Shown here in pieces: positions 1 to 54,167 of a stretch of DNA of 54,167 bases (positions within the stretch are counted from its first letter, which is position 1; each line of letters opens with the position of its first letter). A program made the position numbers and the translations under genes. The stretch lies in NCBI GenBank assembly GCA_016194505.1, contig JACQBK010000009.1:1-54167 (forward strand), read 5' to 3'. Source of the DNA: Ignavibacteriales bacterium (GTDB lineage Bacteria; Bacteroidota; Ignavibacteria; UBA10030). The notes under the pieces were generated by a model. That model was not told where the DNA came from. It searched no databases and worked only from the letters and a program-made list of their open reading frames with translations.

Positions 1-87
1 CGTGCGCCTTTGGCGCAAGCCCTGACTCCACAACGGAAATGGTTTTTGAGATGGCTTCTAATACGATTATTTGAAGAGAGGCATTCT

Positions 88-1152
88 GTGAGTTCAGAGA
101 ACACAAAATCCAGTTGGGTACCGACTAATCCTTTATATGATCCCAAAAAGCCGATGCAAATCGGCGGGCAGGCGGTCATTGAAGGAGTGATGATGCGCGC
201 GCCCGGTTCTGTTGCAACTGCGGTCCGTCGGGCGAATGGCAACATTGTGGTCAAGAAAGAATCATTTGTTTCTCTGCTGGAGAAATACAAGTTCCTCAGC
301 ATCCCCGTTGCGCGTGGCGCCATTGGCTTGATTGATATGATGTATCTCGGCATCAGAACGCTGAACTATTCGGCTGAAATTGCTATGATGGATATAGAGG
401 CGGCCGAAAGCTCCAAGAAAAATGGGGGCGTTCCGCAAGTTGAAAAAAAGCCAAAAATGCAATCCACCTTTGCTCTTGTTGGAACGCTTGTAATTGCTTT
501 GGCGCTTGGCATCGGGATTTTCTTTGTTACGCCGATCGTTATTACCACCAAGATATTTCATTTTGAACAGCAGGCGTTAGAGTTTAACTTAGTGGCGGGA
601 CTTATCAGAATCGGAATTTTGCTCGGGTATCTTTCGCTCATTTCTCTGATGAAAGATATTAAACGATTGTTCGAATATCATGGTGCGGAGCATAAGTCTG
701 TGTTCGCATTTGAGTTAAACGACCAATTATTGCCGCCCGTAGTTCAAAAACACAGCAGATTCCATCCACGGTGCGGAACGAGTTTTCTTCTTATTGTCAT
801 GTTCGTCGCGATCCTCTCGTTCGCGCTTCTTGATGCCGTGCTTATAAAGTTCTTAGGCGGATTAACGATGGGCATTCGTTTGCTGACGCATCTTCCGTTC
901 ATTCCCGTCGTGGGGGGCATTGCGTATGAGTTCATTAAATTTTCAGCAAAGTACAGCACCACATGGTGGGGAAAAATCATTATTGCGCCCGGTTTGTGGC
1001 TGCAACGGATTACCACAAAAGAACCTGACGAATCGCAGCTTGAAGTTGCCATTGTCGCTCTTCGCTGTGCGCTGGGACTTGAAGATGCCTCCAAATACTC
1101 TCTTGACATGCAGAGTGTTGTCGAGACGAGTTCCCCTGTTGCTTCGCGTTAG
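88..1152 (+). CDS. DUF1385 (YqhQ-like) integral membrane protein
   Basis: This is a predicted inner-membrane protein of the DUF1385/YqhQ family, whose biochemical role is not established. The family signature is clear: [15 protein letters not shown] near the N-terminus, [14 protein letters not shown] in the middle, and a RCGTSF motif followed by hydrophobic membrane segments. The frame is open from TTG at position 10, but I chose GTG at 88 because GAGAG lies about 7 bases upstream and the conserved domain starts some 25 residues later. The preceding DNA also resembles a dispersed intergenic repeat found near 27925. It lies 65 bases upstream of prfA in the same direction, a pairing common in bacteria. 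A start outside the window cannot be excluded. Confidence 0.85.
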
Positions 1153-1217
1153 CTACGCCGGCATTTCCCGTTGTTCAAACTCTAATTCCATTTCTTCGAT
1201 ACGCATGTATAGCAACT

Positions 1218-2285
1218 ATGTTTGATAAACTTGAAAAAATTATTGAGCGCATCTCTGAGATAGAGCAGTTACTCAGCGATCCCGCGGTGGCTTCTGATCA
1301 GAAAAAATTCCGCGACTTGGGAAAAGAACTGAGCATGTTAGAGCCTATCGCTAAGGCATATCAGCGCTATAAAAAAGTTCAAGGCGATTTTAACGGGAGC
1401 AAAGAGCTGTTAGAATCCGTCAGTGAGCCTGAAATGAAAGCGATGGCTCAAGAGGAGTACGATAGCTTGAAGATACAGCTTGCGGCGCTTGAAGAGGAGT
1501 TGAAAGTCCTTCTTGTTCCGCAAGACCCCAACGACACGAAGAATTTTATTATGGAAATTCGCGGCGGCACCGGCGGGGAGGAGGCGGCATTGTTTGCGGC
1601 GGATTTATACCGGATGTACACGCGTTTTGCCGAACGAAAAGGCTGGAAAGTTGATTTGATGGATTGGAATGAAACCGGTAAAGGCGGCTTTAAGGAAATA
1701 GTATTTGCGGTTTCAGGTGAAGAGGCGTACGGCTTTATGAAATTTGAAAGCGGCGTGCATCGGGTGCAGCGTGTCCCTGAAACGGAAGCTCAAGGGCGCG
1801 TTCACACTTCAGCAGCGTCTGTTGTCGTGTTGCCGGAAGTTGAAGAAGTTGAAATAGATATTAACCCTGCCGACCTCCAGTTTGATACGTATCGCGCTGG
1901 CGGGAAGGGTGGGCAAAACGTCAATAAAGTAGAAACAGCCGTGCGTATTACACATAAGCCTTCGGGGATCATTGTTGCGTGCCAGCAAGAACGGTCGCAA
2001 TTCCAAAACCGCGAACGGGCAATGAAAATGTTGCGCGCAAAGCTGTATGAAGTCAAAATGAGTGAACAAACTGCTTCCGTTGCGGCGCAGCGGAAATCAA
2101 TGATTAAAAGCGGCGACCGGAGTGACAAGATTAGAACGTATAACTTTCCCCAAAACCGCGTCACCGACCACCGTATCGGGTTAACGCTGTATAATCTTTC
2201 CGCAATTATTGATGGTGATCTTGAAGGATTGATTGAACAGTTAAGGGTTGCAGACCGCGCAGAAAAACTACAGGCAGAAGCGTAA
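1218..2285 (+). CDS. prfA: Peptide chain release factor 1 (RF1)
   Basis: This class I release factor reads UAA and UAG stop codons in the ribosomal A site and triggers peptidyl-tRNA hydrolysis. The GGQ catalytic motif is at residues 231-233 within [11 protein letters not shown]. The codon-recognition tripeptide reads PET (in RVPETEAQG), matching the PxT form of RF1 and not the SPF of RF2. The N-terminal helical domain ([17 protein letters not shown]) and the C-terminal [14 protein letters not shown] motif are typical. The 355-residue length is normal. It converges with tadA, whose stop lies only one base beyond, so the two genes end back to back without a visible terminator. Confidence 0.97.
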
Positions 2286-2286
2286 A

Positions 2287-2763
2287 TTATTTTCCTCTGT
2301 CCTTAAAAGGAACGTTTCGCACTCTTCCAAAAAATCCCCGCAACAGATCTTCACTTTCTTTATCGCACACTCCGGCAATGACATGGGTCGTGTGGTTTAA
2401 TCGTTTATCCTCAACGATATTAAATAATGTTCCGCAAGCGCCCGCTTTTGGATCGTATGCGGCGAACACCAAAGTGGGAACCCGAGCCATCACAATTGCG
2501 CCCGCACACATCGGACAAGGTTCCAACGTTACGTACAGCGTGCATCCTTCCAACCTTCGTGATTGGAGATGGTTAGCCGCGGCGGTGAGTGCGATCATTT
2601 CCGCATGAGCTGTGGGGTCTTGCAAGCGTTCCATTTGGTTAAATCCCCGCCCGATAATTTTTCCTTCATGCACAACCACTGCGCCGACAGGAACTTCATC
2701 CTGCTCAAAAGCTTTCTCCGCCTCCCGTAGGGCTTGCTTCATCCATTGTTCGTGGGCTATCAT
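2287..2763 (-). CDS. tadA: tRNA-specific adenosine deaminase TadA
   Basis: This cytosolic zinc enzyme deaminates adenosine 34 to inosine in tRNA-Arg(ACG), letting one tRNA read several CGN codons. The zinc and catalytic residues are visible: HAE at 53-55 and PCPMC at 82-86, with GAVVV in the core strand. The 158-residue length is normal. Its natural substrate is encoded in this same window: the tRNA-Arg(ACG) gene at 12853-12926. It is transcribed convergently with prfA. The upstream spacer is long and appears to be shared with the divergent LacI-type regulator. Confidence 0.95.
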
Positions 2764-3151
2764 ATTTTTACCTGAAGTTTTGCTAAACGTCTTGATGTAG
2801 TGCCGGTTCTTGGGCGATTATTCCAATGTTTTGCAAAGCGCCCCAGAATTTTTTTAGAATTTGAAAAAACTACCAAGTGAACGTAAAACTTTAACAAGGT
2901 TGCAAAAAATTGGGTATTTTCAAATTATTTTAGAGACGGAAATTTTTTAAGGTGTATTTTGATGAAAAACAGGCTTATTCAACACCCATTGTTCTAAGGA
3001 AGGGTTTGGCGATTCGACTTTTTTTGCCATAAGAATGCTCTTTCTCAATTGTGGAGTAAAGGAACCAAAGGATAAAACGGTATTAAAGCCGAGAAAAAGG
3101 AGGCATTCTGCAAACTTTTTTCTTGACTCTTGAGGATTTATTTCTAAATTT
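2764..3151. other. Divergent spacer between tadA and the LacI-type regulator
   Basis: This 388-base AT-rich stretch has no gene I can support. A minus-strand frame at 2947-3192 overlaps the regulator start and resembles nothing known to me. A TTGACT hexamer at 3123-3128 has a weak TAAATT partner 16 bases downstream. If that promoter is real, transcription would begin just inside the annotated regulator start, which would favour the in-frame TTG at 3182 as the true start. I found no clean palindromic operator. Confidence 0.4.
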
Positions 3152-4231
3152 ATGGAAGCCCTTCCAGAAAGAAATGGATATTTGCCACCCACAATTTACG
3201 ATATTGCCAAGCGAGCGAAAGTAGGGATTGGGACGGTCTCTCGGGTGTTTAATAATCACCCGAGCGTCTCTGATGCTACGCGCAAGCGTGTCCTGAAAGT
3301 CGCCAACAGTCTCAATTACCAACCGCATCCCTATGCTCGGGGGCTTGCCAGGAAACGCACAAATTCAATCCTCGCTGTTATCCCGTTTTTTACTACGTTC
3401 TTCTTTCTCGAAATTCTTCAAGGGGTGCAAGAAAAGCTGGGCGAACTTGACTGCGATCTCCTTCTCTACGGTGTCCACCATCCCGACCATGTCGAGAGTT
3501 CGCTCCGTCAAAATGTTCTGCGTAGCCGCGTTGATGGTATTCTGTTTTTTTCGATGGCTATGCCCGCGGCATTTGCAAAGCAGTACGCGCAAATGAAGAC
3601 TCCTGTTGTGTTGATTGATACGTATAACAAAGACTTTGATTCATTGACAGTGGAAAATTCATTCGGGGCATTCCTTGCCACGAACCATCTCATTTCGCTT
3701 GGGCATAAACGCATCGGTATGTTGAATGCAAATATCGAAAGCCTTCCTGCGCATCAGCGGCTTAAAGGATTTCAACGCGCGATGAACGAGGCAGAGATTC
3801 CTATTGATCCTTTGTATGTGAAAAAAAGTAGCTCAACGAAACTCGATGGCTTTACACGCGAAGCAGGATATGAATTGATGAAAGAGTTTATCGCGCTCGG
3901 CTCCGAGATGCCCACGGCAATTTTTGTTTCGAGCGATATTCAAGCATCGGGTGCTCTTGCTGCCTTAACTGAAGCGGGTCTTCGATGCCCTGAGGATATC
4001 TCCATTGTCGGGTTTGATGACATTGAGCTTGCAAGCCATCTCGGCATAACTACGATTCGACAGCCGATGGCAGAGATGGGCGCTTTTGCGGCAGGACGTT
4101 TGGCGGAGCGAATGAACAATTTGAATTTACCGCCAACGCATAAAATGTTTATGCCAAGCCTCGTTGTCCGTAAAAGCTCGGCGCCGCCGGTAGTGCGGAG
4201 CGTAAAACAAAAAAAAGTTTCCTTGGTATGA
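3152..4231 (+). CDS. LacI/GalR-family transcriptional regulator of the starch locus
   Basis: This DNA-binding regulator senses a sugar-type ligand. The N-terminal LacI helix-turn-helix is textbook (TIYDIAKRAKVGIGTVSRVF, then NNHPSVSDATRKRVL and NYQPHPYARGL). A periplasmic-binding-protein-like ligand domain follows from about residue 70 to 340, with the family hallmark PEDISIVGFDDIELA. It ends 7 bases before the GH13 gene and probably shares a transcript with it. Regulation of starch or maltodextrin use is inferred from the adjacent GH13-susCDE genes. The ATG at 3152 gives about ten extra residues before the HTH. TTG 3182 is an alternative start that would give the more usual short N-terminus. 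Confidence 0.9.
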   Translation: MEALPERNGYLPPTIYDIAKRAKVGIGTVSRVFNNHPSVSDATRKRVLKVANSLNYQPHPYARGLARKRTNSILAVIPFFTTFFFLEILQGVQEKLGELDCDLLLYGVHHPDHVESSLRQNVLRSRVDGILFFSMAMPAAFAKQYAQMKTPVVLIDTYNKDFDSLTVENSFGAFLATNHLISLGHKRIGMLNANIESLPAHQRLKGFQRAMNEAEIPIDPLYVKKSSSTKLDGFTREAGYELMKEFIALGSEMPTAIFVSSDIQASGALAALTEAGLRCPEDISIVGFDDIELASHLGITTIRQPMAEMGAFAAGRLAERMNNLNLPPTHKMFMPSLVVRKSSAPPVVRSVKQKKVSLV

Positions 4232-4238
4232 AATTTCC

Positions 4239-6128
4239 ATGCAGAGACTAAGCAGTTCGAAAATATTGAGCATGATATTCGGTATTCTTTTAATGAGCAT
4301 GACGATGGACTGTTTTGGAATGGAAAAAAAATCTTCTCAAGGAATCAAAGTCGCCCCGGATGTTCCCCAATGGGCAAAACAAGCTATCTGGTATCAAATC
4401 TTTCCTGAACGTTTTCGAAATGGTGATCGTTCCAACGATCCACAACAAGCCGACCTTATTGGGTCGTGGCCGCATCAAGTTGCCAAAGGATGGCACATCA
4501 GCAACTGGACGGGTGATTGGTATGAGATGCAACCATGGGAAAAAGAAGATGGCAAAGGTTTTTATTTTCATGTGCAACAGCGGCGATATGGCGGAGACCT
4601 TCAAGGCGTTATAGATAAGTTGGACTATATAAAGGAGCTTGGCGTCAACGCCCTTTATTTGAATCCAATTTTTGAATCCCCATCGCTTCACAAATACGAT
4701 GCTACGCTCTATCACCACGTTGATAGTAACTTTGGACCCGATCCGCAAGGAGACGAAAAAATATGGTCGAAAGAAAACCCTGCTGACCCAACAACGTGGC
4801 AATGGAGCTCTGCGGATAAGATTTTTTTGAAACTTCTCCAAGAAGCTCACAAAAGAGGCATGCGTGTTATCATTGATGGGGTTTTCAACCATGTCGGAAT
4901 GACCTTTTGGGCGTTTGAGGACGTGAAGGCAAACCAGCGGAAATCCGCCTTTAAAGATTGGTTTAAAATCAAACAATGGGATGACCCCTCCACGCCGAAG
5001 AACGAGTTTGAATATGAAGGGTGGAATGGCGTTCAGGAGTTGCCCGAAGTTCTAAAAGACAGCAACGGTATTGCGCCGGGACCTCGAGACCATATTCATG
5101 CCATAGTAAAGCGATGGATGGACCCGAACGGCGATGGAAATCCGGAAGACGGCATTGATGGCTGGAGGCTCGATGTTGCCGAAAAAGTGCCGATCTCCTT
5201 TTGGAAGGAATTTCGCCAATGGGTTCGCGCAATCAACCCCGAAGCCTATGTCGTTGGAGAAGTTTGGTGGGAGGATTGGGAAAACGGAAAAATGTTCAAT
5301 GCCGCTCCTTGGCTGCAAGGGGATGTCTTCGATGCTGTTATGAATTATCGTTGGGCGAGGGAAGCATTCCGTTATTTTGCCGGTGATAAAACGAAGATTT
5401 CAACAATGGAGTTCACAAAGCGCCTTCAAAGTCTTTTACGAGATTATCCCATGGACATTAACTATGTCCTCCTCAATTTGTATGATAGCCACGATACAGA
5501 CCGGCTTGGTTCGCATATCGTCAATTATGACCTGTCCTATGATCAAAAGGTGGGGTTGACCGACAATAAAAAATATCAGGTCCGCAAACCGAATGAAGAT
5601 GAATTGAGAACGCAACGACTCATGGTTCTGTTTCAGATGACCTACCTCGGTGCTCCGATGATCTACTCTGGGGATGAGGCAGGCATGTGGGGTGGGGATG
5701 ACCCAGACTGCCGAAAACCGATGTTGTGGGCTGATCTTCAGTACGAAAACGAGCGTTCGCATCCCTTCGGTGGAACACGACCGAACGATGAAAATAAATT
5801 TAACGGGGAATTGTTTCAATGGTATTCTCAACTAACGCACATGCGCGCCGCCCATCGCGCACTGCAGACCGGAACATGCGAATTTCTGCCGACCGATGAT
5901 GGAAAGGACATCCTTGCATACATACGAACGGAAGGTCAATCTCAAATTCTTGTTGTGTTGAATAATTCCCTCGCGCGGCAAGAGGTAACGCTGCAAATAC
6001 CACCGAGCATTCAAGCGAAACAGTGGAGGGGCATTCTTGAGCAAGTGAATATTTCTTCCAAAGAGGGGATAGTCTCCCTTACGCTGACGCCGAAATCTGG
6101 GAATGTATTTGAATCTGTGCAGGAATAA
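4239..6128 (+). CDS. Exported GH13 alpha-amylase-family glycosidase (SusA-like role)
   Basis: This alpha-glucan hydrolase probably acts in the periplasm on oligosaccharides imported by the SusC/SusD complex. A hydrophobic signal segment covers about residues 9-27; Cys25 is not in a convincing lipobox. The four GH13 regions are present: DGVFNHVG (I), DGWRLDVAEK with nucleophile Asp312 (II), GEVWWEDW with acid/base Glu341 (III), and YDSHDTDR with Asp419 (IV). A C-terminal beta domain ends near residue 629. There is no N-terminal CBM34-type domain, so it is not a standard neopullulanase. Specificity (alpha-amylase, cyclomaltodextrinase or alpha-glucosidase) cannot be decided from the sequence. 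Confidence 0.92.
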   Translation: MQRLSSSKILSMIFGILLMSMTMDCFGMEKKSSQGIKVAPDVPQWAKQAIWYQIFPERFRNGDRSNDPQQADLIGSWPHQVAKGWHISNWTGDWYEMQPWEKEDGKGFYFHVQQRRYGGDLQGVIDKLDYIKELGVNALYLNPIFESPSLHKYDATLYHHVDSNFGPDPQGDEKIWSKENPADPTTWQWSSADKIFLKLLQEAHKRGMRVIIDGVFNHVGMTFWAFEDVKANQRKSAFKDWFKIKQWDDPSTPKNEFEYEGWNGVQELPEVLKDSNGIAPGPRDHIHAIVKRWMDPNGDGNPEDGIDGWRLDVAEKVPISFWKEFRQWVRAINPEAYVVGEVWWEDWENGKMFNAAPWLQGDVFDAVMNYRWAREAFRYFAGDKTKISTMEFTKRLQSLLRDYPMDINYVLLNLYDSHDTDRLGSHIVNYDLSYDQKVGLTDNKKYQVRKPNEDELRTQRLMVLFQMTYLGAPMIYSGDEAGMWGGDDPDCRKPMLWADLQYENERSHPFGGTRPNDENKFNGELFQWYSQLTHMRAAHRALQTGTCEFLPTDDGKDILAYIRTEGQSQILVVLNNSLARQEVTLQIPPSIQAKQWRGILEQVNISSKEGIVSLTLTPKSGNVFESVQE

Positions 6129-6190
6129 TTGTGAAAAGTTTTTTTATTTCAACTGACTAATTTTCTCATATAAAATAAAGGAGAAAAAAA

Positions 6191-9100
6191 ATGACAAAAC
6201 CAAAACAAGTAACCCTATTGGCAAATTTTTGCAGTAGCATAATGAGCCATTTAAGTTTAACACTTAGTAGAAATCGTCTATTATCCGCGAAATTTAAAAA
6301 ACGAAACAGCTACGCGGTATGCAATAAGTTTGTGTTTGTTTTTGTGTTTTTGATGATACAAACCGGCTCACTTCTTTTTGCACAGGAGTTGGAGATACGC
6401 GGAAAGGTAACAAGTGCGGAAGATAGAATCGAATTGGTCGGCGCTTACGTTTTAGAGAAGGGTACTACGAACGGGACTGTTACAGATATTAACGGAGAAT
6501 TTAGATTAAAAGTAAAAAAGGGCGCTGTGTTAGTGATATCATTTGTAGGTTTTGCAAAAGAAGAAATACAAGTATTAGAACAAACATATTTGAATATTGC
6601 ATTAAAACTTGAGGTCAAGCAACTTCAAGAGGTAGTAGTAGTGGGAATTGGGTATGGCGAAGTAAAAAAAACCGACGCTACTGGTTCTATTACAGCTATT
6701 TCAGTAAAGGATTTCAGCAAGGGAACAATTACATCGCCACAGGAATTGCTTATTGGAAAAGCGCCGGGCGTTATTGCTAATTCGCTTGGCGGTGCTGCAG
6801 GCGCAGGAACAAAAATCCGTATTCGTGGCGGTTCGTCCATACAAGCCAATAACGATCCTTTAATAGTGATTGATAACATTCCTTTGGAGAGCTCGGGAAT
6901 TTCGGGTATGGCTAACCCGCTTTCAACTATTAATCCAAATGATATTGAGTCAATTACAATTCTGAAAGATGCTTCTGCAACAGCTATCTATGGTTCAAGA
7001 GCTTCTAATGGTGTTATTATCATAAAAACCAAAAAGGCTTCGTTAGCTGGCGAAGCAAAAATGACCCTAAACTATAACGGCAGTTTTTCTTTAGCAACTT
7101 CTGCCAAACTATTATCTGTCTTTACAGGAGACGAATTCAGGGCATTAATTGCAAATAGGGTTGCTAACTATGGATTGACTTCCACAGCGCTAAGCAGATT
7201 GGGAACGGCAAATACAGATTGGCAAAAAGAAATTTACCGAACTGCACCTATAACCGAGCACAATATAAGTATTAGCCACTCTCTCTATTCTATTCCGTAC
7301 CGTGTTTCATTAGATTATTTATACCAGGCTGGGATTTTAAAATTCAATACGATAGATAGAAAAAATGCTACTCTTGCATTGTCACCATCATTATTGGACG
7401 GCAGTTTGACTATGGATTTAAATGCCTCGGGTTCATGGATAAGCAATAATTTTTCAAATAATGATGCGATTGGTTCTGCTCTTGAATTTGACCCAACACA
7501 ACCAATTAAGAATGGGAACACAAGATATGGTGGCTATACGGCATGGACGGAAATCAGCTCTGGTGATCCACTCAATGGCGCACCAAATAATATTGCGACG
7601 CATAATCCTGTCGCTCGTTTAGAATATCGCGATAATACTTCTGATGTGAAGCGATATATTTTAAATGGTAAATTTGACTATAAAATTCCTTATGTGCCTG
7701 ACTTGAAAGCAACTTTAAATCTTGGCTATGACTACTATAAGACAACTGGAAAAGATATTACAAATACATTAGCTTCCTGGTCATACAGAGAGCCTGAAAC
7801 TCAAATCAGAGAGTATGCTCAGAAAAAGACGAATAGTTTGTTAGATTTCTATTTAAACTATAAAAAAGAATTAGGTTTTAACAAAATTGATTTTACAGGC
7901 GGATATTCCTACCAACATTTCTATAATGAAGGAGAAAATTCCAACAGAGCATGGGACCCGACAGTCTCGGGTGCAAAAACAACACCGTATAAAAATGAGT
8001 ATTTTCTAATTTCATTCTTTGGCAGATTGAACTATACATTATTTGATAAGTATCTATTAACAGCAACTTTAAGAGACGATGGTTCCTCGAGATTTTCTAA
8101 AGATAACCGTTGGGGTCTGTTTCCAGCAGTTGCGTTAGCTTGGAAATTAACCGAAGAACCTTTCATCGGAAAATCGGAAATGTTTAATGAACTTAAACTT
8201 CGCCTTAGCTGGGGAAAAACCGGACAACAAGATGTAGGAGGGAACTATTATCCATATATTCCAACTTACACAGCCAGTACGGCCGGCGCTTATTATCAGT
8301 TTGGAGATACATTCTATCCAACACTACGCCCGGATGCATATGATGCAAATTTAAAATGGGAAACCGTAACTTCCTTAAACGCCGGATTGGATTTTACATT
8401 ACTCAATAAAAGAGTATCTGGTTCTATCGAAGTGTACAAGAATACTTCTGATGATTTATTAAATAATATTCCTATTCCTGTTGGCAGTAACTTTTCTAAC
8501 TTTTTGCTTACAAATGTAGGTTCAATGGTAAATAAAGGTGTAGAAGTTGGTTTGAACGTTACTCCGATTTTAGAGAGTGATTTATCGTGGGAACTTGGAG
8601 TAAATTTGACATATAATAAAAACGAGATAACCAAATTAACCTTATCTGATGATCCCGCATATACCGGAGTCAATACAGGCGGTATTTCAGGCGGTGTTGG
8701 AAATACAGTTCAAAAATTTATTGTTGGATACCCTGCAAGAGTTTTCTTCTTGTTTTCTCAGGTACTTGACGCAAACGGGAACCCCATTGAGGGATTGTAT
8801 GTTAATAAAAGCGGTCAAGGAGGTAACGTATCCGGTAATGAGTTAAATAAATATTATTTTAAATCACCTAACCCTGATTATTTAGTAGGTATATCTTCTA
8901 AAGTAAACTATAAAAACTTTGATTTTAGCTTCTCTGGCAGATTGAGCATCGGAAACTATGTATACAATAACAACGCATCTAACAGAGCCCTATATCAACA
9001 AGTGTATAACCAAAGTGGATATTCGTCAAATATCTTAACTGACGTTAACAAGACAAACTTTACTACAGCGCAGTATTGGTCTAGCGTTTATTTAGAAAAC

Positions 9101-9313
9101 GGATCATACTTCAAGCTGGATTATATTAGCCTTGGTTATAATTTCACATCCTTCTTCGGTAATAATCTTAGCGGACGCATCGGATTATCAGTACAAAATG
9201 TTTTTACAATCACCAAGTATTCAGGATTGGATCCCGAAGTTGACAACGGTATTGATAACAACATATATCCACGACCACGCACCTACATGTTCTCAATTGG
9301 TCTTAATTACTAA
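6191..9313 (+). CDS. susC: SusC/RagA-type TonB-dependent outer-membrane receptor
   Basis: This outer-membrane beta-barrel takes up glycan oligosaccharides using TonB energy, together with the SusD lipoprotein encoded next. The order is a long N-terminus with a hydrophobic signal segment at about 47-64 ending FAQ, a carboxypeptidase-regulatory-like domain (about 68-145), a plug with the family signature GSRASNGVIIIKTK, and a barrel ending in YMFSIGLNY with terminal aromatic residues. The 1040-residue length is normal. A strong ribosome-binding site (AAAGGAG) precedes ATG 6191. The gene and the two that follow are clearly AT-richer than their neighbours, with many TTA, ATA and AAA codons. That suggests the transport block was acquired separately from the regulator and amylase. 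Confidence 0.96.
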   Translation: MTKPKQVTLLANFCSSIMSHLSLTLSRNRLLSAKFKKRNSYAVCNKFVFVFVFLMIQTGSLLFAQELEIRGKVTSAEDRIELVGAYVLEKGTTNGTVTDINGEFRLKVKKGAVLVISFVGFAKEEIQVLEQTYLNIALKLEVKQLQEVVVVGIGYGEVKKTDATGSITAISVKDFSKGTITSPQELLIGKAPGVIANSLGGAAGAGTKIRIRGGSSIQANNDPLIVIDNIPLESSGISGMANPLSTINPNDIESITILKDASATAIYGSRASNGVIIIKTKKASLAGEAKMTLNYNGSFSLATSAKLLSVFTGDEFRALIANRVANYGLTSTALSRLGTANTDWQKEIYRTAPITEHNISISHSLYSIPYRVSLDYLYQAGILKFNTIDRKNATLALSPSLLDGSLTMDLNASGSWISNNFSNNDAIGSALEFDPTQPIKNGNTRYGGYTAWTEISSGDPLNGAPNNIATHNPVARLEYRDNTSDVKRYILNGKFDYKIPYVPDLKATLNLGYDYYKTTGKDITNTLASWSYREPETQIREYAQKKTNSLLDFYLNYKKELGFNKIDFTGGYSYQHFYNEGENSNRAWDPTVSGAKTTPYKNEYFLISFFGRLNYTLFDKYLLTATLRDDGSSRFSKDNRWGLFPAVALAWKLTEEPFIGKSEMFNELKLRLSWGKTGQQDVGGNYYPYIPTYTASTAGAYYQFGDTFYPTLRPDAYDANLKWETVTSLNAGLDFTLLNKRVSGSIEVYKNTSDDLLNNIPIPVGSNFSNFLLTNVGSMVNKGVEVGLNVTPILESDLSWELGVNLTYNKNEITKLTLSDDPAYTGVNTGGISGGVGNTVQKFIVGYPARVFFLFSQVLDANGNPIEGLYVNKSGQGGNVSGNELNKYYFKSPNPDYLVGISSKVNYKNFDFSFSGRLSIGNYVYNNNASNRALYQQVYNQSGYSSNILTDVNKTNFTTAQYWSSVYLENGSYFKLDYISLGYNFTSFFGNNLSGRIGLSVQNVFTITKYSGLDPEVDNGIDNNIYPRPRTYMFSIGLNY

Positions 9314-9334
9314 TTTTAAAGAAGGAAAAGGAAA

Positions 9335-10951
9335 ATGAAAAAAAATACATTTATAACCCCGGTAATATTAATCATTGTGTTCTTATTTTCATCTTGTGTG
9401 AAAGATTTGGAGGTAGAGCCGATTGATCCAAATGTAAATACATTAAACAATGTATTTAAGGATCAGGCAGCATATAAACAAGCGCTGGCAAAGTTATATA
9501 CTAGCTTTGCCATCAGCGGGCAAACCGGTGGCGGCGGTGGACTTCCTGATATTTCAGGTATTGATGAGAACTTTGGCAATTACATTCGCCAATATTGGGG
9601 CTTACAGGAACTTTCTACTGATGAAGCAATTATTGCTTGGGATGATGCCACAATTAAAAACTTTCATTGGCAAACCTGGTCGCCAAATGATGTGTTCATT
9701 ACGGCGATCTACTCAAGAATATTCTATACTGTTACCATCAGCAACGAATTCATTAGAAATGTGAATAGCAAGATTGGTTCGGCTTCTGGCACTTTTCTTA
9801 GTGATTTGAAGAAGTTTAAAGCAGAAGCTCGTTTCTTACGCGCTCTTTCTTATTGGCACGCAATTGATATGTTTGGTAATGTTCCTTTTGTTACCGAAGC
9901 TGATTTACCGGGCGCATTTTTCCCCCAAAGGATTACTCGTGCTGATCTCTTTAACTATATTGAGAAAGAACTCAAAGAAATTGAGACCGATCTTGCTCCT
10001 GCAAGACAAAACGAATACGCAAGAGCGGATAAAGGAGCAGCGTGGTTTTTGCTTGCAAAATTATATTTGAATGCAAAAGTATATATAGGCACGGAAAAAT
10101 ATACCGAAGCGCTCACGTATATTAACCAAGTGATTGCTGCTGGATATACGCTAGACGGCAATTATACGAAATTATTCTCTGCTGACAATAACCAAAGCGG
10201 CGAAATTATTTTTCCAATTGCTTTTGATGGACAAAACACTCAGCAATACGGAGGAATGACTTTCATTCTACACGCTTCAAATGGGGGAGGTATGCCATTA
10301 TCTGGAATAGACGGTGGCTGGGGCGGAATTAGGACTATTAAGGATTTTGTATCCAAATTTAATATAAGCGAAAGTAATTTTGCTTCAACTACTCAATACC
10401 AAAGCAGTGACAAAAGAGGAATGTTCTTCTTTGATAAATCTAGCTGGCAATGGGAAATAACCAATGTCGGTACATTCACTCACGGAATTGGTGTAACCAA
10501 GTTTAAAAACGTTACTTCAGCCGGGGGACCCGCACCAAATGCTCACGCCACTTTTGTAAGTACAGATTTCCCGATGTTCCGTTTGGCTGATGCTTATTTA
10601 ATGTACGCCGAAGCTGTACTGAGAGGCGGTTCAGGTGGTGATATGGCAACTGCTGTTGGTTATGTCAATGCTTTAAGACTACGTGCTTACGGTAACAGCT
10701 CAGGAAATATTAACACTTCTGGTTTAACGTTAAATTTCATATTGGATGAACGCGGTCGCGAGTTGTATTGGGAAGGCCACAGACGAACAGATTTAGTTCG
10801 TTTCGGACAATTTACCAACGGCACTTATGTTTGGGAATGGAAAGGAAATGTTAAAAATGGAATTCAGACAAGTTCTTTCAGGGATTTGTATCCAATCCCA
10901 GTAAACGACCTGAACGCTAATCCACATTTGCAACAAAATATCGGCTATTAA
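9335..10951 (+). CDS. susD: SusD/RagB-family nutrient-binding outer-membrane lipoprotein
   Basis: This surface lipoprotein caps SusC and captures glycan oligosaccharides. A short signal peptide ends in a lipobox (LFSSC, lipidated Cys21). The body shows SusD character: early helical TPR-like segments (FKAEARFLRALSYWHAIDMF), the DKGAAWFLLAKLYLNAKVY helix pair, and the C-terminal FILDERGRELYWEGHRRTDL block with the PIPVNDLNANPHLQQN ending. Its 538 residues are typical. It starts 21 bases after susC and shares its AT-rich composition, so the two are almost certainly co-transcribed. Confidence 0.96.
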   Translation: MKKNTFITPVILIIVFLFSSCVKDLEVEPIDPNVNTLNNVFKDQAAYKQALAKLYTSFAISGQTGGGGGLPDISGIDENFGNYIRQYWGLQELSTDEAIIAWDDATIKNFHWQTWSPNDVFITAIYSRIFYTVTISNEFIRNVNSKIGSASGTFLSDLKKFKAEARFLRALSYWHAIDMFGNVPFVTEADLPGAFFPQRITRADLFNYIEKELKEIETDLAPARQNEYARADKGAAWFLLAKLYLNAKVYIGTEKYTEALTYINQVIAAGYTLDGNYTKLFSADNNQSGEIIFPIAFDGQNTQQYGGMTFILHASNGGGMPLSGIDGGWGGIRTIKDFVSKFNISESNFASTTQYQSSDKRGMFFFDKSSWQWEITNVGTFTHGIGVTKFKNVTSAGGPAPNAHATFVSTDFPMFRLADAYLMYAEAVLRGGSGGDMATAVGYVNALRLRAYGNSSGNINTSGLTLNFILDERGRELYWEGHRRTDLVRFGQFTNGTYVWEWKGNVKNGIQTSSFRDLYPIPVNDLNANPHLQQNIGY

Positions 10952-10985
10952 AAATGAAAAGTATTATAGTCTAAGGAAAACAAAA

Positions 10986-12038
10986 ATGAAAAAAATAAAA
11001 TTAATTGTATTTTTGGCAACGGTAGGACTTGTGTTAGTCTCTTGCCAAAGAAATATAACCGAACCAGTGATTAGTTCAAACCCTGTTAAGCCAACATCGG
11101 CAGATTTATCACTTACAGTGGCATTTACTGTAAATAATGCAGATAGTTTAATAACATTTTCTTGGTCTGCAGCAGATTTTGGCTTTTCTTCTTCTACTTC
11201 TTATGCTGTGCAATTATCACCCAAAAGTGATTTTTCTAGCAATGTAGCTACCCTCTTTACTACTCAGACATTAAAAGGGACAGCAAAAGTAGGTGATATA
11301 AACACCTTAATATTATCCTGGAATTATGCCATTGGGACACCCGTTACCGTTTACTACAGAATCTCCGCATCAGTCACCTCCTCTATAACTGTATATACTG
11401 ATGCCAAATCAAAGAGTTTTACCCCCTACGATGCAGTGATAAACTATCCGATGGCATATGTGCCTGGCGCATATCAGGGTTGGTCTCCAGGGGCCGAAAA
11501 TGGAAGATTGTTTTCCTATGGCTTTAATTCTCAATACAGCGGTATTGTGCGCATTAAAGATGGCACTAATGCTGCGAGTGAATTCAAAATTACTAATGCA
11601 CCAGATTGGAGTCATACAAACTGGGGAGGTACTTTGACAAAATCTGGTAATAATTATTCAGGCACTCTTGACCCATCTGGTGGTAATTTGCAAGTTACTG
11701 CAGGTACTTATGCAATTGTTGTCGATGTATCTGCATTAACGATAACACTAACCAAAACCGATGATTGGGGAGTTATTGGTTCAGCGACCGCTAATGGTTG
11801 GAATTCAAGTACGCCTATGTTTTATAACGGTCAACGCAAAATGTGGGAAATTACAGCTAGCTTTGCTGCAGGTGAATTTAAATTCAGAGCAAACGACGCT
11901 TGGGATCTTAATTATGGCGATAACGGCGCAGATGGTACTCTTGAAGCAGGCGGAGCGAATATAGCTTTATCATCTGCCGGCAACTACACTATTCGGTTTG
12001 ATCCGGTAAAACTGACATATACAGTCAAGAAGAACTAA
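10986..12038 (+). CDS. susE: SusE/SusF-like starch-binding outer-membrane lipoprotein
   Basis: This surface lipoprotein probably holds starch near the SusCD transporter. The signal peptide ends with a lipobox (VLVSC, Cys20). An N-terminal SusE-type Ig domain follows (SADLSLTVAFTVNNADSLI). Two carbohydrate-binding beta-sandwich domains follow, recognised by repeated aromatic patterns (AYVPGAYQGWSPG near 157 and WGVIGSATANGWNSSTPM near 261), each with a TLTKT- or TYTVK-like closing strand. It is the last gene of the locus, 34 bases after susD, and is followed by a strong terminator. Starch specificity rests on the SusE likeness plus the GH13 gene upstream. Glycogen or maltodextrin are possible alternatives. 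Confidence 0.85.
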   Translation: MKKIKLIVFLATVGLVLVSCQRNITEPVISSNPVKPTSADLSLTVAFTVNNADSLITFSWSAADFGFSSSTSYAVQLSPKSDFSSNVATLFTTQTLKGTAKVGDINTLILSWNYAIGTPVTVYYRISASVTSSITVYTDAKSKSFTPYDAVINYPMAYVPGAYQGWSPGAENGRLFSYGFNSQYSGIVRIKDGTNAASEFKITNAPDWSHTNWGGTLTKSGNNYSGTLDPSGGNLQVTAGTYAIVVDVSALTITLTKTDDWGVIGSATANGWNSSTPMFYNGQRKMWEITASFAAGEFKFRANDAWDLNYGDNGADGTLEAGGANIALSSAGNYTIRFDPVKLTYTVKKN

Positions 12039-12058
12039 ATGATTTCTTAATCAAGGAA

Positions 12059-12088
12059 GGCTGCCTCAAAAGGGCAGCCTTTTTTTTT
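12059..12088 (+). terminator. Rho-independent terminator of the sus-like locus
   Basis: A 7-bp GC-rich stem (GGCTGCC / GGCAGCC) with a 7-nt loop is followed directly by nine T residues, 21 bases past the susE stop. It is a textbook intrinsic terminator. Confidence 0.9.
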
Positions 12089-12119
12089 GCGCCGTGCAGC
12101 ATCAACAGCTTGCAGGTTA

Positions 12120-12198
12120 GAGTCCTGCCCTGCCCGAACGCTAAGCGTTCGGGCAGGCTTGCCCGCCATAAAGCACGGCGGGTAAAAGCTACGGGTGC
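12120..12198 (-). pseudogene. 5' fragment of a tRNA-Arg gene fused to palindromic repeats
   Basis: Read on the minus strand from 12198, the sequence begins GCACCCGTAGCT, identical to the 5' end of the intact tRNA-Arg at 12339. It then runs into a small CCCGCC...GGCGGG palindrome and a second hairpin (GCCCGAACGC / GCGTTCGGGC). No anticodon arm or 3' half follows. About 38 bases at this end are nearly identical to the matching part of the interrupted tRNA at 12381-12543, so one is probably a copy of the other. A T-arm-like plus-strand motif (GCAGGTTAGAGTCCTGC) lies at 12113-12129, but I cannot build a tRNA around it. Confidence 0.65.
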
Positions 12199-12265
12199 AA
12201 GAAAAGTGAAGATGGATCAGTTAAAGTGCCAGCCGCGATCTTTGTTTTTATTTCTACTTCTTTTG

Positions 12266-12339
12266 TACACCCGGAGGGAGTCGAACCCCCAACCCTCAGC
12301 TCCGAAGGCTGATGCTCTATCCAGTTGAGCTACGGGTGC
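12266..12339 (-). tRNA. tRNA-Arg (anticodon TCG)
   Basis: A full cloverleaf reads on the minus strand. The acceptor stem is GCACCCG with CGGGTGT (one G-U pair). The D-arm is GCTC...GAGC, the anticodon stem TCAGC/GCTGA carries loop CTTCGGA (anticodon TCG, codon CGA), and the T-arm has loop TTCGACT. CCA is not encoded. It is the most downstream intact gene of the minus-strand tRNA cluster. Confidence 0.93.
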
Positions 12340-12380
12340 AGATAGCTTTGTAAGTATTAGGTACGGCTGGTATCAGTTTG

Positions 12381-12543
12381 TGCGCCTGAAGGGAGTCGAA
12401 CCCCCAACCCTCAGCTCCGTAGGCTGATGCTCCCCGCCCGCATGACCGCTTGCGGTCGGGCGGGCCTGCCCGAACAAATGCTTGCATTTGGGCGGGTATC
12501 CAATTGCCCGCTATAAAGCACGGCGGGTAAAAGCTACGGGTGC
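12381..12543 (-). pseudogene. tRNA-Arg (ACG) gene interrupted twice in the D-arm by palindromic inserts
   Basis: The minus strand reads as a tRNA-Arg spread over 163 bases instead of about 74. After GCACCCGTAGCT comes a 26-base insert containing CCCGCC...GCGGG, then an intact D-loop core (AATTGGATA), then a 65-base insert made of hairpins. An intact anticodon arm follows (loop CTACGGA, anticodon ACG) with a T-arm. The inserts separate the two D-stem halves exactly. The acceptor strands also mismatch (GCACCCG against CAGGCGC, two clashes), and the T-stem has two G-U pairs. It is probably dead, or a hybrid of two tRNA-Arg copies. A normal tRNA-Arg(ACG) lies at 12853. Confidence 0.8.
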
Positions 12544-12553
12544 AGTGAATCAT

Positions 12554-12811
12554 TTAGACTTTTGCAACATTCTCAAGCCATCTTCTCCCGGCTGCGGTTT
12601 TGAAGTACTTCTCGCGCAGTCGCGCTTCACTGAGAGTCTTATGTTGTTCTTGATATTTCAAAACAAATGGAGCGCGAGACTTTGTCGATCTGACCTTTCT
12701 TAAGTTATGCTGAGAGAGCCTTGTTTGGATGTTTTTAGTCAGACCGATATAACGTTTACCATCCACCACGCTTTGAAGTACATATACAGTGAACAGGTTC
12801 TCCTTTTGCAT
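12554..12811 (-). CDS. Small GIY-YIG-family nuclease inside the tRNA cluster
   Basis: This 85-residue single-domain endonuclease is of the GIY-YIG superfamily. The fold motifs are visible: FTVYVLQS as the GIY strand, KRYIG as the YIG strand, the conserved arginine in TRLSQHN, and the metal-binding glutamate in EARLREKYFKT. No second DNA-binding domain is present. It resembles the short UvrC-like GIY-YIG proteins often found singly in Bacteroidota genomes, whose function is unclear. It sits between an interrupted tRNA-Arg and an intact one, in the same direction as the tRNAs. That position suggests a mobile or tRNA-associated passenger, but the sequence does not prove mobility. Confidence 0.85.
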   Translation of the reverse strand: MQKENLFTVYVLQSVVDGKRYIGLTKNIQTRLSQHNLRKVRSTKSRAPFVLKYQEQHKTLSEARLREKYFKTAAGRRWLENVAKV

Positions 12812-12852
12812 TAAGTGATAGTTTTTTTGTGCCCCTAAGAAGCCTTTGCTTG

Positions 12853-12926
12853 TGCGCCCGGAGGGAGTCGAACCCCCAACCTACAGCTCCGTAGGCTGCC
12901 GCTCTATCCAATTGAGCTACGGGCGC
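12853..12926 (-). tRNA. tRNA-Arg (anticodon ACG)
   Basis: The cloverleaf is complete on the minus strand: acceptor GCGCCCG/CGGGCGC fully paired, D-arm GCTC...GAGC, anticodon loop CTACGGA (ACG, reads CGU and, after A34-to-I editing by TadA, CGC/CGA), and T-loop TTCGACT. CCA is not encoded. It is the intact counterpart of the interrupted copy at 12381-12543. Confidence 0.95.
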
Positions 12927-12968
12927 AAAAAAATTTTTACTTGTAATTTAACAATCCGCAATTTCACG

Positions 12969-13080
12969 TAGCCCTAATGGGAATCCTTGTTCCTGCCTGC
13001 GGCAGGCGCCTCTGGAGGAGAACAAATATTTATTTTACCGGGCTTGTTCCCGCCTCGCTCCGCTCGGCGGGATGCTCAAA
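12969..13080 (-). pseudogene. 3' remnant of a tRNA-Glu followed by palindromic spacer
   Basis: On the minus strand, GGATTCCCATTAGGGCTAC at 12968-12986 matches the T-arm/acceptor 3' end of the intact tRNA-Glu at 13124 with one change. The rest of the tRNA is missing. In its place lie short palindromes (GCCTGCGGCAGGC at 12995-13007 and a CCCGCC...GGCGGG unit near 13050-13072). It appears to be another tRNA copy broken by the same repeat family. Confidence 0.55.
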
Positions 13081-13123
13081 ATCGTAACCACTCACAAACA
13101 ACGTTCATGGACGATTTTGGCAG

Positions 13124-13196
13124 TAGCCCTAACGGGAATCGAACCCGTATTTCAGCCTTGAGAGGGCTACGTCCTAAACCGTTAGACGATAGGGCC
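13124..13196 (-). tRNA. tRNA-Glu (anticodon CTC)
   Basis: The minus strand gives acceptor GGCCCTA/TAGGGCT (one G-U), D-arm GTCT...GGAC, anticodon stem TAGCC/GGCTG with loop CTCTCAA (anticodon CTC, codon GAG), and T-arm ACGGG/CCCGT with loop TTCGATT. The discriminator is A and CCA is not encoded. It is intact. Confidence 0.92.
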
Positions 13197-13230
13197 AAAT
13201 ATTTACTATGTTCTAAGTCGTAAGATTATT

Positions 13231-13304
13231 GGCGAACCTTACGAACCCGTAATTTCCCGCTCGCACTTCGAGCGGGACGTCCTAAACCGTTAGACGATAG
13301 GGCC
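13231..13304 (-). pseudogene. Broken tRNA-Glu with the anticodon arm replaced by a hairpin
   Basis: The minus strand starts exactly like the intact tRNA-Glu (GGCCCTATCGTCTAACGG through TTAGGACGT). Where the anticodon stem-loop should be, an 8-bp palindrome (CCCGCTCG / CGAGCGGG) spans 13256-13276. A recognisable T-arm start (TACGGGTTCG) follows, but the 3' T-stem and acceptor strand are lost. With no anticodon and no acceptor closure it cannot be a functional tRNA. Confidence 0.8.
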
Positions 13305-13370
13305 AAGGAAAACCTTGCGAATTTTCAATTGACAATTTCGAATTGAAAAAGATTCAATTCCGCAATTTTG

Positions 13371-13446
13371 TGGCTGCCCCGTCAGGGGTCGAACCTGAAC
13401 TCTTCTGATCCAGAGTCAGACGTGTTGCCAGTTACACCACGGGGCA
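13371..13446 (-). tRNA. tRNA-Gln (anticodon CTG)
   Basis: On the minus strand: acceptor TGCCCCG/CGGGGCA, D-arm, anticodon stem TCTGA/TCAGA with loop CTCTGGA (anticodon CTG, codon CAG), and T-arm TCAGG/CCTGA with loop TTCGACC. Unlike its neighbours it encodes the 3' CCA. It is the first gene of the cluster in the direction of transcription. Confidence 0.93.
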
Positions 13447-13864
13447 ATGGTTACAAGTATAATGTAGAAAAAAAAGGCAAACTTTACAATGAGAATTATA
13501 AGGTTAAAGCTTTTCATACATCAGAGATTGTATTTTTTTATGCCGCTTTTGTCCAACAGCTTGCGTGTAGTTTCATTCATAACGAACGAAATCCCCTGCA
13601 ATCACAACACCCGCCCCTCATCCCTTATCTTGACTTTAGCCTCATTTTTTGGTATTATTTTATGATTTTTGTGTAAAAATTATTGTTTTTTGCAGAAAGC
13701 GTTAGCGAAAGACCAAATCTTGGTTCAATTAATTGCGGCAACATATCCTGCCTCTTCCTCAACACTTTGAAGGCTGCTTGTTCTCACTCATATCATAAGG
13801 AAGCAATGAATCGAGCGCTTGAACCGGAATCGGTTGTTTTTGACGTTTTGCCTCGAACGCAGAT
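13447..13864. other. Spacer between the tRNA cluster and psd
   Basis: This AT-rich divergent spacer of 418 bases should hold promoters for the tRNA cluster (minus) and the psd operon (plus). A 61-codon frame at 13683-13868 has no recognisable features and runs into psd, so I do not call it. Apart from the promoter at 13630-13658 I see nothing definite. Confidence 0.5.
13630..13658 (+). promoter_or_regulatory. Candidate housekeeping promoter for the psd operon
   Basis: TTGACT and TATTAT are separated by exactly 17 bases, a close match to the -35/-10 consensus. Transcription would begin near 13665, leaving a 200-base leader before psd. Placement upstream of a six-gene co-directional run supports it, but the long leader is a reservation. 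Confidence 0.45.
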
Positions 13865-14515
13865 ATGATTACACGATATGGTTATGATGTTTTTTTTACA
13901 ATTGCCGCCGTTTGTTTGATAGCGATTGTCATAGCGTTTTTTTTTATTGAGCCAAAGGTTTTTAAATTTAGCGTTATTACTGTTTCACTTGTTCTGTTAG
14001 GGTTTACGCTCAATTTTTTTCGTGATCCGAACCGTTCCACGCCAGGGGGGGGCAATTTGGTTATTTCTCCTGCCGATGGCAAGGTAATTGTGGTAAAAAA
14101 AATGCAGGAAGGGGAATATTTCCATTCGGAGGTCACTCAGATTAGTATTTTTATGTCTCCTCTGAATGTTCATGTAAATCGGAATCCTATCTCCGGCACA
14201 GTGCAGTATTTGCGCTATGTACAAGGGGAATATTTCGCCGCATTCGAGGACAAGGCATCGGAAAAAAACGAGCAGATGATTATCGGTATTGAAGGCGAAC
14301 AGGGAAAAGTGCTGTTTAAGCAGATTGCCGGATTTGTCGCTCGCAGAATTGTTTGTACATTGCATGTCGGCGATACCGTTAGAACGGGTGAGCGGTTTGG
14401 CATGATAAAATTTGGTTCTCGTGTAGATGTTTTTATTCCGACCGATGCGGCAATTCGGGTAAATGTGGGAGATGTTGCTGTTGGAGGAGAAACGGTGCTG
14501 GCGGAGTTTCATTAA
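13865..14515 (+). CDS. psd: Phosphatidylserine decarboxylase (short form)
   Basis: This enzyme decarboxylates phosphatidylserine to phosphatidylethanolamine at the inner membrane. It is of the short, archaeal-like class (216 residues). Two hydrophobic N-terminal segments (about 8-27 and 38-55) anchor it. The catalytic body contains SPADGKV and NVHVNR motifs, and a C-terminal FGSRVDVFIP site. Self-cleavage before Ser185 would create the pyruvoyl cofactor, and the GS pair is intact. It lies 21 bases upstream of pssA, which makes its substrate, so the two form a classic phospholipid operon. Confidence 0.95.
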   Translation: MITRYGYDVFFTIAAVCLIAIVIAFFFIEPKVFKFSVITVSLVLLGFTLNFFRDPNRSTPGGGNLVISPADGKVIVVKKMQEGEYFHSEVTQISIFMSPLNVHVNRNPISGTVQYLRYVQGEYFAAFEDKASEKNEQMIIGIEGEQGKVLFKQIAGFVARRIVCTLHVGDTVRTGERFGMIKFGSRVDVFIPTDAAIRVNVGDVAVGGETVLAEFH

Positions 14516-14536
14516 CTCTCATGGAGCATTAAGCCT

Positions 14537-15301
14537 ATGAAAATTACTCGTGCCGTTGTCCCAAGTTTGTTCACTGTTCTTAACATGTTCTGCGGCTTTC
14601 TCGCTATTCTGAATGCGAGCAAGGGCCAGATCGAAATGGGGGCGTGGTTCATTATTCTGGCAGGTGTATTCGATTCGCTCGATGGCGTCATGGCGAGAAT
14701 TACCCGTTCATCGAGCCAATTTGGCGTTGAATTTGATTCTTTGGCTGATGTCGTGTCGTTTGGCGCGGCGCCGTCATTTTTGGCATTTCAAGCGCATCTT
14801 CATACATTGGAAAATTTCGGTGTCATTGTCAGTGCAATGCCGCTGATATTTGGCGCGATTCGGCTGGCGCGGTTCAATGTGCAGCTTGTCGGTTTTGAAA
14901 AAGATTATTTCAGAGGATTGCCGATTCCATCGGCGGCGATCACGATATGCGCATTCCTTCTTCAGTATAACACGGAGCGTCTGGGCCTTTCCGGTTGGGC
15001 GGCTAACGGACTTGTCGTTCTCGTGATCGGCGTTTCGCTCTTAATGGTCAGTAAAGTTCGTTACGATACGTTGCCGAAGTTCACCCGACGGGGAATTCGA
15101 GCGCATCCGTGGAGGGCGATTTCGTTTGCGGTTGCCGCGGCAATCGTGCTGATTTCCAAAGGCACGTATCTCTTTGCCGTTATGGTTACGTTTATCGTGT
15201 TTGGTATTCTTCGCTCCGTCTATGATTGGATGCGGCATGTACTGAACCATGTCGGGAAAGAAACGGAAGAAGAAGGTGAAATTTCAAGTATTGATGTGTA
15301 A
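14537..15301 (+). CDS. pssA: CDP-diacylglycerol–serine O-phosphatidyltransferase
   Basis: This integral membrane CDP-alcohol phosphatidyltransferase joins CDP-diacylglycerol and serine to give phosphatidylserine, the substrate of the upstream psd product. The family motif DG-x2-AR-x8-G-x3-D-x3-D is present as DGVMARITRSSSQFGVEFD followed by SLAD (about residues 51-73). Several hydrophobic segments follow. The 254-residue length is normal. It is separated from psd and purS by about 20 bases on each side. Confidence 0.95.
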   Translation: MKITRAVVPSLFTVLNMFCGFLAILNASKGQIEMGAWFIILAGVFDSLDGVMARITRSSSQFGVEFDSLADVVSFGAAPSFLAFQAHLHTLENFGVIVSAMPLIFGAIRLARFNVQLVGFEKDYFRGLPIPSAAITICAFLLQYNTERLGLSGWAANGLVVLVIGVSLLMVSKVRYDTLPKFTRRGIRAHPWRAISFAVAAAIVLISKGTYLFAVMVTFIVFGILRSVYDWMRHVLNHVGKETEEEGEISSIDV

Positions 15302-15321
15302 ACTATAAAACGGAGAACTCG

Positions 15322-15576
15322 TTGTTTCACTCGAAAATCATCATAACCTTGCGTAAATCCATTCTCGACCCACAGGGGAAAGCCGTTGAGCATGGCACGC
15401 ATTCCTTGGGCTACAATGCGGTCAAGAACGTTCGCATCGGAAAATTTGTTGAATTAAACGTAGAGACGGAAAGCAAAGAAGAAGCGGAGCGAATCACAAA
15501 AGAAGTCTCCGAAAAGCTCCTTGCCAATCCCATTATGGAAGATTGTTCGTTTACTGTCGAAAAAGCATCCCGTTAA
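15322..15576 (+). CDS. purS: Phosphoribosylformylglycinamidine synthase, PurS subunit
   Basis: This is the small structural subunit that bridges PurQ and PurL in the three-part FGAM synthase of purine synthesis. Its 84 residues match the family, with the opening ITLRKSILDPQGKAVEHG and the strand KNVRIGKFVELNV. The start is TTG at 15322, supported by CGGAG about 7 bases upstream; no ATG alternative fits. purQ starts 17 bases after it. PurL is not in the window. Confidence 0.93.
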   Translation: MFHSKIIITLRKSILDPQGKAVEHGTHSLGYNAVKNVRIGKFVELNVETESKEEAERITKEVSEKLLANPIMEDCSFTVEKASR

Positions 15577-15593
15577 ATTTGTAACGCACGCTC

Positions 15594-16238
15594 ATGTCTA
15601 AAGTGAAATTCGGTATCGTTGTGTTTCCCGGCTCCAATCGTGAAAGCGATGCTCGCCACATGGCTGAGGATATCCTTGGTCAGCAAGCGCGCATGATCTG
15701 GCACAAGGACTCCTCGTTGGGAGATGTTGATGTCGTAATTTTGCCAGGCGGATTTTCTTACGGCGATTATTTGAGATGCGGCGCCATCGCCAAATTTTCA
15801 ATATTGACTGAAGCGGGGTTACTGCCGGGCGTGTTATTACGGAATAGCTCTTTGAAATTCGTCTGCAAGTTCATTCACTTGCGCGTTGAAAATGCCGAAA
15901 CGCGATTTACATCAAAGTACGCGAAGGGTGATGTTCTGGAAATTCCCGTTGCCCATGGCGATGGCAACTACTTTACGGATGCCGATACGTTGAAGCGTTT
16001 GGATGATAACAACCAAGTTGTGTTTCGATACTGCGAGCCTTCGGGAGAATTGACAGCATCCTCCAACCCAAATGGCTCCATCTCAAATATTGCCGGCATT
16101 ATCAATGAGCGGGGCAATGTGTTCGGACTAATGCCTCACCCGGAGGATGCAGTTGATCCTGTGTTGGGTCACACAGACGGCAGAAAATTATTTGACTCGA
16201 TTGTAGAAAACGTTATTCATCAATTACAACCTGCATAA
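15594..16238 (+). CDS. purQ: PurQ-like glutamine amidotransferase lacking the nucleophile segment
   Basis: This is the glutaminase subunit of FGAM synthase, which normally releases ammonia from glutamine for PurL. The N-terminal PGSN, the ILPGGFSYGDYLRCGAIAKF block and the C-terminal MPHPE pair (catalytic His and Glu) are all present. The normal sequence between IAxF and ILxEAGLLPG is missing: about 24 residues, including the nucleophile elbow G(V/I)CNGFQ with the catalytic cysteine. The join lies at residues 69/70 (DNA 15800/15801) and stays in frame. The 214-residue length fits such a loss against my memory of a 227-residue B. subtilis PurQ. As written it should lack glutaminase activity. 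Real deletion and assembly error are both possible. Confidence 0.85.
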   Translation: MSKVKFGIVVFPGSNRESDARHMAEDILGQQARMIWHKDSSLGDVDVVILPGGFSYGDYLRCGAIAKFSILTEAGLLPGVLLRNSSLKFVCKFIHLRVENAETRFTSKYAKGDVLEIPVAHGDGNYFTDADTLKRLDDNNQVVFRYCEPSGELTASSNPNGSISNIAGIINERGNVFGLMPHPEDAVDPVLGHTDGRKLFDSIVENVIHQLQPA

Positions 16239-16284
16239 TTTGTTTGACCGAAGAGGTTTTTCGGGGAAAGGATAGTAGGGAACT

Positions 16285-16482
16285 ATGGGCAATCTTGGAG
16301 CTCCTGAAATAATACTTGTTCTTGTTGTCATTTTGATATTCTTTGGCGCAAAGAAAATTCCTGAGTTAGCACAGGGATTAGGCAAAGGCTTGCGGGAGTT
16401 CCGCAAGGCGGCGCGTGACATTCAAGAAGATGTCGAAAAAGAAGTAAAACAAATAGACGACAACAAAGAGCAGAAGAAGTAA
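16285..16482 (+). CDS. tatA: Sec-independent translocase subunit TatA/E
   Basis: This is a small pore-forming subunit of the twin-arginine translocase for folded proteins. One N-terminal membrane helix ([15 protein letters not shown]) is followed by the [23 protein letters not shown] hinge and amphipathic helix diagnostic of TatA, then a charged tail. At 65 residues it is typical. It lies 46 bases after purQ. tatC is not in this window. Confidence 0.93.
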
Positions 16483-16659
16483 TTTTTTTTTGTTCTCATT
16501 ACTTTTTGATGGAAGGCGGCGGTGAAACAATCGACTTCCAATAGTAATGTTCTCGCAACCGCAACGTATCCTTATTACGGTAAGGTCTCATTCCACCTCT
16601 TTACATCTTTCAGTGTTTCAAAGATTCTAACGTGGATATTAAGGTAATGCCGCAGCCGG

Positions 16660-18072
16660 ATGAAAACATTTGATTCGATTCGTGCAGAATTAGATTCGGG
16701 AAAAACTTCCTGCGAAAAAATTACGCAAGAATATCTGGGCGTGATTGAACAAGGCAAGAGGCTTAACGCCTTTCTTGCTGTCTTCCCGGAACAATCTCTT
16801 GAGCAAGCCCGTACTGTGGATAAGAAACGTTCTGCAGGAACAGCGGGCCCGTTGGCGGGAATGGTTGTTTCCATCAAAGACGTTATCTGTGTGAAGGATG
16901 CACGGGTAACGTGCGGCTCGAAGATTCTTGAACATTTTGTTTCGCCGTACGATGCAACGGTGGTAAGCCGCTTGAAACAAGCCGATGCGGTCATTATCGG
17001 CAAAACGAATATGGATGAGTTCGCAATGGGTTCGTCCACCGAGAACTCCGCGTATGGTCGCGTTAAACTGCCGCAGGACGAATCCCGCGTGCCCGGCGGA
17101 TCGAGCGGCGGTTCGGCGGTTGCGGTTCGAGCCGGCATGTCCACCACTGCGCTTGGTTCGGATACGGGCGGCTCCATTCGTCAGCCCGCATCGTTTACCG
17201 GCGTTGTGGGTTTGAAGCCGACGTACGGTCGCGTTTCCCGTTACGGCTTGGTTGCGTTTGCCTCTTCATTTGATGCAATTGGTCCCCTTGCTTTATCAAC
17301 AAAAGATGCGGCAAGAGTGCTCGGTGTTATTGCGGGGCATGATGAGCATGATTCTACTTCCGCAGAAGTGCCTGTGCCAAATTATCTTGGCGCATTGACA
17401 AAGGATGTGAAAGGATTGAGGGTAGGCATCCCGAAAGAATATTTTGGCTCAGGACTGGAAGCCGAAGTACGCGATGCGGTAGAAAAAAAGATTGATGTCT
17501 TGAGGAAGCACGGAGCGATCATTCAAGAAGTTTCCCTTCCTCACAGTGAATATACCATTGCGACTTATTACATTCTCGCAACGGCTGAAGCTTCTTCCAA
17601 TCTCGCCCGCTACGACGGCGCGCGGTACGGGTACCGAGCCAAAGGCGCAAACGATTTGATGGAAATGTATGTTCAATCGCGAAGTCAAGGATTTGGCGCA
17701 GAGGTGAAGCGCAGGATTATGCTTGGAACATACGTTCTTTCCTCGGGATATTACGACGCATACTACCGTAAGGGGCAAAAAGTCCGGCGGCTTATTCAGG
17801 ATGATTTCATCAGCGCGTTCAAAAATGTGGATTGTCTCATAACGCCGACTTCGCCAAGCACATCGTTCAAGGCGGGTGAAAAAGTTGACGATCCTTTACA
17901 AATGTATTTATCAGATATTTTTACCACTTCTGCAAATCTTGCGGGTATTCCCGGTATCAGCATCCCTTGCGGAAATGACCGCCAGGGATTGCCGATCGGC
18001 TTGCAGATTTTAGGTAAACATTTTGACGAGGCAACGATTTTCCGCGTTGCGGATTTTTTGGAAACTACTTGA
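16660..18072 (+). CDS. gatA: Asp-tRNA(Asn)/Glu-tRNA(Gln) amidotransferase subunit A
   Basis: This amidase subunit of GatCAB liberates ammonia from glutamine to convert misacylated Glu-tRNA(Gln) or Asp-tRNA(Asn). The amidase signature is intact, with the Lys73–Ser148–Ser172 triad in SIKDVI, PGGSSGGS and DTGGSIRQPA at the same spacings as in known GatA enzymes. The protein ends FRVADFLETT, about ten residues short of the usual AxxxxxATDWH-type ending. The stop codon coincides with the left end of a palindromic element (18072-18262), so the C-terminus has probably been trimmed by that insertion. Core function is likely retained. The partner tRNA-Gln lies in this window at 13371. Confidence 0.95.
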   Translation: MKTFDSIRAELDSGKTSCEKITQEYLGVIEQGKRLNAFLAVFPEQSLEQARTVDKKRSAGTAGPLAGMVVSIKDVICVKDARVTCGSKILEHFVSPYDATVVSRLKQADAVIIGKTNMDEFAMGSSTENSAYGRVKLPQDESRVPGGSSGGSAVAVRAGMSTTALGSDTGGSIRQPASFTGVVGLKPTYGRVSRYGLVAFASSFDAIGPLALSTKDAARVLGVIAGHDEHDSTSAEVPVPNYLGALTKDVKGLRVGIPKEYFGSGLEAEVRDAVEKKIDVLRKHGAIIQEVSLPHSEYTIATYYILATAEASSNLARYDGARYGYRAKGANDLMEMYVQSRSQGFGAEVKRRIMLGTYVLSSGYYDAYYRKGQKVRRLIQDDFISAFKNVDCLITPTSPSTSFKAGEKVDDPLQMYLSDIFTTSANLAGIPGISIPCGNDRQGLPIGLQILGKHFDEATIFRVADFLETT

Positions 18073-18262
18073 GACCTCTGAAAAATTAAATTTACTATCA
18101 CGGTGAGCACCCGACGGTTCCGTTTTTCGGAATCTCCCGCTTCTCAGGATTCCGTTCAAAGAGCGGGATTCAAAGAACGGAACCGTACAGCCTGCCTGCC
18201 GCAGGCATGGCGGGACAGGCGGGCGTTCGGGGTGACTAAACGTAGAATATTTCAGAGGTCTT
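18072..18262. mobile_element. MITE-like composite palindromic element abutting gatA
   Basis: Terminal inverted repeats AGACCTCTGAAA (18072-18083) and TTTCAGAGGTCT (18250-18261) enclose about 190 bases with no coding frame. Inside are an imperfect long hairpin (ACGGTTCCGTTTTT near 18113 paired with AAAGAACGGAACCGT near 18172) and a GCCTGCC...GGCAGGC palindrome. Much of the inside recurs at 24930-25040. Clear target duplications are not visible. It forms the gatA stop codon region. Confidence 0.6.
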
Positions 18263-18525
18263 TCCTTCTTAATTTAATATATCAACTTTAACTCTAATAT
18301 TGTACCTTTATATCATATTCAATTAAGAGCAAACATGGACAGTGGCAGCATCTAAAAATCTGTACTTTTAAAAATGGAGTCAATATTTTTTTAATTTTGC
18401 ATTCCTGCGCGACAGGAAAAATTCCTGCGGGACAGGAAAATTGGTCAATAATAAATTAAGATACGTCTTTATTTTGCACAAAAACTTAGAAACTAAAATT
18501 CTCAACTCGTAACTTCTAACTTCTT
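18263..18525. other. AT-rich spacer upstream of sucD with a 20-bp tandem hairpin repeat
   Basis: The spacer holds two adjacent 20-base copies at 18401-18440 of the form ATTCCTGCGSGACAGGAAAA. Each can fold on itself (TTCCTG/CAGGAA). The rest is low-complexity AT-rich sequence with no supported gene. Confidence 0.55.
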
Positions 18526-19563
18526 ATGAGCATACTTGTAGATAGAAACACTCGACTCGTGGTGCAGGGCATCACCGGCGGCGAGGGGACATTCCACACC
18601 AAACAAATGATCGAATACGGAACCAATGTCGTTGCGGGCGTTACTCCCGGCAAGGGCGGCACGATGTATAGCGGCAACGAAAAAGATCAATTTAAAAAAC
18701 CGGTATCGGTGTATAATACGGTTGCCGAAGCGGTCGCAAAAGAAAAAGCGAATGTGTCCGTCATATTTGTCCCGGCGGGCTTTGCAGCGGATGCGATTAT
18801 GGAAGCGGCTGACGCGAGAGTAAAGCTGATTGTGACCATTACCGAGGGCATTCCGGCTAACGATATGGTGAAGGTCTATGAGTATCTAAAAGTAAAGGGT
18901 GTGAGGATGATCGGTCCCAATTGCCCGGGCATTATTACTCCGGGTGAGTGTAAGGTCGGCATCATGCCCGGATTCATCCATAAGGCTGGCCACGTAGGGC
19001 TTATTTCCCGCAGCGGCACGTTGACATACGAAGCAGTGTGGCAACTGACGGAACGAGGCATCGGTCAATCTACGTGTATCGGTATTGGCGGCGACCCCGT
19101 TATCGGGACTCGCTTCATTGATGCTGTAAAATTATTCAACGAAGATCCCGATACTCATGCCATTATTATGATCGGTGAGATCGGCGGCACAGCCGAGGAA
19201 GAAGCCGCAGAATATATTAAAAAGCATGTTAAGAAGCCCGTCGTTGGATTTATTGCCGGGCAAACTGCTCCTCCGGGAAGACGCATGGGGCATGCCGGAG
19301 CAATCATTTCCGGTGGCAAAGGTACCGCCGCGGAAAAATTTGAGGCATTCCGCGAAGCGGGCATTCACGTTGTCGAAAGCCCGGCGTTGATAGGCGAAAC
19401 GTTAGAGCGTGTTTTAAAAACAAGTAAAAATGTCCGCCAGAGGCGGATCAGCCTTCGGCTGAGAAAAAGGAAAACGGTTAAGGCAAAAAAAACCGTAAAG
19501 AAGGTTGTCAAGAAAGCCAATACCAAGAAACCGATTGCTCGAAAAAAGTCCAAGAAGCGGTAA
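18526..19563 (+). CDS. sucD: Succinyl-CoA synthetase alpha subunit with a lysine-rich tail
   Basis: This TCA-cycle ligase subunit binds CoA and forms the phospho-histidine intermediate. The CoA-binding ITGGEGTFH strand and Rossmann half, the [10 protein letters not shown] loop and the active-site GHAGAI (His256) are intact. The normal protein ends near residue 298 (ETLERVLK). Here a further ~45 residues follow that are almost wholly Lys, Arg, Val, Ala and Thr. Residues about 303-313 are encoded by a palindromic repeat (19433-19462). The tail resembles histone-H1-like basic tails but has no known role in SucD. sucC is not adjacent. Confidence 0.93.
19433..19462. repeat. Palindromic repeat within the sucD reading frame
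   Basis: Two abutting hairpins, TCCGCC-AGA-GGCGGA and TCAGCC-TTC-GGCTGA, have the same double-hairpin build as the intergenic copies at 20095-20125 and 20140-20170. It is translated in frame as part of an arginine-rich stretch. Confidence 0.75.
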
Positions 19564-19644
19564 TGGGTCAGTCATCGGTTTCAAACATCACAGCGGACAA
19601 ACGTGTGTCTCTTACCTAATCTTGTAATGAAGGAATAATCAGAT

Positions 19645-20064
19645 ATGGCAGTTGAACGAACATTAGCTATCCTCAAACCTGATTGTGTTAAAAAAAATCT
19701 TCAAGGCGAGGTCATTGCCCGGATCCAGAAAGCAGGCTTCAAGGTTCTTGGTTTTAAAATGATTCGCTTAACGAAAGAAGCCGCTGGAGCCTTTTATGCC
19801 GTCCACAAAGGTCGCCCGTTTTATGATGGACTTGTGGAATTTATGTCGAGCGGTCCGTGCGTCCCCATTGCTCTCGAGAAAGAAAATGCGGTAGCGGATT
19901 TCCGTACGCTCATTGGCGCAACCGATCCGAAAGATGCGGCAGAGGGGACCATACGTAAGCTGTATGCCGATAATAAGGGCGAAAATATCGTTCATGGTTC
20001 GGATTCACCGGAGAATGGAAAGATAGAAGTTGCATTCTTTTTTTCAGGTAGCGAACTCGTTTAG
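19645..20064 (+). CDS. ndk: Nucleoside diphosphate kinase
   Basis: This enzyme transfers gamma-phosphate between nucleoside triphosphates and diphosphates through a phospho-histidine. The N-terminal [12 protein letters not shown] and the active-site NIVHGSDS (His117) are intact, and 139 residues is the usual length. It follows sucD by about 80 bases. The combination suits coupling of GTP/ATP pools to succinyl-CoA synthetase, a relation known in other bacteria but only inferred here. Confidence 0.97.
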
Positions 20065-20090
20065 ATGAGTGAATAGTGAACTGGTGAGTG

Positions 20091-20180
20091 GTTTGCGCCA
20101 GAGGCGCATCCGCCTTAGGCGGAAATTGGTGAATGGTTTGCGCCAGAGGCGCATCCGCCTTAGGCGGAAATTGGTGAATG
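20091..20180. repeat. Tandem 45-bp repeat carrying double hairpins
   Basis: Two back-to-back 45-base copies each contain GCGCC-AGA-GGCGC followed by TCCGCC-TTA-GGCGGA and a GGTGAATGGTT linker. It lies in the ndk–NUDIX spacer. The double-hairpin family also occurs in sucD and near 27778. Confidence 0.8.
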
Positions 20181-20261
20181 GTTAATTGGTAAGTAGCTCA
20201 TTTAAGATATCGCTGGCTCACCACCTACCAATTAACAAATTAACTAATCACACACATTCCC

Positions 20262-20798
20262 ATGTCTTTACCGAAGTGGAAGAAACTTACCCAGAAAGAG
20301 CTTTATAAAAACCCCTGGTGGGTGTATCGTCAGGATACGTTTATGCTTCCCAATGGCGAGGTAGGGGAGTATTTCTATGTCCATACGAACGGTTCGAGCC
20401 TCGTCATTCCTTTCTTGAACGACGGCAAAATTATTTTAGTAAAGCAATATCGTTACCTTTGTGATGAAGAAAGCCTTGAGTTTCCATGCGGTGGCGTCAA
20501 GGCAGGCAGTGATTATACGAAGACGGCTATTCAGGAATTGGCGGAAGAAGCAGGATACGCTTCAACGGACTTGAAACAAATCGGGAAGTTTAATCCATTC
20601 AACGGCGTTACGAATGAAATCTGCCATGTGTTTCTCGCAAAAAATTTAACGAAAGCTGCCTCCACGCCGGATGTTACAGAGCAGTTCGAGCATTTTCAAT
20701 TTTCGCCGGACGAGATTGATTTAAAGATCAAGTCTGGAGAAATTTGGGATGGCATGACCATCGCGGCGTGGATGCTGGTGCGCCCGCATATCAGTTAG
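20262..20798 (+). CDS. NUDIX hydrolase, ADP-ribose pyrophosphatase-like
   Basis: This enzyme probably hydrolyses a nucleoside diphosphate linked to another moiety, such as ADP-ribose. The NUDIX box is GGVKAGSDYTKTAIQELAEEAGY. The metal-binding ELAEEAG core is intact, but two outer consensus positions are changed: the first Glu is Ser and the Arg is Gln. The approach strand VKQYRYLCDEESLEFPCGG resembles ADP-ribose pyrophosphatases. At 178 residues it is typical. The substrate cannot be fixed from sequence. A strong hairpin follows its stop. Confidence 0.88.
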   Translation: MSLPKWKKLTQKELYKNPWWVYRQDTFMLPNGEVGEYFYVHTNGSSLVIPFLNDGKIILVKQYRYLCDEESLEFPCGGVKAGSDYTKTAIQELAEEAGYASTDLKQIGKFNPFNGVTNEICHVFLAKNLTKAASTPDVTEQFEHFQFSPDEIDLKIKSGEIWDGMTIAAWMLVRPHIS

Positions 20799-20806
20799 AA
20801 AAAAAT

Positions 20807-20850
20807 CACAAAGCCATCCCGATCATCATGATTATCGGGATGGCTTTGTG
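20807..20850. terminator. Perfect 17-bp hairpin between the NUDIX gene and namZ
   Basis: CACAAAGCCATCCCGAT (20807-20823) pairs perfectly with 20834-20850 around a 10-nt loop. An A-run precedes it and TTT follows, so it looks stronger as a terminator on the minus strand than on the plus. It is plausibly a terminator for the NUDIX gene, but it sits only about 20 bases before the namZ start. Confidence 0.6.
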
Positions 20851-20871
20851 TTTAAAGGAGAAAAATATCCA

Positions 20872-22107
20872 ATGAAGCGCACGAATATTGTTATGCTTGT
20901 TTTGCTTTTCTTTGTTTGTTTGAATGCCGAGAGCCAAGTCAAGGTTGGCGCAGATATGCTCTTTGAAAAATATTTTCACCTTATCGAGGGAAAGAACATA
21001 GGGCTGGTGACGAACCACTCCGCGGTGTTATCAAATGGTAAACATCTTGCTGACGCTTTGTTTGAGGATAAACGGACGAAACTTGTGGCTCTTTTTGGTC
21101 CGGAGCATGGCATTCGCGGCGATGCGCCGGCGGGGAAGACTATTCAAAGTGGTAAAGATGAAAAGACAGGTCTCCCTGCATATTCTCTATACGGAAAAAT
21201 CAACAAGCCAACGGATGAAATGTTAAAGGACATTGAAGTATTGGTCTTTGATATTTTCGATGTCGGTGTGCGATTCTACACGTATGAGAGCACGCTTTCT
21301 CTTGCGATGGAAGCCGTTGCCGAAAAGGGCATTCCTTATATTGTTCTTGATCGTCCCAATCCGATTCGCGGAACATGGGTTGAGGGGTTCACTCGAGAAG
21401 ATTCTCTCAAATCGTTCGTAGGGTTGCATCCTATTCCTGTGGTCCATGGGATGACGATGGGGGAGTTAGCTGAAATGATCAATAAGGAAGGGTGGCTTAA
21501 GAATAGTGTGAAAGCGAACTTGACCGTTATAAAGGCTGAAGGCTGGAAACGGGAGATGTGGTTTGATCAGACGGGGCTGCAATGGGTGCCACCATCGCCT
21601 AATATTAAGACTCTAAGCGCTGCAACCGTTTATCCGGGAATGTGCTTTTTTGAGGGAACGAACGTTTCGGAAGGACGCGGCACGGAGCGACCATTCGAAA
21701 CGATAGGTGCGCCATATATTGACGGTAAGAAATTAGCCGATGAGTTAAGTGGATTCCATCTCAAGGGTGTTATATTTGAGCCGATCCAGTTCACACCGAA
21801 AGACATCCCTAATGCCGTGTCCAATCCAAAACACAAAGGGGCACTCTGCGGCGGTGTGATTGTCAACGTGACGGATCGAAACTCGTTTGAGCCGGTCAAA
21901 ACCGGTGTTTTCATGATTTCTGCCATCAAAAAACTCTATCCCAAAGAGTTGCAGTGGCGGGGGACGTATCTCAATAAGCTTTCGGGTTCTGCAAAAGTAA
22001 GATTGTCAATTGATGCGGGAGAGTCACCGGAAGCAATTGCGAAAATGTGGGGCGATGATGTTCAGAAGTTCACCAAGTTGCGGGAGAAGTATTTGCTGTA
22101 TAAGTAA
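20872..22107 (+). CDS. namZ: DUF1343 exo-N-acetylmuramidase (NamZ family)
   Basis: This exported hydrolase is of the DUF1343 family, in which B. subtilis NamZ releases terminal N-acetylmuramic acid from peptidoglycan fragments. Family blocks include GLVTNHSAV, FGPEHGIRGDAPAG, VFDIFDVGVRFYTYESTL, LDRPNPIRG and EGTNVSEGRGTERPFE. The start at ATG 20872 gives a clean signal peptide (KRTNIVMLVLLFFVCLNAESQ) with AAAGGAG upstream. An ATG at 20848 lies within the hairpin and adds only eight residues. The role in cell-wall recycling or foraging is inferred from the family. Confidence 0.93.
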   Translation: MKRTNIVMLVLLFFVCLNAESQVKVGADMLFEKYFHLIEGKNIGLVTNHSAVLSNGKHLADALFEDKRTKLVALFGPEHGIRGDAPAGKTIQSGKDEKTGLPAYSLYGKINKPTDEMLKDIEVLVFDIFDVGVRFYTYESTLSLAMEAVAEKGIPYIVLDRPNPIRGTWVEGFTREDSLKSFVGLHPIPVVHGMTMGELAEMINKEGWLKNSVKANLTVIKAEGWKREMWFDQTGLQWVPPSPNIKTLSAATVYPGMCFFEGTNVSEGRGTERPFETIGAPYIDGKKLADELSGFHLKGVIFEPIQFTPKDIPNAVSNPKHKGALCGGVIVNVTDRNSFEPVKTGVFMISAIKKLYPKELQWRGTYLNKLSGSAKVRLSIDAGESPEAIAKMWGDDVQKFTKLREKYLLYK

Positions 22108-22129
22108 AAGCTTTCTCAAAAATCCTAAG

Positions 22130-22144
22130 AACCTTGCGAAGGTT
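22130..22144. repeat. Short palindrome AACCTT-GCG-AAGGTT
   Basis: It lies between the convergent namZ and cystathionine-lyase genes. The same motif with a CGG loop occurs at 24909 and 25046, so it belongs to a dispersed palindrome family. It might act as a bidirectional terminator, but no T-run follows. Confidence 0.5.
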
Positions 22145-22168
22145 TAACCCCCATTTTAAAACGTTTTA

Positions 22169-23302
22169 CTACGCCAACGCCTGTTTTATATCCGCAATAA
22201 TATCTTTCACATCCTCGATTCCCACAGAAATTCTAACAAGCCCATCCGTTACGCCAATGCGATTACGCTCATCAGCGGGGACCGATGCATGGGTCATCGT
22301 TGCAGGATGGGAGATAAGTGTTTCAACTCCGCCCAAGCTTTCAGCTAAGGCGCAAAGCTTGACCCGCTTGAGAAATTTCTTGGCGCTTTCTAAGCTTCCT
22401 AAATCAAACGAGATCATACCTCCAAACTCGCTCATTTGTTTTTGAGCCAACCGGTGTTGAGGGTGTGAAAGAAGTCCGGGGTAATTCACCTTTTTGACTT
22501 TTCGATGCCGCGATAAAAATGAAGCGACTTCCATTGCGTTATTGCAGGCTCTATCCATCCTCACGGCAAGAGTCTTGATGCCGCGAATGCACATCCATGC
22601 CTCAAATGGACTCATAATGCCTCCAATGGACTTTTGGAGAAATCGGAGTTTTTCTATCATCTTTGCATCGTTAAGAACCAGCAGCCCGCCGAGCATATCG
22701 CTGTGGCCGTTGAGATATTTTGTCGCGCTGTGCATAACGATGTCAATGCCGTATTCGAGCGGACGTTGCAAATAAGGGCTGGCAAATGTATTATCCACCA
22801 CTGAAATAACCTTCTTCGCTTTGCAAATTTTTGCTGCGCCAGCCAAATCGGTGATTTCCATTGTTGGGTTTGTCGGCGTTTCGATGAACACCATTTTGGT
22901 GCTGGATTTAATAGTTTTTTTCAGTATATCCAAGTCCGTCGTGTCAACAAACTCAAAATCGAGATTAAAATTATTCAGCACGAGCTTGCCCAGCCGGTAG
23001 GTGCCTCCGTATACATCGCGCGAAACGATGATATGGTCGCCTGCTTTTAACGCCATGAACAACGTTGTAATCGCTGCCATGCCCGAACCAAACGCTAACC
23101 CCTCTTTTCCTCCTTCAAGTTCAGCGATGCTTTTTTCAAGGACAGTTCGAGTAGGATTAGAAACACGGGCATACTCGTATCCCTTGTTAACGCCTAATTC
23201 TTCTTGAACGTACGTTGAAGTAAGATGAACCGGCGTCATAATGGAACCGGTCGTCGGATCAGGCTCTATGCCTGCATGAACAGCTTTTGTCGAAAAACCC
23301 AT
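22169..23302 (-). CDS. Cystathionine gamma-lyase / gamma-synthase (PLP enzyme)
   Basis: This Cys/Met-metabolism PLP enzyme has the PLP lysine in SATKYLNGH (Lys195). Other family blocks are YEYARVSNPTR, FGSGMAAI, VDNTFASPYLQRP, SLGGVETLISHPATMTHA and the C-terminal GLVRISVGIED. The 377-residue length is normal. It lies directly downstream of cystathionine beta-synthase on the same strand. That pairing favours gamma-lyase (cystathionine to cysteine, reverse transsulfuration) over gamma-synthase, though sequence alone cannot separate them. Confidence 0.92.
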   Translation of the reverse strand: MGFSTKAVHAGIEPDPTTGSIMTPVHLTSTYVQEELGVNKGYEYARVSNPTRTVLEKSIAELEGGKEGLAFGSGMAAITTLFMALKAGDHIIVSRDVYGGTYRLGKLVLNNFNLDFEFVDTTDLDILKKTIKSSTKMVFIETPTNPTMEITDLAGAAKICKAKKVISVVDNTFASPYLQRPLEYGIDIVMHSATKYLNGHSDMLGGLLVLNDAKMIEKLRFLQKSIGGIMSPFEAWMCIRGIKTLAVRMDRACNNAMEVASFLSRHRKVKKVNYPGLLSHPQHRLAQKQMSEFGGMISFDLGSLESAKKFLKRVKLCALAESLGGVETLISHPATMTHASVPADERNRIGVTDGLVRISVGIEDVKDIIADIKQALA

Positions 23303-23393
23303 GGTAATTCCTCAAAAATAATTTTCAATTGTCAATTTACAATTTTCAATTAAAGATCAACGCTGTAAGCTGAACGCCGATTGCTGACAGCTT
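23303..23393. other. Short spacer with an inverted AATTG low-complexity repeat
   Basis: ATTTTCAATTGTCAATTTAC and its inverted partner (about 23320-23351) resemble similar AATTGAAAATTG-type sequences at 13321-13351 and 27981-28005. This is a family of low-complexity intergenic sequence of unknown role. Confidence 0.5.
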
Positions 23394-24779
23394 CTATCTA
23401 GACATATACTCTATCACATCAAACCTTGTTACTATGCCCACGACCTTTGCCTCATCCTCTACCAAGACTGCCGGATGCTTTTTCGAAAGGAGGGTAATTG
23501 CTTGATTGATAGATTCGTCAATATGGACTTTCGGAAATGCCGGCTTCATCAAAGAACTCACCGGCGCATCGAAAAGGGCGGGGTTCCCTAAAACCGCTCC
23601 CATGAGATCGCTTTCTTCGATACTGCCGACAGCTTGCCCTTTATCGAGCACCGGAAGCTGCGAAATGTTGTGCTGATTCAATAAGTCAAGTGCTTTGCGG
23701 ATAGTTGTTACGGGGTCAATGGAAATTAAGCTCGGGACTCCCTTTTTTCCTTCGAGCACATAACGGATAGTAATTTTTTCCGGTATGAGGAGCCGATTCT
23801 CCCGCATCCAATCATCGTTATAAATTTTGCTCAGATAGCGCTCACCAGTATCAGGTAAAAGCACGACCATCACGTCTTTTTCCGAAAGCCGCTCGGCTAC
23901 CTTCATTGCTCCTGCCATCGCCGTTCCTGCCGAGCCGCCGACGAAGATTCCTTCTTCGCGTGTTAGCCTTCGTGCCATAAGAAACGATTCTTTGTCCGTA
24001 ACTTCAATCACCTCGTCAATATATTGGAACTGGAGAACGCCCGGTATATAATCCTGACCAATTCCCTCAACCTTATATGTTTTAAAAACTGGAGAGAATT
24101 TTTTCGTATAAAAATATTCTCGCAACACTGAACCTTTCGGGTCAATACCGACAACCTTGACGTTGGGATTTTGCTCTTTCAAAAATTTTCCGACGCCGCT
24201 AATTGTTCCTCCTGTTCCTATTCCACATACGAAATAGTCTATTTGGCCACCCGTTTGTTCCCAAATTTCCGGACCGGTAGTCTTATAGTGGCTTTCGGGG
24301 TTTTTGGGATTGTAATACTGATTCGCTAAAATTGAATTCGGCGTTTCCCGAACGATTTTTTTGGCAACCTCCGTATAGCTTTCTGGGGATTCATGGGGTA
24401 CGGCGGTTGGGGTAACAATAACTTCCGCCCCGTAAGCTCTAAGAAGCCTAATTTTTTCAATACTCATTTTATCAGGCATGGTAAAGATGCACTTATACCC
24501 CTTTACTGCCGCCGCAATAGCCAAGCCTAAGCCTGTGTTGCCGGATGTGGACTCTACAATGGTTCCACCGGGTTTTAAGCGCCCTTCCCGCTCTGCTTCC
24601 TCTATCATTTCTTTGCCGATGCGGTCTTTTACCGAGCCGCCTGGATTGAAATACTCCACCTTCACAAAAATCGTTGGCTTAAACCCTTGGTTGATCTTAT
24701 TGACCTTCACTAATGGCGTATTGCCTATTGTATCGGTAATATTTTGGTGAAATTTTATCTTTTTAATGTCAGAAAGCAT
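23394..24779 (-). CDS. Cystathionine beta-synthase with C-terminal CBS pair
   Basis: This PLP enzyme condenses serine (or O-acetylserine) with homocysteine to cystathionine. The fold-type II body has NPGGSVKDRIG with PLP Lys51, the substrate loop STSGNTG and the phosphate loop GTGGTISG. From about residue 335, two CBS domains follow (VTTIRKALDLLNQHNISQLPV and the VHIDESINQAITLL block), probably adenosyl-ligand sensors. The start at 24779 (MLSDIKK) is chosen over the longer frame to 24845 because GGAG lies 9 bases upstream. It forms a two-gene operon with the cystathionine lyase. Confidence 0.92.
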   Translation of the reverse strand: MLSDIKKIKFHQNITDTIGNTPLVKVNKINQGFKPTIFVKVEYFNPGGSVKDRIGKEMIEEAEREGRLKPGGTIVESTSGNTGLGLAIAAAVKGYKCIFTMPDKMSIEKIRLLRAYGAEVIVTPTAVPHESPESYTEVAKKIVRETPNSILANQYYNPKNPESHYKTTGPEIWEQTGGQIDYFVCGIGTGGTISGVGKFLKEQNPNVKVVGIDPKGSVLREYFYTKKFSPVFKTYKVEGIGQDYIPGVLQFQYIDEVIEVTDKESFLMARRLTREEGIFVGGSAGTAMAGAMKVAERLSEKDVMVVLLPDTGERYLSKIYNDDWMRENRLLIPEKITIRYVLEGKKGVPSLISIDPVTTIRKALDLLNQHNISQLPVLDKGQAVGSIEESDLMGAVLGNPALFDAPVSSLMKPAFPKVHIDESINQAITLLSKKHPAVLVEDEAKVVGIVTRFDVIEYMSR

Positions 24780-24908
24780 AAAAAATACTCCAAAAATGAT
24801 GTTTTTCGACTGAAATTTACAAAATATAACACTATTCATATCCATAACAAAGAAAAAACTGAGAATTTGGAATTTTTGGGAGCTTTAAATTATGTATTTC
24901 TCAATCAC

Positions 24909-25061
24909 AAACCTTCGGAAGGTTTCAAATGCCGCTGTACGGCATCTCCCGCTTTTTGGATTCCGTTCAATGAGCCTGCCTACCGCTGGTCCGCCTAAGG
25001 CGGGCAGGCATGGCGGGATTCCAAAGAACGGAACCGTACAACGGGACCTTCGGAAGGTTCG
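24909..25061. repeat. Composite palindromic element, second copy
   Basis: AAACCTT-CGG-AAGGTTT (24909-24925) and ACCTTCGGAAGGT (25047-25059) bound about 150 bases. The inside shares ATCTCCCGCTT, GGATTCCGTTCAA, GGCATGGCGGGATT and AAAGAACGGAACCGTACA with the element at 18072-18262. It has no coding frame. Its ends differ from the other copy, so the shared inside is the mobile or duplicated unit. Confidence 0.6.
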
Positions 25062-25083
25062 TATTTTAGTTTAGGAAAATAGC

Positions 25084-25112
25084 TTGACTTTAAGGTTTCA
25101 ATTTTGTATCAT
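25084..25112 (+). promoter_or_regulatory. Candidate housekeeping promoter of efp-accB-accC
   Basis: TTGACT and TATCAT lie 17 bases apart, close to consensus. The predicted start of transcription near 25119 leaves about 58 bases before the ATG at 25178 and almost none before the alternative ATG at 25124. That helps decide the efp start. Confidence 0.6.
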
Positions 25113-25177
25113 TTTACCCCAATTTGATGCAAAATGAGGCAATTTTAGGCAAAAACGAGAGGATTTTGAAAAGTTTT

Positions 25178-25741
25178 ATGGCGACTACAACAGACTTCAG
25201 GATTGGAATGGTAATTCGTTTTAACGGCGAGCTACATAGAATTGACGAGTATATCCATCGGACTCCCGGTAATCTTCGGGCATTTGTTCAGGCTAAACTC
25301 CGGAATTTAAGGTCTGGCAGAGTAACCGAGACGAGGTTTAGATCGGGGGAAGAGGTAGAAGAGGTCCGATTGGAACAAAAGGAGTTTACTTACCTTTACC
25401 ACGATGGTGCAAGCTTTCAGTTTATGGATAAGGTAAATTACGAGCAGATGCCGGTTCAAGCATCTGCCTTAGGTGAAGGGGCGAAGTTTCTGAAAGAAGG
25501 GGAAACCGTTCAACTTTTCATGGTGGGGAGCGATATCGTTAGCTCTGAGATTCCCTTTAACGTCGAGTTGAAAGTGGTAGAAACAGTACCGGGGGTTCGC
25601 GGAGATACGGCACAAGGGGCGACAAAGCCGGCAACGCTCGAGACCGGCGCAACAGTCAACGTACCCCTTTTTGTCAATGAAGGGGATGTAATTCGCGTTG
25701 ATACACGAACTGGTCAATATTTAGAGCGGGTCAAAAACTAA
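25178..25741 (+). CDS. efp: Elongation factor P
   Basis: This factor relieves ribosome stalling at proline stretches. Three beta-barrel domains are recognisable, ending with the OB-fold GDVIRVDTRTGQYLERV. The tip of the domain I loop reads HRTPGNLRAF: the lysine that E. coli modifies (Lys34) is replaced by Asn32. This matches the Chlorobi-type EF-P as I remember it. ATG 25178 is preferred because the upstream promoter would not leave a leader for ATG 25124, and the family normally starts two or three residues before TDFRIGM. It heads a run with accB and accC. Confidence 0.94.
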   Translation: MATTTDFRIGMVIRFNGELHRIDEYIHRTPGNLRAFVQAKLRNLRSGRVTETRFRSGEEVEEVRLEQKEFTYLYHDGASFQFMDKVNYEQMPVQASALGEGAKFLKEGETVQLFMVGSDIVSSEIPFNVELKVVETVPGVRGDTAQGATKPATLETGATVNVPLFVNEGDVIRVDTRTGQYLERVKN

Positions 25742-25836
25742 TCCATTGGTGCTATGGCTCGTAGGAGGAGCCTTGCCCAAGTAGCCCCGACGAACAATCG
25801 GGATTACACGTTCCCCATAACCAACTTGGACTATCC

Positions 25837-26304
25837 ATGGATCTTGCATACGTTAAGAAAGTTATCAAGCTTGTTGAAAAAAGCGATGTGGACGAAATTG
25901 AAATAGAAGAAGAAGGAAAGAAAATACGTGTAGCGAAGCATAGAAACTCCCAGGCAGTGTATCAAATTCCTAATCTATCCCTGCCAGCCCAGCCTGTTGG
26001 CGCGCCCGCACTTCCTGCCGCATCACAAACTGCGGAGATACCTCCTCCAAAGACCGAGGTCAAGTATCATGAAATACGCTCTCCCATTGTTGGCACGTTT
26101 TACAGAGCGCCCGCGCCGGATGCCGAAGTCTATGTGGAGATAGGGCAGGAGGTAAAACCCGGCTCCGTACTCTGTATCGTTGAAGCCATGAAGTTGATGA
26201 ACGAGATTGAATCCGATGTTGAAGGGAAGGTCGTCAAGGTGTTGGCGGAAAATGGCAAGCCGGTAGAGTACAATCAACTGCTCTTCCTTATTGACCGAGC
26301 ATAA
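25837..26304 (+). CDS. accB: Biotin carboxyl carrier protein of acetyl-CoA carboxylase
   Basis: It carries carboxybiotin between biotin carboxylase and the carboxyltransferase in fatty-acid synthesis. An N-terminal helix region ([26 protein letters not shown] in part) is followed by a Pro/Ala-rich linker (about 48-70) and the biotinyl domain with [14 protein letters not shown], Lys119 being the biotin site. Its 155 residues are normal. It is 95 bases after efp and 86 before accC, an order common in bacteria. Confidence 0.96.
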
Positions 26305-26390
26305 CAAATCAAGAAATCAGTCACCTCGTTGAGAGCATGTGCATCCATCCGTCGCATTTCAATTGAGGACGATAGAGAATAGGAATACAT

Positions 26391-27731
26391 TTGTTCGAAA
26401 AAGTACTTATTGCTAATCGCGGGGAAATAGCGCTCCGTGTCATCAGAGCGTGCCGCGAGTTGGGCATTAAAACCGTTGCGGTTTATTCCGAAGCGGACCG
26501 GGACGCGTTGCATGTAAAATTTGCGGATGAAGCAGTTTGTATAGGACCGCCTTCAAGCAAAGAAAGTTATTTAAATATCCCCCGCCTTATTGCCGCTGCA
26601 GAAGTAACCAATGCCGATGCGATCCATCCGGGATACGGGTTCCTTGCAGAAAATGCCAACTTTGCGGAAATTTGCGCAACCTCAGGATTAACGTTTATCG
26701 GTCCCAAACCAAAAGCCATTACAGCAATGGGTGATAAAGCCCTTGCGAAGGAAACCATGCGCAAGGCTGGTGTTCCCGTTGTGCCGGGAAGTGATGGAGT
26801 GATTTCGGATGTCAACGAAGCGAAAAAAATCGCTGGAGATGTCGGTTATCCGATCATCATTAAAGCTACGGCGGGTGGCGGCGGAAGGGGTATGCGCATT
26901 GTTCGTGAAGTCTCCGAGCTTGAAAACGCGTTTCGCACCGCAAGTCACGAAGCCGAAACCGCATTCGGTAATCCCTCAGTGTATATCGAAAAATATGTCG
27001 AAGAGCCTCGCCATGTTGAAATACAGGTTATGGGGGATCAGTACGGTAATATTATTCACCTCGGAGAACGTGATTGCTCCATCCAACGAAGACATCAAAA
27101 ACTCGTGGAGGAATCTCCATCGCCCGCGGTAACACCTGAAATCCGGGAAGCAATGGGCGTCGCCGCGATCAAGGGGTCAAAAAGCGTTAATTATACCGGG
27201 GCAGGAACGATTGAATTTTTGCTGGATAAGCACAAAAATTTTTATTTTATGGAAATGAACACCCGTATCCAAGTTGAGCACCCGGTTACGGAAGAAGTGC
27301 ACGGCGTTGACCTTCTCAAAATGCAAATCGAGGTTGCGGCGGGAATGCGCTTAAAGAAAGCTACTCCCAAGCCCCAATGGCACGTGATAGAATGCAGAAT
27401 TAATGCGGAAGACCCGAATTATGATTTTCGCCCCTCACCCGGGAAAATTACGAGCTTCCATCTTCCCGGTGGTTTTGGCGTTCGGGTTGATACCCATGCC
27501 TATGCGGGGTATGAAATACCGCCCTATTATGATTCCCTCGTTGCAAAGTTGATTGTAAAAGGAAAAACGAGGGAGGAAGCGATTGATAAAATGTATTATA
27601 CGCTCGATGAATTTATCGTCGAAGGCATTAAAACAACAATTCCGTTCCATAAGAAGCTGATGAAAAACGACCGTTTTAGAGAAGGCGATTTCGATACAAA
27701 ATTTGTCGAGTCATTTGATTTTAAAGACTAG
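26391..27731 (+). CDS. accC: Biotin carboxylase subunit of acetyl-CoA carboxylase
   Basis: This ATP-grasp enzyme carboxylates biotin on AccB with bicarbonate. The N-terminal [20 protein letters not shown], the glycine-rich ATP loop [14 protein letters not shown], and the catalytic [15 protein letters not shown] are all intact. The length of 446 residues is normal. The start is TTG at 26391, since the conserved sequence begins at once ([12 protein letters not shown]) and no ATG fits. TTG starts also appear at purS and at the giant protein. Confidence 0.97.
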
Positions 27732-27759
27732 AAGCCATCCCCAAAATAATACGCTATCG

Positions 27760-27838
27760 GTGTGTTTAATGGGTTTGCGCCAGAGGCGCATCCCTGCCTG
27801 CAGCAGGCAGGCGCCTTTGGCGGAGAAACCCATTAAAC
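27760..27838. repeat. Nested inverted repeat downstream of accC
   Basis: GTTTAATGGGTTT (27760-27772) is perfectly inverted as AAACCCATTAAAC at 27826-27838. Between them lie GCGCC-AGA-GGCGC, a CCTGCCTGC/GCAGGCAGG palindrome and CGCCTTTGGCG. The inner parts belong to the same palindrome family as those near ndk and in sucD. The whole could fold into one long hairpin. Confidence 0.75.
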
Positions 27839-28079
27839 TGTAACGAGCCTTTTACCACGTCCTAAAGGACGTGGTTATAACCCCGACCTTTAGGTCGGGG
27901 CATAAAAAGCAAAAAAGAAATAAGGGCTTCAGCCCCGACACCACAACGGAGTAGTTTTTGAGATAGCCTGTAGGGAAATTATAAATTGAAAATTGTATAT
28001 TGTAACGAACAAGAGTCTTTTCTTGGTTAATAACAATTCGTAAATTCACGTCTGAAGTCTAAGAACTGTAGAGGCAACT
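27839..28079. repeat. Palindromic spacer between accC and gcvH
   Basis: Two palindromes lie here: CCACGTCCT-AA-AGGACGTGG (27855-27874) and CCCCGACCT-TT-AGGTCGGGG (27881-27900). A roughly 40-base sequence follows (about 27927-27970) that is about 85% like positions 22-65 of the window, including CCACAACGGA and TTTTTGAGAT. It is a dispersed intergenic repeat with no coding frame. Confidence 0.6.
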
Positions 28080-28460
28080 ATGAATTTTCCCGCAAATCTT
28101 CAATACACCAAAGAGCACGAGTGGATACGAGTAGAAGGTGATGCAGGATGGATAGGCATCACAGATTATGCACAAGGGGAGCTGGGCGACGTAGTATTTG
28201 TCGAACTTCCATCTGTCGGCACAAAGCTTCAACAAGGCAAGACATTCGGCACCATCGAAGCAGTGAAAGCAGTGTCTGATCTTTACGCTCCCATATCAGG
28301 AGAAGTGCTTGAACTGAATAAAGAGATTCAATCCACCCCTGAGTTGGTCAACAAAGAGCCGTATGATAAAGGATGGATGGTAAAGGTGAAAATTGCCAAC
28401 GCTTCTGAGCTTGCCAGTTTAATGGATGTAGAGTCATACAAGAAGCTGATCGCAAAATAG
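28080..28460 (+). CDS. gcvH: Glycine cleavage system H protein
   Basis: This lipoyl carrier protein of the glycine cleavage complex shuttles the aminomethyl group. The opening KEHEWIRVEGD, the strand GELGDVVFVELP and the lipoylation site TIEAVKAVSDLY (Lys63) are characteristic. The 126-residue length is normal. No other gcv gene is adjacent, so it is a solitary copy here. Confidence 0.97.
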   Translation: MNFPANLQYTKEHEWIRVEGDAGWIGITDYAQGELGDVVFVELPSVGTKLQQGKTFGTIEAVKAVSDLYAPISGEVLELNKEIQSTPELVNKEPYDKGWMVKVKIANASELASLMDVESYKKLIAK

Positions 28461-28598
28461 CTCCTTTGGTTAACCGAATATTGTCTTTTTTTATTTTTCT
28501 TTCAGCTTCCTAAAACTCCTATTCTCGCGAGTTTTCGGAGACAATAATGATTGTTGTTCACTCCTTTCTAGGTGGAACTTCCGGTCTGATGATTTTTT

Positions 28599-31280
28599 AT
28601 GACAACCAGCGCCGACAATAAAACAACATTTCTTTTCTTCGAAAAACTCAGTCGGTCTCAACGAAAGCTGTTATCCGCCTTCACGCTCATTTTAGTTGTC
28701 GTTTTTGTCGGGCTTGCCTTTCTTCTTTCTCAGTTTATAGATTTTACTTCGCGAACAAGCAAACAGTTCTCTGCCTCCACGGCGAGAGATACTCTTGTCC
28801 TTGAAGGGTATCGTCTTTCACTCAGCGTTTACCGGATAGGACAAGAAGCATATACCAACCCCGCTCAGCGCGATAGCCTCCAACTTTTGTACCAACGTTC
28901 AATTGATAACTTAGAGCAAGTCAAGCAACACTACCTTGCGCTTCTTGCGTACGCAGGAAGCGAAGAACGCGGTTTTCTGCTTGCGGAATTTAATAATTTC
29001 TGGTCGTCTGCGGATGTCCTGATTGCAAGAACTGGTTACCTGTTGAACGAATCTCGTAGCGGCAATAGTACTGATAAAACATTAGCGGATGGACTCAAGG
29101 GCGATTTTTTTTCTGCTGACGATAAATTCTATAAAACAATACGGACACATTTCGACAAACTTCTCAGTGCAGAGTTAAGAGAAAATGCCTCGCAAATCTT
29201 GTCATCCAGCCAACGTGTGGAACAAGTCGGCTATCGTTGGTTTTTTATTGCTTTCTTATTATTTGGCTTAGGTGCTACGATCGCGTTTATTATAACAAGG
29301 CAGGGGAAGCATTTTCAAGAGGGTACGCGCCGCTTTCAGACGTTGCTGGATTACTCTATCAACCCCATCCTGATAGTATCGCCCAGTGGTAGTGTTCTCT
29401 ATGCGAATCCGGCATACGAGCAGTGGTCAGGCTTAAGACGGTCAGATTTGGTAGATCACCCGGCGTTTGCAGGAGTTACGTTGTTAAATCAAAGTAAGGA
29501 TGGAGAAAGTTTTTGGGAGTTGATCTCACCAACATTAAAAGCCGGTAAAGCTTGGTCCGGTGACGTTGAAATTAACAGGAAGCACGAGGGCAGAATTTTT
29601 ACATTGTTAATCATCTCTCCGGTATTGGATGCGTCAGGGCAGTTAGTAGAATGTATTAGTATCCATCATGATGTAACGGAGCGACGAGAGCTGGCGCGTA
29701 AGTTTGAGGAGTCACAAGAAAAATACCAAAACATTGTCGAAAGCTCGCTTGATGGTATTGTCATTGTGCAGGATGGGAAGCTGGTGTTTGTCAATTTTTC
29801 CGCTGTCAAAATTTTCGGCTATGAATCTGCCGAAGAAATGAAGACCCTTACCTTCACGGATACAGTGGCTCCTGCCAGCAGGTTCTTTGTCCTCGAAGGT
29901 TATCAGGACCGCCTCATTGGAGAAGACATTCTGCGCAATCACGAAATCAAGGGGCTTACAAAACAAGGGAGAATTATTGACCTTGAAGTCAGTGCGAAGC
30001 TTGTTTCGTGGAATGGAAAAACCGCCGTGCAGGCTTCTTTCCGTGATGTTACAGAGCGGAAAACCCTTGAGCGGGAACAAGCGTTATGGTTGTGGGAACA
30101 GGAAACCATGAGCGCAATTGACCGTCAACTTGTTTCGAGCGTTGATTTGCGCGTGGTGTTGGATACCATTTCCTATCATGCAAAAATTCTTACGCGCGCT
30201 GATTGGGCGGGAGTTATGATGGTTGATCCTACCGCAACCCAGGCTCTTTGGCGTGCTGCAAAAGGCAATAAAACTCCTCTTTCAACGGAGTCATTTCAAT
30301 TAGGCGCGGCGATGCGGGAAATTGTCAAAAGCGAAGAGCCACTGGTGATGCAAGATTTAGGAATCAACCCGAGATTCCCTATCAATGAGTTCCCTCCCTT
30401 TCAAGAGGAAAATATTGTTTCTGCAGCGCGATTTCCCCTCATCGTGGAAAAAGAAATCCGTGGGCAGCTTGTCATAGGGTATCGCCAGTATCACGAGTTT
30501 TCTGCGCGGGAGATCCGCCTTCTCAGCTCCCTTGCGGAAAAATCTTCCATTGCTTTGGCGAATGCCCAGTTGTACGATAGCCTGCTTTCCCGCGAACGTG
30601 ACCTTGAGTTGCTTTCCGGCGCGCGCGTTAACGCGCAAGAGGAAGAACGCCGGCGCATTGCGCGCGAGATTCACGATAGCCTGGGCCAATTGCTGACGGC
30701 AATCAAATTTAACGTCGAAATTTTCGAGGATGTTGTCAATCTTCAGGGAAGTGATGAACGGCAGCGAATCGAGGATATTAAATCGTTACTCGATAACGCT
30801 ATGAGTGAAGCGCGTGAAATTTCTTATAATCTTATGCCGAGCGTGTTGGTTGATTTCGGTTTGGCGCCTGCTTTGCAATTGCTGTGCGAGCAGTTTTCTA
30901 AACGAAATAATCTACGTATTCTCTTTCACTCGAACGGTGTCGATAAACGGCTCGACCCGACGGTCGAAATCGGCTTGTACCGGATTATTCAGGAAGCGTT
31001 GAATAATGTAGCGAAACACGCAGAGGCGCAAGAGGTTAATGTGCAGTTGATAGGGGATTCCAAAACCATCCGATTGACGATTGATGATAACGGTAAAGGC
31101 TTTTACGTTCCTCGGTTTGACGTGGGGAAACAAGAGCGGCATGGTATGGGGTTAGTAAGCATGCGTGAGCGGGTTGCCTCCTTCAATGGAGTCTTTACGC
31201 TCGATTCAAAGGCGGGGCAAGGAACGGAGATTATCGTCGAAATTCCAGTGATACATTCAAATGACGATGGACAAAATTAA
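28599..31280 (+). CDS. Membrane hybrid-sensor histidine kinase (PAS-PAS-GAF-HisKA_3)
   Basis: This NarL-type sensor kinase has membrane helices at about 24-48 and 213-232 flanking an extracytoplasmic domain. Then come PAS 1 (about 245-365, FQTLLDYSINPILIVSPSG), PAS 2 (about 375-495, YQNIVESSLDGIVIVQDG) and a GAF domain (about 515-665). The HisKA_3 helix RRRIAREIHDSLGQLL carries phospho-acceptor His692, followed by an HATPase with EALNNVAKHA, DDNGKGF and HGMGLVSMRERV. It contains no receiver domain. It overlaps the downstream regulator start by 20 bases, so the two are a co-translated pair. The signal is unknown. Confidence 0.93.
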   Translation: MTTSADNKTTFLFFEKLSRSQRKLLSAFTLILVVVFVGLAFLLSQFIDFTSRTSKQFSASTARDTLVLEGYRLSLSVYRIGQEAYTNPAQRDSLQLLYQRSIDNLEQVKQHYLALLAYAGSEERGFLLAEFNNFWSSADVLIARTGYLLNESRSGNSTDKTLADGLKGDFFSADDKFYKTIRTHFDKLLSAELRENASQILSSSQRVEQVGYRWFFIAFLLFGLGATIAFIITRQGKHFQEGTRRFQTLLDYSINPILIVSPSGSVLYANPAYEQWSGLRRSDLVDHPAFAGVTLLNQSKDGESFWELISPTLKAGKAWSGDVEINRKHEGRIFTLLIISPVLDASGQLVECISIHHDVTERRELARKFEESQEKYQNIVESSLDGIVIVQDGKLVFVNFSAVKIFGYESAEEMKTLTFTDTVAPASRFFVLEGYQDRLIGEDILRNHEIKGLTKQGRIIDLEVSAKLVSWNGKTAVQASFRDVTERKTLEREQALWLWEQETMSAIDRQLVSSVDLRVVLDTISYHAKILTRADWAGVMMVDPTATQALWRAAKGNKTPLSTESFQLGAAMREIVKSEEPLVMQDLGINPRFPINEFPPFQEENIVSAARFPLIVEKEIRGQLVIGYRQYHEFSAREIRLLSSLAEKSSIALANAQLYDSLLSRERDLELLSGARVNAQEEERRRIAREIHDSLGQLLTAIKFNVEIFEDVVNLQGSDERQRIEDIKSLLDNAMSEAREISYNLMPSVLVDFGLAPALQLLCEQFSKRNNLRILFHSNGVDKRLDPTVEIGLYRIIQEALNNVAKHAEAQEVNVQLIGDSKTIRLTIDDNGKGFYVPRFDVGKQERHGMGLVSMRERVASFNGVFTLDSKAGQGTEIIVEIPVIHSNDDGQN

Positions 31281-31953
31281 AATTCTCTTGGCAGATGACC
31301 ATGCTCTCATCCGTAGTGGCATTACGACCCTTTTGCAGGGCAGCGCGGATTTTTTCGTTATAGGAGAAGCCAAAGACGGGGTAGAAGCTATTCAGAAAGC
31401 AAAAGAGCTAAACCCCGATGTCATCGTTATTGACCTTTCTATGCCGAAACTTTCCGGCATAGAGGCTACAAAGATTATTAAAAAAAAACACCCTCATATT
31501 CGCGTGTTGGTTCTGACGATGCATGAAAACGAGGAATATGTTTATCAAATTCTTAAATCAGGAGCTAGCGGCTACGTTCTCAAAAGCGCAGGCAAAGAAG
31601 AGTTATCCTCTGCTATTCGCTCCGTCGCCCGAGGGGAGAAGTTTTTCAGTCCGAGGGTGTCTCAAATTATGACGGAAGGTTATTTGCGTCGTGCGGAAGA
31701 AGATGAGGTGAAAGGACGGCAGGATGATGTTCCGCTTACCCGGAGGGAAAAAGAAATTTTAGCCTTAGTTGCTAACGGATTAACAAATCAGCAGATTGCC
31801 GACCAATTGTACATCAGCCCACGTACGGTAGATACCCACCGAACAAACATCATGCAGAAGTTGGATATTCATGACGTTGTCAATTTGGTGCGTTATGCCA
31901 TCGATCATGGCGTAACGACACCAAAAGAAAGCGCTGGAGAACAGGAACAGTAG
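31261..31953 (+). CDS. LuxR/NarL-family response regulator
   Basis: This cytosolic transcription factor is paired with the overlapping kinase. The receiver domain carries the acidic pair Asp12-Asp13 and phospho-acceptor Asp58 (VIDLSMP), with the switch Lys in YVLKSAG. The C-terminal HTH is typical (LTRREKEILALVANGLTNQQ and SPRTVDTHRTNIMQKL). An ATG two codons later is an equally good start. Targets are unknown. It converges with the NtrC-type gene 42 bases away. Confidence 0.95.
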   Translation: MTMDKIKILLADDHALIRSGITTLLQGSADFFVIGEAKDGVEAIQKAKELNPDVIVIDLSMPKLSGIEATKIIKKKHPHIRVLVLTMHENEEYVYQILKSGASGYVLKSAGKEELSSAIRSVARGEKFFSPRVSQIMTEGYLRRAEEDEVKGRQDDVPLTRREKEILALVANGLTNQQIADQLYISPRTVDTHRTNIMQKLDIHDVVNLVRYAIDHGVTTPKESAGEQEQ

Positions 31954-31995
31954 ATTGTATGAACGGAAACGGGTGTACATGGTTATGCGCCAGCG

Positions 31996-33375
31996 TCACT
32001 GGTTCATTTTGTATTTTTTCATCAACCGGTAGAATGTTGCCCTTCCGACTTTAAGCTTGCTTGCCGCTTCAACAATATTTCCGTTTGTAACTTTTAGTGA
32101 GTGACGAAGCGCTTCCTCCTTTAATTTTTCCATAGGCTTAATAATTTCCGTTCCGGCAAAAAGGGGCGAGGATGAAGAGCTTTGGTCTTCTTTTGAACCA
32201 AACGCCTGCACTGCCAGAGGTAGATCTTTCTCAGTGATCATGGTGCCTTCTGCCATAAGAGTGGCGCGCTGGATTGCATTCTCAAGCTCTCGAATATTCC
32301 CGGGCCACGGATAATCATACAACATCTTAAAAGCCCTTTTCGAGAACTTCATATCTTGTTTGGAGATCTCCGCGGAAAACTTTTTCAGAAAGCTTTCTGC
32401 AAGAAGCAGTATATCCGACCGCCTGTCCCGCAACGGGGGGAGCATGATAGGGAATGTCGCCAGCCGGAAATAAAGATCCTCTCGGAATTCTTTTAAGCCG
32501 ATAGCTTTCACTAAATCCCGGTTGGTTGCAGAGATCAGTCGCACATCCGAAGTGAAGGTTTCGTTGCCGCCCACGCGCTCAAATTGTTTGGATTGAATGA
32601 CACGAAGCAATTTCGCTTGCAGACTCAAATCAAGATCACCGATTTCATCGAGGAAGAGCGTGCCGCCATCAGCTTGCTCAAATTTTCCGATCCTTCGCTG
32701 ATGTGCGCCTGTAAACGAGCCCTTTTCGTGCCCAAAGAGCTCGCTTTCAAGCAAATCTTTGGGGATAGAAGCACAGTTGACCACAACGAAGGGATTGTTT
32801 TTTCTTATCCCGTTGAAGTGAACAGCCCGTGCAATAAGCTCCTTTCCAGTTCCGCTTTCACCGAGCACCAATACGCAGATGTCATTGTCTTTCACTTTGT
32901 TGACGAGCTTGAAAACCTCCTGCATTGTTCCGTTATCAGAAATAATGTTGTCGAAGTGGACGGCTTTCTCCATCGAATCTCGCAGGCGGCTTACCTCTCT
33001 CGCCAGATCGTGAGTTTGAAGCGCATTTTTCACTGTAATTTCAAGTTTGGCAAAATCTACCGGCTTGCTGAAATAATCCGTTGCGCCAAGCTTGAGGGTT
33101 TCTATGGCAATCTCAATTTTCCCTTGTGCCGAAAGCATAATCACAGGCAAATCAGGGAAACGTTTCTTTATCTCTTTGAGTATTTCAACTCCGCCGATGC
33201 CGGGCAGCATGATATCGAGCAAAATCAAATCTGGATTGTCGTCTAACGCCTCCAGACACGATTCCCCGTTGATAAAAGTTCTTGATTGGTACCCCCATCG
33301 CTTCGTAACCCAGTGTTCGAGCAAACGCGCGATAGTGTCTTCATCGTCAACAATATAGATTAGTTTGTCAGCCAT
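31996..33375 (-). CDS. NtrC-family sigma-54 activator (REC–AAA+–Fis HTH)
   Basis: This enhancer-binding response regulator activates RNA polymerase carrying sigma-54. The receiver domain has phospho-acceptor Asp54 (LLDIMLP). The AAA+ domain has Walker A GESGTGKE, the sigma-54 contact loop GSFTGA (a variant of GAFTGA) and Walker B GGTLFLDEIGD. A Fis-type HTH ends the protein (NGNIVEAASKLKVGRATFYR). It lies 42 bases downstream of a small kinase gene. Four sigma-54-like promoters in the next 8 kb, one driving this same operon, make it the likely controller of the surface-fibre genes. Confidence 0.95.
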   Translation of the reverse strand: MADKLIYIVDDEDTIARLLEHWVTKRWGYQSRTFINGESCLEALDDNPDLILLDIMLPGIGGVEILKEIKKRFPDLPVIMLSAQGKIEIAIETLKLGATDYFSKPVDFAKLEITVKNALQTHDLAREVSRLRDSMEKAVHFDNIISDNGTMQEVFKLVNKVKDNDICVLVLGESGTGKELIARAVHFNGIRKNNPFVVVNCASIPKDLLESELFGHEKGSFTGAHQRRIGKFEQADGGTLFLDEIGDLDLSLQAKLLRVIQSKQFERVGGNETFTSDVRLISATNRDLVKAIGLKEFREDLYFRLATFPIMLPPLRDRRSDILLLAESFLKKFSAEISKQDMKFSKRAFKMLYDYPWPGNIRELENAIQRATLMAEGTMITEKDLPLAVQAFGSKEDQSSSSSPLFAGTEIIKPMEKLKEEALRHSLKVTNGNIVEAASKLKVGRATFYRLMKKYKMNQ

Positions 33376-33417
33376 AGTATGTATATATGTTTGGTTGTGG
33401 TAAATGAAACCGGGTTA

Positions 33418-34119
33418 TTACCAATTTGGGAATTCCAGTTTCATGGTCAAAATATGCTCTTCGCCGGTTGTGACCGTCAAACGTCCCCCTTGAAGTTCGA
33501 CAAGTTGTTTCGCAAATGCCAAGCCTAATCCCTGTTCGCGTATTTCCACATGAGGCGCGTGTACCCAAGTAAAATTGTTTACCAATGTCTCCCCATGAGC
33601 ATCCGGCGATTGTGTTAATTCGCTTCGGATTTGAATTTGAATGGACGAGACGTATCTCGAAACATCTGCATGGATTTGGGAATCCGTGGGAGAAAAACTG
33701 ATCGCATTGTTAAGCAAATTTTCTATGATTTGGATGATCTTCATTGCATTGAGTTTCGATGGCAGCGTAATCGGTTCGAGATGCGATATAATGTTGATGG
33801 ACTTTGCCTCTGCCTTCGATCTCACTAAAGCAATTGAGGACATCACAAGAGTGCTTATATCTTCTTTAGGAACAGTCGCTAGGACTTTTACTCTTGGCTG
33901 AACCTTTGTCCCCAAGTAGTAGTCTATAAAACTTGAGAGGCGTTTTCCCTCGTCTCGTATGATCTTGGCATATTCTTGGCGCGCTTTGAGTGAAAGTCGT
34001 GGATCGTTGAGCATGATTTCGGCATACCCAATGATTGAGGTAAGCGGCGTGCGCAATTCGTGCGAGATACTTCCTGGCGATTCCTTGTTGCTATCTATCT
34101 TTGGATTCGGGATGCTCAT
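33418..34119 (-). CDS. Small soluble histidine kinase partner of the NtrC-type activator
   Basis: This 233-residue kinase has no membrane helix or sensor domain. The phospho-acceptor helix is right at the N-terminus (SHELRTPLTSIIGYAE, His20). The N-box IIENLLNNAISFSP and the G2 box GLGLAFAKQLVELQGG are present. The DxGxG ATP-lid motif (G1 box) expected between them is absent; that stretch reads roughly SELTQSPDAHGETL. ATP binding may be weak, or it may act as a phosphatase or phosphotransfer partner. It is the first gene of the operon with the sigma-54 activator and is read divergently from the secreted subunit genes. Confidence 0.85.
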   Translation of the reverse strand: MSIPNPKIDSNKESPGSISHELRTPLTSIIGYAEIMLNDPRLSLKARQEYAKIIRDEGKRLSSFIDYYLGTKVQPRVKVLATVPKEDISTLVMSSIALVRSKAEAKSINIISHLEPITLPSKLNAMKIIQIIENLLNNAISFSPTDSQIHADVSRYVSSIQIQIRSELTQSPDAHGETLVNNFTWVHAPHVEIREQGLGLAFAKQLVELQGGRLTVTTGEEHILTMKLEFPNW

Positions 34120-34256
34120 AAGTTTTCCTATTGTTTAAAGCGCTGAACGACGGCTGTGTCTTCAGCTTAATGAGTATCGAATAGATTCAGATTACGAAAC
34201 AGATTCTCTATATACATGTGCGAGTGGCTCTGTTGTTATCCTTACCATTTTATAAC

Positions 34257-34272
34257 TCAATACTTGTGCCAA
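34257..34272 (-). promoter_or_regulatory. Sigma-54-type promoter of the kinase/activator operon
   Basis: On the minus strand the sequence reads TTGGCACAAGTATTGAG: TGGCAC, five bases, TTGA. This fits the -24/-12 pattern and matches the three plus-strand promoters in spacing and in having TTGA at -12. Transcription would start near 34245, about 125 bases before the kinase gene. The implication is that the activator stimulates its own operon. Confidence 0.7.
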
Positions 34273-34420
34273 CGAATTATGCCTCAAACAATAAGTTTTT
34301 GACCATTTTCTATAAGAAAAAACACCGTCCTGTATCAATATAAGAATTAAATTGCGTTAAAAATTGATTAATGATTAGTTATCGCTTAATTTATTAAAAA
34401 TTAAACAAAAATACAGTAGT

Positions 34421-34449
34421 ATCATTTTGATTCAGCAATATCATTTTGA
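34421..34449. promoter_or_regulatory. Paired ATCATTTTGA motifs, likely activator binding site 1
   Basis: ATCATTTTGA occurs at 34421-34430 and again at 34440-34449 (19-base period). The second gene's upstream region carries the same pair, with the second half inverted, at the same period. The distance from the first TCATTTTGA to the downstream TGGCAC is 83 bases here and 80 there. The site also lies about 150 bases upstream of the divergent minus-strand promoter, so it may serve both. Confidence 0.6.
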
Positions 34450-34503
34450 GACATCAATTTCGAGAAAACCTCAAATTTTCTCAAAAAAACAAGGAAATCT
34501 CGT

Positions 34504-34520
34504 TTGGCACGGCGTTTGAG
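34504..34520 (+). promoter_or_regulatory. Sigma-54-type promoter of the first small secreted protein
   Basis: TTGGCACGGCGTTTGAG matches the -24 element perfectly (TGGCAC at 34505) and has TTGA at -12 with the correct five-base gap. The predicted start lies near 34531, about 40 bases before ATG 34573. Confidence 0.75.
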
Positions 34521-34572
34521 ATAATACTAATCAAACAAATTACTCAACAACAAAATGTCAACGGAGAATACA

Positions 34573-35073
34573 ATGAAAAAGTCAATCTTAACAATCGCCC
34601 TCGTAGTTCTTAGCTCAGCCATGATCCAAAAAGCAATGGCACAAGCAACTGCAACACAGACTGTTACTTTAGCTGTGAACGCGGTTTATAAGATAGCAAC
34701 ATCCGGCAACCCCGGTGCCTTAACGGTTACCACGGGTAGTGCCGGAACAGATGCTTTAACGTCCGTCAGCGACAACTCGACGTCCTACAGCATCACCCAG
34801 AATTTTGGCAACACAGTGAAGATCACAGCGAACTTAGATGCAGCGTTAAGCGCCGGCTACACGCTTCAATTGAACTTAGCCAGCAGCAAAGGCACCAGTG
34901 CAGGTAGCGTTGATATCTCCAATGCGACCTCAGGCAGTGCGGTGAACGTGGTAACGGCGATAGCAAAGGGTGCAGATGCGAGCCAAGCGATCGGCTACAC
35001 CTTCTCAGCTTTGGCATCAGCCGGAACATTAGCTTCGACTTCTAAAACTGTTACTCTTACCCTTACGAACTAA
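34573..35073 (+). CDS. Small secreted beta-rich protein, candidate fibre subunit 1
   Basis: I do not recognise a named family. The protein has 166 residues: a signal peptide (KKSILTIALVVLSSAMIQKAMAQ), then a Thr/Ser/Ala/Asn/Gly-rich domain with alternating beta pattern, starting TATQTVTLAVNAVYKIATSG and ending KTVTLTLTN. It has no cysteine after the signal. ATG 34573 is preferred over 34555 because ACGGAG lies 7 bases upstream. From YKIATSG to the end (127 residues) it is identical to the next gene's product. It has its own sigma-54-like promoter and terminator. The role as a pilin- or fibre-like subunit is inferred from the assembly genes downstream. Confidence 0.75.
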   Translation: MKKSILTIALVVLSSAMIQKAMAQATATQTVTLAVNAVYKIATSGNPGALTVTTGSAGTDALTSVSDNSTSYSITQNFGNTVKITANLDAALSAGYTLQLNLASSKGTSAGSVDISNATSGSAVNVVTAIAKGADASQAIGYTFSALASAGTLASTSKTVTLTLTN

Positions 35074-35116
35074 ATTAAGCTAAGTTGTAAACGCCTCCGA
35101 GCGTAGTAAAGCCTAA

Positions 35117-35150
35117 AAGCTCCCAAGTTTAACTTGGGGGCTTTTTTGTT
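35117..35150 (+). terminator. Terminator after candidate subunit 1
   Basis: AAGCTCCCAAGTT pairs with AACTTGGGGGCTT with one mismatch and is followed by a T-run. It separates subunit 1 from the next promoter, making that gene monocistronic. Confidence 0.85.
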
Positions 35151-35240
35151 TTTTAGACATAGATAGGTTGGTAAAAATGGTTTCTGCTTTGTTCAGAATG
35201 CCACAGGCACTTTCCTTATTTTAAAGGCAATTTCGCTATC

Positions 35241-35268
35241 TCATTTTGATTCATAGAAATCAAAATGA
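35241..35268. promoter_or_regulatory. Paired TCATTTTGA motifs, likely activator binding site 2
   Basis: TCATTTTGA at 35241-35249 and its inverse TCAAAATGA at 35260-35268 form a 19-base-spaced palindrome. The motif, its period and its distance to the promoter (80 bases) match site 1 although the surrounding DNA differs. Confidence 0.65.
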
Positions 35269-35319
35269 TACACAATAGTGAAAATAATGCAGTAAAATCA
35301 GTTGTTTCTGCAAGTTATA

Positions 35320-35336
35320 CTGGCACAATAGTTGAA
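35320..35336 (+). promoter_or_regulatory. Sigma-54-type promoter of the subunit–assembly operon
   Basis: CTGGCACAATAGTTGAA: TGGCAC at 35321-35326, five bases, TTGA at 35332-35335. The start would be near 35347, 50 bases before the ATG at 35397, which also has AGGAG in place. Confidence 0.75.
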
Positions 35337-35396
35337 ATACTATAATTAGAAAACGAAACCAAACAACCACAATCACCAAATCAAACAGGAGTTTAT

Positions 35397-35897
35397 ATGA
35401 AACAAATTCTCATCACACTCACACTGGTAGTCCTAAGCTCAATCCTTATCGAAACGGCATTTGCTCAAGTCACTGCCACCCAAAGCGTTTCCTTAACCGT
35501 GAATACGGTTTATAAGATAGCAACATCCGGTAACCCCGGTGCCTTAACGGTCACCACGGGTAGTGCCGGAACAGATGCTTTAACGTCCGTCAGCGACAAC
35601 TCGACATCCTACAGCATCACCCAGAATTTTGGCAACACAGTGAAGATCACAGCGAACTTAGATGCAGCGTTAAGCGCCGGCTACACGCTTCAATTGAACT
35701 TAGCCAGCAGCAAAGGTACCAGTGCAGGTAGCGTTGATATCTCCAATGCGACCTCAGGCAGTGCGGTGAACGTGGTAACGGCGATAGCAAAGGGTGCAGA
35801 TGCGAGCCAAGCGATCGGCTACACCTTCTCAGCTTTGGCATCAGCCGGAACGTTAGCTTCGACTTCTAAGACTGTTACTTTGACATTAACGAACTAA
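35397..35897 (+). CDS. Small secreted beta-rich protein, candidate fibre subunit 2
   Basis: This is a 166-residue secreted protein whose mature part from YKIATSG onward is identical to subunit 1. The signal peptide and the first mature strand differ (KQILITLTLVVLSSILIETAFAQ and TATQSVSLTVNTVYK). At DNA level the shared ~380 bases differ by only a few silent changes, while the flanks are unrelated. It heads the operon that runs through three further small secreted proteins to the chaperone-like and usher-like genes, with no terminator until 41452. Family unknown; role as a structural subunit is inferred. Confidence 0.75.
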   Translation: MKQILITLTLVVLSSILIETAFAQVTATQSVSLTVNTVYKIATSGNPGALTVTTGSAGTDALTSVSDNSTSYSITQNFGNTVKITANLDAALSAGYTLQLNLASSKGTSAGSVDISNATSGSAVNVVTAIAKGADASQAIGYTFSALASAGTLASTSKTVTLTLTN

Positions 35898-35981
35898 TTT
35901 TGAGTTGGTGGGAATTCCGCGACTGGCAAATCTAACAAACGACCGGTCGCGGAAATTCACATTGTAAGAAAGACCCAAGCC

Positions 35982-36488
35982 GTGAACGTTCGATACCGAC
36001 ATATTGCGAAAGGATTTTGGAGATTACTCTTCTTTGGGGTAATCTTTTCGCAGTTTGTACGGGCACAGGGAGTCAATACACAACAGGTAATAACGCTCCA
36101 AGTGGTCGAACTTAACAAAATAGGCATTAATCTCAATACCGTTAATCTGCTTATTGATCAAGCGTCTTTTGAACAGGGTCAGCCGTTGCCAGCGGAAAAT
36201 TCCGATGGGACTCTGGTATGGACAACCAACGGAGATAATAAAAAAATTACCGTATCCAGTAACCAAACCTCTCCACGGTTCACTCTTAAATTGATAGCAC
36301 AGCCTGAGAACAATGCGGACATTGCCGCACCGGAGATTACGCTGAATGATAATACCATTCATGATTTGGTCATGGGAGTCTCAAGGCGGTCCGGGAAATG
36401 CAGAATTAGATTGAACGCCTCTGCAACGCTTTCTGACGGCGTTGGGATAGAAAATCACGTTATAACTTACACGATTACAAGCAGTTAG
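35982..36488 (+). CDS. Small secreted beta-rich protein, candidate subunit 3
   Basis: This 168-residue protein has a signal segment (FWRLLFFGVIFSQFVRAQ). It then has the same architecture as its neighbours: a first strand NTQQVITLQVVELNKIGI, a central WTTNGDNKKITVSS, an APEITLND segment, an LVMGVSRRSGKCRI segment and a closing VITYTITSS. It is divergent from subunits 1 and 2 but shares the segment order with subunits 4 and 5. One cysteine follows the signal. The GTG at the start has no strong ribosome site, so the exact start is uncertain. It lies 84 bases after subunit 2. Confidence 0.7.
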   Translation: MNVRYRHIAKGFWRLLFFGVIFSQFVRAQGVNTQQVITLQVVELNKIGINLNTVNLLIDQASFEQGQPLPAENSDGTLVWTTNGDNKKITVSSNQTSPRFTLKLIAQPENNADIAAPEITLNDNTIHDLVMGVSRRSGKCRIRLNASATLSDGVGIENHVITYTITSS

Positions 36489-36595
36489 GGCATTTACCAT
36501 CCTCCTTGTGCTTGAAAATGAACAACAATGCACCTATATTTGATATACCGATGCTACACACCAAACATTGTTACCAGAATCTTCAGTTACGTCGA

Positions 36596-37096
36596 ATGAT
36601 TTTCTTAAAAAGATTTTTTCTTTTTGCGATAGCAGTGTTTTTCTTTTTTTGCGGGACGGAGAGAACGTACGCGCAAGTTTATGGCAGTGCAAGCCATACG
36701 ATAACCGTTGTCGTCAACACGATAACTATGGTGTCTGTGAGTTCCGGTACGGTTAGCATGACAATAACAGGCACAGGTGTGATTGCAGGGCAGAACCAAA
36801 TGACTGTTGCTAACTCAGCCACAAGTTTGCTCTGGGGTGTCAATAGTTCATTGAAAAAAATAACGGCACAAACGAATCTTGTAGCGCCTCTGTTTGCGAT
36901 GAAACTTTTGGCTGTAAGCCCTACGCAAGGCACGGCAGCCCCGGAGATCACATTAAGCACCACTGCCACCGACCTTCTCACAAATATCGGAAGATCAAAA
37001 GGAAGTTGCACATTGCAGTACACCGGCGTTGCGTTAGCCTCGCAAGGCACAGGAACTGATTCCCATACAATCACATTTACTGTTGCAGCTCAATAG
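36596..37096 (+). CDS. Small secreted beta-rich protein, candidate subunit 4
   Basis: ATG 36596 gives 166 residues with a clean signal peptide (IFLKRFFLFAIAVFFFFCGTERTYAQ). The open frame extends up to GTG 36506. The mature part follows the shared plan: SHTITVVVNTITMVSV, LLWGVNSSLKKITAQT, FAMKLLAVSPTQGTAAPEIT, LLTNIGRSKGSCTLQY and HTITFTVAAQ. It is closest to subunit 5 (both have LAVSPT.GTAAPE). Unknown family; probably a minor or tip subunit, judging by position between the major pair and the assembly genes. Confidence 0.7.
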   Translation: MIFLKRFFLFAIAVFFFFCGTERTYAQVYGSASHTITVVVNTITMVSVSSGTVSMTITGTGVIAGQNQMTVANSATSLLWGVNSSLKKITAQTNLVAPLFAMKLLAVSPTQGTAAPEITLSTTATDLLTNIGRSKGSCTLQYTGVALASQGTGTDSHTITFTVAAQ

Positions 37097-37109
37097 GGCT
37101 TGGTATGAT

Positions 37110-37616
37110 ATGACACATTTTTATTCCTCATATTGGTTACGATGGCTTTGTTCATCAAAAGTATTTTTTACTTTGGTGAGCGTGTTCGGTGCCATTATGC
37201 TAACATCACCTCGCATCCATGCTCAAGTCATTACTGTTACCGGAAATAAAACACTGACCATTACGACTGCTGTTATCGGCTCGGAGCCGACTCCAGTGGT
37301 TAATAGTACATCAACTCTTTCGTATAAAAGGCGTTCGGCTATAGCTAAAATTACTGTTGGGACTTCTTGCCCAAGCCAAAGTTTTACTCTCAAGGTATTA
37401 GCAGTCAGCCCAACAGCCGGTACCGCCGCGCCGGAGGTAACGCTCGCGAATGGTATGTTGGCTACGGATTTTATAATCAATATCCCTTCTGGTAGCACTG
37501 CGGCATGGCGTACTGCCACGCTTCGCTATACAGCCTCAGCGACATTCGCTCAGGGTAACAGCACAGAAATGGGTAATGATGTCCACACCGTTACATACAC
37601 TCTTGTCGTTCAATAA
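37110..37616 (+). CDS. Small secreted beta-rich protein, candidate subunit 5
   Basis: From ATG 37110 this is 168 residues, with a signal segment (VFFTLVSVFGAIMLTSPRIHAQ) and the shared beta-strand plan: ITVTGNKTLTITT, SAIAKITVGTSCPSQSFTLK, LAVSPTAGTAAPEVTL, DFIINIPSGSTAAWRTATLRY and VHTVTYTLVVQ. A TTG start at 37083 would overlap subunit 4 and is less likely. It ends 9 bases before the chaperone-like gene. The LAVSPT.GTAAPE motif shared with subunit 4 suggests a paralogous pair. Confidence 0.7.
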   Translation: MTHFYSSYWLRWLCSSKVFFTLVSVFGAIMLTSPRIHAQVITVTGNKTLTITTAVIGSEPTPVVNSTSTLSYKRRSAIAKITVGTSCPSQSFTLKVLAVSPTAGTAAPEVTLANGMLATDFIINIPSGSTAAWRTATLRYTASATFAQGNSTEMGNDVHTVTYTLVVQ

Positions 37617-37625
37617 GGTCCCTTT

Positions 37626-38447
37626 ATGAAAAATAATTTGCTGAAACTCTTGAGTGCGCTGGTTATTGTTTCTTGCACAACGCAAGCGCAAATCTCCGTG
37701 ATCGGAGAGCTTAGCCAAGATAGGCAAGCGCGCCCCGGCGAAAAATATGACGGCGTGATTATAGTGAAGAACGACACCAATGAGCCGCAAGAAGCAAGAA
37801 TATACCAGACAGATTATCTTTTCTATTTCAACGGCACGAATAACTACGGAGAGCCGGGCACGATGTCTCGGTCGAACGCAAAGTGGGTTACGTTCAGCCC
37901 ATCGTATCTAACCGTGCCGCCACAAAGCACGGTGTCCGTCAATTTTACGGTAACGATACCGCCCACGATGACAGATGGCAAGAAACTTGTCGGTACATAT
38001 TGGAGTATGCTGATGGTGGAAGGCATTGCCAAAGGCTCTGCCGAATCTTCCGCCCCGAAGGATCCCAAAAAAGCGCAAATGGGTATTAGCCAGACGATTC
38101 GGTACGGCATTCAAATTGCAACCCACATTGCCCAAACGGGCACGAAGCAGATCAATTTTGTCGATGCGAAGATGATGACAAAAGCCGATGGAGGGCGATT
38201 CCTTCAAGTAGATATTGAAAACACCGGCGATCTCGGCTTACGACCCGATGTCTATGTCGAGCTTTTCGATGACAAAGGAGCCTCAAAAGGGAAATATTCC
38301 GGTGTAAAATATCGCCTTTACCCAGGCACATCCGTTCGGCAAATGATCGACTTAACCGCTGTTCCAAGCGGAAATTATAAAGCGGTGGTGGTGGTAGATG
38401 CCGGCGGTGATGATGTCTATGGCGCGCAATATACTTTGAAATTTTGA
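37626..38447 (+). CDS. Periplasmic Ig-fold chaperone-like protein
   Basis: This 273-residue exported protein has signal peptide LLKLLSALVIVSCTTQAQ; Cys17 could alternatively be lipidated. The first domain has PapD-like character: a lead strand with conserved PGEKYDGVIIVKNDT, then WVTFSPSYLTVPPQSTVSVN and FTVTIPPTMTDGKKLVGTYW. A second beta domain (about 175-273) contains IENTGDLGLRPDVYVELFD. I am sure of the Ig-like build. The chaperone role is inferred from its place between secreted subunits and the usher-like gene. An alternative is a DUF916-like cell-surface protein. Confidence 0.6.
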   Translation: MKNNLLKLLSALVIVSCTTQAQISVIGELSQDRQARPGEKYDGVIIVKNDTNEPQEARIYQTDYLFYFNGTNNYGEPGTMSRSNAKWVTFSPSYLTVPPQSTVSVNFTVTIPPTMTDGKKLVGTYWSMLMVEGIAKGSAESSAPKDPKKAQMGISQTIRYGIQIATHIAQTGTKQINFVDAKMMTKADGGRFLQVDIENTGDLGLRPDVYVELFDDKGASKGKYSGVKYRLYPGTSVRQMIDLTAVPSGNYKAVVVVDAGGDDVYGAQYTLKF

Positions 38448-38456
38448 GTCCGCACC

Positions 38457-41360
38457 GTGAACATTTTTTGCAACATATATCCGGTTGTTTCCAGCCGGAT
38501 TTTTTTTCTCTTTCTTGGATTTCTGTCTTTCATGCAGAATGGCTGGTCGTTCCAAGAGCAGGGAATTCTTGTAAAGCCTGCTAATGAGTCCCGCATTCAA
38601 GCCCAACCTGGAAAAATTATCACTGTTAGTTTCAGCGTTACCAACGCAACGACGTCAAAGCAACAGTACGAAGCGCGTCTTGTTTTGCCTGCTGGCTGGA
38701 GGGCTTTTGTAAAAGAAACTCCCTTTGAGCTTTCAGCAAATCAAAGTGATATAAGGCTCGTCAGTTTTTTCATTGCTTCGGAAACTCCCGCCGGTCAATA
38801 CGAAGTGCAATATTCAGTAAAAGATAATGCCGTGCTTCCACACACCGCCGACGGTATTCTTCAAGTGGCGATCAGCGCGGTCAGGCAGATTGAATTGAAA
38901 TTGCTCGAATCCCCGCGCTTTGTTGTCGCTGGAGCCCCGTACAAGTCAACGTTTCTTCTTACAAACAAAGGGAACACATATAGCTCCGTTCGATTGTCGG
39001 TCAATAGCCCAAATGATTTTCCGGTTCAGCTTGATTCTTCCCGAATTCATTTAGCGCCTAAAGAAAACCGCTCCATTGTTATACAAGTTACAACTGATGC
39101 TGAGCTTACAGAAAAAATTCAACATGCCGCAGAATTGGTTGGTGTCGTTGAACAAGATTCTTTGATCACTGTTCGAGCGACCAGCGCTGTGGAAGTAATT
39201 TCGCGTGCATCCAATGCTATTGAACAGTATCAATTGTTGCCGTTGTTGGCAAAACTTCGTTTTGTGGGAGAAAAAGAATCGCCCGCCACACAGCTTGAAA
39301 TTAGCGGTTCAACTTCCTTGACGGAAGACAGAAAAGACCGCCTGAACCTCCTTATCAGAACACCGGATACCCAAACCCGTTCAATCTTGGGTCAACGAGA
39401 TGAATATTATCTTGGCTATCAGCGTGAGGGATATGAACTGTACTTCGGCGATAGGAACTTCAGTCTCTCTCCTTTGACAGAGTTCGGTCGTTACGGTTTT
39501 GGTGCTGGAGGTAAGATAACGGTCCAAGATGTTAGCGTAGGTGGCTTTTATAACGAGAGCCGTTTTATCGTCCCCCAGCAGAAAGAGTATGCCGGATTTT
39601 TGAGCTATAAAGTTCGGGAAGGAACCGAGCTTGGCGTCAACTACCTCAAAAAAAACGATCCGAAAGAAAGTGATATTGTCACGGTACGCAGTTTAGTGAA
39701 GCTATTTACCAATACTGATGTGGATGTGGAATATGGCGTTGGCTCAAGCGGCAATACCAAAGATGATGCCTATTCTGCGCGGATCAATGGGAGGGAGAAA
39801 TGGATTTCTTATGATGTGCGTTATGTACGCGCAAACCCTCAGTACCCGGGTTATTTTAAGGATCTCGATTTTAAAACAGTAAGCCTTAATATCATTCCGA
39901 TGAGCGGTTTAAGAGTGGAAGCCTATGCGCGCGACGAGCAGCGAAATCTGAGACTGAGACAAGATACGATGCTGTTCTATGCTCCCCGTGATCAATATTA
40001 CCAACTCGGCGTCGGGTACTCGGATTTTCTTTCGATGTATTACAGAATCAATGTGCAAGAGGACCGTCTGCCAAACTCCAAGTATAACCGTTCTGAAGAA
40101 ATGATTCAGATCAGAGCGGGCTATAATTTCCCGTCAATAAATTTTCTTGTCAATGCCGATCTCGGCACAACGACGGATAAATTACTCCAAAAGGACAGTC
40201 CTTCCCGGCGATATTCTCTATCCACAAATTTCAGGCCGATAGATAATCAGAGTTACGGTTTATCCGTGGAATATTCGAAAGACCAAAATTTATTTAACGA
40301 TGAGACTCAAGAACGCCTTTCTGCAAGTTTCAGCATGTGGGTGCTTCTTGGCGCAAGAACCCAGCTCACCGCCAGCTTCTACGGAAGCAAAACGAGCGCC
40401 GAGGTAGAGCAAACATACAGTCTCATCGAGATTGCACTTGAGCATGCATTTCCTTTCGGACATAAGATTGCAATGCGAGGGAGGGAGACATTCATCACTC
40501 CCGCGACCGAAGGAAGAGAAATTGCTTACTCCGCGGAATATTCCATTCCGCTAAACATTCCTTTAGCACGATTAAAAAATGCCGGGCAGCTTCGCGGCAA
40601 AGTGATAGATGTGGAAACAGGCAAAGGGACAGAAAATGTATTGCTGTATGTCGGTGGGGCAACGGCTGTTACAGATCGTTTGGGTGAATTTTTCTTTCCG
40701 GCGTTGAAGCCTGAGACGCAGTTCCTTCAAATTGACATGTCAACCATTGGGTTGAACCGCGTTCCATCGCAACCTATGCCGAAAGAAGTGGTGATCAGAG
40801 GTGGGGAGGAAGCACGAGTTGATATCGGTGTTGTGCGAAGCGCTACAGTTTCCGGTGTTATCACGCTGCACGGTTTTGCGAAAACAGAAACCGGAGACAG
40901 TACGGCAGGTCCCATTGTGGAGCTTGGAGGACATCCCAGTGCTGTGCTTGAATTATCCAACGGTGTTGAGGTGAACCGTCGTGTTGCCGATAATCGCGGA
41001 CGCTTTGTCTTTGCAGATATTCGCCCCGGCAAATGGAAATTACAAGTGATTGATGGAAACCTTCCTGAGTTCCATTTTCTTGAGAAGGACGCGATTGAGC
41101 TTGAACTACAACCGGGAATGAAAGAAGAAGTTAGTTTCAAAGTGTTGCCGCGCAAACGGAAAATTCTCATACTGCAAGAAGGAAAAGTCCTTGAAGCTGG
41201 TAAGCCGGCTGAGCAAAAGAAACCGACGGTGACCCCAACTCAACCCGTGCAAAAGCAGAGTGTTACGCCAACTCGGCCTAAAAAGAAACGGGTTGAGCAG
41301 AAAAAACCTGCGAAGTCCAAAACTCAGCCGAAACCAAAACAGGTTGAAAAAAAGAATTGA
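38457..41360 (+). CDS. Usher-like outer-membrane beta-barrel protein
   Basis: This 967-residue exported protein has the following order: signal peptide, two NEW3-like Ig domains (about 35-130 and 140-235), a long amphipathic beta region with alternating aromatic residues (about 270-640), a carboxypeptidase-regulatory-like domain (about 650-740, GQLRGKVIDVETGKGTENV), another Ig-like domain (about 765-890, ending LELQPGMKEEVSFKVLP), and a Lys/Pro/Gln-rich tail. Barrel plus small Ig plugs resembles chaperone-usher pore proteins in layout, but I see no diagnostic usher motif. The start is GTG 38457, 9 bases after the chaperone-like gene. It is the last gene before a terminator. Confidence 0.6.
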   Translation: MNIFCNIYPVVSSRIFFLFLGFLSFMQNGWSFQEQGILVKPANESRIQAQPGKIITVSFSVTNATTSKQQYEARLVLPAGWRAFVKETPFELSANQSDIRLVSFFIASETPAGQYEVQYSVKDNAVLPHTADGILQVAISAVRQIELKLLESPRFVVAGAPYKSTFLLTNKGNTYSSVRLSVNSPNDFPVQLDSSRIHLAPKENRSIVIQVTTDAELTEKIQHAAELVGVVEQDSLITVRATSAVEVISRASNAIEQYQLLPLLAKLRFVGEKESPATQLEISGSTSLTEDRKDRLNLLIRTPDTQTRSILGQRDEYYLGYQREGYELYFGDRNFSLSPLTEFGRYGFGAGGKITVQDVSVGGFYNESRFIVPQQKEYAGFLSYKVREGTELGVNYLKKNDPKESDIVTVRSLVKLFTNTDVDVEYGVGSSGNTKDDAYSARINGREKWISYDVRYVRANPQYPGYFKDLDFKTVSLNIIPMSGLRVEAYARDEQRNLRLRQDTMLFYAPRDQYYQLGVGYSDFLSMYYRINVQEDRLPNSKYNRSEEMIQIRAGYNFPSINFLVNADLGTTTDKLLQKDSPSRRYSLSTNFRPIDNQSYGLSVEYSKDQNLFNDETQERLSASFSMWVLLGARTQLTASFYGSKTSAEVEQTYSLIEIALEHAFPFGHKIAMRGRETFITPATEGREIAYSAEYSIPLNIPLARLKNAGQLRGKVIDVETGKGTENVLLYVGGATAVTDRLGEFFFPALKPETQFLQIDMSTIGLNRVPSQPMPKEVVIRGGEEARVDIGVVRSATVSGVITLHGFAKTETGDSTAGPIVELGGHPSAVLELSNGVEVNRRVADNRGRFVFADIRPGKWKLQVIDGNLPEFHFLEKDAIELELQPGMKEEVSFKVLPRKRKILILQEGKVLEAGKPAEQKKPTVTPTQPVQKQSVTPTRPKKKRVEQKKPAKSKTQPKPKQVEKKN

Positions 41361-41451
41361 AAGTTATTCCATCTCAACTAAATACAAACTGGTCCAAGTA
41401 AGAATATTCGCGGCGTGAAGTAAAATCTCCTCGACATTGTCTTTATCCTAC

Positions 41452-41478
41452 AAAGCCACTCATAAAGTGGCTTTTTTC
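41452..41478 (+). terminator. Terminator of the subunit–assembly operon
   Basis: AAGCCACT / AGTGGCTT stem with a five-base loop, followed by CTTTTTTCTTTTT. It ends the operon about 90 bases after the usher-like gene. Confidence 0.88.
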
Positions 41479-41732
41479 TTTTTCTACCTGTTCTTCCGCA
41501 CCCCTTTTCCCTCACCAACATTGTTTTCACTAAGTCTTTCTGTAGAATTTACAGAGCAAAAAAAGGGGCAAATCAAAGCATTCTCCCATTAATTAAAACA
41601 GCCTGCATTTTCAGGGTTTTTTGCACGAAAAAGCTCTCATTATGAATCACTTATTGGCATCAGGTTTGAGGCAGTTACAATAAAGCCATGGAAAACAAAA
41701 CTCAAACGAAATTTAACGAAGAACCCTTGACA
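41479..41732. other. Spacer upstream of the distal subunit pair
   Basis: This AT-rich spacer contains the sigma-54-type promoter at 41654-41671. I found no convincing copy of the TCATTTTGA pair at the expected distance (around 41573 there is only TCAAAGCAT), so activation here may use a different or degenerate site. Confidence 0.5.
41654..41671 (+). promoter_or_regulatory. Sigma-54-type promoter of the distal subunit pair
   Basis: TTGGCATCAGGTTTGAGG: TGGCAT at 41655-41660, five bases, TTGA at 41666-41669. The predicted start near 41681 leaves 52 bases before ATG 41733, similar to the other two plus-strand promoters. This argues against ATG 41688 as the start. Confidence 0.65.
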
Positions 41733-42263
41733 ATGAAGACCACTTTCGCTTATCTTTTACAAACAATGAGAACATCTCTCCCTAAGTCCCTTATTATTTT
41801 GATACTTACCTTTGTGCTGAATACTATTCTTTTGGCACAAGAGGGGAGTAGTGTTACACAATCCGTAACAATTGAAGTAAAGCCTATCTCGAAACTTGCC
41901 GTTACCGGAAATCCCAATGCTCTTGTCATCAATAATGCGATCGCAGGTTCGGAACTGAATGCCGTCAGTGACAATAACACCAAGTACAGTATGCTGACGA
42001 ACATGGATAACATGAAAATAGTTGCTTCAATTGACAATGCAATGCCGGACGGAACGAAGTTGATGATCAAATTGGGAAGCACAAAAGGTAACAGCGCGGG
42101 TATCATTGATCTTTCCAATGCGTTAACGCCGGTGGATGTTGTAACAGGCATCGGTAAAGGAAGCGAAAACAGTCAATCCATAGTTTATACGTTTGCGGCG
42201 AATGCCAATGTTGGGCAGATAGAGTCGCAATCACGCAACATCACATTAACATTGACCAATTGA
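41733..42263 (+). CDS. Small secreted beta-rich protein, candidate subunit 6
   Basis: From ATG 41733 this is 176 residues, with a long signal segment (SLIILILTFVLNTILLAQ). The mature part is a divergent relative of subunits 1 and 2: TQSVTIEVKPISKLAVTGNPNALVI, then AVSDNNTKYSM, KIVASIDNAMPDGTKLMIKL, GNSAGIIDLSNA, DVVTGIGKGSENSQSIVYTF and closing ITLTLTN. Starts at 41688 or 41766 are possible; the promoter position disfavours 41688. It is co-transcribed with the next gene. Confidence 0.72.
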   Translation: MKTTFAYLLQTMRTSLPKSLIILILTFVLNTILLAQEGSSVTQSVTIEVKPISKLAVTGNPNALVINNAIAGSELNAVSDNNTKYSMLTNMDNMKIVASIDNAMPDGTKLMIKLGSTKGNSAGIIDLSNALTPVDVVTGIGKGSENSQSIVYTFAANANVGQIESQSRNITLTLTN

Positions 42264-42270
42264 GCGCACG

Positions 42271-42729
42271 ATGAAATCTCTCACACTCATATTGATCATC
42301 GTTGTTTCTTGTGCAGGAGCGTATGCGCAAAATTCTCCCAAAGCAGTTCAAGCTGTTACGTTTGCGGTGAACTCTTCCCATTATTCTTCATTCGTTGGCT
42401 CCAAGTCGTTGACGATTCCGTTTTCAAATGCAACATCGAACACTACGTCGCTGGTCTTCAATAGCGACGCAAAAGCGTCGAAAAAAATTACGGTCGCGTT
42501 AAACTCCTCATTACCGAATGGAGTTGCGCTTCGTTTGAATGTAATGCAGCAAAATGCGGATGCCCCCGTTCAAAAAATTATATCCGCGACGCCAAGTGAA
42601 ATTGTTGTCCGATCCTTCTATAACGCAGGGGAGTCATTGCGCAAAATTCAGTTGCAGTACAGCGCCACGAAAACAGGCGTTGCTGTTCCCTCAACCGATC
42701 AAACCGTTATCTACACAATCACAGACTGA
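42271..42729 (+). CDS. Small secreted beta-rich protein, candidate subunit 7
   Basis: This 152-residue protein has a short signal peptide (KSLTLILIIVVSCAGAYAQ). The body follows the shared plan: AVQAVTFAVNSSHYSS, SDAKASKKITVALNSSLPNGV, IISATPSEIVVRSF, LRKIQLQYSATKTG and TVIYTITD. It is most like subunit 3 in the KKIT and closing YTIT segments. It starts 7 bases after subunit 6 and completes a two-gene unit. Unknown family. Confidence 0.7.
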   Translation: MKSLTLILIIVVSCAGAYAQNSPKAVQAVTFAVNSSHYSSFVGSKSLTIPFSNATSNTTSLVFNSDAKASKKITVALNSSLPNGVALRLNVMQQNADAPVQKIISATPSEIVVRSFYNAGESLRKIQLQYSATKTGVAVPSTDQTVIYTITD

Positions 42730-42958
42730 GCGGATTTTCTCACTCCCGGTGTTACCCATCTCCTTTTTTTAATCTGTTTTCCATTTCTTTCCCTTTCTTT
42801 TCCTTCAAGTTTCTCTCTAAGTTACTCTTTTCCCAAAAATCTAATACAGTTTCCACGCCAGATGCGAATACGTGTACCCTGTCGTTTGGCGCGTGAGCCT
42901 TTGGCTAAAAAAAGTAATATTATCATTCTTTAAGAACTTAGCCGTGGAAGTGCTGTAG
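42730..42958. other. Unexplained leader-like spacer before a strong terminator
   Basis: These 229 bases separate the subunit 7 stop from the terminator. They are pyrimidine-rich at first (42775-42830), and then contain GTTTGGCGCGTGAGCCTTTGGC near 42890. No coding frame is convincing. It may be a long 3' untranslated region or hide a small RNA; I cannot tell. Confidence 0.35.
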
Positions 42959-42995
42959 ATGACCGTCACCTACAAGGTGACGGTCATTTTCTTTT
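42959..42995 (+). terminator. Strong intrinsic terminator after the distal subunit pair
   Basis: ATGACCGTCACC pairs with GGTGACGGTCAT (12 bp) around a five-base loop, followed by TTTTCTTTTTT. The 42996-43279 stretch beyond it is AT-rich with no feature I can support. Confidence 0.88.
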
Positions 42996-43279
42996 TTCCA
43001 TTCCCACAGATTTCGTGCCGATTTTTTTCTCTCCATCACTCTCCGATTTCTGCTTCGCTCAAACTCTCTTTTCTCGTTTTTGACACTCTAAAAAAACCTG
43101 TCTGTAAAATTTCTTCGTTTTAAACATCTCATCTACGGTCTATACCGTAGCTCTCTACGCTTCACACCTCATTTTTAAAATTACGGTAATCATTCTATGG
43201 TATAACGAGCCATTTTCGGGGAAATTTGTAACCGAAAGCGATGAAGTATTTTAACCTCATTCATTCTATGGAGTGCATT

Positions 43280-43687
43280 ATGGAACCAATCAAAGTTCTT
43301 ATCGCCGACGATCATAAAGATTTTCGCAAGGTCGTTCGCGATTTCTTAAACAGGCTTCCGAATATTTCTGTCGTTGGTGAAGCGATTGACGGCTTCGACG
43401 TCATCGAGAAGATGGAGCAATTGGATCCTGACATTGTCCTTATGGATATAGCGATGCCGCATAGAAACGGCCTGGACGCAACGCGCATCATTAAACAGCG
43501 CTGGCCCGGAAAAAAAGTTTTTATTGCGACAATGAACGATGACCCCATGTATCGTTTGCAAGCGCAGCAAGTGAAAGCAGACGGTTTTATTCTCAAATCC
43601 TCTCTCAAACCGACTCTCGAAGCGACACTGTGTAACGGCGGGCAAATGACAGTGCCCGTGCCGCCTTTGATTGTGAAACATCGTTAA
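43280..43687 (+). CDS. Stand-alone receiver-domain protein (first of two)
   Basis: From ATG 43280 this is 135 residues containing only a CheY/NarL-type receiver domain: EPIKVLIADDHKDFRKVV, phospho-acceptor Asp in IVLMDIAMPHRNG, the switch Thr in IATMND and Lys in FILKSS. There is no output domain. The longer frame from 43241 adds 13 unlikely residues. It lies 66 bases before a paralogue and between the fibre genes and the giant surface protein. It may relay or buffer phosphate in one of the kinase systems upstream. Confidence 0.88.
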   Translation: MEPIKVLIADDHKDFRKVVRDFLNRLPNISVVGEAIDGFDVIEKMEQLDPDIVLMDIAMPHRNGLDATRIIKQRWPGKKVFIATMNDDPMYRLQAQQVKADGFILKSSLKPTLEATLCNGGQMTVPVPPLIVKHR

Positions 43688-43753
43688 ACCTCAACATGAG
43701 CAAACTAATAATCATCATTCATATTTCCACTCATCATAATAAGGAGCAACATC

Positions 43754-44158
43754 ATGAACACTATCAAAATTCTTGTGGCGGATGATCACGAAGGATTTCG
43801 TCATTCGCTTTCTTCGTTTCTCAGAACCCAGGAGGGCGTAGAGATTATTGGAGAAGCATCAGACGGAATTGAAGCGGTTAATTTAACCGAAAAACTCCAT
43901 CCCGATCTCGTCCTGATGGACCTGGCGATGCCGAAGCGCAATGGCTTCGAGGCAACAAAAGACATTAAAGAGCGATCACCGGAGACGCGCGTCATCGTTC
44001 TTTCAATGCACTCCGGCGAAACGTACAAACAGATGGCTTTGCTTAATCGTGCAGATGGTTTCATCGAGAAGGGCGCATTGAAGCTTGGCTTGCTTACGCT
44101 TCTTCGCAATGAATGCGCGCGCGCAATTGGTTTTGAGGTCGGTGCAACTGCCGCATAA
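43754..44158 (+). CDS. Stand-alone receiver-domain protein (second of two)
   Basis: This 134-residue single receiver domain is related to the preceding gene: TIKILVADDHEGFRHSL, acceptor Asp in LVLMDLAMPKRNGFEA, Ser in VIVLSMHSGE and Lys in FIEKGA. An AAGGAG ribosome site precedes ATG 43754. There is no DNA-binding domain. The sequence resembles NarL-type receivers that have lost their HTH. Its stop is 46 bases before the giant protein start, so the two may share a transcript. Confidence 0.9.
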   Translation: MNTIKILVADDHEGFRHSLSSFLRTQEGVEIIGEASDGIEAVNLTEKLHPDLVLMDLAMPKRNGFEATKDIKERSPETRVIVLSMHSGETYKQMALLNRADGFIEKGALKLGLLTLLRNECARAIGFEVGATAA

Positions 44159-44204
44159 TGCATTCAACTTCTTGCCGAGATAGAAGTTTGAACGAGAAAA
44201 ATCG

Positions 44205-47200
44205 TTGAAGAAAGCACCTTACATATCATCCATCAATAGGCTGTTTGCTCCAGCGCGTGCGGTTTCTACGCGTGCGTGGTTAGCGAATGGCTTTGGAGCA
44301 GTGCATCGTCTTGTGCTGTTCTTTGTGCTGGTTATTGCCTTCCAGGCAACTGCCATGGCGCAATTGGATAATATTTGGAAGGGCACTACTTCAACGGCGT
44401 GGAGCACGGCTTCGAACTGGTCTCTTAACTTAGTTCCTACGAATGCCCACAACGTTCGAATTCCTCGCGCCGCCAACCTGCCTACATTAAGCGCAGCGAG
44501 TGTTGCGCGCACTATTACCTTCATTGACTCTCTTACCGCAAGCGCAACTGCGACTCTTACTGTTGGAGCGCAAACCTTGACCGTCGGGACTACCGGATTC
44601 CCGGGTAACATCACCATCAATAATGTTGGTGTGCTGAGTATCAGTACAGGAACGGTAACACTCAGTATTGCAGGCACGATGACTCTCAACACCGGCGGGT
44701 CAATTTCGATGACCGGGGCAGGCACCATTGCCGTCAGTGGTGGGTGGACCAATAATGGCGGCACTATGAGCAATACCGCAGGCACAGTCTCGTTTACGGG
44801 TGCGGCAACCCAGACGATAGGCGGCACATCAAGCACGACATTCCCGGCAATTTCGATTGCAAATACTGCCGTGTATCAGATGAGCAATGACAACTCGGCG
44901 ACAAGTCTGACCTTTGTTGCCGGTACAACCGCAAGCTCGTTAACGCATACAGGTACAAGTACCCTAACCGTTAATGGTAATGTAACGATAAACCAGCCAA
45001 CGGCAAACACTATAACGAAAGCATGGAATATCAACGGAGGCTCTGCGACCGTTAGCGGCACGTTGACCATTGGCGGCATAAGTAATACCGCCTCGCGAGT
45101 TGCCGCTGTGGTTGTAACAACAGGCTCATTAAGTGTAACAGGTACGACAACCTTAAGTACAGGAACTAGTTCTGCGGTAGCACGGATTGCAGTTGGGACT
45201 GGTTCGGTAACATTCTCATCTGCCCTAAACCATAACGAGGGGACGTTGGCATTTACCGGCGCGGGCACGATGAATTTCGATAATACGTATGCATTTGCCT
45301 CAGGTGGGTCAGTTGCGCCTATCTTAACGACTGTGAGCGGAGCAAATCTGAATTTTGCGAACAACGTAACGGTTTCCGCAACAGGTGGGTTGACGCTTAA
45401 TGCAGGAAGTAACACTACGTTCACAGGGGCATCTACCATTACGCCAACAACAAATGTCTCGTTCGGCAACGTAACTGTTAATACCGGTGTGACGGTTACA
45501 ACGGCGACCGCCGCAGGTACATTGACTATCGCTGGAAATCTTCTCGTCAGTGGAACAGGAAATCTTGGCGGCGCTGGAACGGAGCCAGTCATACTCTCTG
45601 GTGCAAGCGCAACAATTGATGGAAGTGGTACTATTGCGGCGGCAACAACAGTCAGTGCTGCTCACTCATTCCTCAACACAGCTAATCTTACGCTCTCGGG
45701 TACATGGACAATCAATACGGGTATCACCGTTACCAATAACGGTATTGTTACTTCAATTGCGGCAGGCGGCATTGTGGGAGGCGCCGCTTCGGCAACATGG
45801 ACAAATGCCGCAGGTTCAACGCTTAAAATTTCCGGTCCATTACTGGCTACGGGAACGTTGACCGCCACCGGTAATCCGAACACGGTTGAATACACAGGCG
45901 CAGGTCAAACAGTGAAACTGCCGTCTGGCGCTCCCGCGACATATCATCATTTAACACTTTCAGGCAGTGGTACGGTAACGATGCCCGTTACAGCGATGAC
46001 ACTTAACGGTAATTTCACGACAACGGGCACCGAGTCCGCAACTGCTGGAGCAGCGCTGACAATCAACGGCGATGTCAGCCTCGGTTCGGGTACGACCTTT
46101 AATGCGAGCACGTTTACGCATATCGTTGGAAGCAATTGGACAAACAACGCAACGACTTTCACTGCCTCAACGAGTACAATAGTATTTACAGGTAGTGGCG
46201 TAAACATTGCTGGTGCGACGACATTCAACCGTGTGCGCGTTGCAGGTTCAGGCACAAAGACCTTTACGGTAAACCATACTATCAACGACAGTTTGAATAT
46301 CGTCGGTGGAACATTAGATGTCGGCAGCACAACATTGGTGGTAGGAGGCAACTTCAACAACGGTTCAACATTCACCCCTTCAACGAGTACGGTGATATTC
46401 ACAGGTACTGGCATTAACGCCTCAGGCGTCACAACATTTAACATTGTACGTATAGCGGGTGCAGGGACGAAGACCTTTACGGCAAACCATACCATCAATG
46501 ACAGCTTAAATATTGTCGCTGGAACATTAAGCGCAGGCAGCACAACCTTAGTGGTCGGAGGGAATTTCAACAATGGGGCAACATTTACTGCTTCGACCAG
46601 CACGGTAGTGTTCACCGGCAGTGGCGTTAATGTTTCGGGCGCAACGACATTCAACCGTGTGCGCGTTGCAGGTTCAGGCACAAAGACCTTTACGGTAAAC
46701 CATACTATCAACGACAGTTTGAATATCGTCGGTGGAACATTAGATGTCGGCGGCACAACATTGGTGGTAGGAGGCAACTTCAATAATGCTTCGACCTTCA
46801 CGCCATCCACCAGCACCGTTATATTCACAGGAAGCGGCATTAACGTATCAGGCGCAACGACATTTAATCGCGTACGAATTGCGAGTGCCGGAACCAAGAC
46901 CTTCACAGCAAACCACACCGTTAACGATAGCTTAAATATCGTTGCTGGAACGTTAGATGGTGGCAGTGCAACGTTGGTGGTGGGTGGCAACTTCAATAAC
47001 GCCTCGACCTTCACGCCGTCAACGAGCACGGTGGTGCTCACGGGTAGCGGCGTTAACGTCTCAGGCGCCACGACATTTAATCGGGTACGCATAGCGGGTT
47101 CAGGCACAAAGACCTTTACGGTAAACCATACTATCAACGACAGTTTGAATATCGTTGCTGGAACGTTGGATGTCGGCGGCACAACATTGGTTGTAGGTGG

Positions 47201-50200
47201 TAACTTTAATAATGGAGGAGCATTCGCCGGTTCAACCAGCACCGTTATATTCACAGGTAGCAGCATTAACGTATCAGGCGCGACGACATTTAACATCGTA
47301 CGTATAGCGGGTGCAGGGACGAAGACCTTCACGGCAAATCACACCATCAATGACAGTTTGAATATTGTAGGCGGAACATTAGATGGTGGCAGCACAACAT
47401 TGGTCGTAGGAGGCAACTTTAATAATGGAGGAGCATTCACCGGTTCAACCGGCACCGTTATATTCACAGGTAGCGGCATTAATGTATCAGGTGCGACGAC
47501 ATTTAACCGAGTGCGAATTGCGAGCGTGGGCACAAAGACCTTTACAGCAAATCACACCATCAATGACAGTTTGAATATTGTTGCCGGAACATTAAGCATT
47601 GGCAGCACATCGCTTGCGGTTAAAGGTAACTTTAACAACGATGCCACGTTCTCAACGACGACCGGCACTGTGACGTTCAGTGGCACAGCGGCGCAAGATA
47701 TAAACGGAACGTCCACTACAACATTCAATAATGTAACGATTTCGAATACGAGTGCTACGGCTTCACTAAGTGCGAACGTCAATATCAGCGGTACGCTTAC
47801 AGTTAATACAAACGCGGTATTCCAGCCTGCGGCTGCGGTCGTGATTAACAATGCGGCGGCGCAAGGAACAATTACCGGCTCCGGCACAATCCACGTTACG
47901 AGAACAGCAGCGACGCCTGATTATTCAAGCCAGTACAAGTTCACGACGAATACGCTTTCCGGCCTGACGGTGAACTACAGCGGAGCAGGCGCGCAAACAG
48001 TGAACGCGCTGAACTATGGCAGCCTCACTCTCAGCAGCTCCGGAACGAAAACATTTGCAGGCGCGACGAGCATTGCTGGTAATTTTGTCGTCAGTGGCGC
48101 AACGGCAGATGCGAAGACGAATTTGACGACGATTACGTTTAATGGAACTTCAGCTCAACAAGCGGCTGGCATAACATATTGTAATCTTACCATTAACAAT
48201 ACCAGTGGGGGTGTTGCGCTTTCCGGCAGTGCGGCAATAGACAGCGTATTGACACTCACCAATGGCACATTCACCGTTGGTGCCAACACGTTGACCTTCA
48301 ACGGTACTCCGATTTCGGGAACGGCAACCAATCTTTCCGCCAATGCGACCTCCAGCATTGCATTTACCGGCACGACAACGGGTATGTTCTTGCCGTCAAG
48401 TATTACAGCGCTCAACAACTTGACGGCCAATGTCCATCCGATCTCGAATAAAATTACGCACAATGGCGCTCTTACGATTAGCGGCATACTCTCCTTAACG
48501 GATGGTATTTTTGATAATATGCCCGTGAGCCCTGATACTCTGACGATTGAAAACGGTGCGAGCGTAAGCCGTGTTAATGGACGCTTGCGCGGCGCAATGA
48601 GGCGATACATTCCTACCGGAGCGCAAACGGTTGTGTATGATGTCGGAGGAAACGATCTCAGGACTCCCGTCACGCTTCAGTTCTCTAATGTTACAACTGC
48701 CGGTTATGTAACGGTGAGGATGTTGTTCGGTGACCACGCTCAAATTGCCACTTCGGGTATTGACCAGAATTTGAGCATCAACCGTAATTATGTTATCAGA
48801 CCGAACGGCATTGCATTCGGCTCCGGTTACAACCTTACGCTCGGCTATGGCGGTATCACGCCTGATGACATGGATCCAGGAGCAACGCCGGCTAATTTCA
48901 TTGTTCGGCGATATGATGGAGCTATCTGGTCTAAAACCACCGTTGGCACAAGGACGGATACAAGCACACAAGCAACAGGCTTGACGCAATTTGGAGAGTT
49001 CCAAGTCGGTGAGCAGTTAATAAAAACATGGGATGGTGGTGCTTTAACTAATAATTGGGGTGATGCGCTTAATTGGAATCCGGACGGCGTGCCAACCGCT
49101 CTTGAAGATGTTACATTGGATGGAGCAAACGCGATTGACGTCAATGTTGCCGCAACGACTAACACACTTACCCTCACCAATCCGTCGTTGCTGCTGACTA
49201 TCCTTAGCGGCAATTCATTGACAGTTTCCGGCGATCTCTTGGCTCAAGACGGCACGTTGAATACACAAGGCTCCTTCCCAAGCGTTACAGGTACGGTTAG
49301 TATCACGGGCGGAACGATTGGATACACTGCATCAAGCGGAAGCCAAACCGTGGTGGTGCAGCCTTATAATAATCTTACTATCGGTGGTGGCGGCACGAAG
49401 ACGCTTGCAGGTATTATCACGCTCACCGGCGATCTGGCAATCTCAGGCGGCACATTTGATTTGGGTAGTTTCACAGCAAATCGCTCCGCGGCTGGAGGAA
49501 CCTTGACAATTGCCAATGGAGCCACGCTGAAGATTGGTTCCACCAACACCCGCCCGACTAACTATAACACGCATTCTATCGGAGCGACAAGCACCATTGA
49601 ATATTCCGGTTCCAATCAAACTATCGGTGCTTTGAGCAGCTTGCAAAGTTACGGTCATTTGATTCTTTCCGGCTCGGGAACGAAAACGTTCCCCTCCGGC
49701 ACAACCGGTATCGCAGGAGATTTGACTATCTCCGGCGTTACAGCGGATGCGACGACTAATAGTTCGACAATAGATTTCAAAGGCAGTGCCAGCCAAGCGG
49801 TCGTGGCGATGAATTATTACAATTTGACCTTCAGCAACGCTGGCACCAAGACGTTTGCATTAGGGACATCGCGCATTGCGAATACGTTTACTATCGGCGG
49901 CACCGCTTCTGCGGATGCAACGACAAACTCGACAACGATCGAGTACAATGGCACAAGCTCGCAGGGTGTCCCCGCGTTTACGTACAACAATCTTATAGTT
50001 AATAACTCAGCGGGTGTTTCGTTGTCAGGTAGCACCACTGTCAACGGCACGCTTACATTAACAAGCGGCAACGTTACGACAAGCTCCAATACGTTAACGA
50101 TTGCTTCGACGGGAAGCGTTTCACGGACAAGCGGTCACATTGTGGGCAAACTTGCAAAGTATGTATCTGGGTTGGTGTTGAATCCGACGTTTGAAATTGG

Positions 50201-53200
50201 CGACGCGAGCAATTATACACCCATTAATATTACGTTTGCAAGCGTTTCAACTGCAGGCTACCTGACTACGAGCACGACATCAGGCGATCATTTCCAGATT
50301 ATTACCTCTGGCATTGACGGTTCGAAGAGCGTCAATCGTTACTGGACTCTCACGAACAGCGGCATTGTGTTCACAACCTACGATGCAACGTTCAATTTCC
50401 TTGCCGGTGATGTGGATGGCGGTGCAAACACCAGCAACTTCATCGTTGGAAATTACAATGGCTCAACGTGGACATTGCCAACCGTTGGCACTAAGACCTT
50501 TACAAGCACTCAGGCGACAGGCCTTAGCGGATTCAACGACTTCCAAATTGGTGAACCTTCCACAGGGGTTACAAAAACGTGGGATGGTGGAGCAGGAACA
50601 AGCAATTGGGGTGATTCGCAAAACTGGAACCCCGACGGCGTTCCGATTTCCACCGATAACATTAACCTCAACGGTGCTAACACAATCAATGTTAACGTAG
50701 CAGCTGTTGGTAACTCCATTACTCTGAATAATAGCGGCTTAACGCTGACTATTCTCAGCGGTAATTCCCTTGCTGTTTCAAGCAACCTGACGCTTACGAG
50801 CGGGACACTCAATACACAGGGTGCCTTCCCCTCCGTTACCGGTACGGTCAATATTACAGGCGGAACAGTCGGTTACACTGGTGCAACTGGCTCTCAAACA
50901 GTTAATGCGCTGAGTTACTTTAACCTCACGCTCAGTGGCGCCGCTACTAAGACTATTGCCGCCGGCACAACAAGCATCAGTGGCAACTTCACAGTGAGTG
51001 GCGGCTCAGTTGACGCAACGACGAATAATACCACGATTAATTTTAACGGAACTGGAAGCCAAGCCGTTGCCGCCATCAACTACAAGAATTTGACATTCAG
51101 CAATACCGGAACGAGAACCTTCGCCTCCGGCACGATCGGCATTGCTGGCGATTTCATCGTTACAGGCGGAACAACGGATGCGACAACGAATAGCACGACT
51201 GTCGACTTCAACGGAAGCGGAGCCCAAGCTGTCGCGGCGGTCAATTACTATAACCTCACGATGAGTAACGGCGGTACGAAGACTCTTGCAGCAGGTACGA
51301 CAGGCGCTGCTGGGAACTTCACCATTAGTGGCGGCACAGTCAACACGACGGCCAATAGCACAACGGTCAACTTCAATGGCATCGGCTTGCAGGCTGTTCC
51401 AGCCATCAGCTACTACAGTTTGACAATGAGCAACGGCGGTACGAAGACCTTCGGTTCCGGCACAGTCGGTATTGCCAGAGACTTCACTGTAACAGGCGGA
51501 ACAGTTGATGCCACAACGAACAGTACCACGGTCAACTTTAATGGAACAGGCGCTCAAGCGATAGCTGCCATCAACTATCATAACCTGACGGTAAGCGTTA
51601 ACGGGGGAACGAAGACCTTTGCTTCGGGCACAACCGGTATTGCAAGCAACTTTACGGTTACCGCAGGTGCGATTGACGCAACCTCGAATAGTACCACAAT
51701 CAACTTTAACGGTTCCGGCAGTCAAGCAGTTGCTGCGGTGAATTATCATAATCTTACGTTCAGCAATGGCGGCACGAAGATGTTCGCATCAGGCACAACT
51801 GGCATTACGGGTAATTTCACCGTGAGCGGCGGAACTGCCAACGCGACCACAAACGCCACTACAATTGATTTTAACGGTACCGGAACGCAAGCAGTCGCCG
51901 CGATCAATTACTACAACTTGACGATGAGCAATGGCGGAGTGAAGACGTTTGCTTCAGGCACGACCACCATGAGCGGCAACTATATCGTCTCCGGTGCAAC
52001 AGTCAATGCGACAGCCAACAGCACCACGATAGATTTTAACGCACTATTAGGCACGCAAGATGTTGCCGCAATTAATTACTACAACTTGACCTTCAGTGGC
52101 GGCGGGACGAAGAGGTTTGCTTCAGGTACATCGAAGATTGCATCCGCGTTCACAATCTCCGGTGGGACTGCCGATGCAACGACGAACACTCCGACTATCG
52201 AGTATAACGGCTCCAGCAGCCAAACGATACGAGCGATTACCTACAACAACTTGACGATCAATAACTCAGCGGGAGCCTCCCTCGCAGGTACTATTACCGT
52301 CAACGGAACGCTAAATTTCATCAGTGGCAATATTTCCACTGGTGCCAACAAGGTTACAGTAAGTTCTACGGGTACGGTTACACGGACCAGCGGTCACGTC
52401 ATCGGTAATTTTGAAAAGTATATCCCAACGATTGTCCCAACACGAACGTTTGAAATCGGTGACGCAAGCGGCTACACGCCTGTCACAGTTTCGTTCGGAA
52501 GTGTTAGCACCCCGAATTACTTGACGATTACAACAAATGCCGCCGATCACGCGCAAATCGGAACCTCGGTCATTGATAGCACGAAGACAGCAAACCGTAC
52601 GTGGACATTAACCAACGCGGGTGTCGTGTTTACGAACTATAATATTACTCTTGGATTCGTAAGCGGCGATCTCGACCTTGGCGCAAACACGAACAATTTC
52701 ATAGTTGGCAGATACAGCGGCGGTTCTTGGTCTTATCCGACAGTTGGCACGAAGACTGCAACAAGCACGCAAGCAACAGGCTTAACAACTTTTGGTGATT
52801 TCCAAGTTGGTGAGCAAGCCGGAACGACAAAAACATGGGTCGGTCTTGCCGGAGACTTGAACTGGAATAATGCGATTAACTGGAGTCCGGCAACTGTTCC
52901 AATATCAACTGACAACGTTAACCTCAACGTTGACTCGACTATTACCGTCAATACTGCTGCGGTAAGTAATTCGATTACGCTGAACAGCCCCAATCTTGTT
53001 CTCTTTATTACAACGGGTAACTCGCTTACTGCCTCCGGCACATTGACGATGTTGAACGGCACGTTGAATACACAAGCATCCTTCCCGTCGGTTACAGGTA
53101 CCGTGAGCCTTACGGGCGGCACGGTTGAATACAGTGCGTCCGGTGCGCAGACGATTTCAGCGCGGACATACAATAAGCTTACCTTAAGTGGCAGCGGAAA

Positions 53201-54167
53201 TAAATCGGCGGCGGGAGCGCTAACGGTGAACGACAGTTTACAGATTTTGGGCACGGCGGTGTTTGATGCGGGAACCTCGCTGACGCATATTTTCAAGGGA
53301 CATTGGCTCGTCAATTCTACTGCCGTAAGTCCGTTTATTTATACTACCGCAAGCACGGTGAACTTCAATAATCCGTCTCCGGCAGGCGCAAGAAATCTTG
53401 ATGGAACGACCTCTTCAACTCTTGCATTCAATGTTGTCAACGTTAATAACACGAGTGGCTTTAATGTTAATCTTAACATCAGCGCTTCGGGCAATTTAAC
53501 TGTTGCTACGAACGTAACACTCACGCCGGGCGCTTCCAACCTCATCAGCGGCACGGGCACGCTGATAGGCAATGGCACGGTGAAGGTTACCCGCACTGCG
53601 GCGACGGCGAATTTCAGTTCGCAATATACTATCACGAACAAAACGTTGGCAAACCTGACGGTGGATTATGCCGCTTCCGGTCAAGTCTTGTCGAACCTTA
53701 CCTATGGTGGTCTTAAAGTAAGCGGCTCGATCACCGGCGCACTCAACAGCGCAACAGTTGGTAATGCGTTTACGGTAACCGGAACATTTACGCCAACTTC
53801 CGGCACCATAACGATGAACAATGGCTCTTCAATTGTGAACTCAGCCGGTACGTTGACATTCAGCAACCTTACTATTGCGAATGCCGCAACTTCAACGACC
53901 TCCAGCAGCTTCAATGTTGGCGGCATCCTAAGTGTTGGAACAGGCTCTACATTTACTGCTTCGAGCGGCACCATCACTATGGATAACGGCTCGTCCATTG
54001 CGAACTCCGGTACGCTGACCTTCAATGGATTGACCGTTGCAAATACGGCAACTGTCACCACATCCAGCAACTTCAACGTTGGCGGTGCATTAAGTGTTGG
54101 AACGACCGCCAACTTTAGCCCTTCGGCTGGCACTATTACGATGAACAACGGCTCTTCGATTGCCAAC
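44205..54167 (+). CDS. Giant repetitive secreted surface protein (3' end beyond window)
   Basis: I read one uninterrupted plus-strand frame from TTG 44205 (in-frame stop at 44181) to the last base: 3321 codons with no stop. The N-terminus KKAPYISSINRL leads to a hydrophobic export segment (LVLFFVLVIAFQATAMAQ), so it is secreted. The rest is Thr/Gly/Asn/Ser/Ala-rich beta-repeat sequence. Four modules of the form W-G-x-W-x-NW-x-VP start at 44376, 49029, 50580 and 52836. The last three follow TSTQATGL-x-FxxFQ(V/I)GE segments. It carries two internal repeat arrays. It is probably an adhesin or matrix protein; a C-terminal sorting domain, if any, lies outside. Long minus-strand frames here are shadows. 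Confidence 0.88.
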   Translation, partial: MKKAPYISSINRLFAPARAVSTRAWLANGFGAVHRLVLFFVLVIAFQATAMAQLDNIWKGTTSTAWSTASNWSLNLVPTNAHNVRIPRAANLPTLSAASVARTITFIDSLTASATATLTVGAQTLTVGTTGFPGNITINNVGVLSISTGTVTLSIAGTMTLNTGGSISMTGAGTIAVSGGWTNNGGTMSNTAGTVSFTGAATQTIGGTSSTTFPAISIANTAVYQMSNDNSATSLTFVAGTTASSLTHTGTSTLTVNGNVTINQPTANTITKAWNINGGSATVSGTLTIGGISNTASRVAAVVVTTGSLSVTGTTTLSTGTSSAVARIAVGTGSVTFSSALNHNEGTLAFTGAGTMNFDNTYAFASGGSVAPILTTVSGANLNFANNVTVSATGGLTLNAGSNTTFTGASTITPTTNVSFGNVTVNTGVTVTTATAAGTLTIAGNLLVSGTGNLGGAGTEPVILSGASATIDGSGTIAAATTVSAAHSFLNTANLTLSGTWTINTGITVTNNGIVTSIAAGGIVGGAASATWTNAAGSTLKISGPLLATGTLTATGNPNTVEYTGAGQTVKLPSGAPATYHHLTLSGSGTVTMPVTAMTLNGNFTTTGTESATAGAALTINGDVSLGSGTTFNASTFTHIVGSNWTNNATTFTASTSTIVFTGSGVNIAGATTFNRVRVAGSGTKTFTVNHTINDSLNIVGGTLDVGSTTLVVGGNFNNGSTFTPSTSTVIFTGTGINASGVTTFNIVRIAGAGTKTFTANHTINDSLNIVAGTLSAGSTTLVVGGNFNNGATFTASTSTVVFTGSGVNVSGATTFNRVRVAGSGTKTFTVNHTINDSLNIVGGTLDVGGTTLVVGGNFNNASTFTPSTSTVIFTGSGINVSGATTFNRVRIASAGTKTFTANHTVNDSLNIVAGTLDGGSATLVVGGNFNNASTFTPSTSTVVLTGSGVNVSGATTFNRVRIAGSGTKTFTVNHTINDSLNIVAGTLDVGGTTLVVGGNFNNGGAFAGSTSTVIFTGSSINVSGATTFNIVRIAGAGTKTFTANHTINDSLNIVGGTLDGGSTTLVVGGNFNNGGAFTGSTGTVIFTGSGINVSGATTFNRVRIASVGTKTFTANHTINDSLNIVAGTLSIGSTSLAVKGNFNNDATFSTTTGTVTFSGTAAQDINGTSTTTFNNVTISNTSATASLSANVNISGTLTVNTNAVFQPAAAVVINNAAAQGTITGSGTIHVTRTAATPDYSSQYKFTTNTLSGLTVNYSGAGAQTVNALNYGSLTLSSSGTKTFAGATSIAGNFVVSGATADAKTNLTTITFNGTSAQQAAGITYCNLTINNTSGGVALSGSAAIDSVLTLTNGTFTVGANTLTFNGTPISGTATNLSANATSSIAFTGTTTGMFLPSSITALNNLTANVHPISNKITHNGALTISGILSLTDGIFDNMPVSPDTLTIENGASVSRVNGRLRGAMRRYIPTGAQTVVYDVGGNDLRTPVTLQFSNVTTAGYVTVRMLFGDHAQIATSGIDQNLSINRNYVIRPNGIAFGSGYNLTLGYGGITPDDMDPGATPANFIVRRYDGAIWSKTTVGTRTDTSTQATGLTQFGEFQVGEQLIKTWDGGALTNNWGDALNWNPDGVPTALEDVTLDGANAIDVNVAATTNTLTLTNPSLLLTILSGNSLTVSGDLLAQDGTLNTQGSFPSVTGTVSITGGTIGYTASSGSQTVVVQPYNNLTIGGGGTKTLAGIITLTGDLAISGGTFDLGSFTANRSAAGGTLTIANGATLKIGSTNTRPTNYNTHSIGATSTIEYSGSNQTIGALSSLQSYGHLILSGSGTKTFPSGTTGIAGDLTISGVTADATTNSSTIDFKGSASQAVVAMNYYNLTFSNAGTKTFALGTSRIANTFTIGGTASADATTNSTTIEYNGTSSQGVPAFTYNNLIVNNSAGVSLSGSTTVNGTLTLTSGNVTTSSNTLTIASTGSVSRTSGHIVGKLAKYVSGLVLNPTFEIGDASNYTPINITFASVSTAGYLTTSTTSGDHFQIITSGIDGSKSVNRYWTLTNSGIVFTTYDATFNFLAGDVDGGANTSNFIVGNYNGSTWTLPTVGTKTFTSTQATGLSGFNDFQIGEPSTGVTKTWDGGAGTSNWGDSQNWNPDGVPISTDNINLNGANTINVNVAAVGNSITLNNSGLTLTILSGNSLAVSSNLTLTSGTLNTQGAFPSVTGTVNITGGTVGYTGATGSQTVNALSYFNLTLSGAATKTIAAGTTSISGNFTVSGGSVDATTNNTTINFNGTGSQAVAAINYKNLTFSNTGTRTFASGTIGIAGDFIVTGGTTDATTNSTTVDFNGSGAQAVAAVNYYNLTMSNGGTKTLAAGTTGAAGNFTISGGTVNTTANSTTVNFNGIGLQAVPAISYYSLTMSNGGTKTFGSGTVGIARDFTVTGGTVDATTNSTTVNFNGTGAQAIAAINYHNLTVSVNGGTKTFASGTTGIASNFTVTAGAIDATSNSTTINFNGSGSQAVAAVNYHNLTFSNGGTKMFASGTTGITGNFTVSGGTANATTNATTIDFNGTGTQAVAAINYYNLTMSNGGVKTFASGTTTMSGNYIVSGATVNATANSTTIDFNALLGTQDVAAINYYNLTFSGGGTKRFASGTSKIASAFTISGGTADATTNTPTIEYNGSSSQTIRAITYNNLTINNSAGASLAGTITVNGTLNFISGNISTGANKVTVSSTGTVTRTSGHVIGNFEKYIPTIVPTRTFEIGDASGYTPVTVSFGSVSTPNYLTITTNAADHAQIGTSVIDSTKTANRTWTLTNAGVVFTNYNITLGFVSGDLDLGANTNNFIVGRYSGGSWSYPTVGTKTATSTQATGLTTFGDFQVGEQAGTTKTWVGLAGDLNWNNAINWSPATVPISTDNVNLNVDSTITVNTAAVSNSITLNSPNLVLFITTGNSLTASGTLTMLNGTLNTQASFPSVTGTVSLTGGTVEYSASGAQTISARTYNKLTLSGSGNKSAAGALTVNDSLQILGTAVFDAGTSLTHIFKGHWLVNSTAVSPFIYTTASTVNFNNPSPAGARNLDGTTSSTLAFNVVNVNNTSGFNVNLNISASGNLTVATNVTLTPGASNLISGTGTLIGNGTVKVTRTAATANFSSQYTITNKTLANLTVDYAASGQVLSNLTYGGLKVSGSITGALNSATVGNAFTVTGTFTPTSGTITMNNGSSIVNSAGTLTFSNLTIANAATSTTSSSFNVGGILSVGTGSTFTASSGTITMDNGSSIANSGTLTFNGLTVANTATVTTSSNFNVGGALSVGTTANFSPSAGTITMNNGSSIAN
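46128..47621 (+). repeat. Seven-copy 71-residue tandem repeat in the giant protein
   Basis: The phrase encoding TKTFTVNHTINDSLNIV recurs with AGACC at 46258, 46471, 46684, 46897, 47110, 47323 and 47536, exactly 213 bases apart each time. Units begin GGNFNN and contain TSTVIFTGSGINVSGATTFN. Stretches between units are nearly identical in DNA, which shows recent duplication or conversion. A diverged eighth unit begins at 47622. Confidence 0.92.
50910..52270 (+). repeat. Array of 55-56-residue repeats in the giant protein
   Basis: The phrase (G)GTKTFASGTTGIAGNFTVSGG recurs near 50946, 51111, 51276, 51441, 51609, 51774, 51939 and 52107, with steps of 165 or 168 bases. Each unit also has NSTTVNFNGTGAQAVAAINY and an YNLTMSN strand. 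Two similar units occur near 49680 and 49845. The copies are more diverged than those of the 71-residue array. Confidence 0.88.

Follow-up and report, generated by a model that had tools for sequence, protein, structure and literature searches.

The WxLIP family is known from the cell walls of Gram-positive bacteria. An AlphaFold2 prediction published in 2023 places the hairpin strand of WxLIP parallel to a long strand of WxL, whose sandwich it completes (PMC10599100); chaperones, pili and PapD are absent from the text of that paper. As compared in the present analysis, this predicted WxLIP-WxL arrangement is the geometry of donor-strand complementation. The chaperone-usher pathway is represented by FimC/FimD/FimA, by the alternative CfaA and by the archaic CsuC-CsuA/B. 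In pilus systems, an N-terminal extension supplies the missing strand to another subunit (PMC4654587). The two surface systems have been regarded as separate, and no paper tying DUF916 or WxLIP to chaperone-usher systems was found in the open-access literature.

The locus described here appears to link the two. It lies in a window (the whole stretch of DNA analysed, 54,167 nucleotides) from an Ignavibacteriales genome of 2.28 Mb in 137 contigs. We put at roughly 70% the probability that it is a chaperone-usher-like donor-strand fibre assembly system with a WxLIP-family chaperone. Its mode of action is most likely that of a chaperone-usher system. In family terms, the chaperone is homologous to WxLIP, and the usher and the subunits stand outside every described family that could be compared. 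With the chaperone-usher pathway the locus has in common the layout subunits-chaperone-usher, a two-Ig-domain chaperone with an alternating-hydrophobic strand, a large outer-membrane barrel with C-terminal sandwiches, and subunits that have a donor-like strand near the N-terminus and their last strand at the C-terminus, the extension being missing from one of them. It differs in that the window proteins fall outside the PapD, Usher and pilin families by sequence, the chaperone is related to WxLIP, and the window-type usher has NEW3-like N-terminal Ig domains and no inserted plug, its relatives often carrying C-terminal SPOR-like repeats. With the Gram-positive WxL/WxLIP system it shares a chaperone homologous over both domains, small secreted partners encoded nearby, and a hairpin strand placed as is the strand predicted to complete the WxL sandwich (PMC10599100). 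Unlike that system, it occurs in diderm hosts, has an added usher-like outer-membrane barrel and partners that do not match the WxL domain, and its chaperone in the window is without the visible transmembrane anchor that WxLIP has. A sequence-only reading of the same DNA had drawn the chaperone-usher analogy, which holds for fold and gene layout but not for membership in the PapD, Usher or pilin sequence families. That reading had recognised no classic PapD, FimD or pilin motif in the chaperone, outer-membrane protein or subunits, and the PapD, Usher and pilin models indeed do not match these window proteins.

Gene Content and Arrangement

Nine consecutive genes on the + strand occupy positions 34555-42729 of the window. 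The place and the arrangement, a chaperone-like gene and a large outer-membrane protein gene amid seven genes for small exported proteins, are as the sequence-only reading had given them. The probable start of the first gene is 34573, as had been read; an in-frame ATG is also present at 34555. The genes are the following.

34555-35073, + strand: subunit s1, likely the major fibre subunit; relatives have 1-5 copies in tandem
35397-35897, + strand: subunit s2, a near-copy of s1 with its middle part apparently converted
35982-36488, + strand: subunit s3, a member of the homologous subunit set
36506-37096, + strand: subunit s4, a member of the homologous subunit set
37083-37616, + strand: subunit s5, N-terminal donor strand absent; candidate first or tip subunit
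37626-38447, + strand: chap, 273 aa; WxLIP-family periplasmic chaperone-like protein with two Ig domains, a long hairpin and a donor-like strand at 152-164
38457-41360, + strand: usher-like outer-membrane protein, 967 aa; Ig domains, barrel, sandwich domains and a basic disordered tail
41688-42263, + strand: subunit s6, a relative of s1; probable separate transcription unit
42271-42729, + strand: subunit s7, a short, divergent member

The spacing from s3 through s4, s5 and chap to the usher gene (17, -14, 9, and 9 nt) is as in an operon, and larger gaps of 323-327 nt lie upstream of s2 and of s6. Matches to chap were obtained in 20 of 100 relatives; 18 were orthologues, complete or in pieces, and one (G025) was weak. 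Identity among the good matches was 46-74%. The neighbourhoods in these relatives repeat the same series, namely s1-type genes in one to five tandem copies, s3, s4, s5, chap, the outer-membrane protein and s6, with some members missing in places.

Small Secreted Subunits

Profile comparison gave probabilities of 99.0% for s1-s4, 97.6% for s1-s5, 100% for s1-s6, 99.9% for both s3-s4 and s4-s5, and 96.7% for s7-s1. By this comparison all seven small proteins are homologous, so their resemblance goes beyond a segment plan shared by chance. The plan shared by all seven that had been read from the sequence is upheld in that respect, but its opening TQxVTLxV-type strand occurs in six only (the protein at 37083-37616 is without it), and its central KIT motif is not universal, s6 (41688-42263) reading KIVA instead. 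Low-complexity, beta-rich proteins can resemble one another, and the genes might thus encode unrelated secreted beta-proteins next to a porin with no common assembly function. This is highly improbable, since all subunits are homologous, gene order and co-occurrence are kept across phyla, and the promoter type is held in common.

In six of the window subunits, about 25 residues follow the signal peptide, including a strand with alternating hydrophobic residues (the search pattern itself imposed positions 2, 4, and 6 of the alternation but not the low hydrophobicity between them). The same six end 0-3 residues past a last strand. Their N-terminal strand is a candidate donor strand. The number of residues before the core strand has a median of 25-26 in s1, s3, s4, s6, and s7 vs. 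10 in the s5 family, in which the extension is missing from essentially all 21 members; these lengths rest on a home-made cleavage rule, and three of the s5 family read 13-17 through doubtful cleavage calls. Because the N-terminal extension is the donating element in pilus systems (PMC4654587), s5 would accept a strand and not donate one, which would make it a tip or first subunit. The closing strand, read earlier as suited to donor-strand exchange, would not be the donor. The last predicted strand of the subunits runs to the very C-terminus, where it would border an acceptor groove; the donor candidate is instead the N-terminal strand, missing from s5.

The first two subunits (34591-35076 and 35415-35900) are near-duplicates in which a middle part of about 370 bp is about 99% identical and both ends have diverged, a pattern that resembles gene conversion sparing the donor-strand region. 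Sequence comparison linked the subunits neither to pilins nor to DUF4402 or WxL domains. No WxL domain (PF13731) match was listed among 31 subunits, and the pilins of E. coli K-12 aligned with the subunits at signal peptides only. Phage coat proteins were the sole PDB matches of the subunit profile, with marginal E-values, and were taken as chance beta-rich matches.

The Chaperone and Its Relation to WxLIP

A profile of 31 diverse chap homologues matched E. faecium EfmWxLIP1 (9i25_C) by sequence with an E-value of 4.3e-13 over positions 38-260, which cover both domains, and by this profile match chap is a WxLIP (DUF916-DUF3324) homologue. The sequence-only reading had proposed a DUF916 search, the right one as it turned out, without having seen the homology itself. 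The relation was found with the broad profile alone; PDB sequence searches with single proteins or a narrow chaperone profile returned noise only. Against the Pfam models PF06030 and PF11797, the window protein scored below the cut-off (21.0 vs. 27.3), and a homologue on contig L088 scored above the cut-off of PF11797 (WxLIP_HBD; 36.2 vs. 28.9). Three of 396 genomes of the phylum have a match above the WxLIP_HBD cut-off.

The structure was modelled as a fusion of s5 and chap, with the in-frame stop read as Gly so that both fold together (pLDDT 87.1, pTM 0.62). The top PDB match of this model in Foldseek was the E. faecium WxLIP (1.7e-11). It was followed, bar one peptidase, by CfaA, CupB2, Caf1M, CsuC, and FimC (7e-9 to 1.3e-7), pilus chaperones of the alternative, archaic, and classical types, with target-normalised TM-scores of about 0.5. 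Chap is thus predicted to have the two-Ig-domain fold of PapD and FimC. In sequence, PapD_N (PF00345) did not match the window protein and gave low scores in 5 of 31 homologues (best 8.8e-4), and hhalign against the E. coli chaperones detected no homology (0.6% probability).

Strand 152-164 of chap aligns with the WxLIP segment that follows its long hairpin. Positions 152, 154, 158, 160, 162, and 164 are hydrophobic in all 23 sequences compared, and R159, Y160, and Q163 are invariant among them. Read by eye, the chaperone of the window stops with its second Ig domain (...GAQYTLKF) and has no C-terminal transmembrane anchor.

The Usher-Like Outer-Membrane Protein

An AlphaFold2 model of the 967-residue protein, built from 23 relatives, had a mean pLDDT of 84.6 and a pTM of 0.59. 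It contains two N-terminal Ig domains (NEW3-like), about 24-26 consecutive long strands between residues 258 and 705, two C-terminal CarboxypepD_reg-like sandwiches and a basic disordered tail. The Ig domains and barrel that had been read from the sequence are both predicted by the model. The plug-like domain read there does not appear, as no insert above about 13 residues lies between barrel strands in the model, and the domains at the C-terminal end are the CarboxypepD_reg-like sandwiches. Among the PDB matches of the model, ranks 1-9 were all FimD (8e-14 to 1e-12) and PapC was rank 12 (3e-11). Non-usher barrels came at about 1e-6, around seven orders of magnitude worse, with some Ig-repeat proteins between. 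The TM-scores to ushers are low (0.27-0.39), so the usher likeness is one of fold and not of overlay. At the level of fold search, the protein is predicted to have the usher fold, a barrel with N- and C-terminal domains.

By sequence, Pfam Usher (PF00577) was found in none of 41 genomes (the window genome and 40 relatives), with a positive E. coli control, and hhalign against the E. coli ushers gave a weak 26% probability (E 7e-4). These results bear on the suggestion that the locus is an ordinary chaperone-usher system, archaic or alternative, that has drifted past sequence recognition. The fold matches to CfaA, CsuC, CupB2, and FimD agree with such a history, as do sub-threshold PapD_N or TcfC matches in a few chaperone homologues and a weak Usher match in the outer-membrane protein of a paralogous locus on contig L101 (G008). 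It is nevertheless quite unlikely, since the chaperone is significantly homologous to WxLIP and hhalign detects no homology to the E. coli chaperones, the Usher model finds nothing where its control is positive, and the outer-membrane protein has no plug and begins with NEW3-like domains where known ushers have their own N-terminal domain.

Several relatives of the usher terminate in peptidoglycan-binding SPOR-like repeats (weak SPOR matches). Such endings would fit a diderm WxL-like coat without a fibre, in which a WxLIP-family protein holds small WxL-like proteins on the peptidoglycan or outer membrane, with the barrel serving as an anchor or export pore and not as an usher that polymerises subunits. 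WxLIP being the closest chaperone relative by sequence and fold would also fit, as would solo chaperone genes in one family of genomes (f28). A coat of this kind is unlikely, as pilus ushers are the best structural matches of the outer-membrane protein, a donor-strand-like extension is present at the N-terminus of all subunits but one, the window chaperone is without the WxLIP-type C-terminal anchor, and no subunit has a WxL domain match.

Regulation and Flanking Genes

Two regulatory genes precede the locus on the opposite strand, and three promoter-like sites of the sigma-54 (-24/-12) type lie within it or directly upstream.

31996-33375, - strand: NtrC-type response regulator with receiver, sigma-54 activator AAA+ and Fis HTH domains
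33418-34119, - strand: histidine kinase (Pfam HisKA, HATPase_c); position conserved in relatives
34505-34519, + strand: sigma-54-type -24/-12 promoter-like site TGGCACGGCGTTTGA, upstream of s1
35321-35335, + strand: sigma-54-type promoter-like site TGGCACAATAGTTGA, upstream of s2
41655-41669, + strand: sigma-54-type promoter-like site TGGCATCAGGTTTGA, upstream of s6

The regulator matches Sigma54_activat (5.5e-69), Response_reg (7e-26) and HTH_8, and is likely the activator of the locus with the kinase as its partner. An NtrC-like regulator, as read from N-terminal sequences, also adjoins the locus in L025, L031, L032, L036, and L039. Sites of the form TGG[CT]A[CT]-N5-TTG occur upstream of 18 of 27 s1 and s6 genes vs. 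0.06 expected from shuffles, a count that overstates the evidence because orthologues are not independent events. None was present upstream of 50 s3, s4, and s5 genes. A single -24/-12 scan of the window alone was no better than chance, the signal emerging across orthologues only. The tandem s1 copies in L026 also carry sigma-54-type sites.

Directly downstream of the locus are two single-domain response regulators (43241-43687 and 43754-44158), and similar genes follow the locus in L038 and L036. Next on the + strand comes a reading frame (44205-54167) that runs off the contig end and encodes at least 3321 aa of a giant, repetitive, exported protein. Related loci in L084, L085, and L101 have beside them large proteins that end in a type IX-like tail (NYPNPF), and for this reason the giant protein may be an adhesin accompanying the fibre locus.

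Proposed Assembly Pathway

In the donor-strand fibre system that we favour, the kinase and the sigma-54 activator would switch on the genes from s1 to the usher as well as s6-s7. Subunits would reach the periplasm via Sec as sandwiches without their last strand, and the alternating-hydrophobic strand 152-164 of the chaperone, after its long hairpin, would cap the subunit groove. The 967-residue barrel would take up chaperone-subunit complexes by its N-terminal Ig domains. The N-terminal strand of each incoming subunit would then displace that of the chaperone, and a surface fibre would form with s5, which has no such strand, as its first subunit. We infer donor-strand complementation and exchange, the existence of the fibre, the tip role of s5, and an adhesive or biofilm function.

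Distribution Across Phyla

When 84,980 genomes were scanned with the chap alignment, 23 named loci were obtained, among them loci from Zixibacteria, Elusimicrobia, Candidatus Troglogloeales, and Spirochaetales. Wherever such a locus was read, the gene for the outer-membrane protein comes directly after chap and recognised subunit genes come before it unless the contig ends, and in L058 the only upstream candidate is a subunit-like ORF below threshold. Subunits, chaperone, and usher occur together in Ignavibacteria, other Bacteroidota, Zixibacteria, Elusimicrobia, and Deinococcus deserti. Apart from Deinococcus, the host phyla are absent from the published lists of classical, alternative, and archaic systems (PMC4654587). 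No matches came from searching genome contigs with the outer-membrane protein alone, or plasmids with the L088 usher.

In the phylum, 38 of 396 genomes have a chap-family member, in some cases a weak one. The sequence-only reading had held that chaperone-like genes that never co-occur with the small proteins would speak against it; co-occurrence with subunits and usher was found in several phyla, with family f28 and genome G340 as exceptions. In these the chaperone is present and the usher absent, so the chaperone can serve another role. Solo copies in L086 (G361), L103 (G207), and other f28 genomes follow a response-regulator gene and have no adjoining subunit genes.

The odds seem about even that these loci form a separate donor-strand fibre branch, with WxLIP-family chaperones and plug-less ushers, across diderm phyla, which would imply that WxLIP-WxL and chaperone-usher pili share one ancestral donor-strand chaperone. 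If the fibre reading and this branch are true, Ignavibacteria, other Bacteroidota, Zixibacteria, Elusimicrobia, and Deinococcus gain a chaperone-usher-like fibre pathway missed by the Pfam Usher and PapD models, donor-strand complementation becomes an idea that can be tested on WxLIP-WxL binding, and an outgroup becomes available for the origin of chaperone-usher pili.

The system is made testable by a four-gene version in the cultured Deinococcus deserti. Plasmid 2 of strain VCD115 encodes a subunit, chap, the outer-membrane protein, and a subunit (DEIDE_RS15110 to RS15125). The chap of this organism is 30% identical to that of the window (E 2e-28), and its outer-membrane protein matches the profile with an E-value of 2e-39. 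The D. deserti chap homologue (L126 5678-6448, NC_012529.1) is annotated as a FimB/Mfa2 fimbrial subunit. Its Mfa2 (PF08842) match, at 21.7 vs. a cut-off of 21.2, covers 58 residues only, and this identity was rejected in view of the fit of the entire protein to the chap family (6e-61); the annotation is probably a misannotation.

A paralogous locus in the same family, on L101 (G008) at 8021-13383, combines a DUF4402 subunit (above cut-off), a chap-like protein and an usher-like protein, the last with TPR repeats in addition to its weak Pfam Usher match. It recalls the DUF4402 loci of Bacteroidota, from which the locus in the window differs in that its subunits do not match DUF4402. Genes of the s6/s1 type follow the paralogous locus at 13624-14913.
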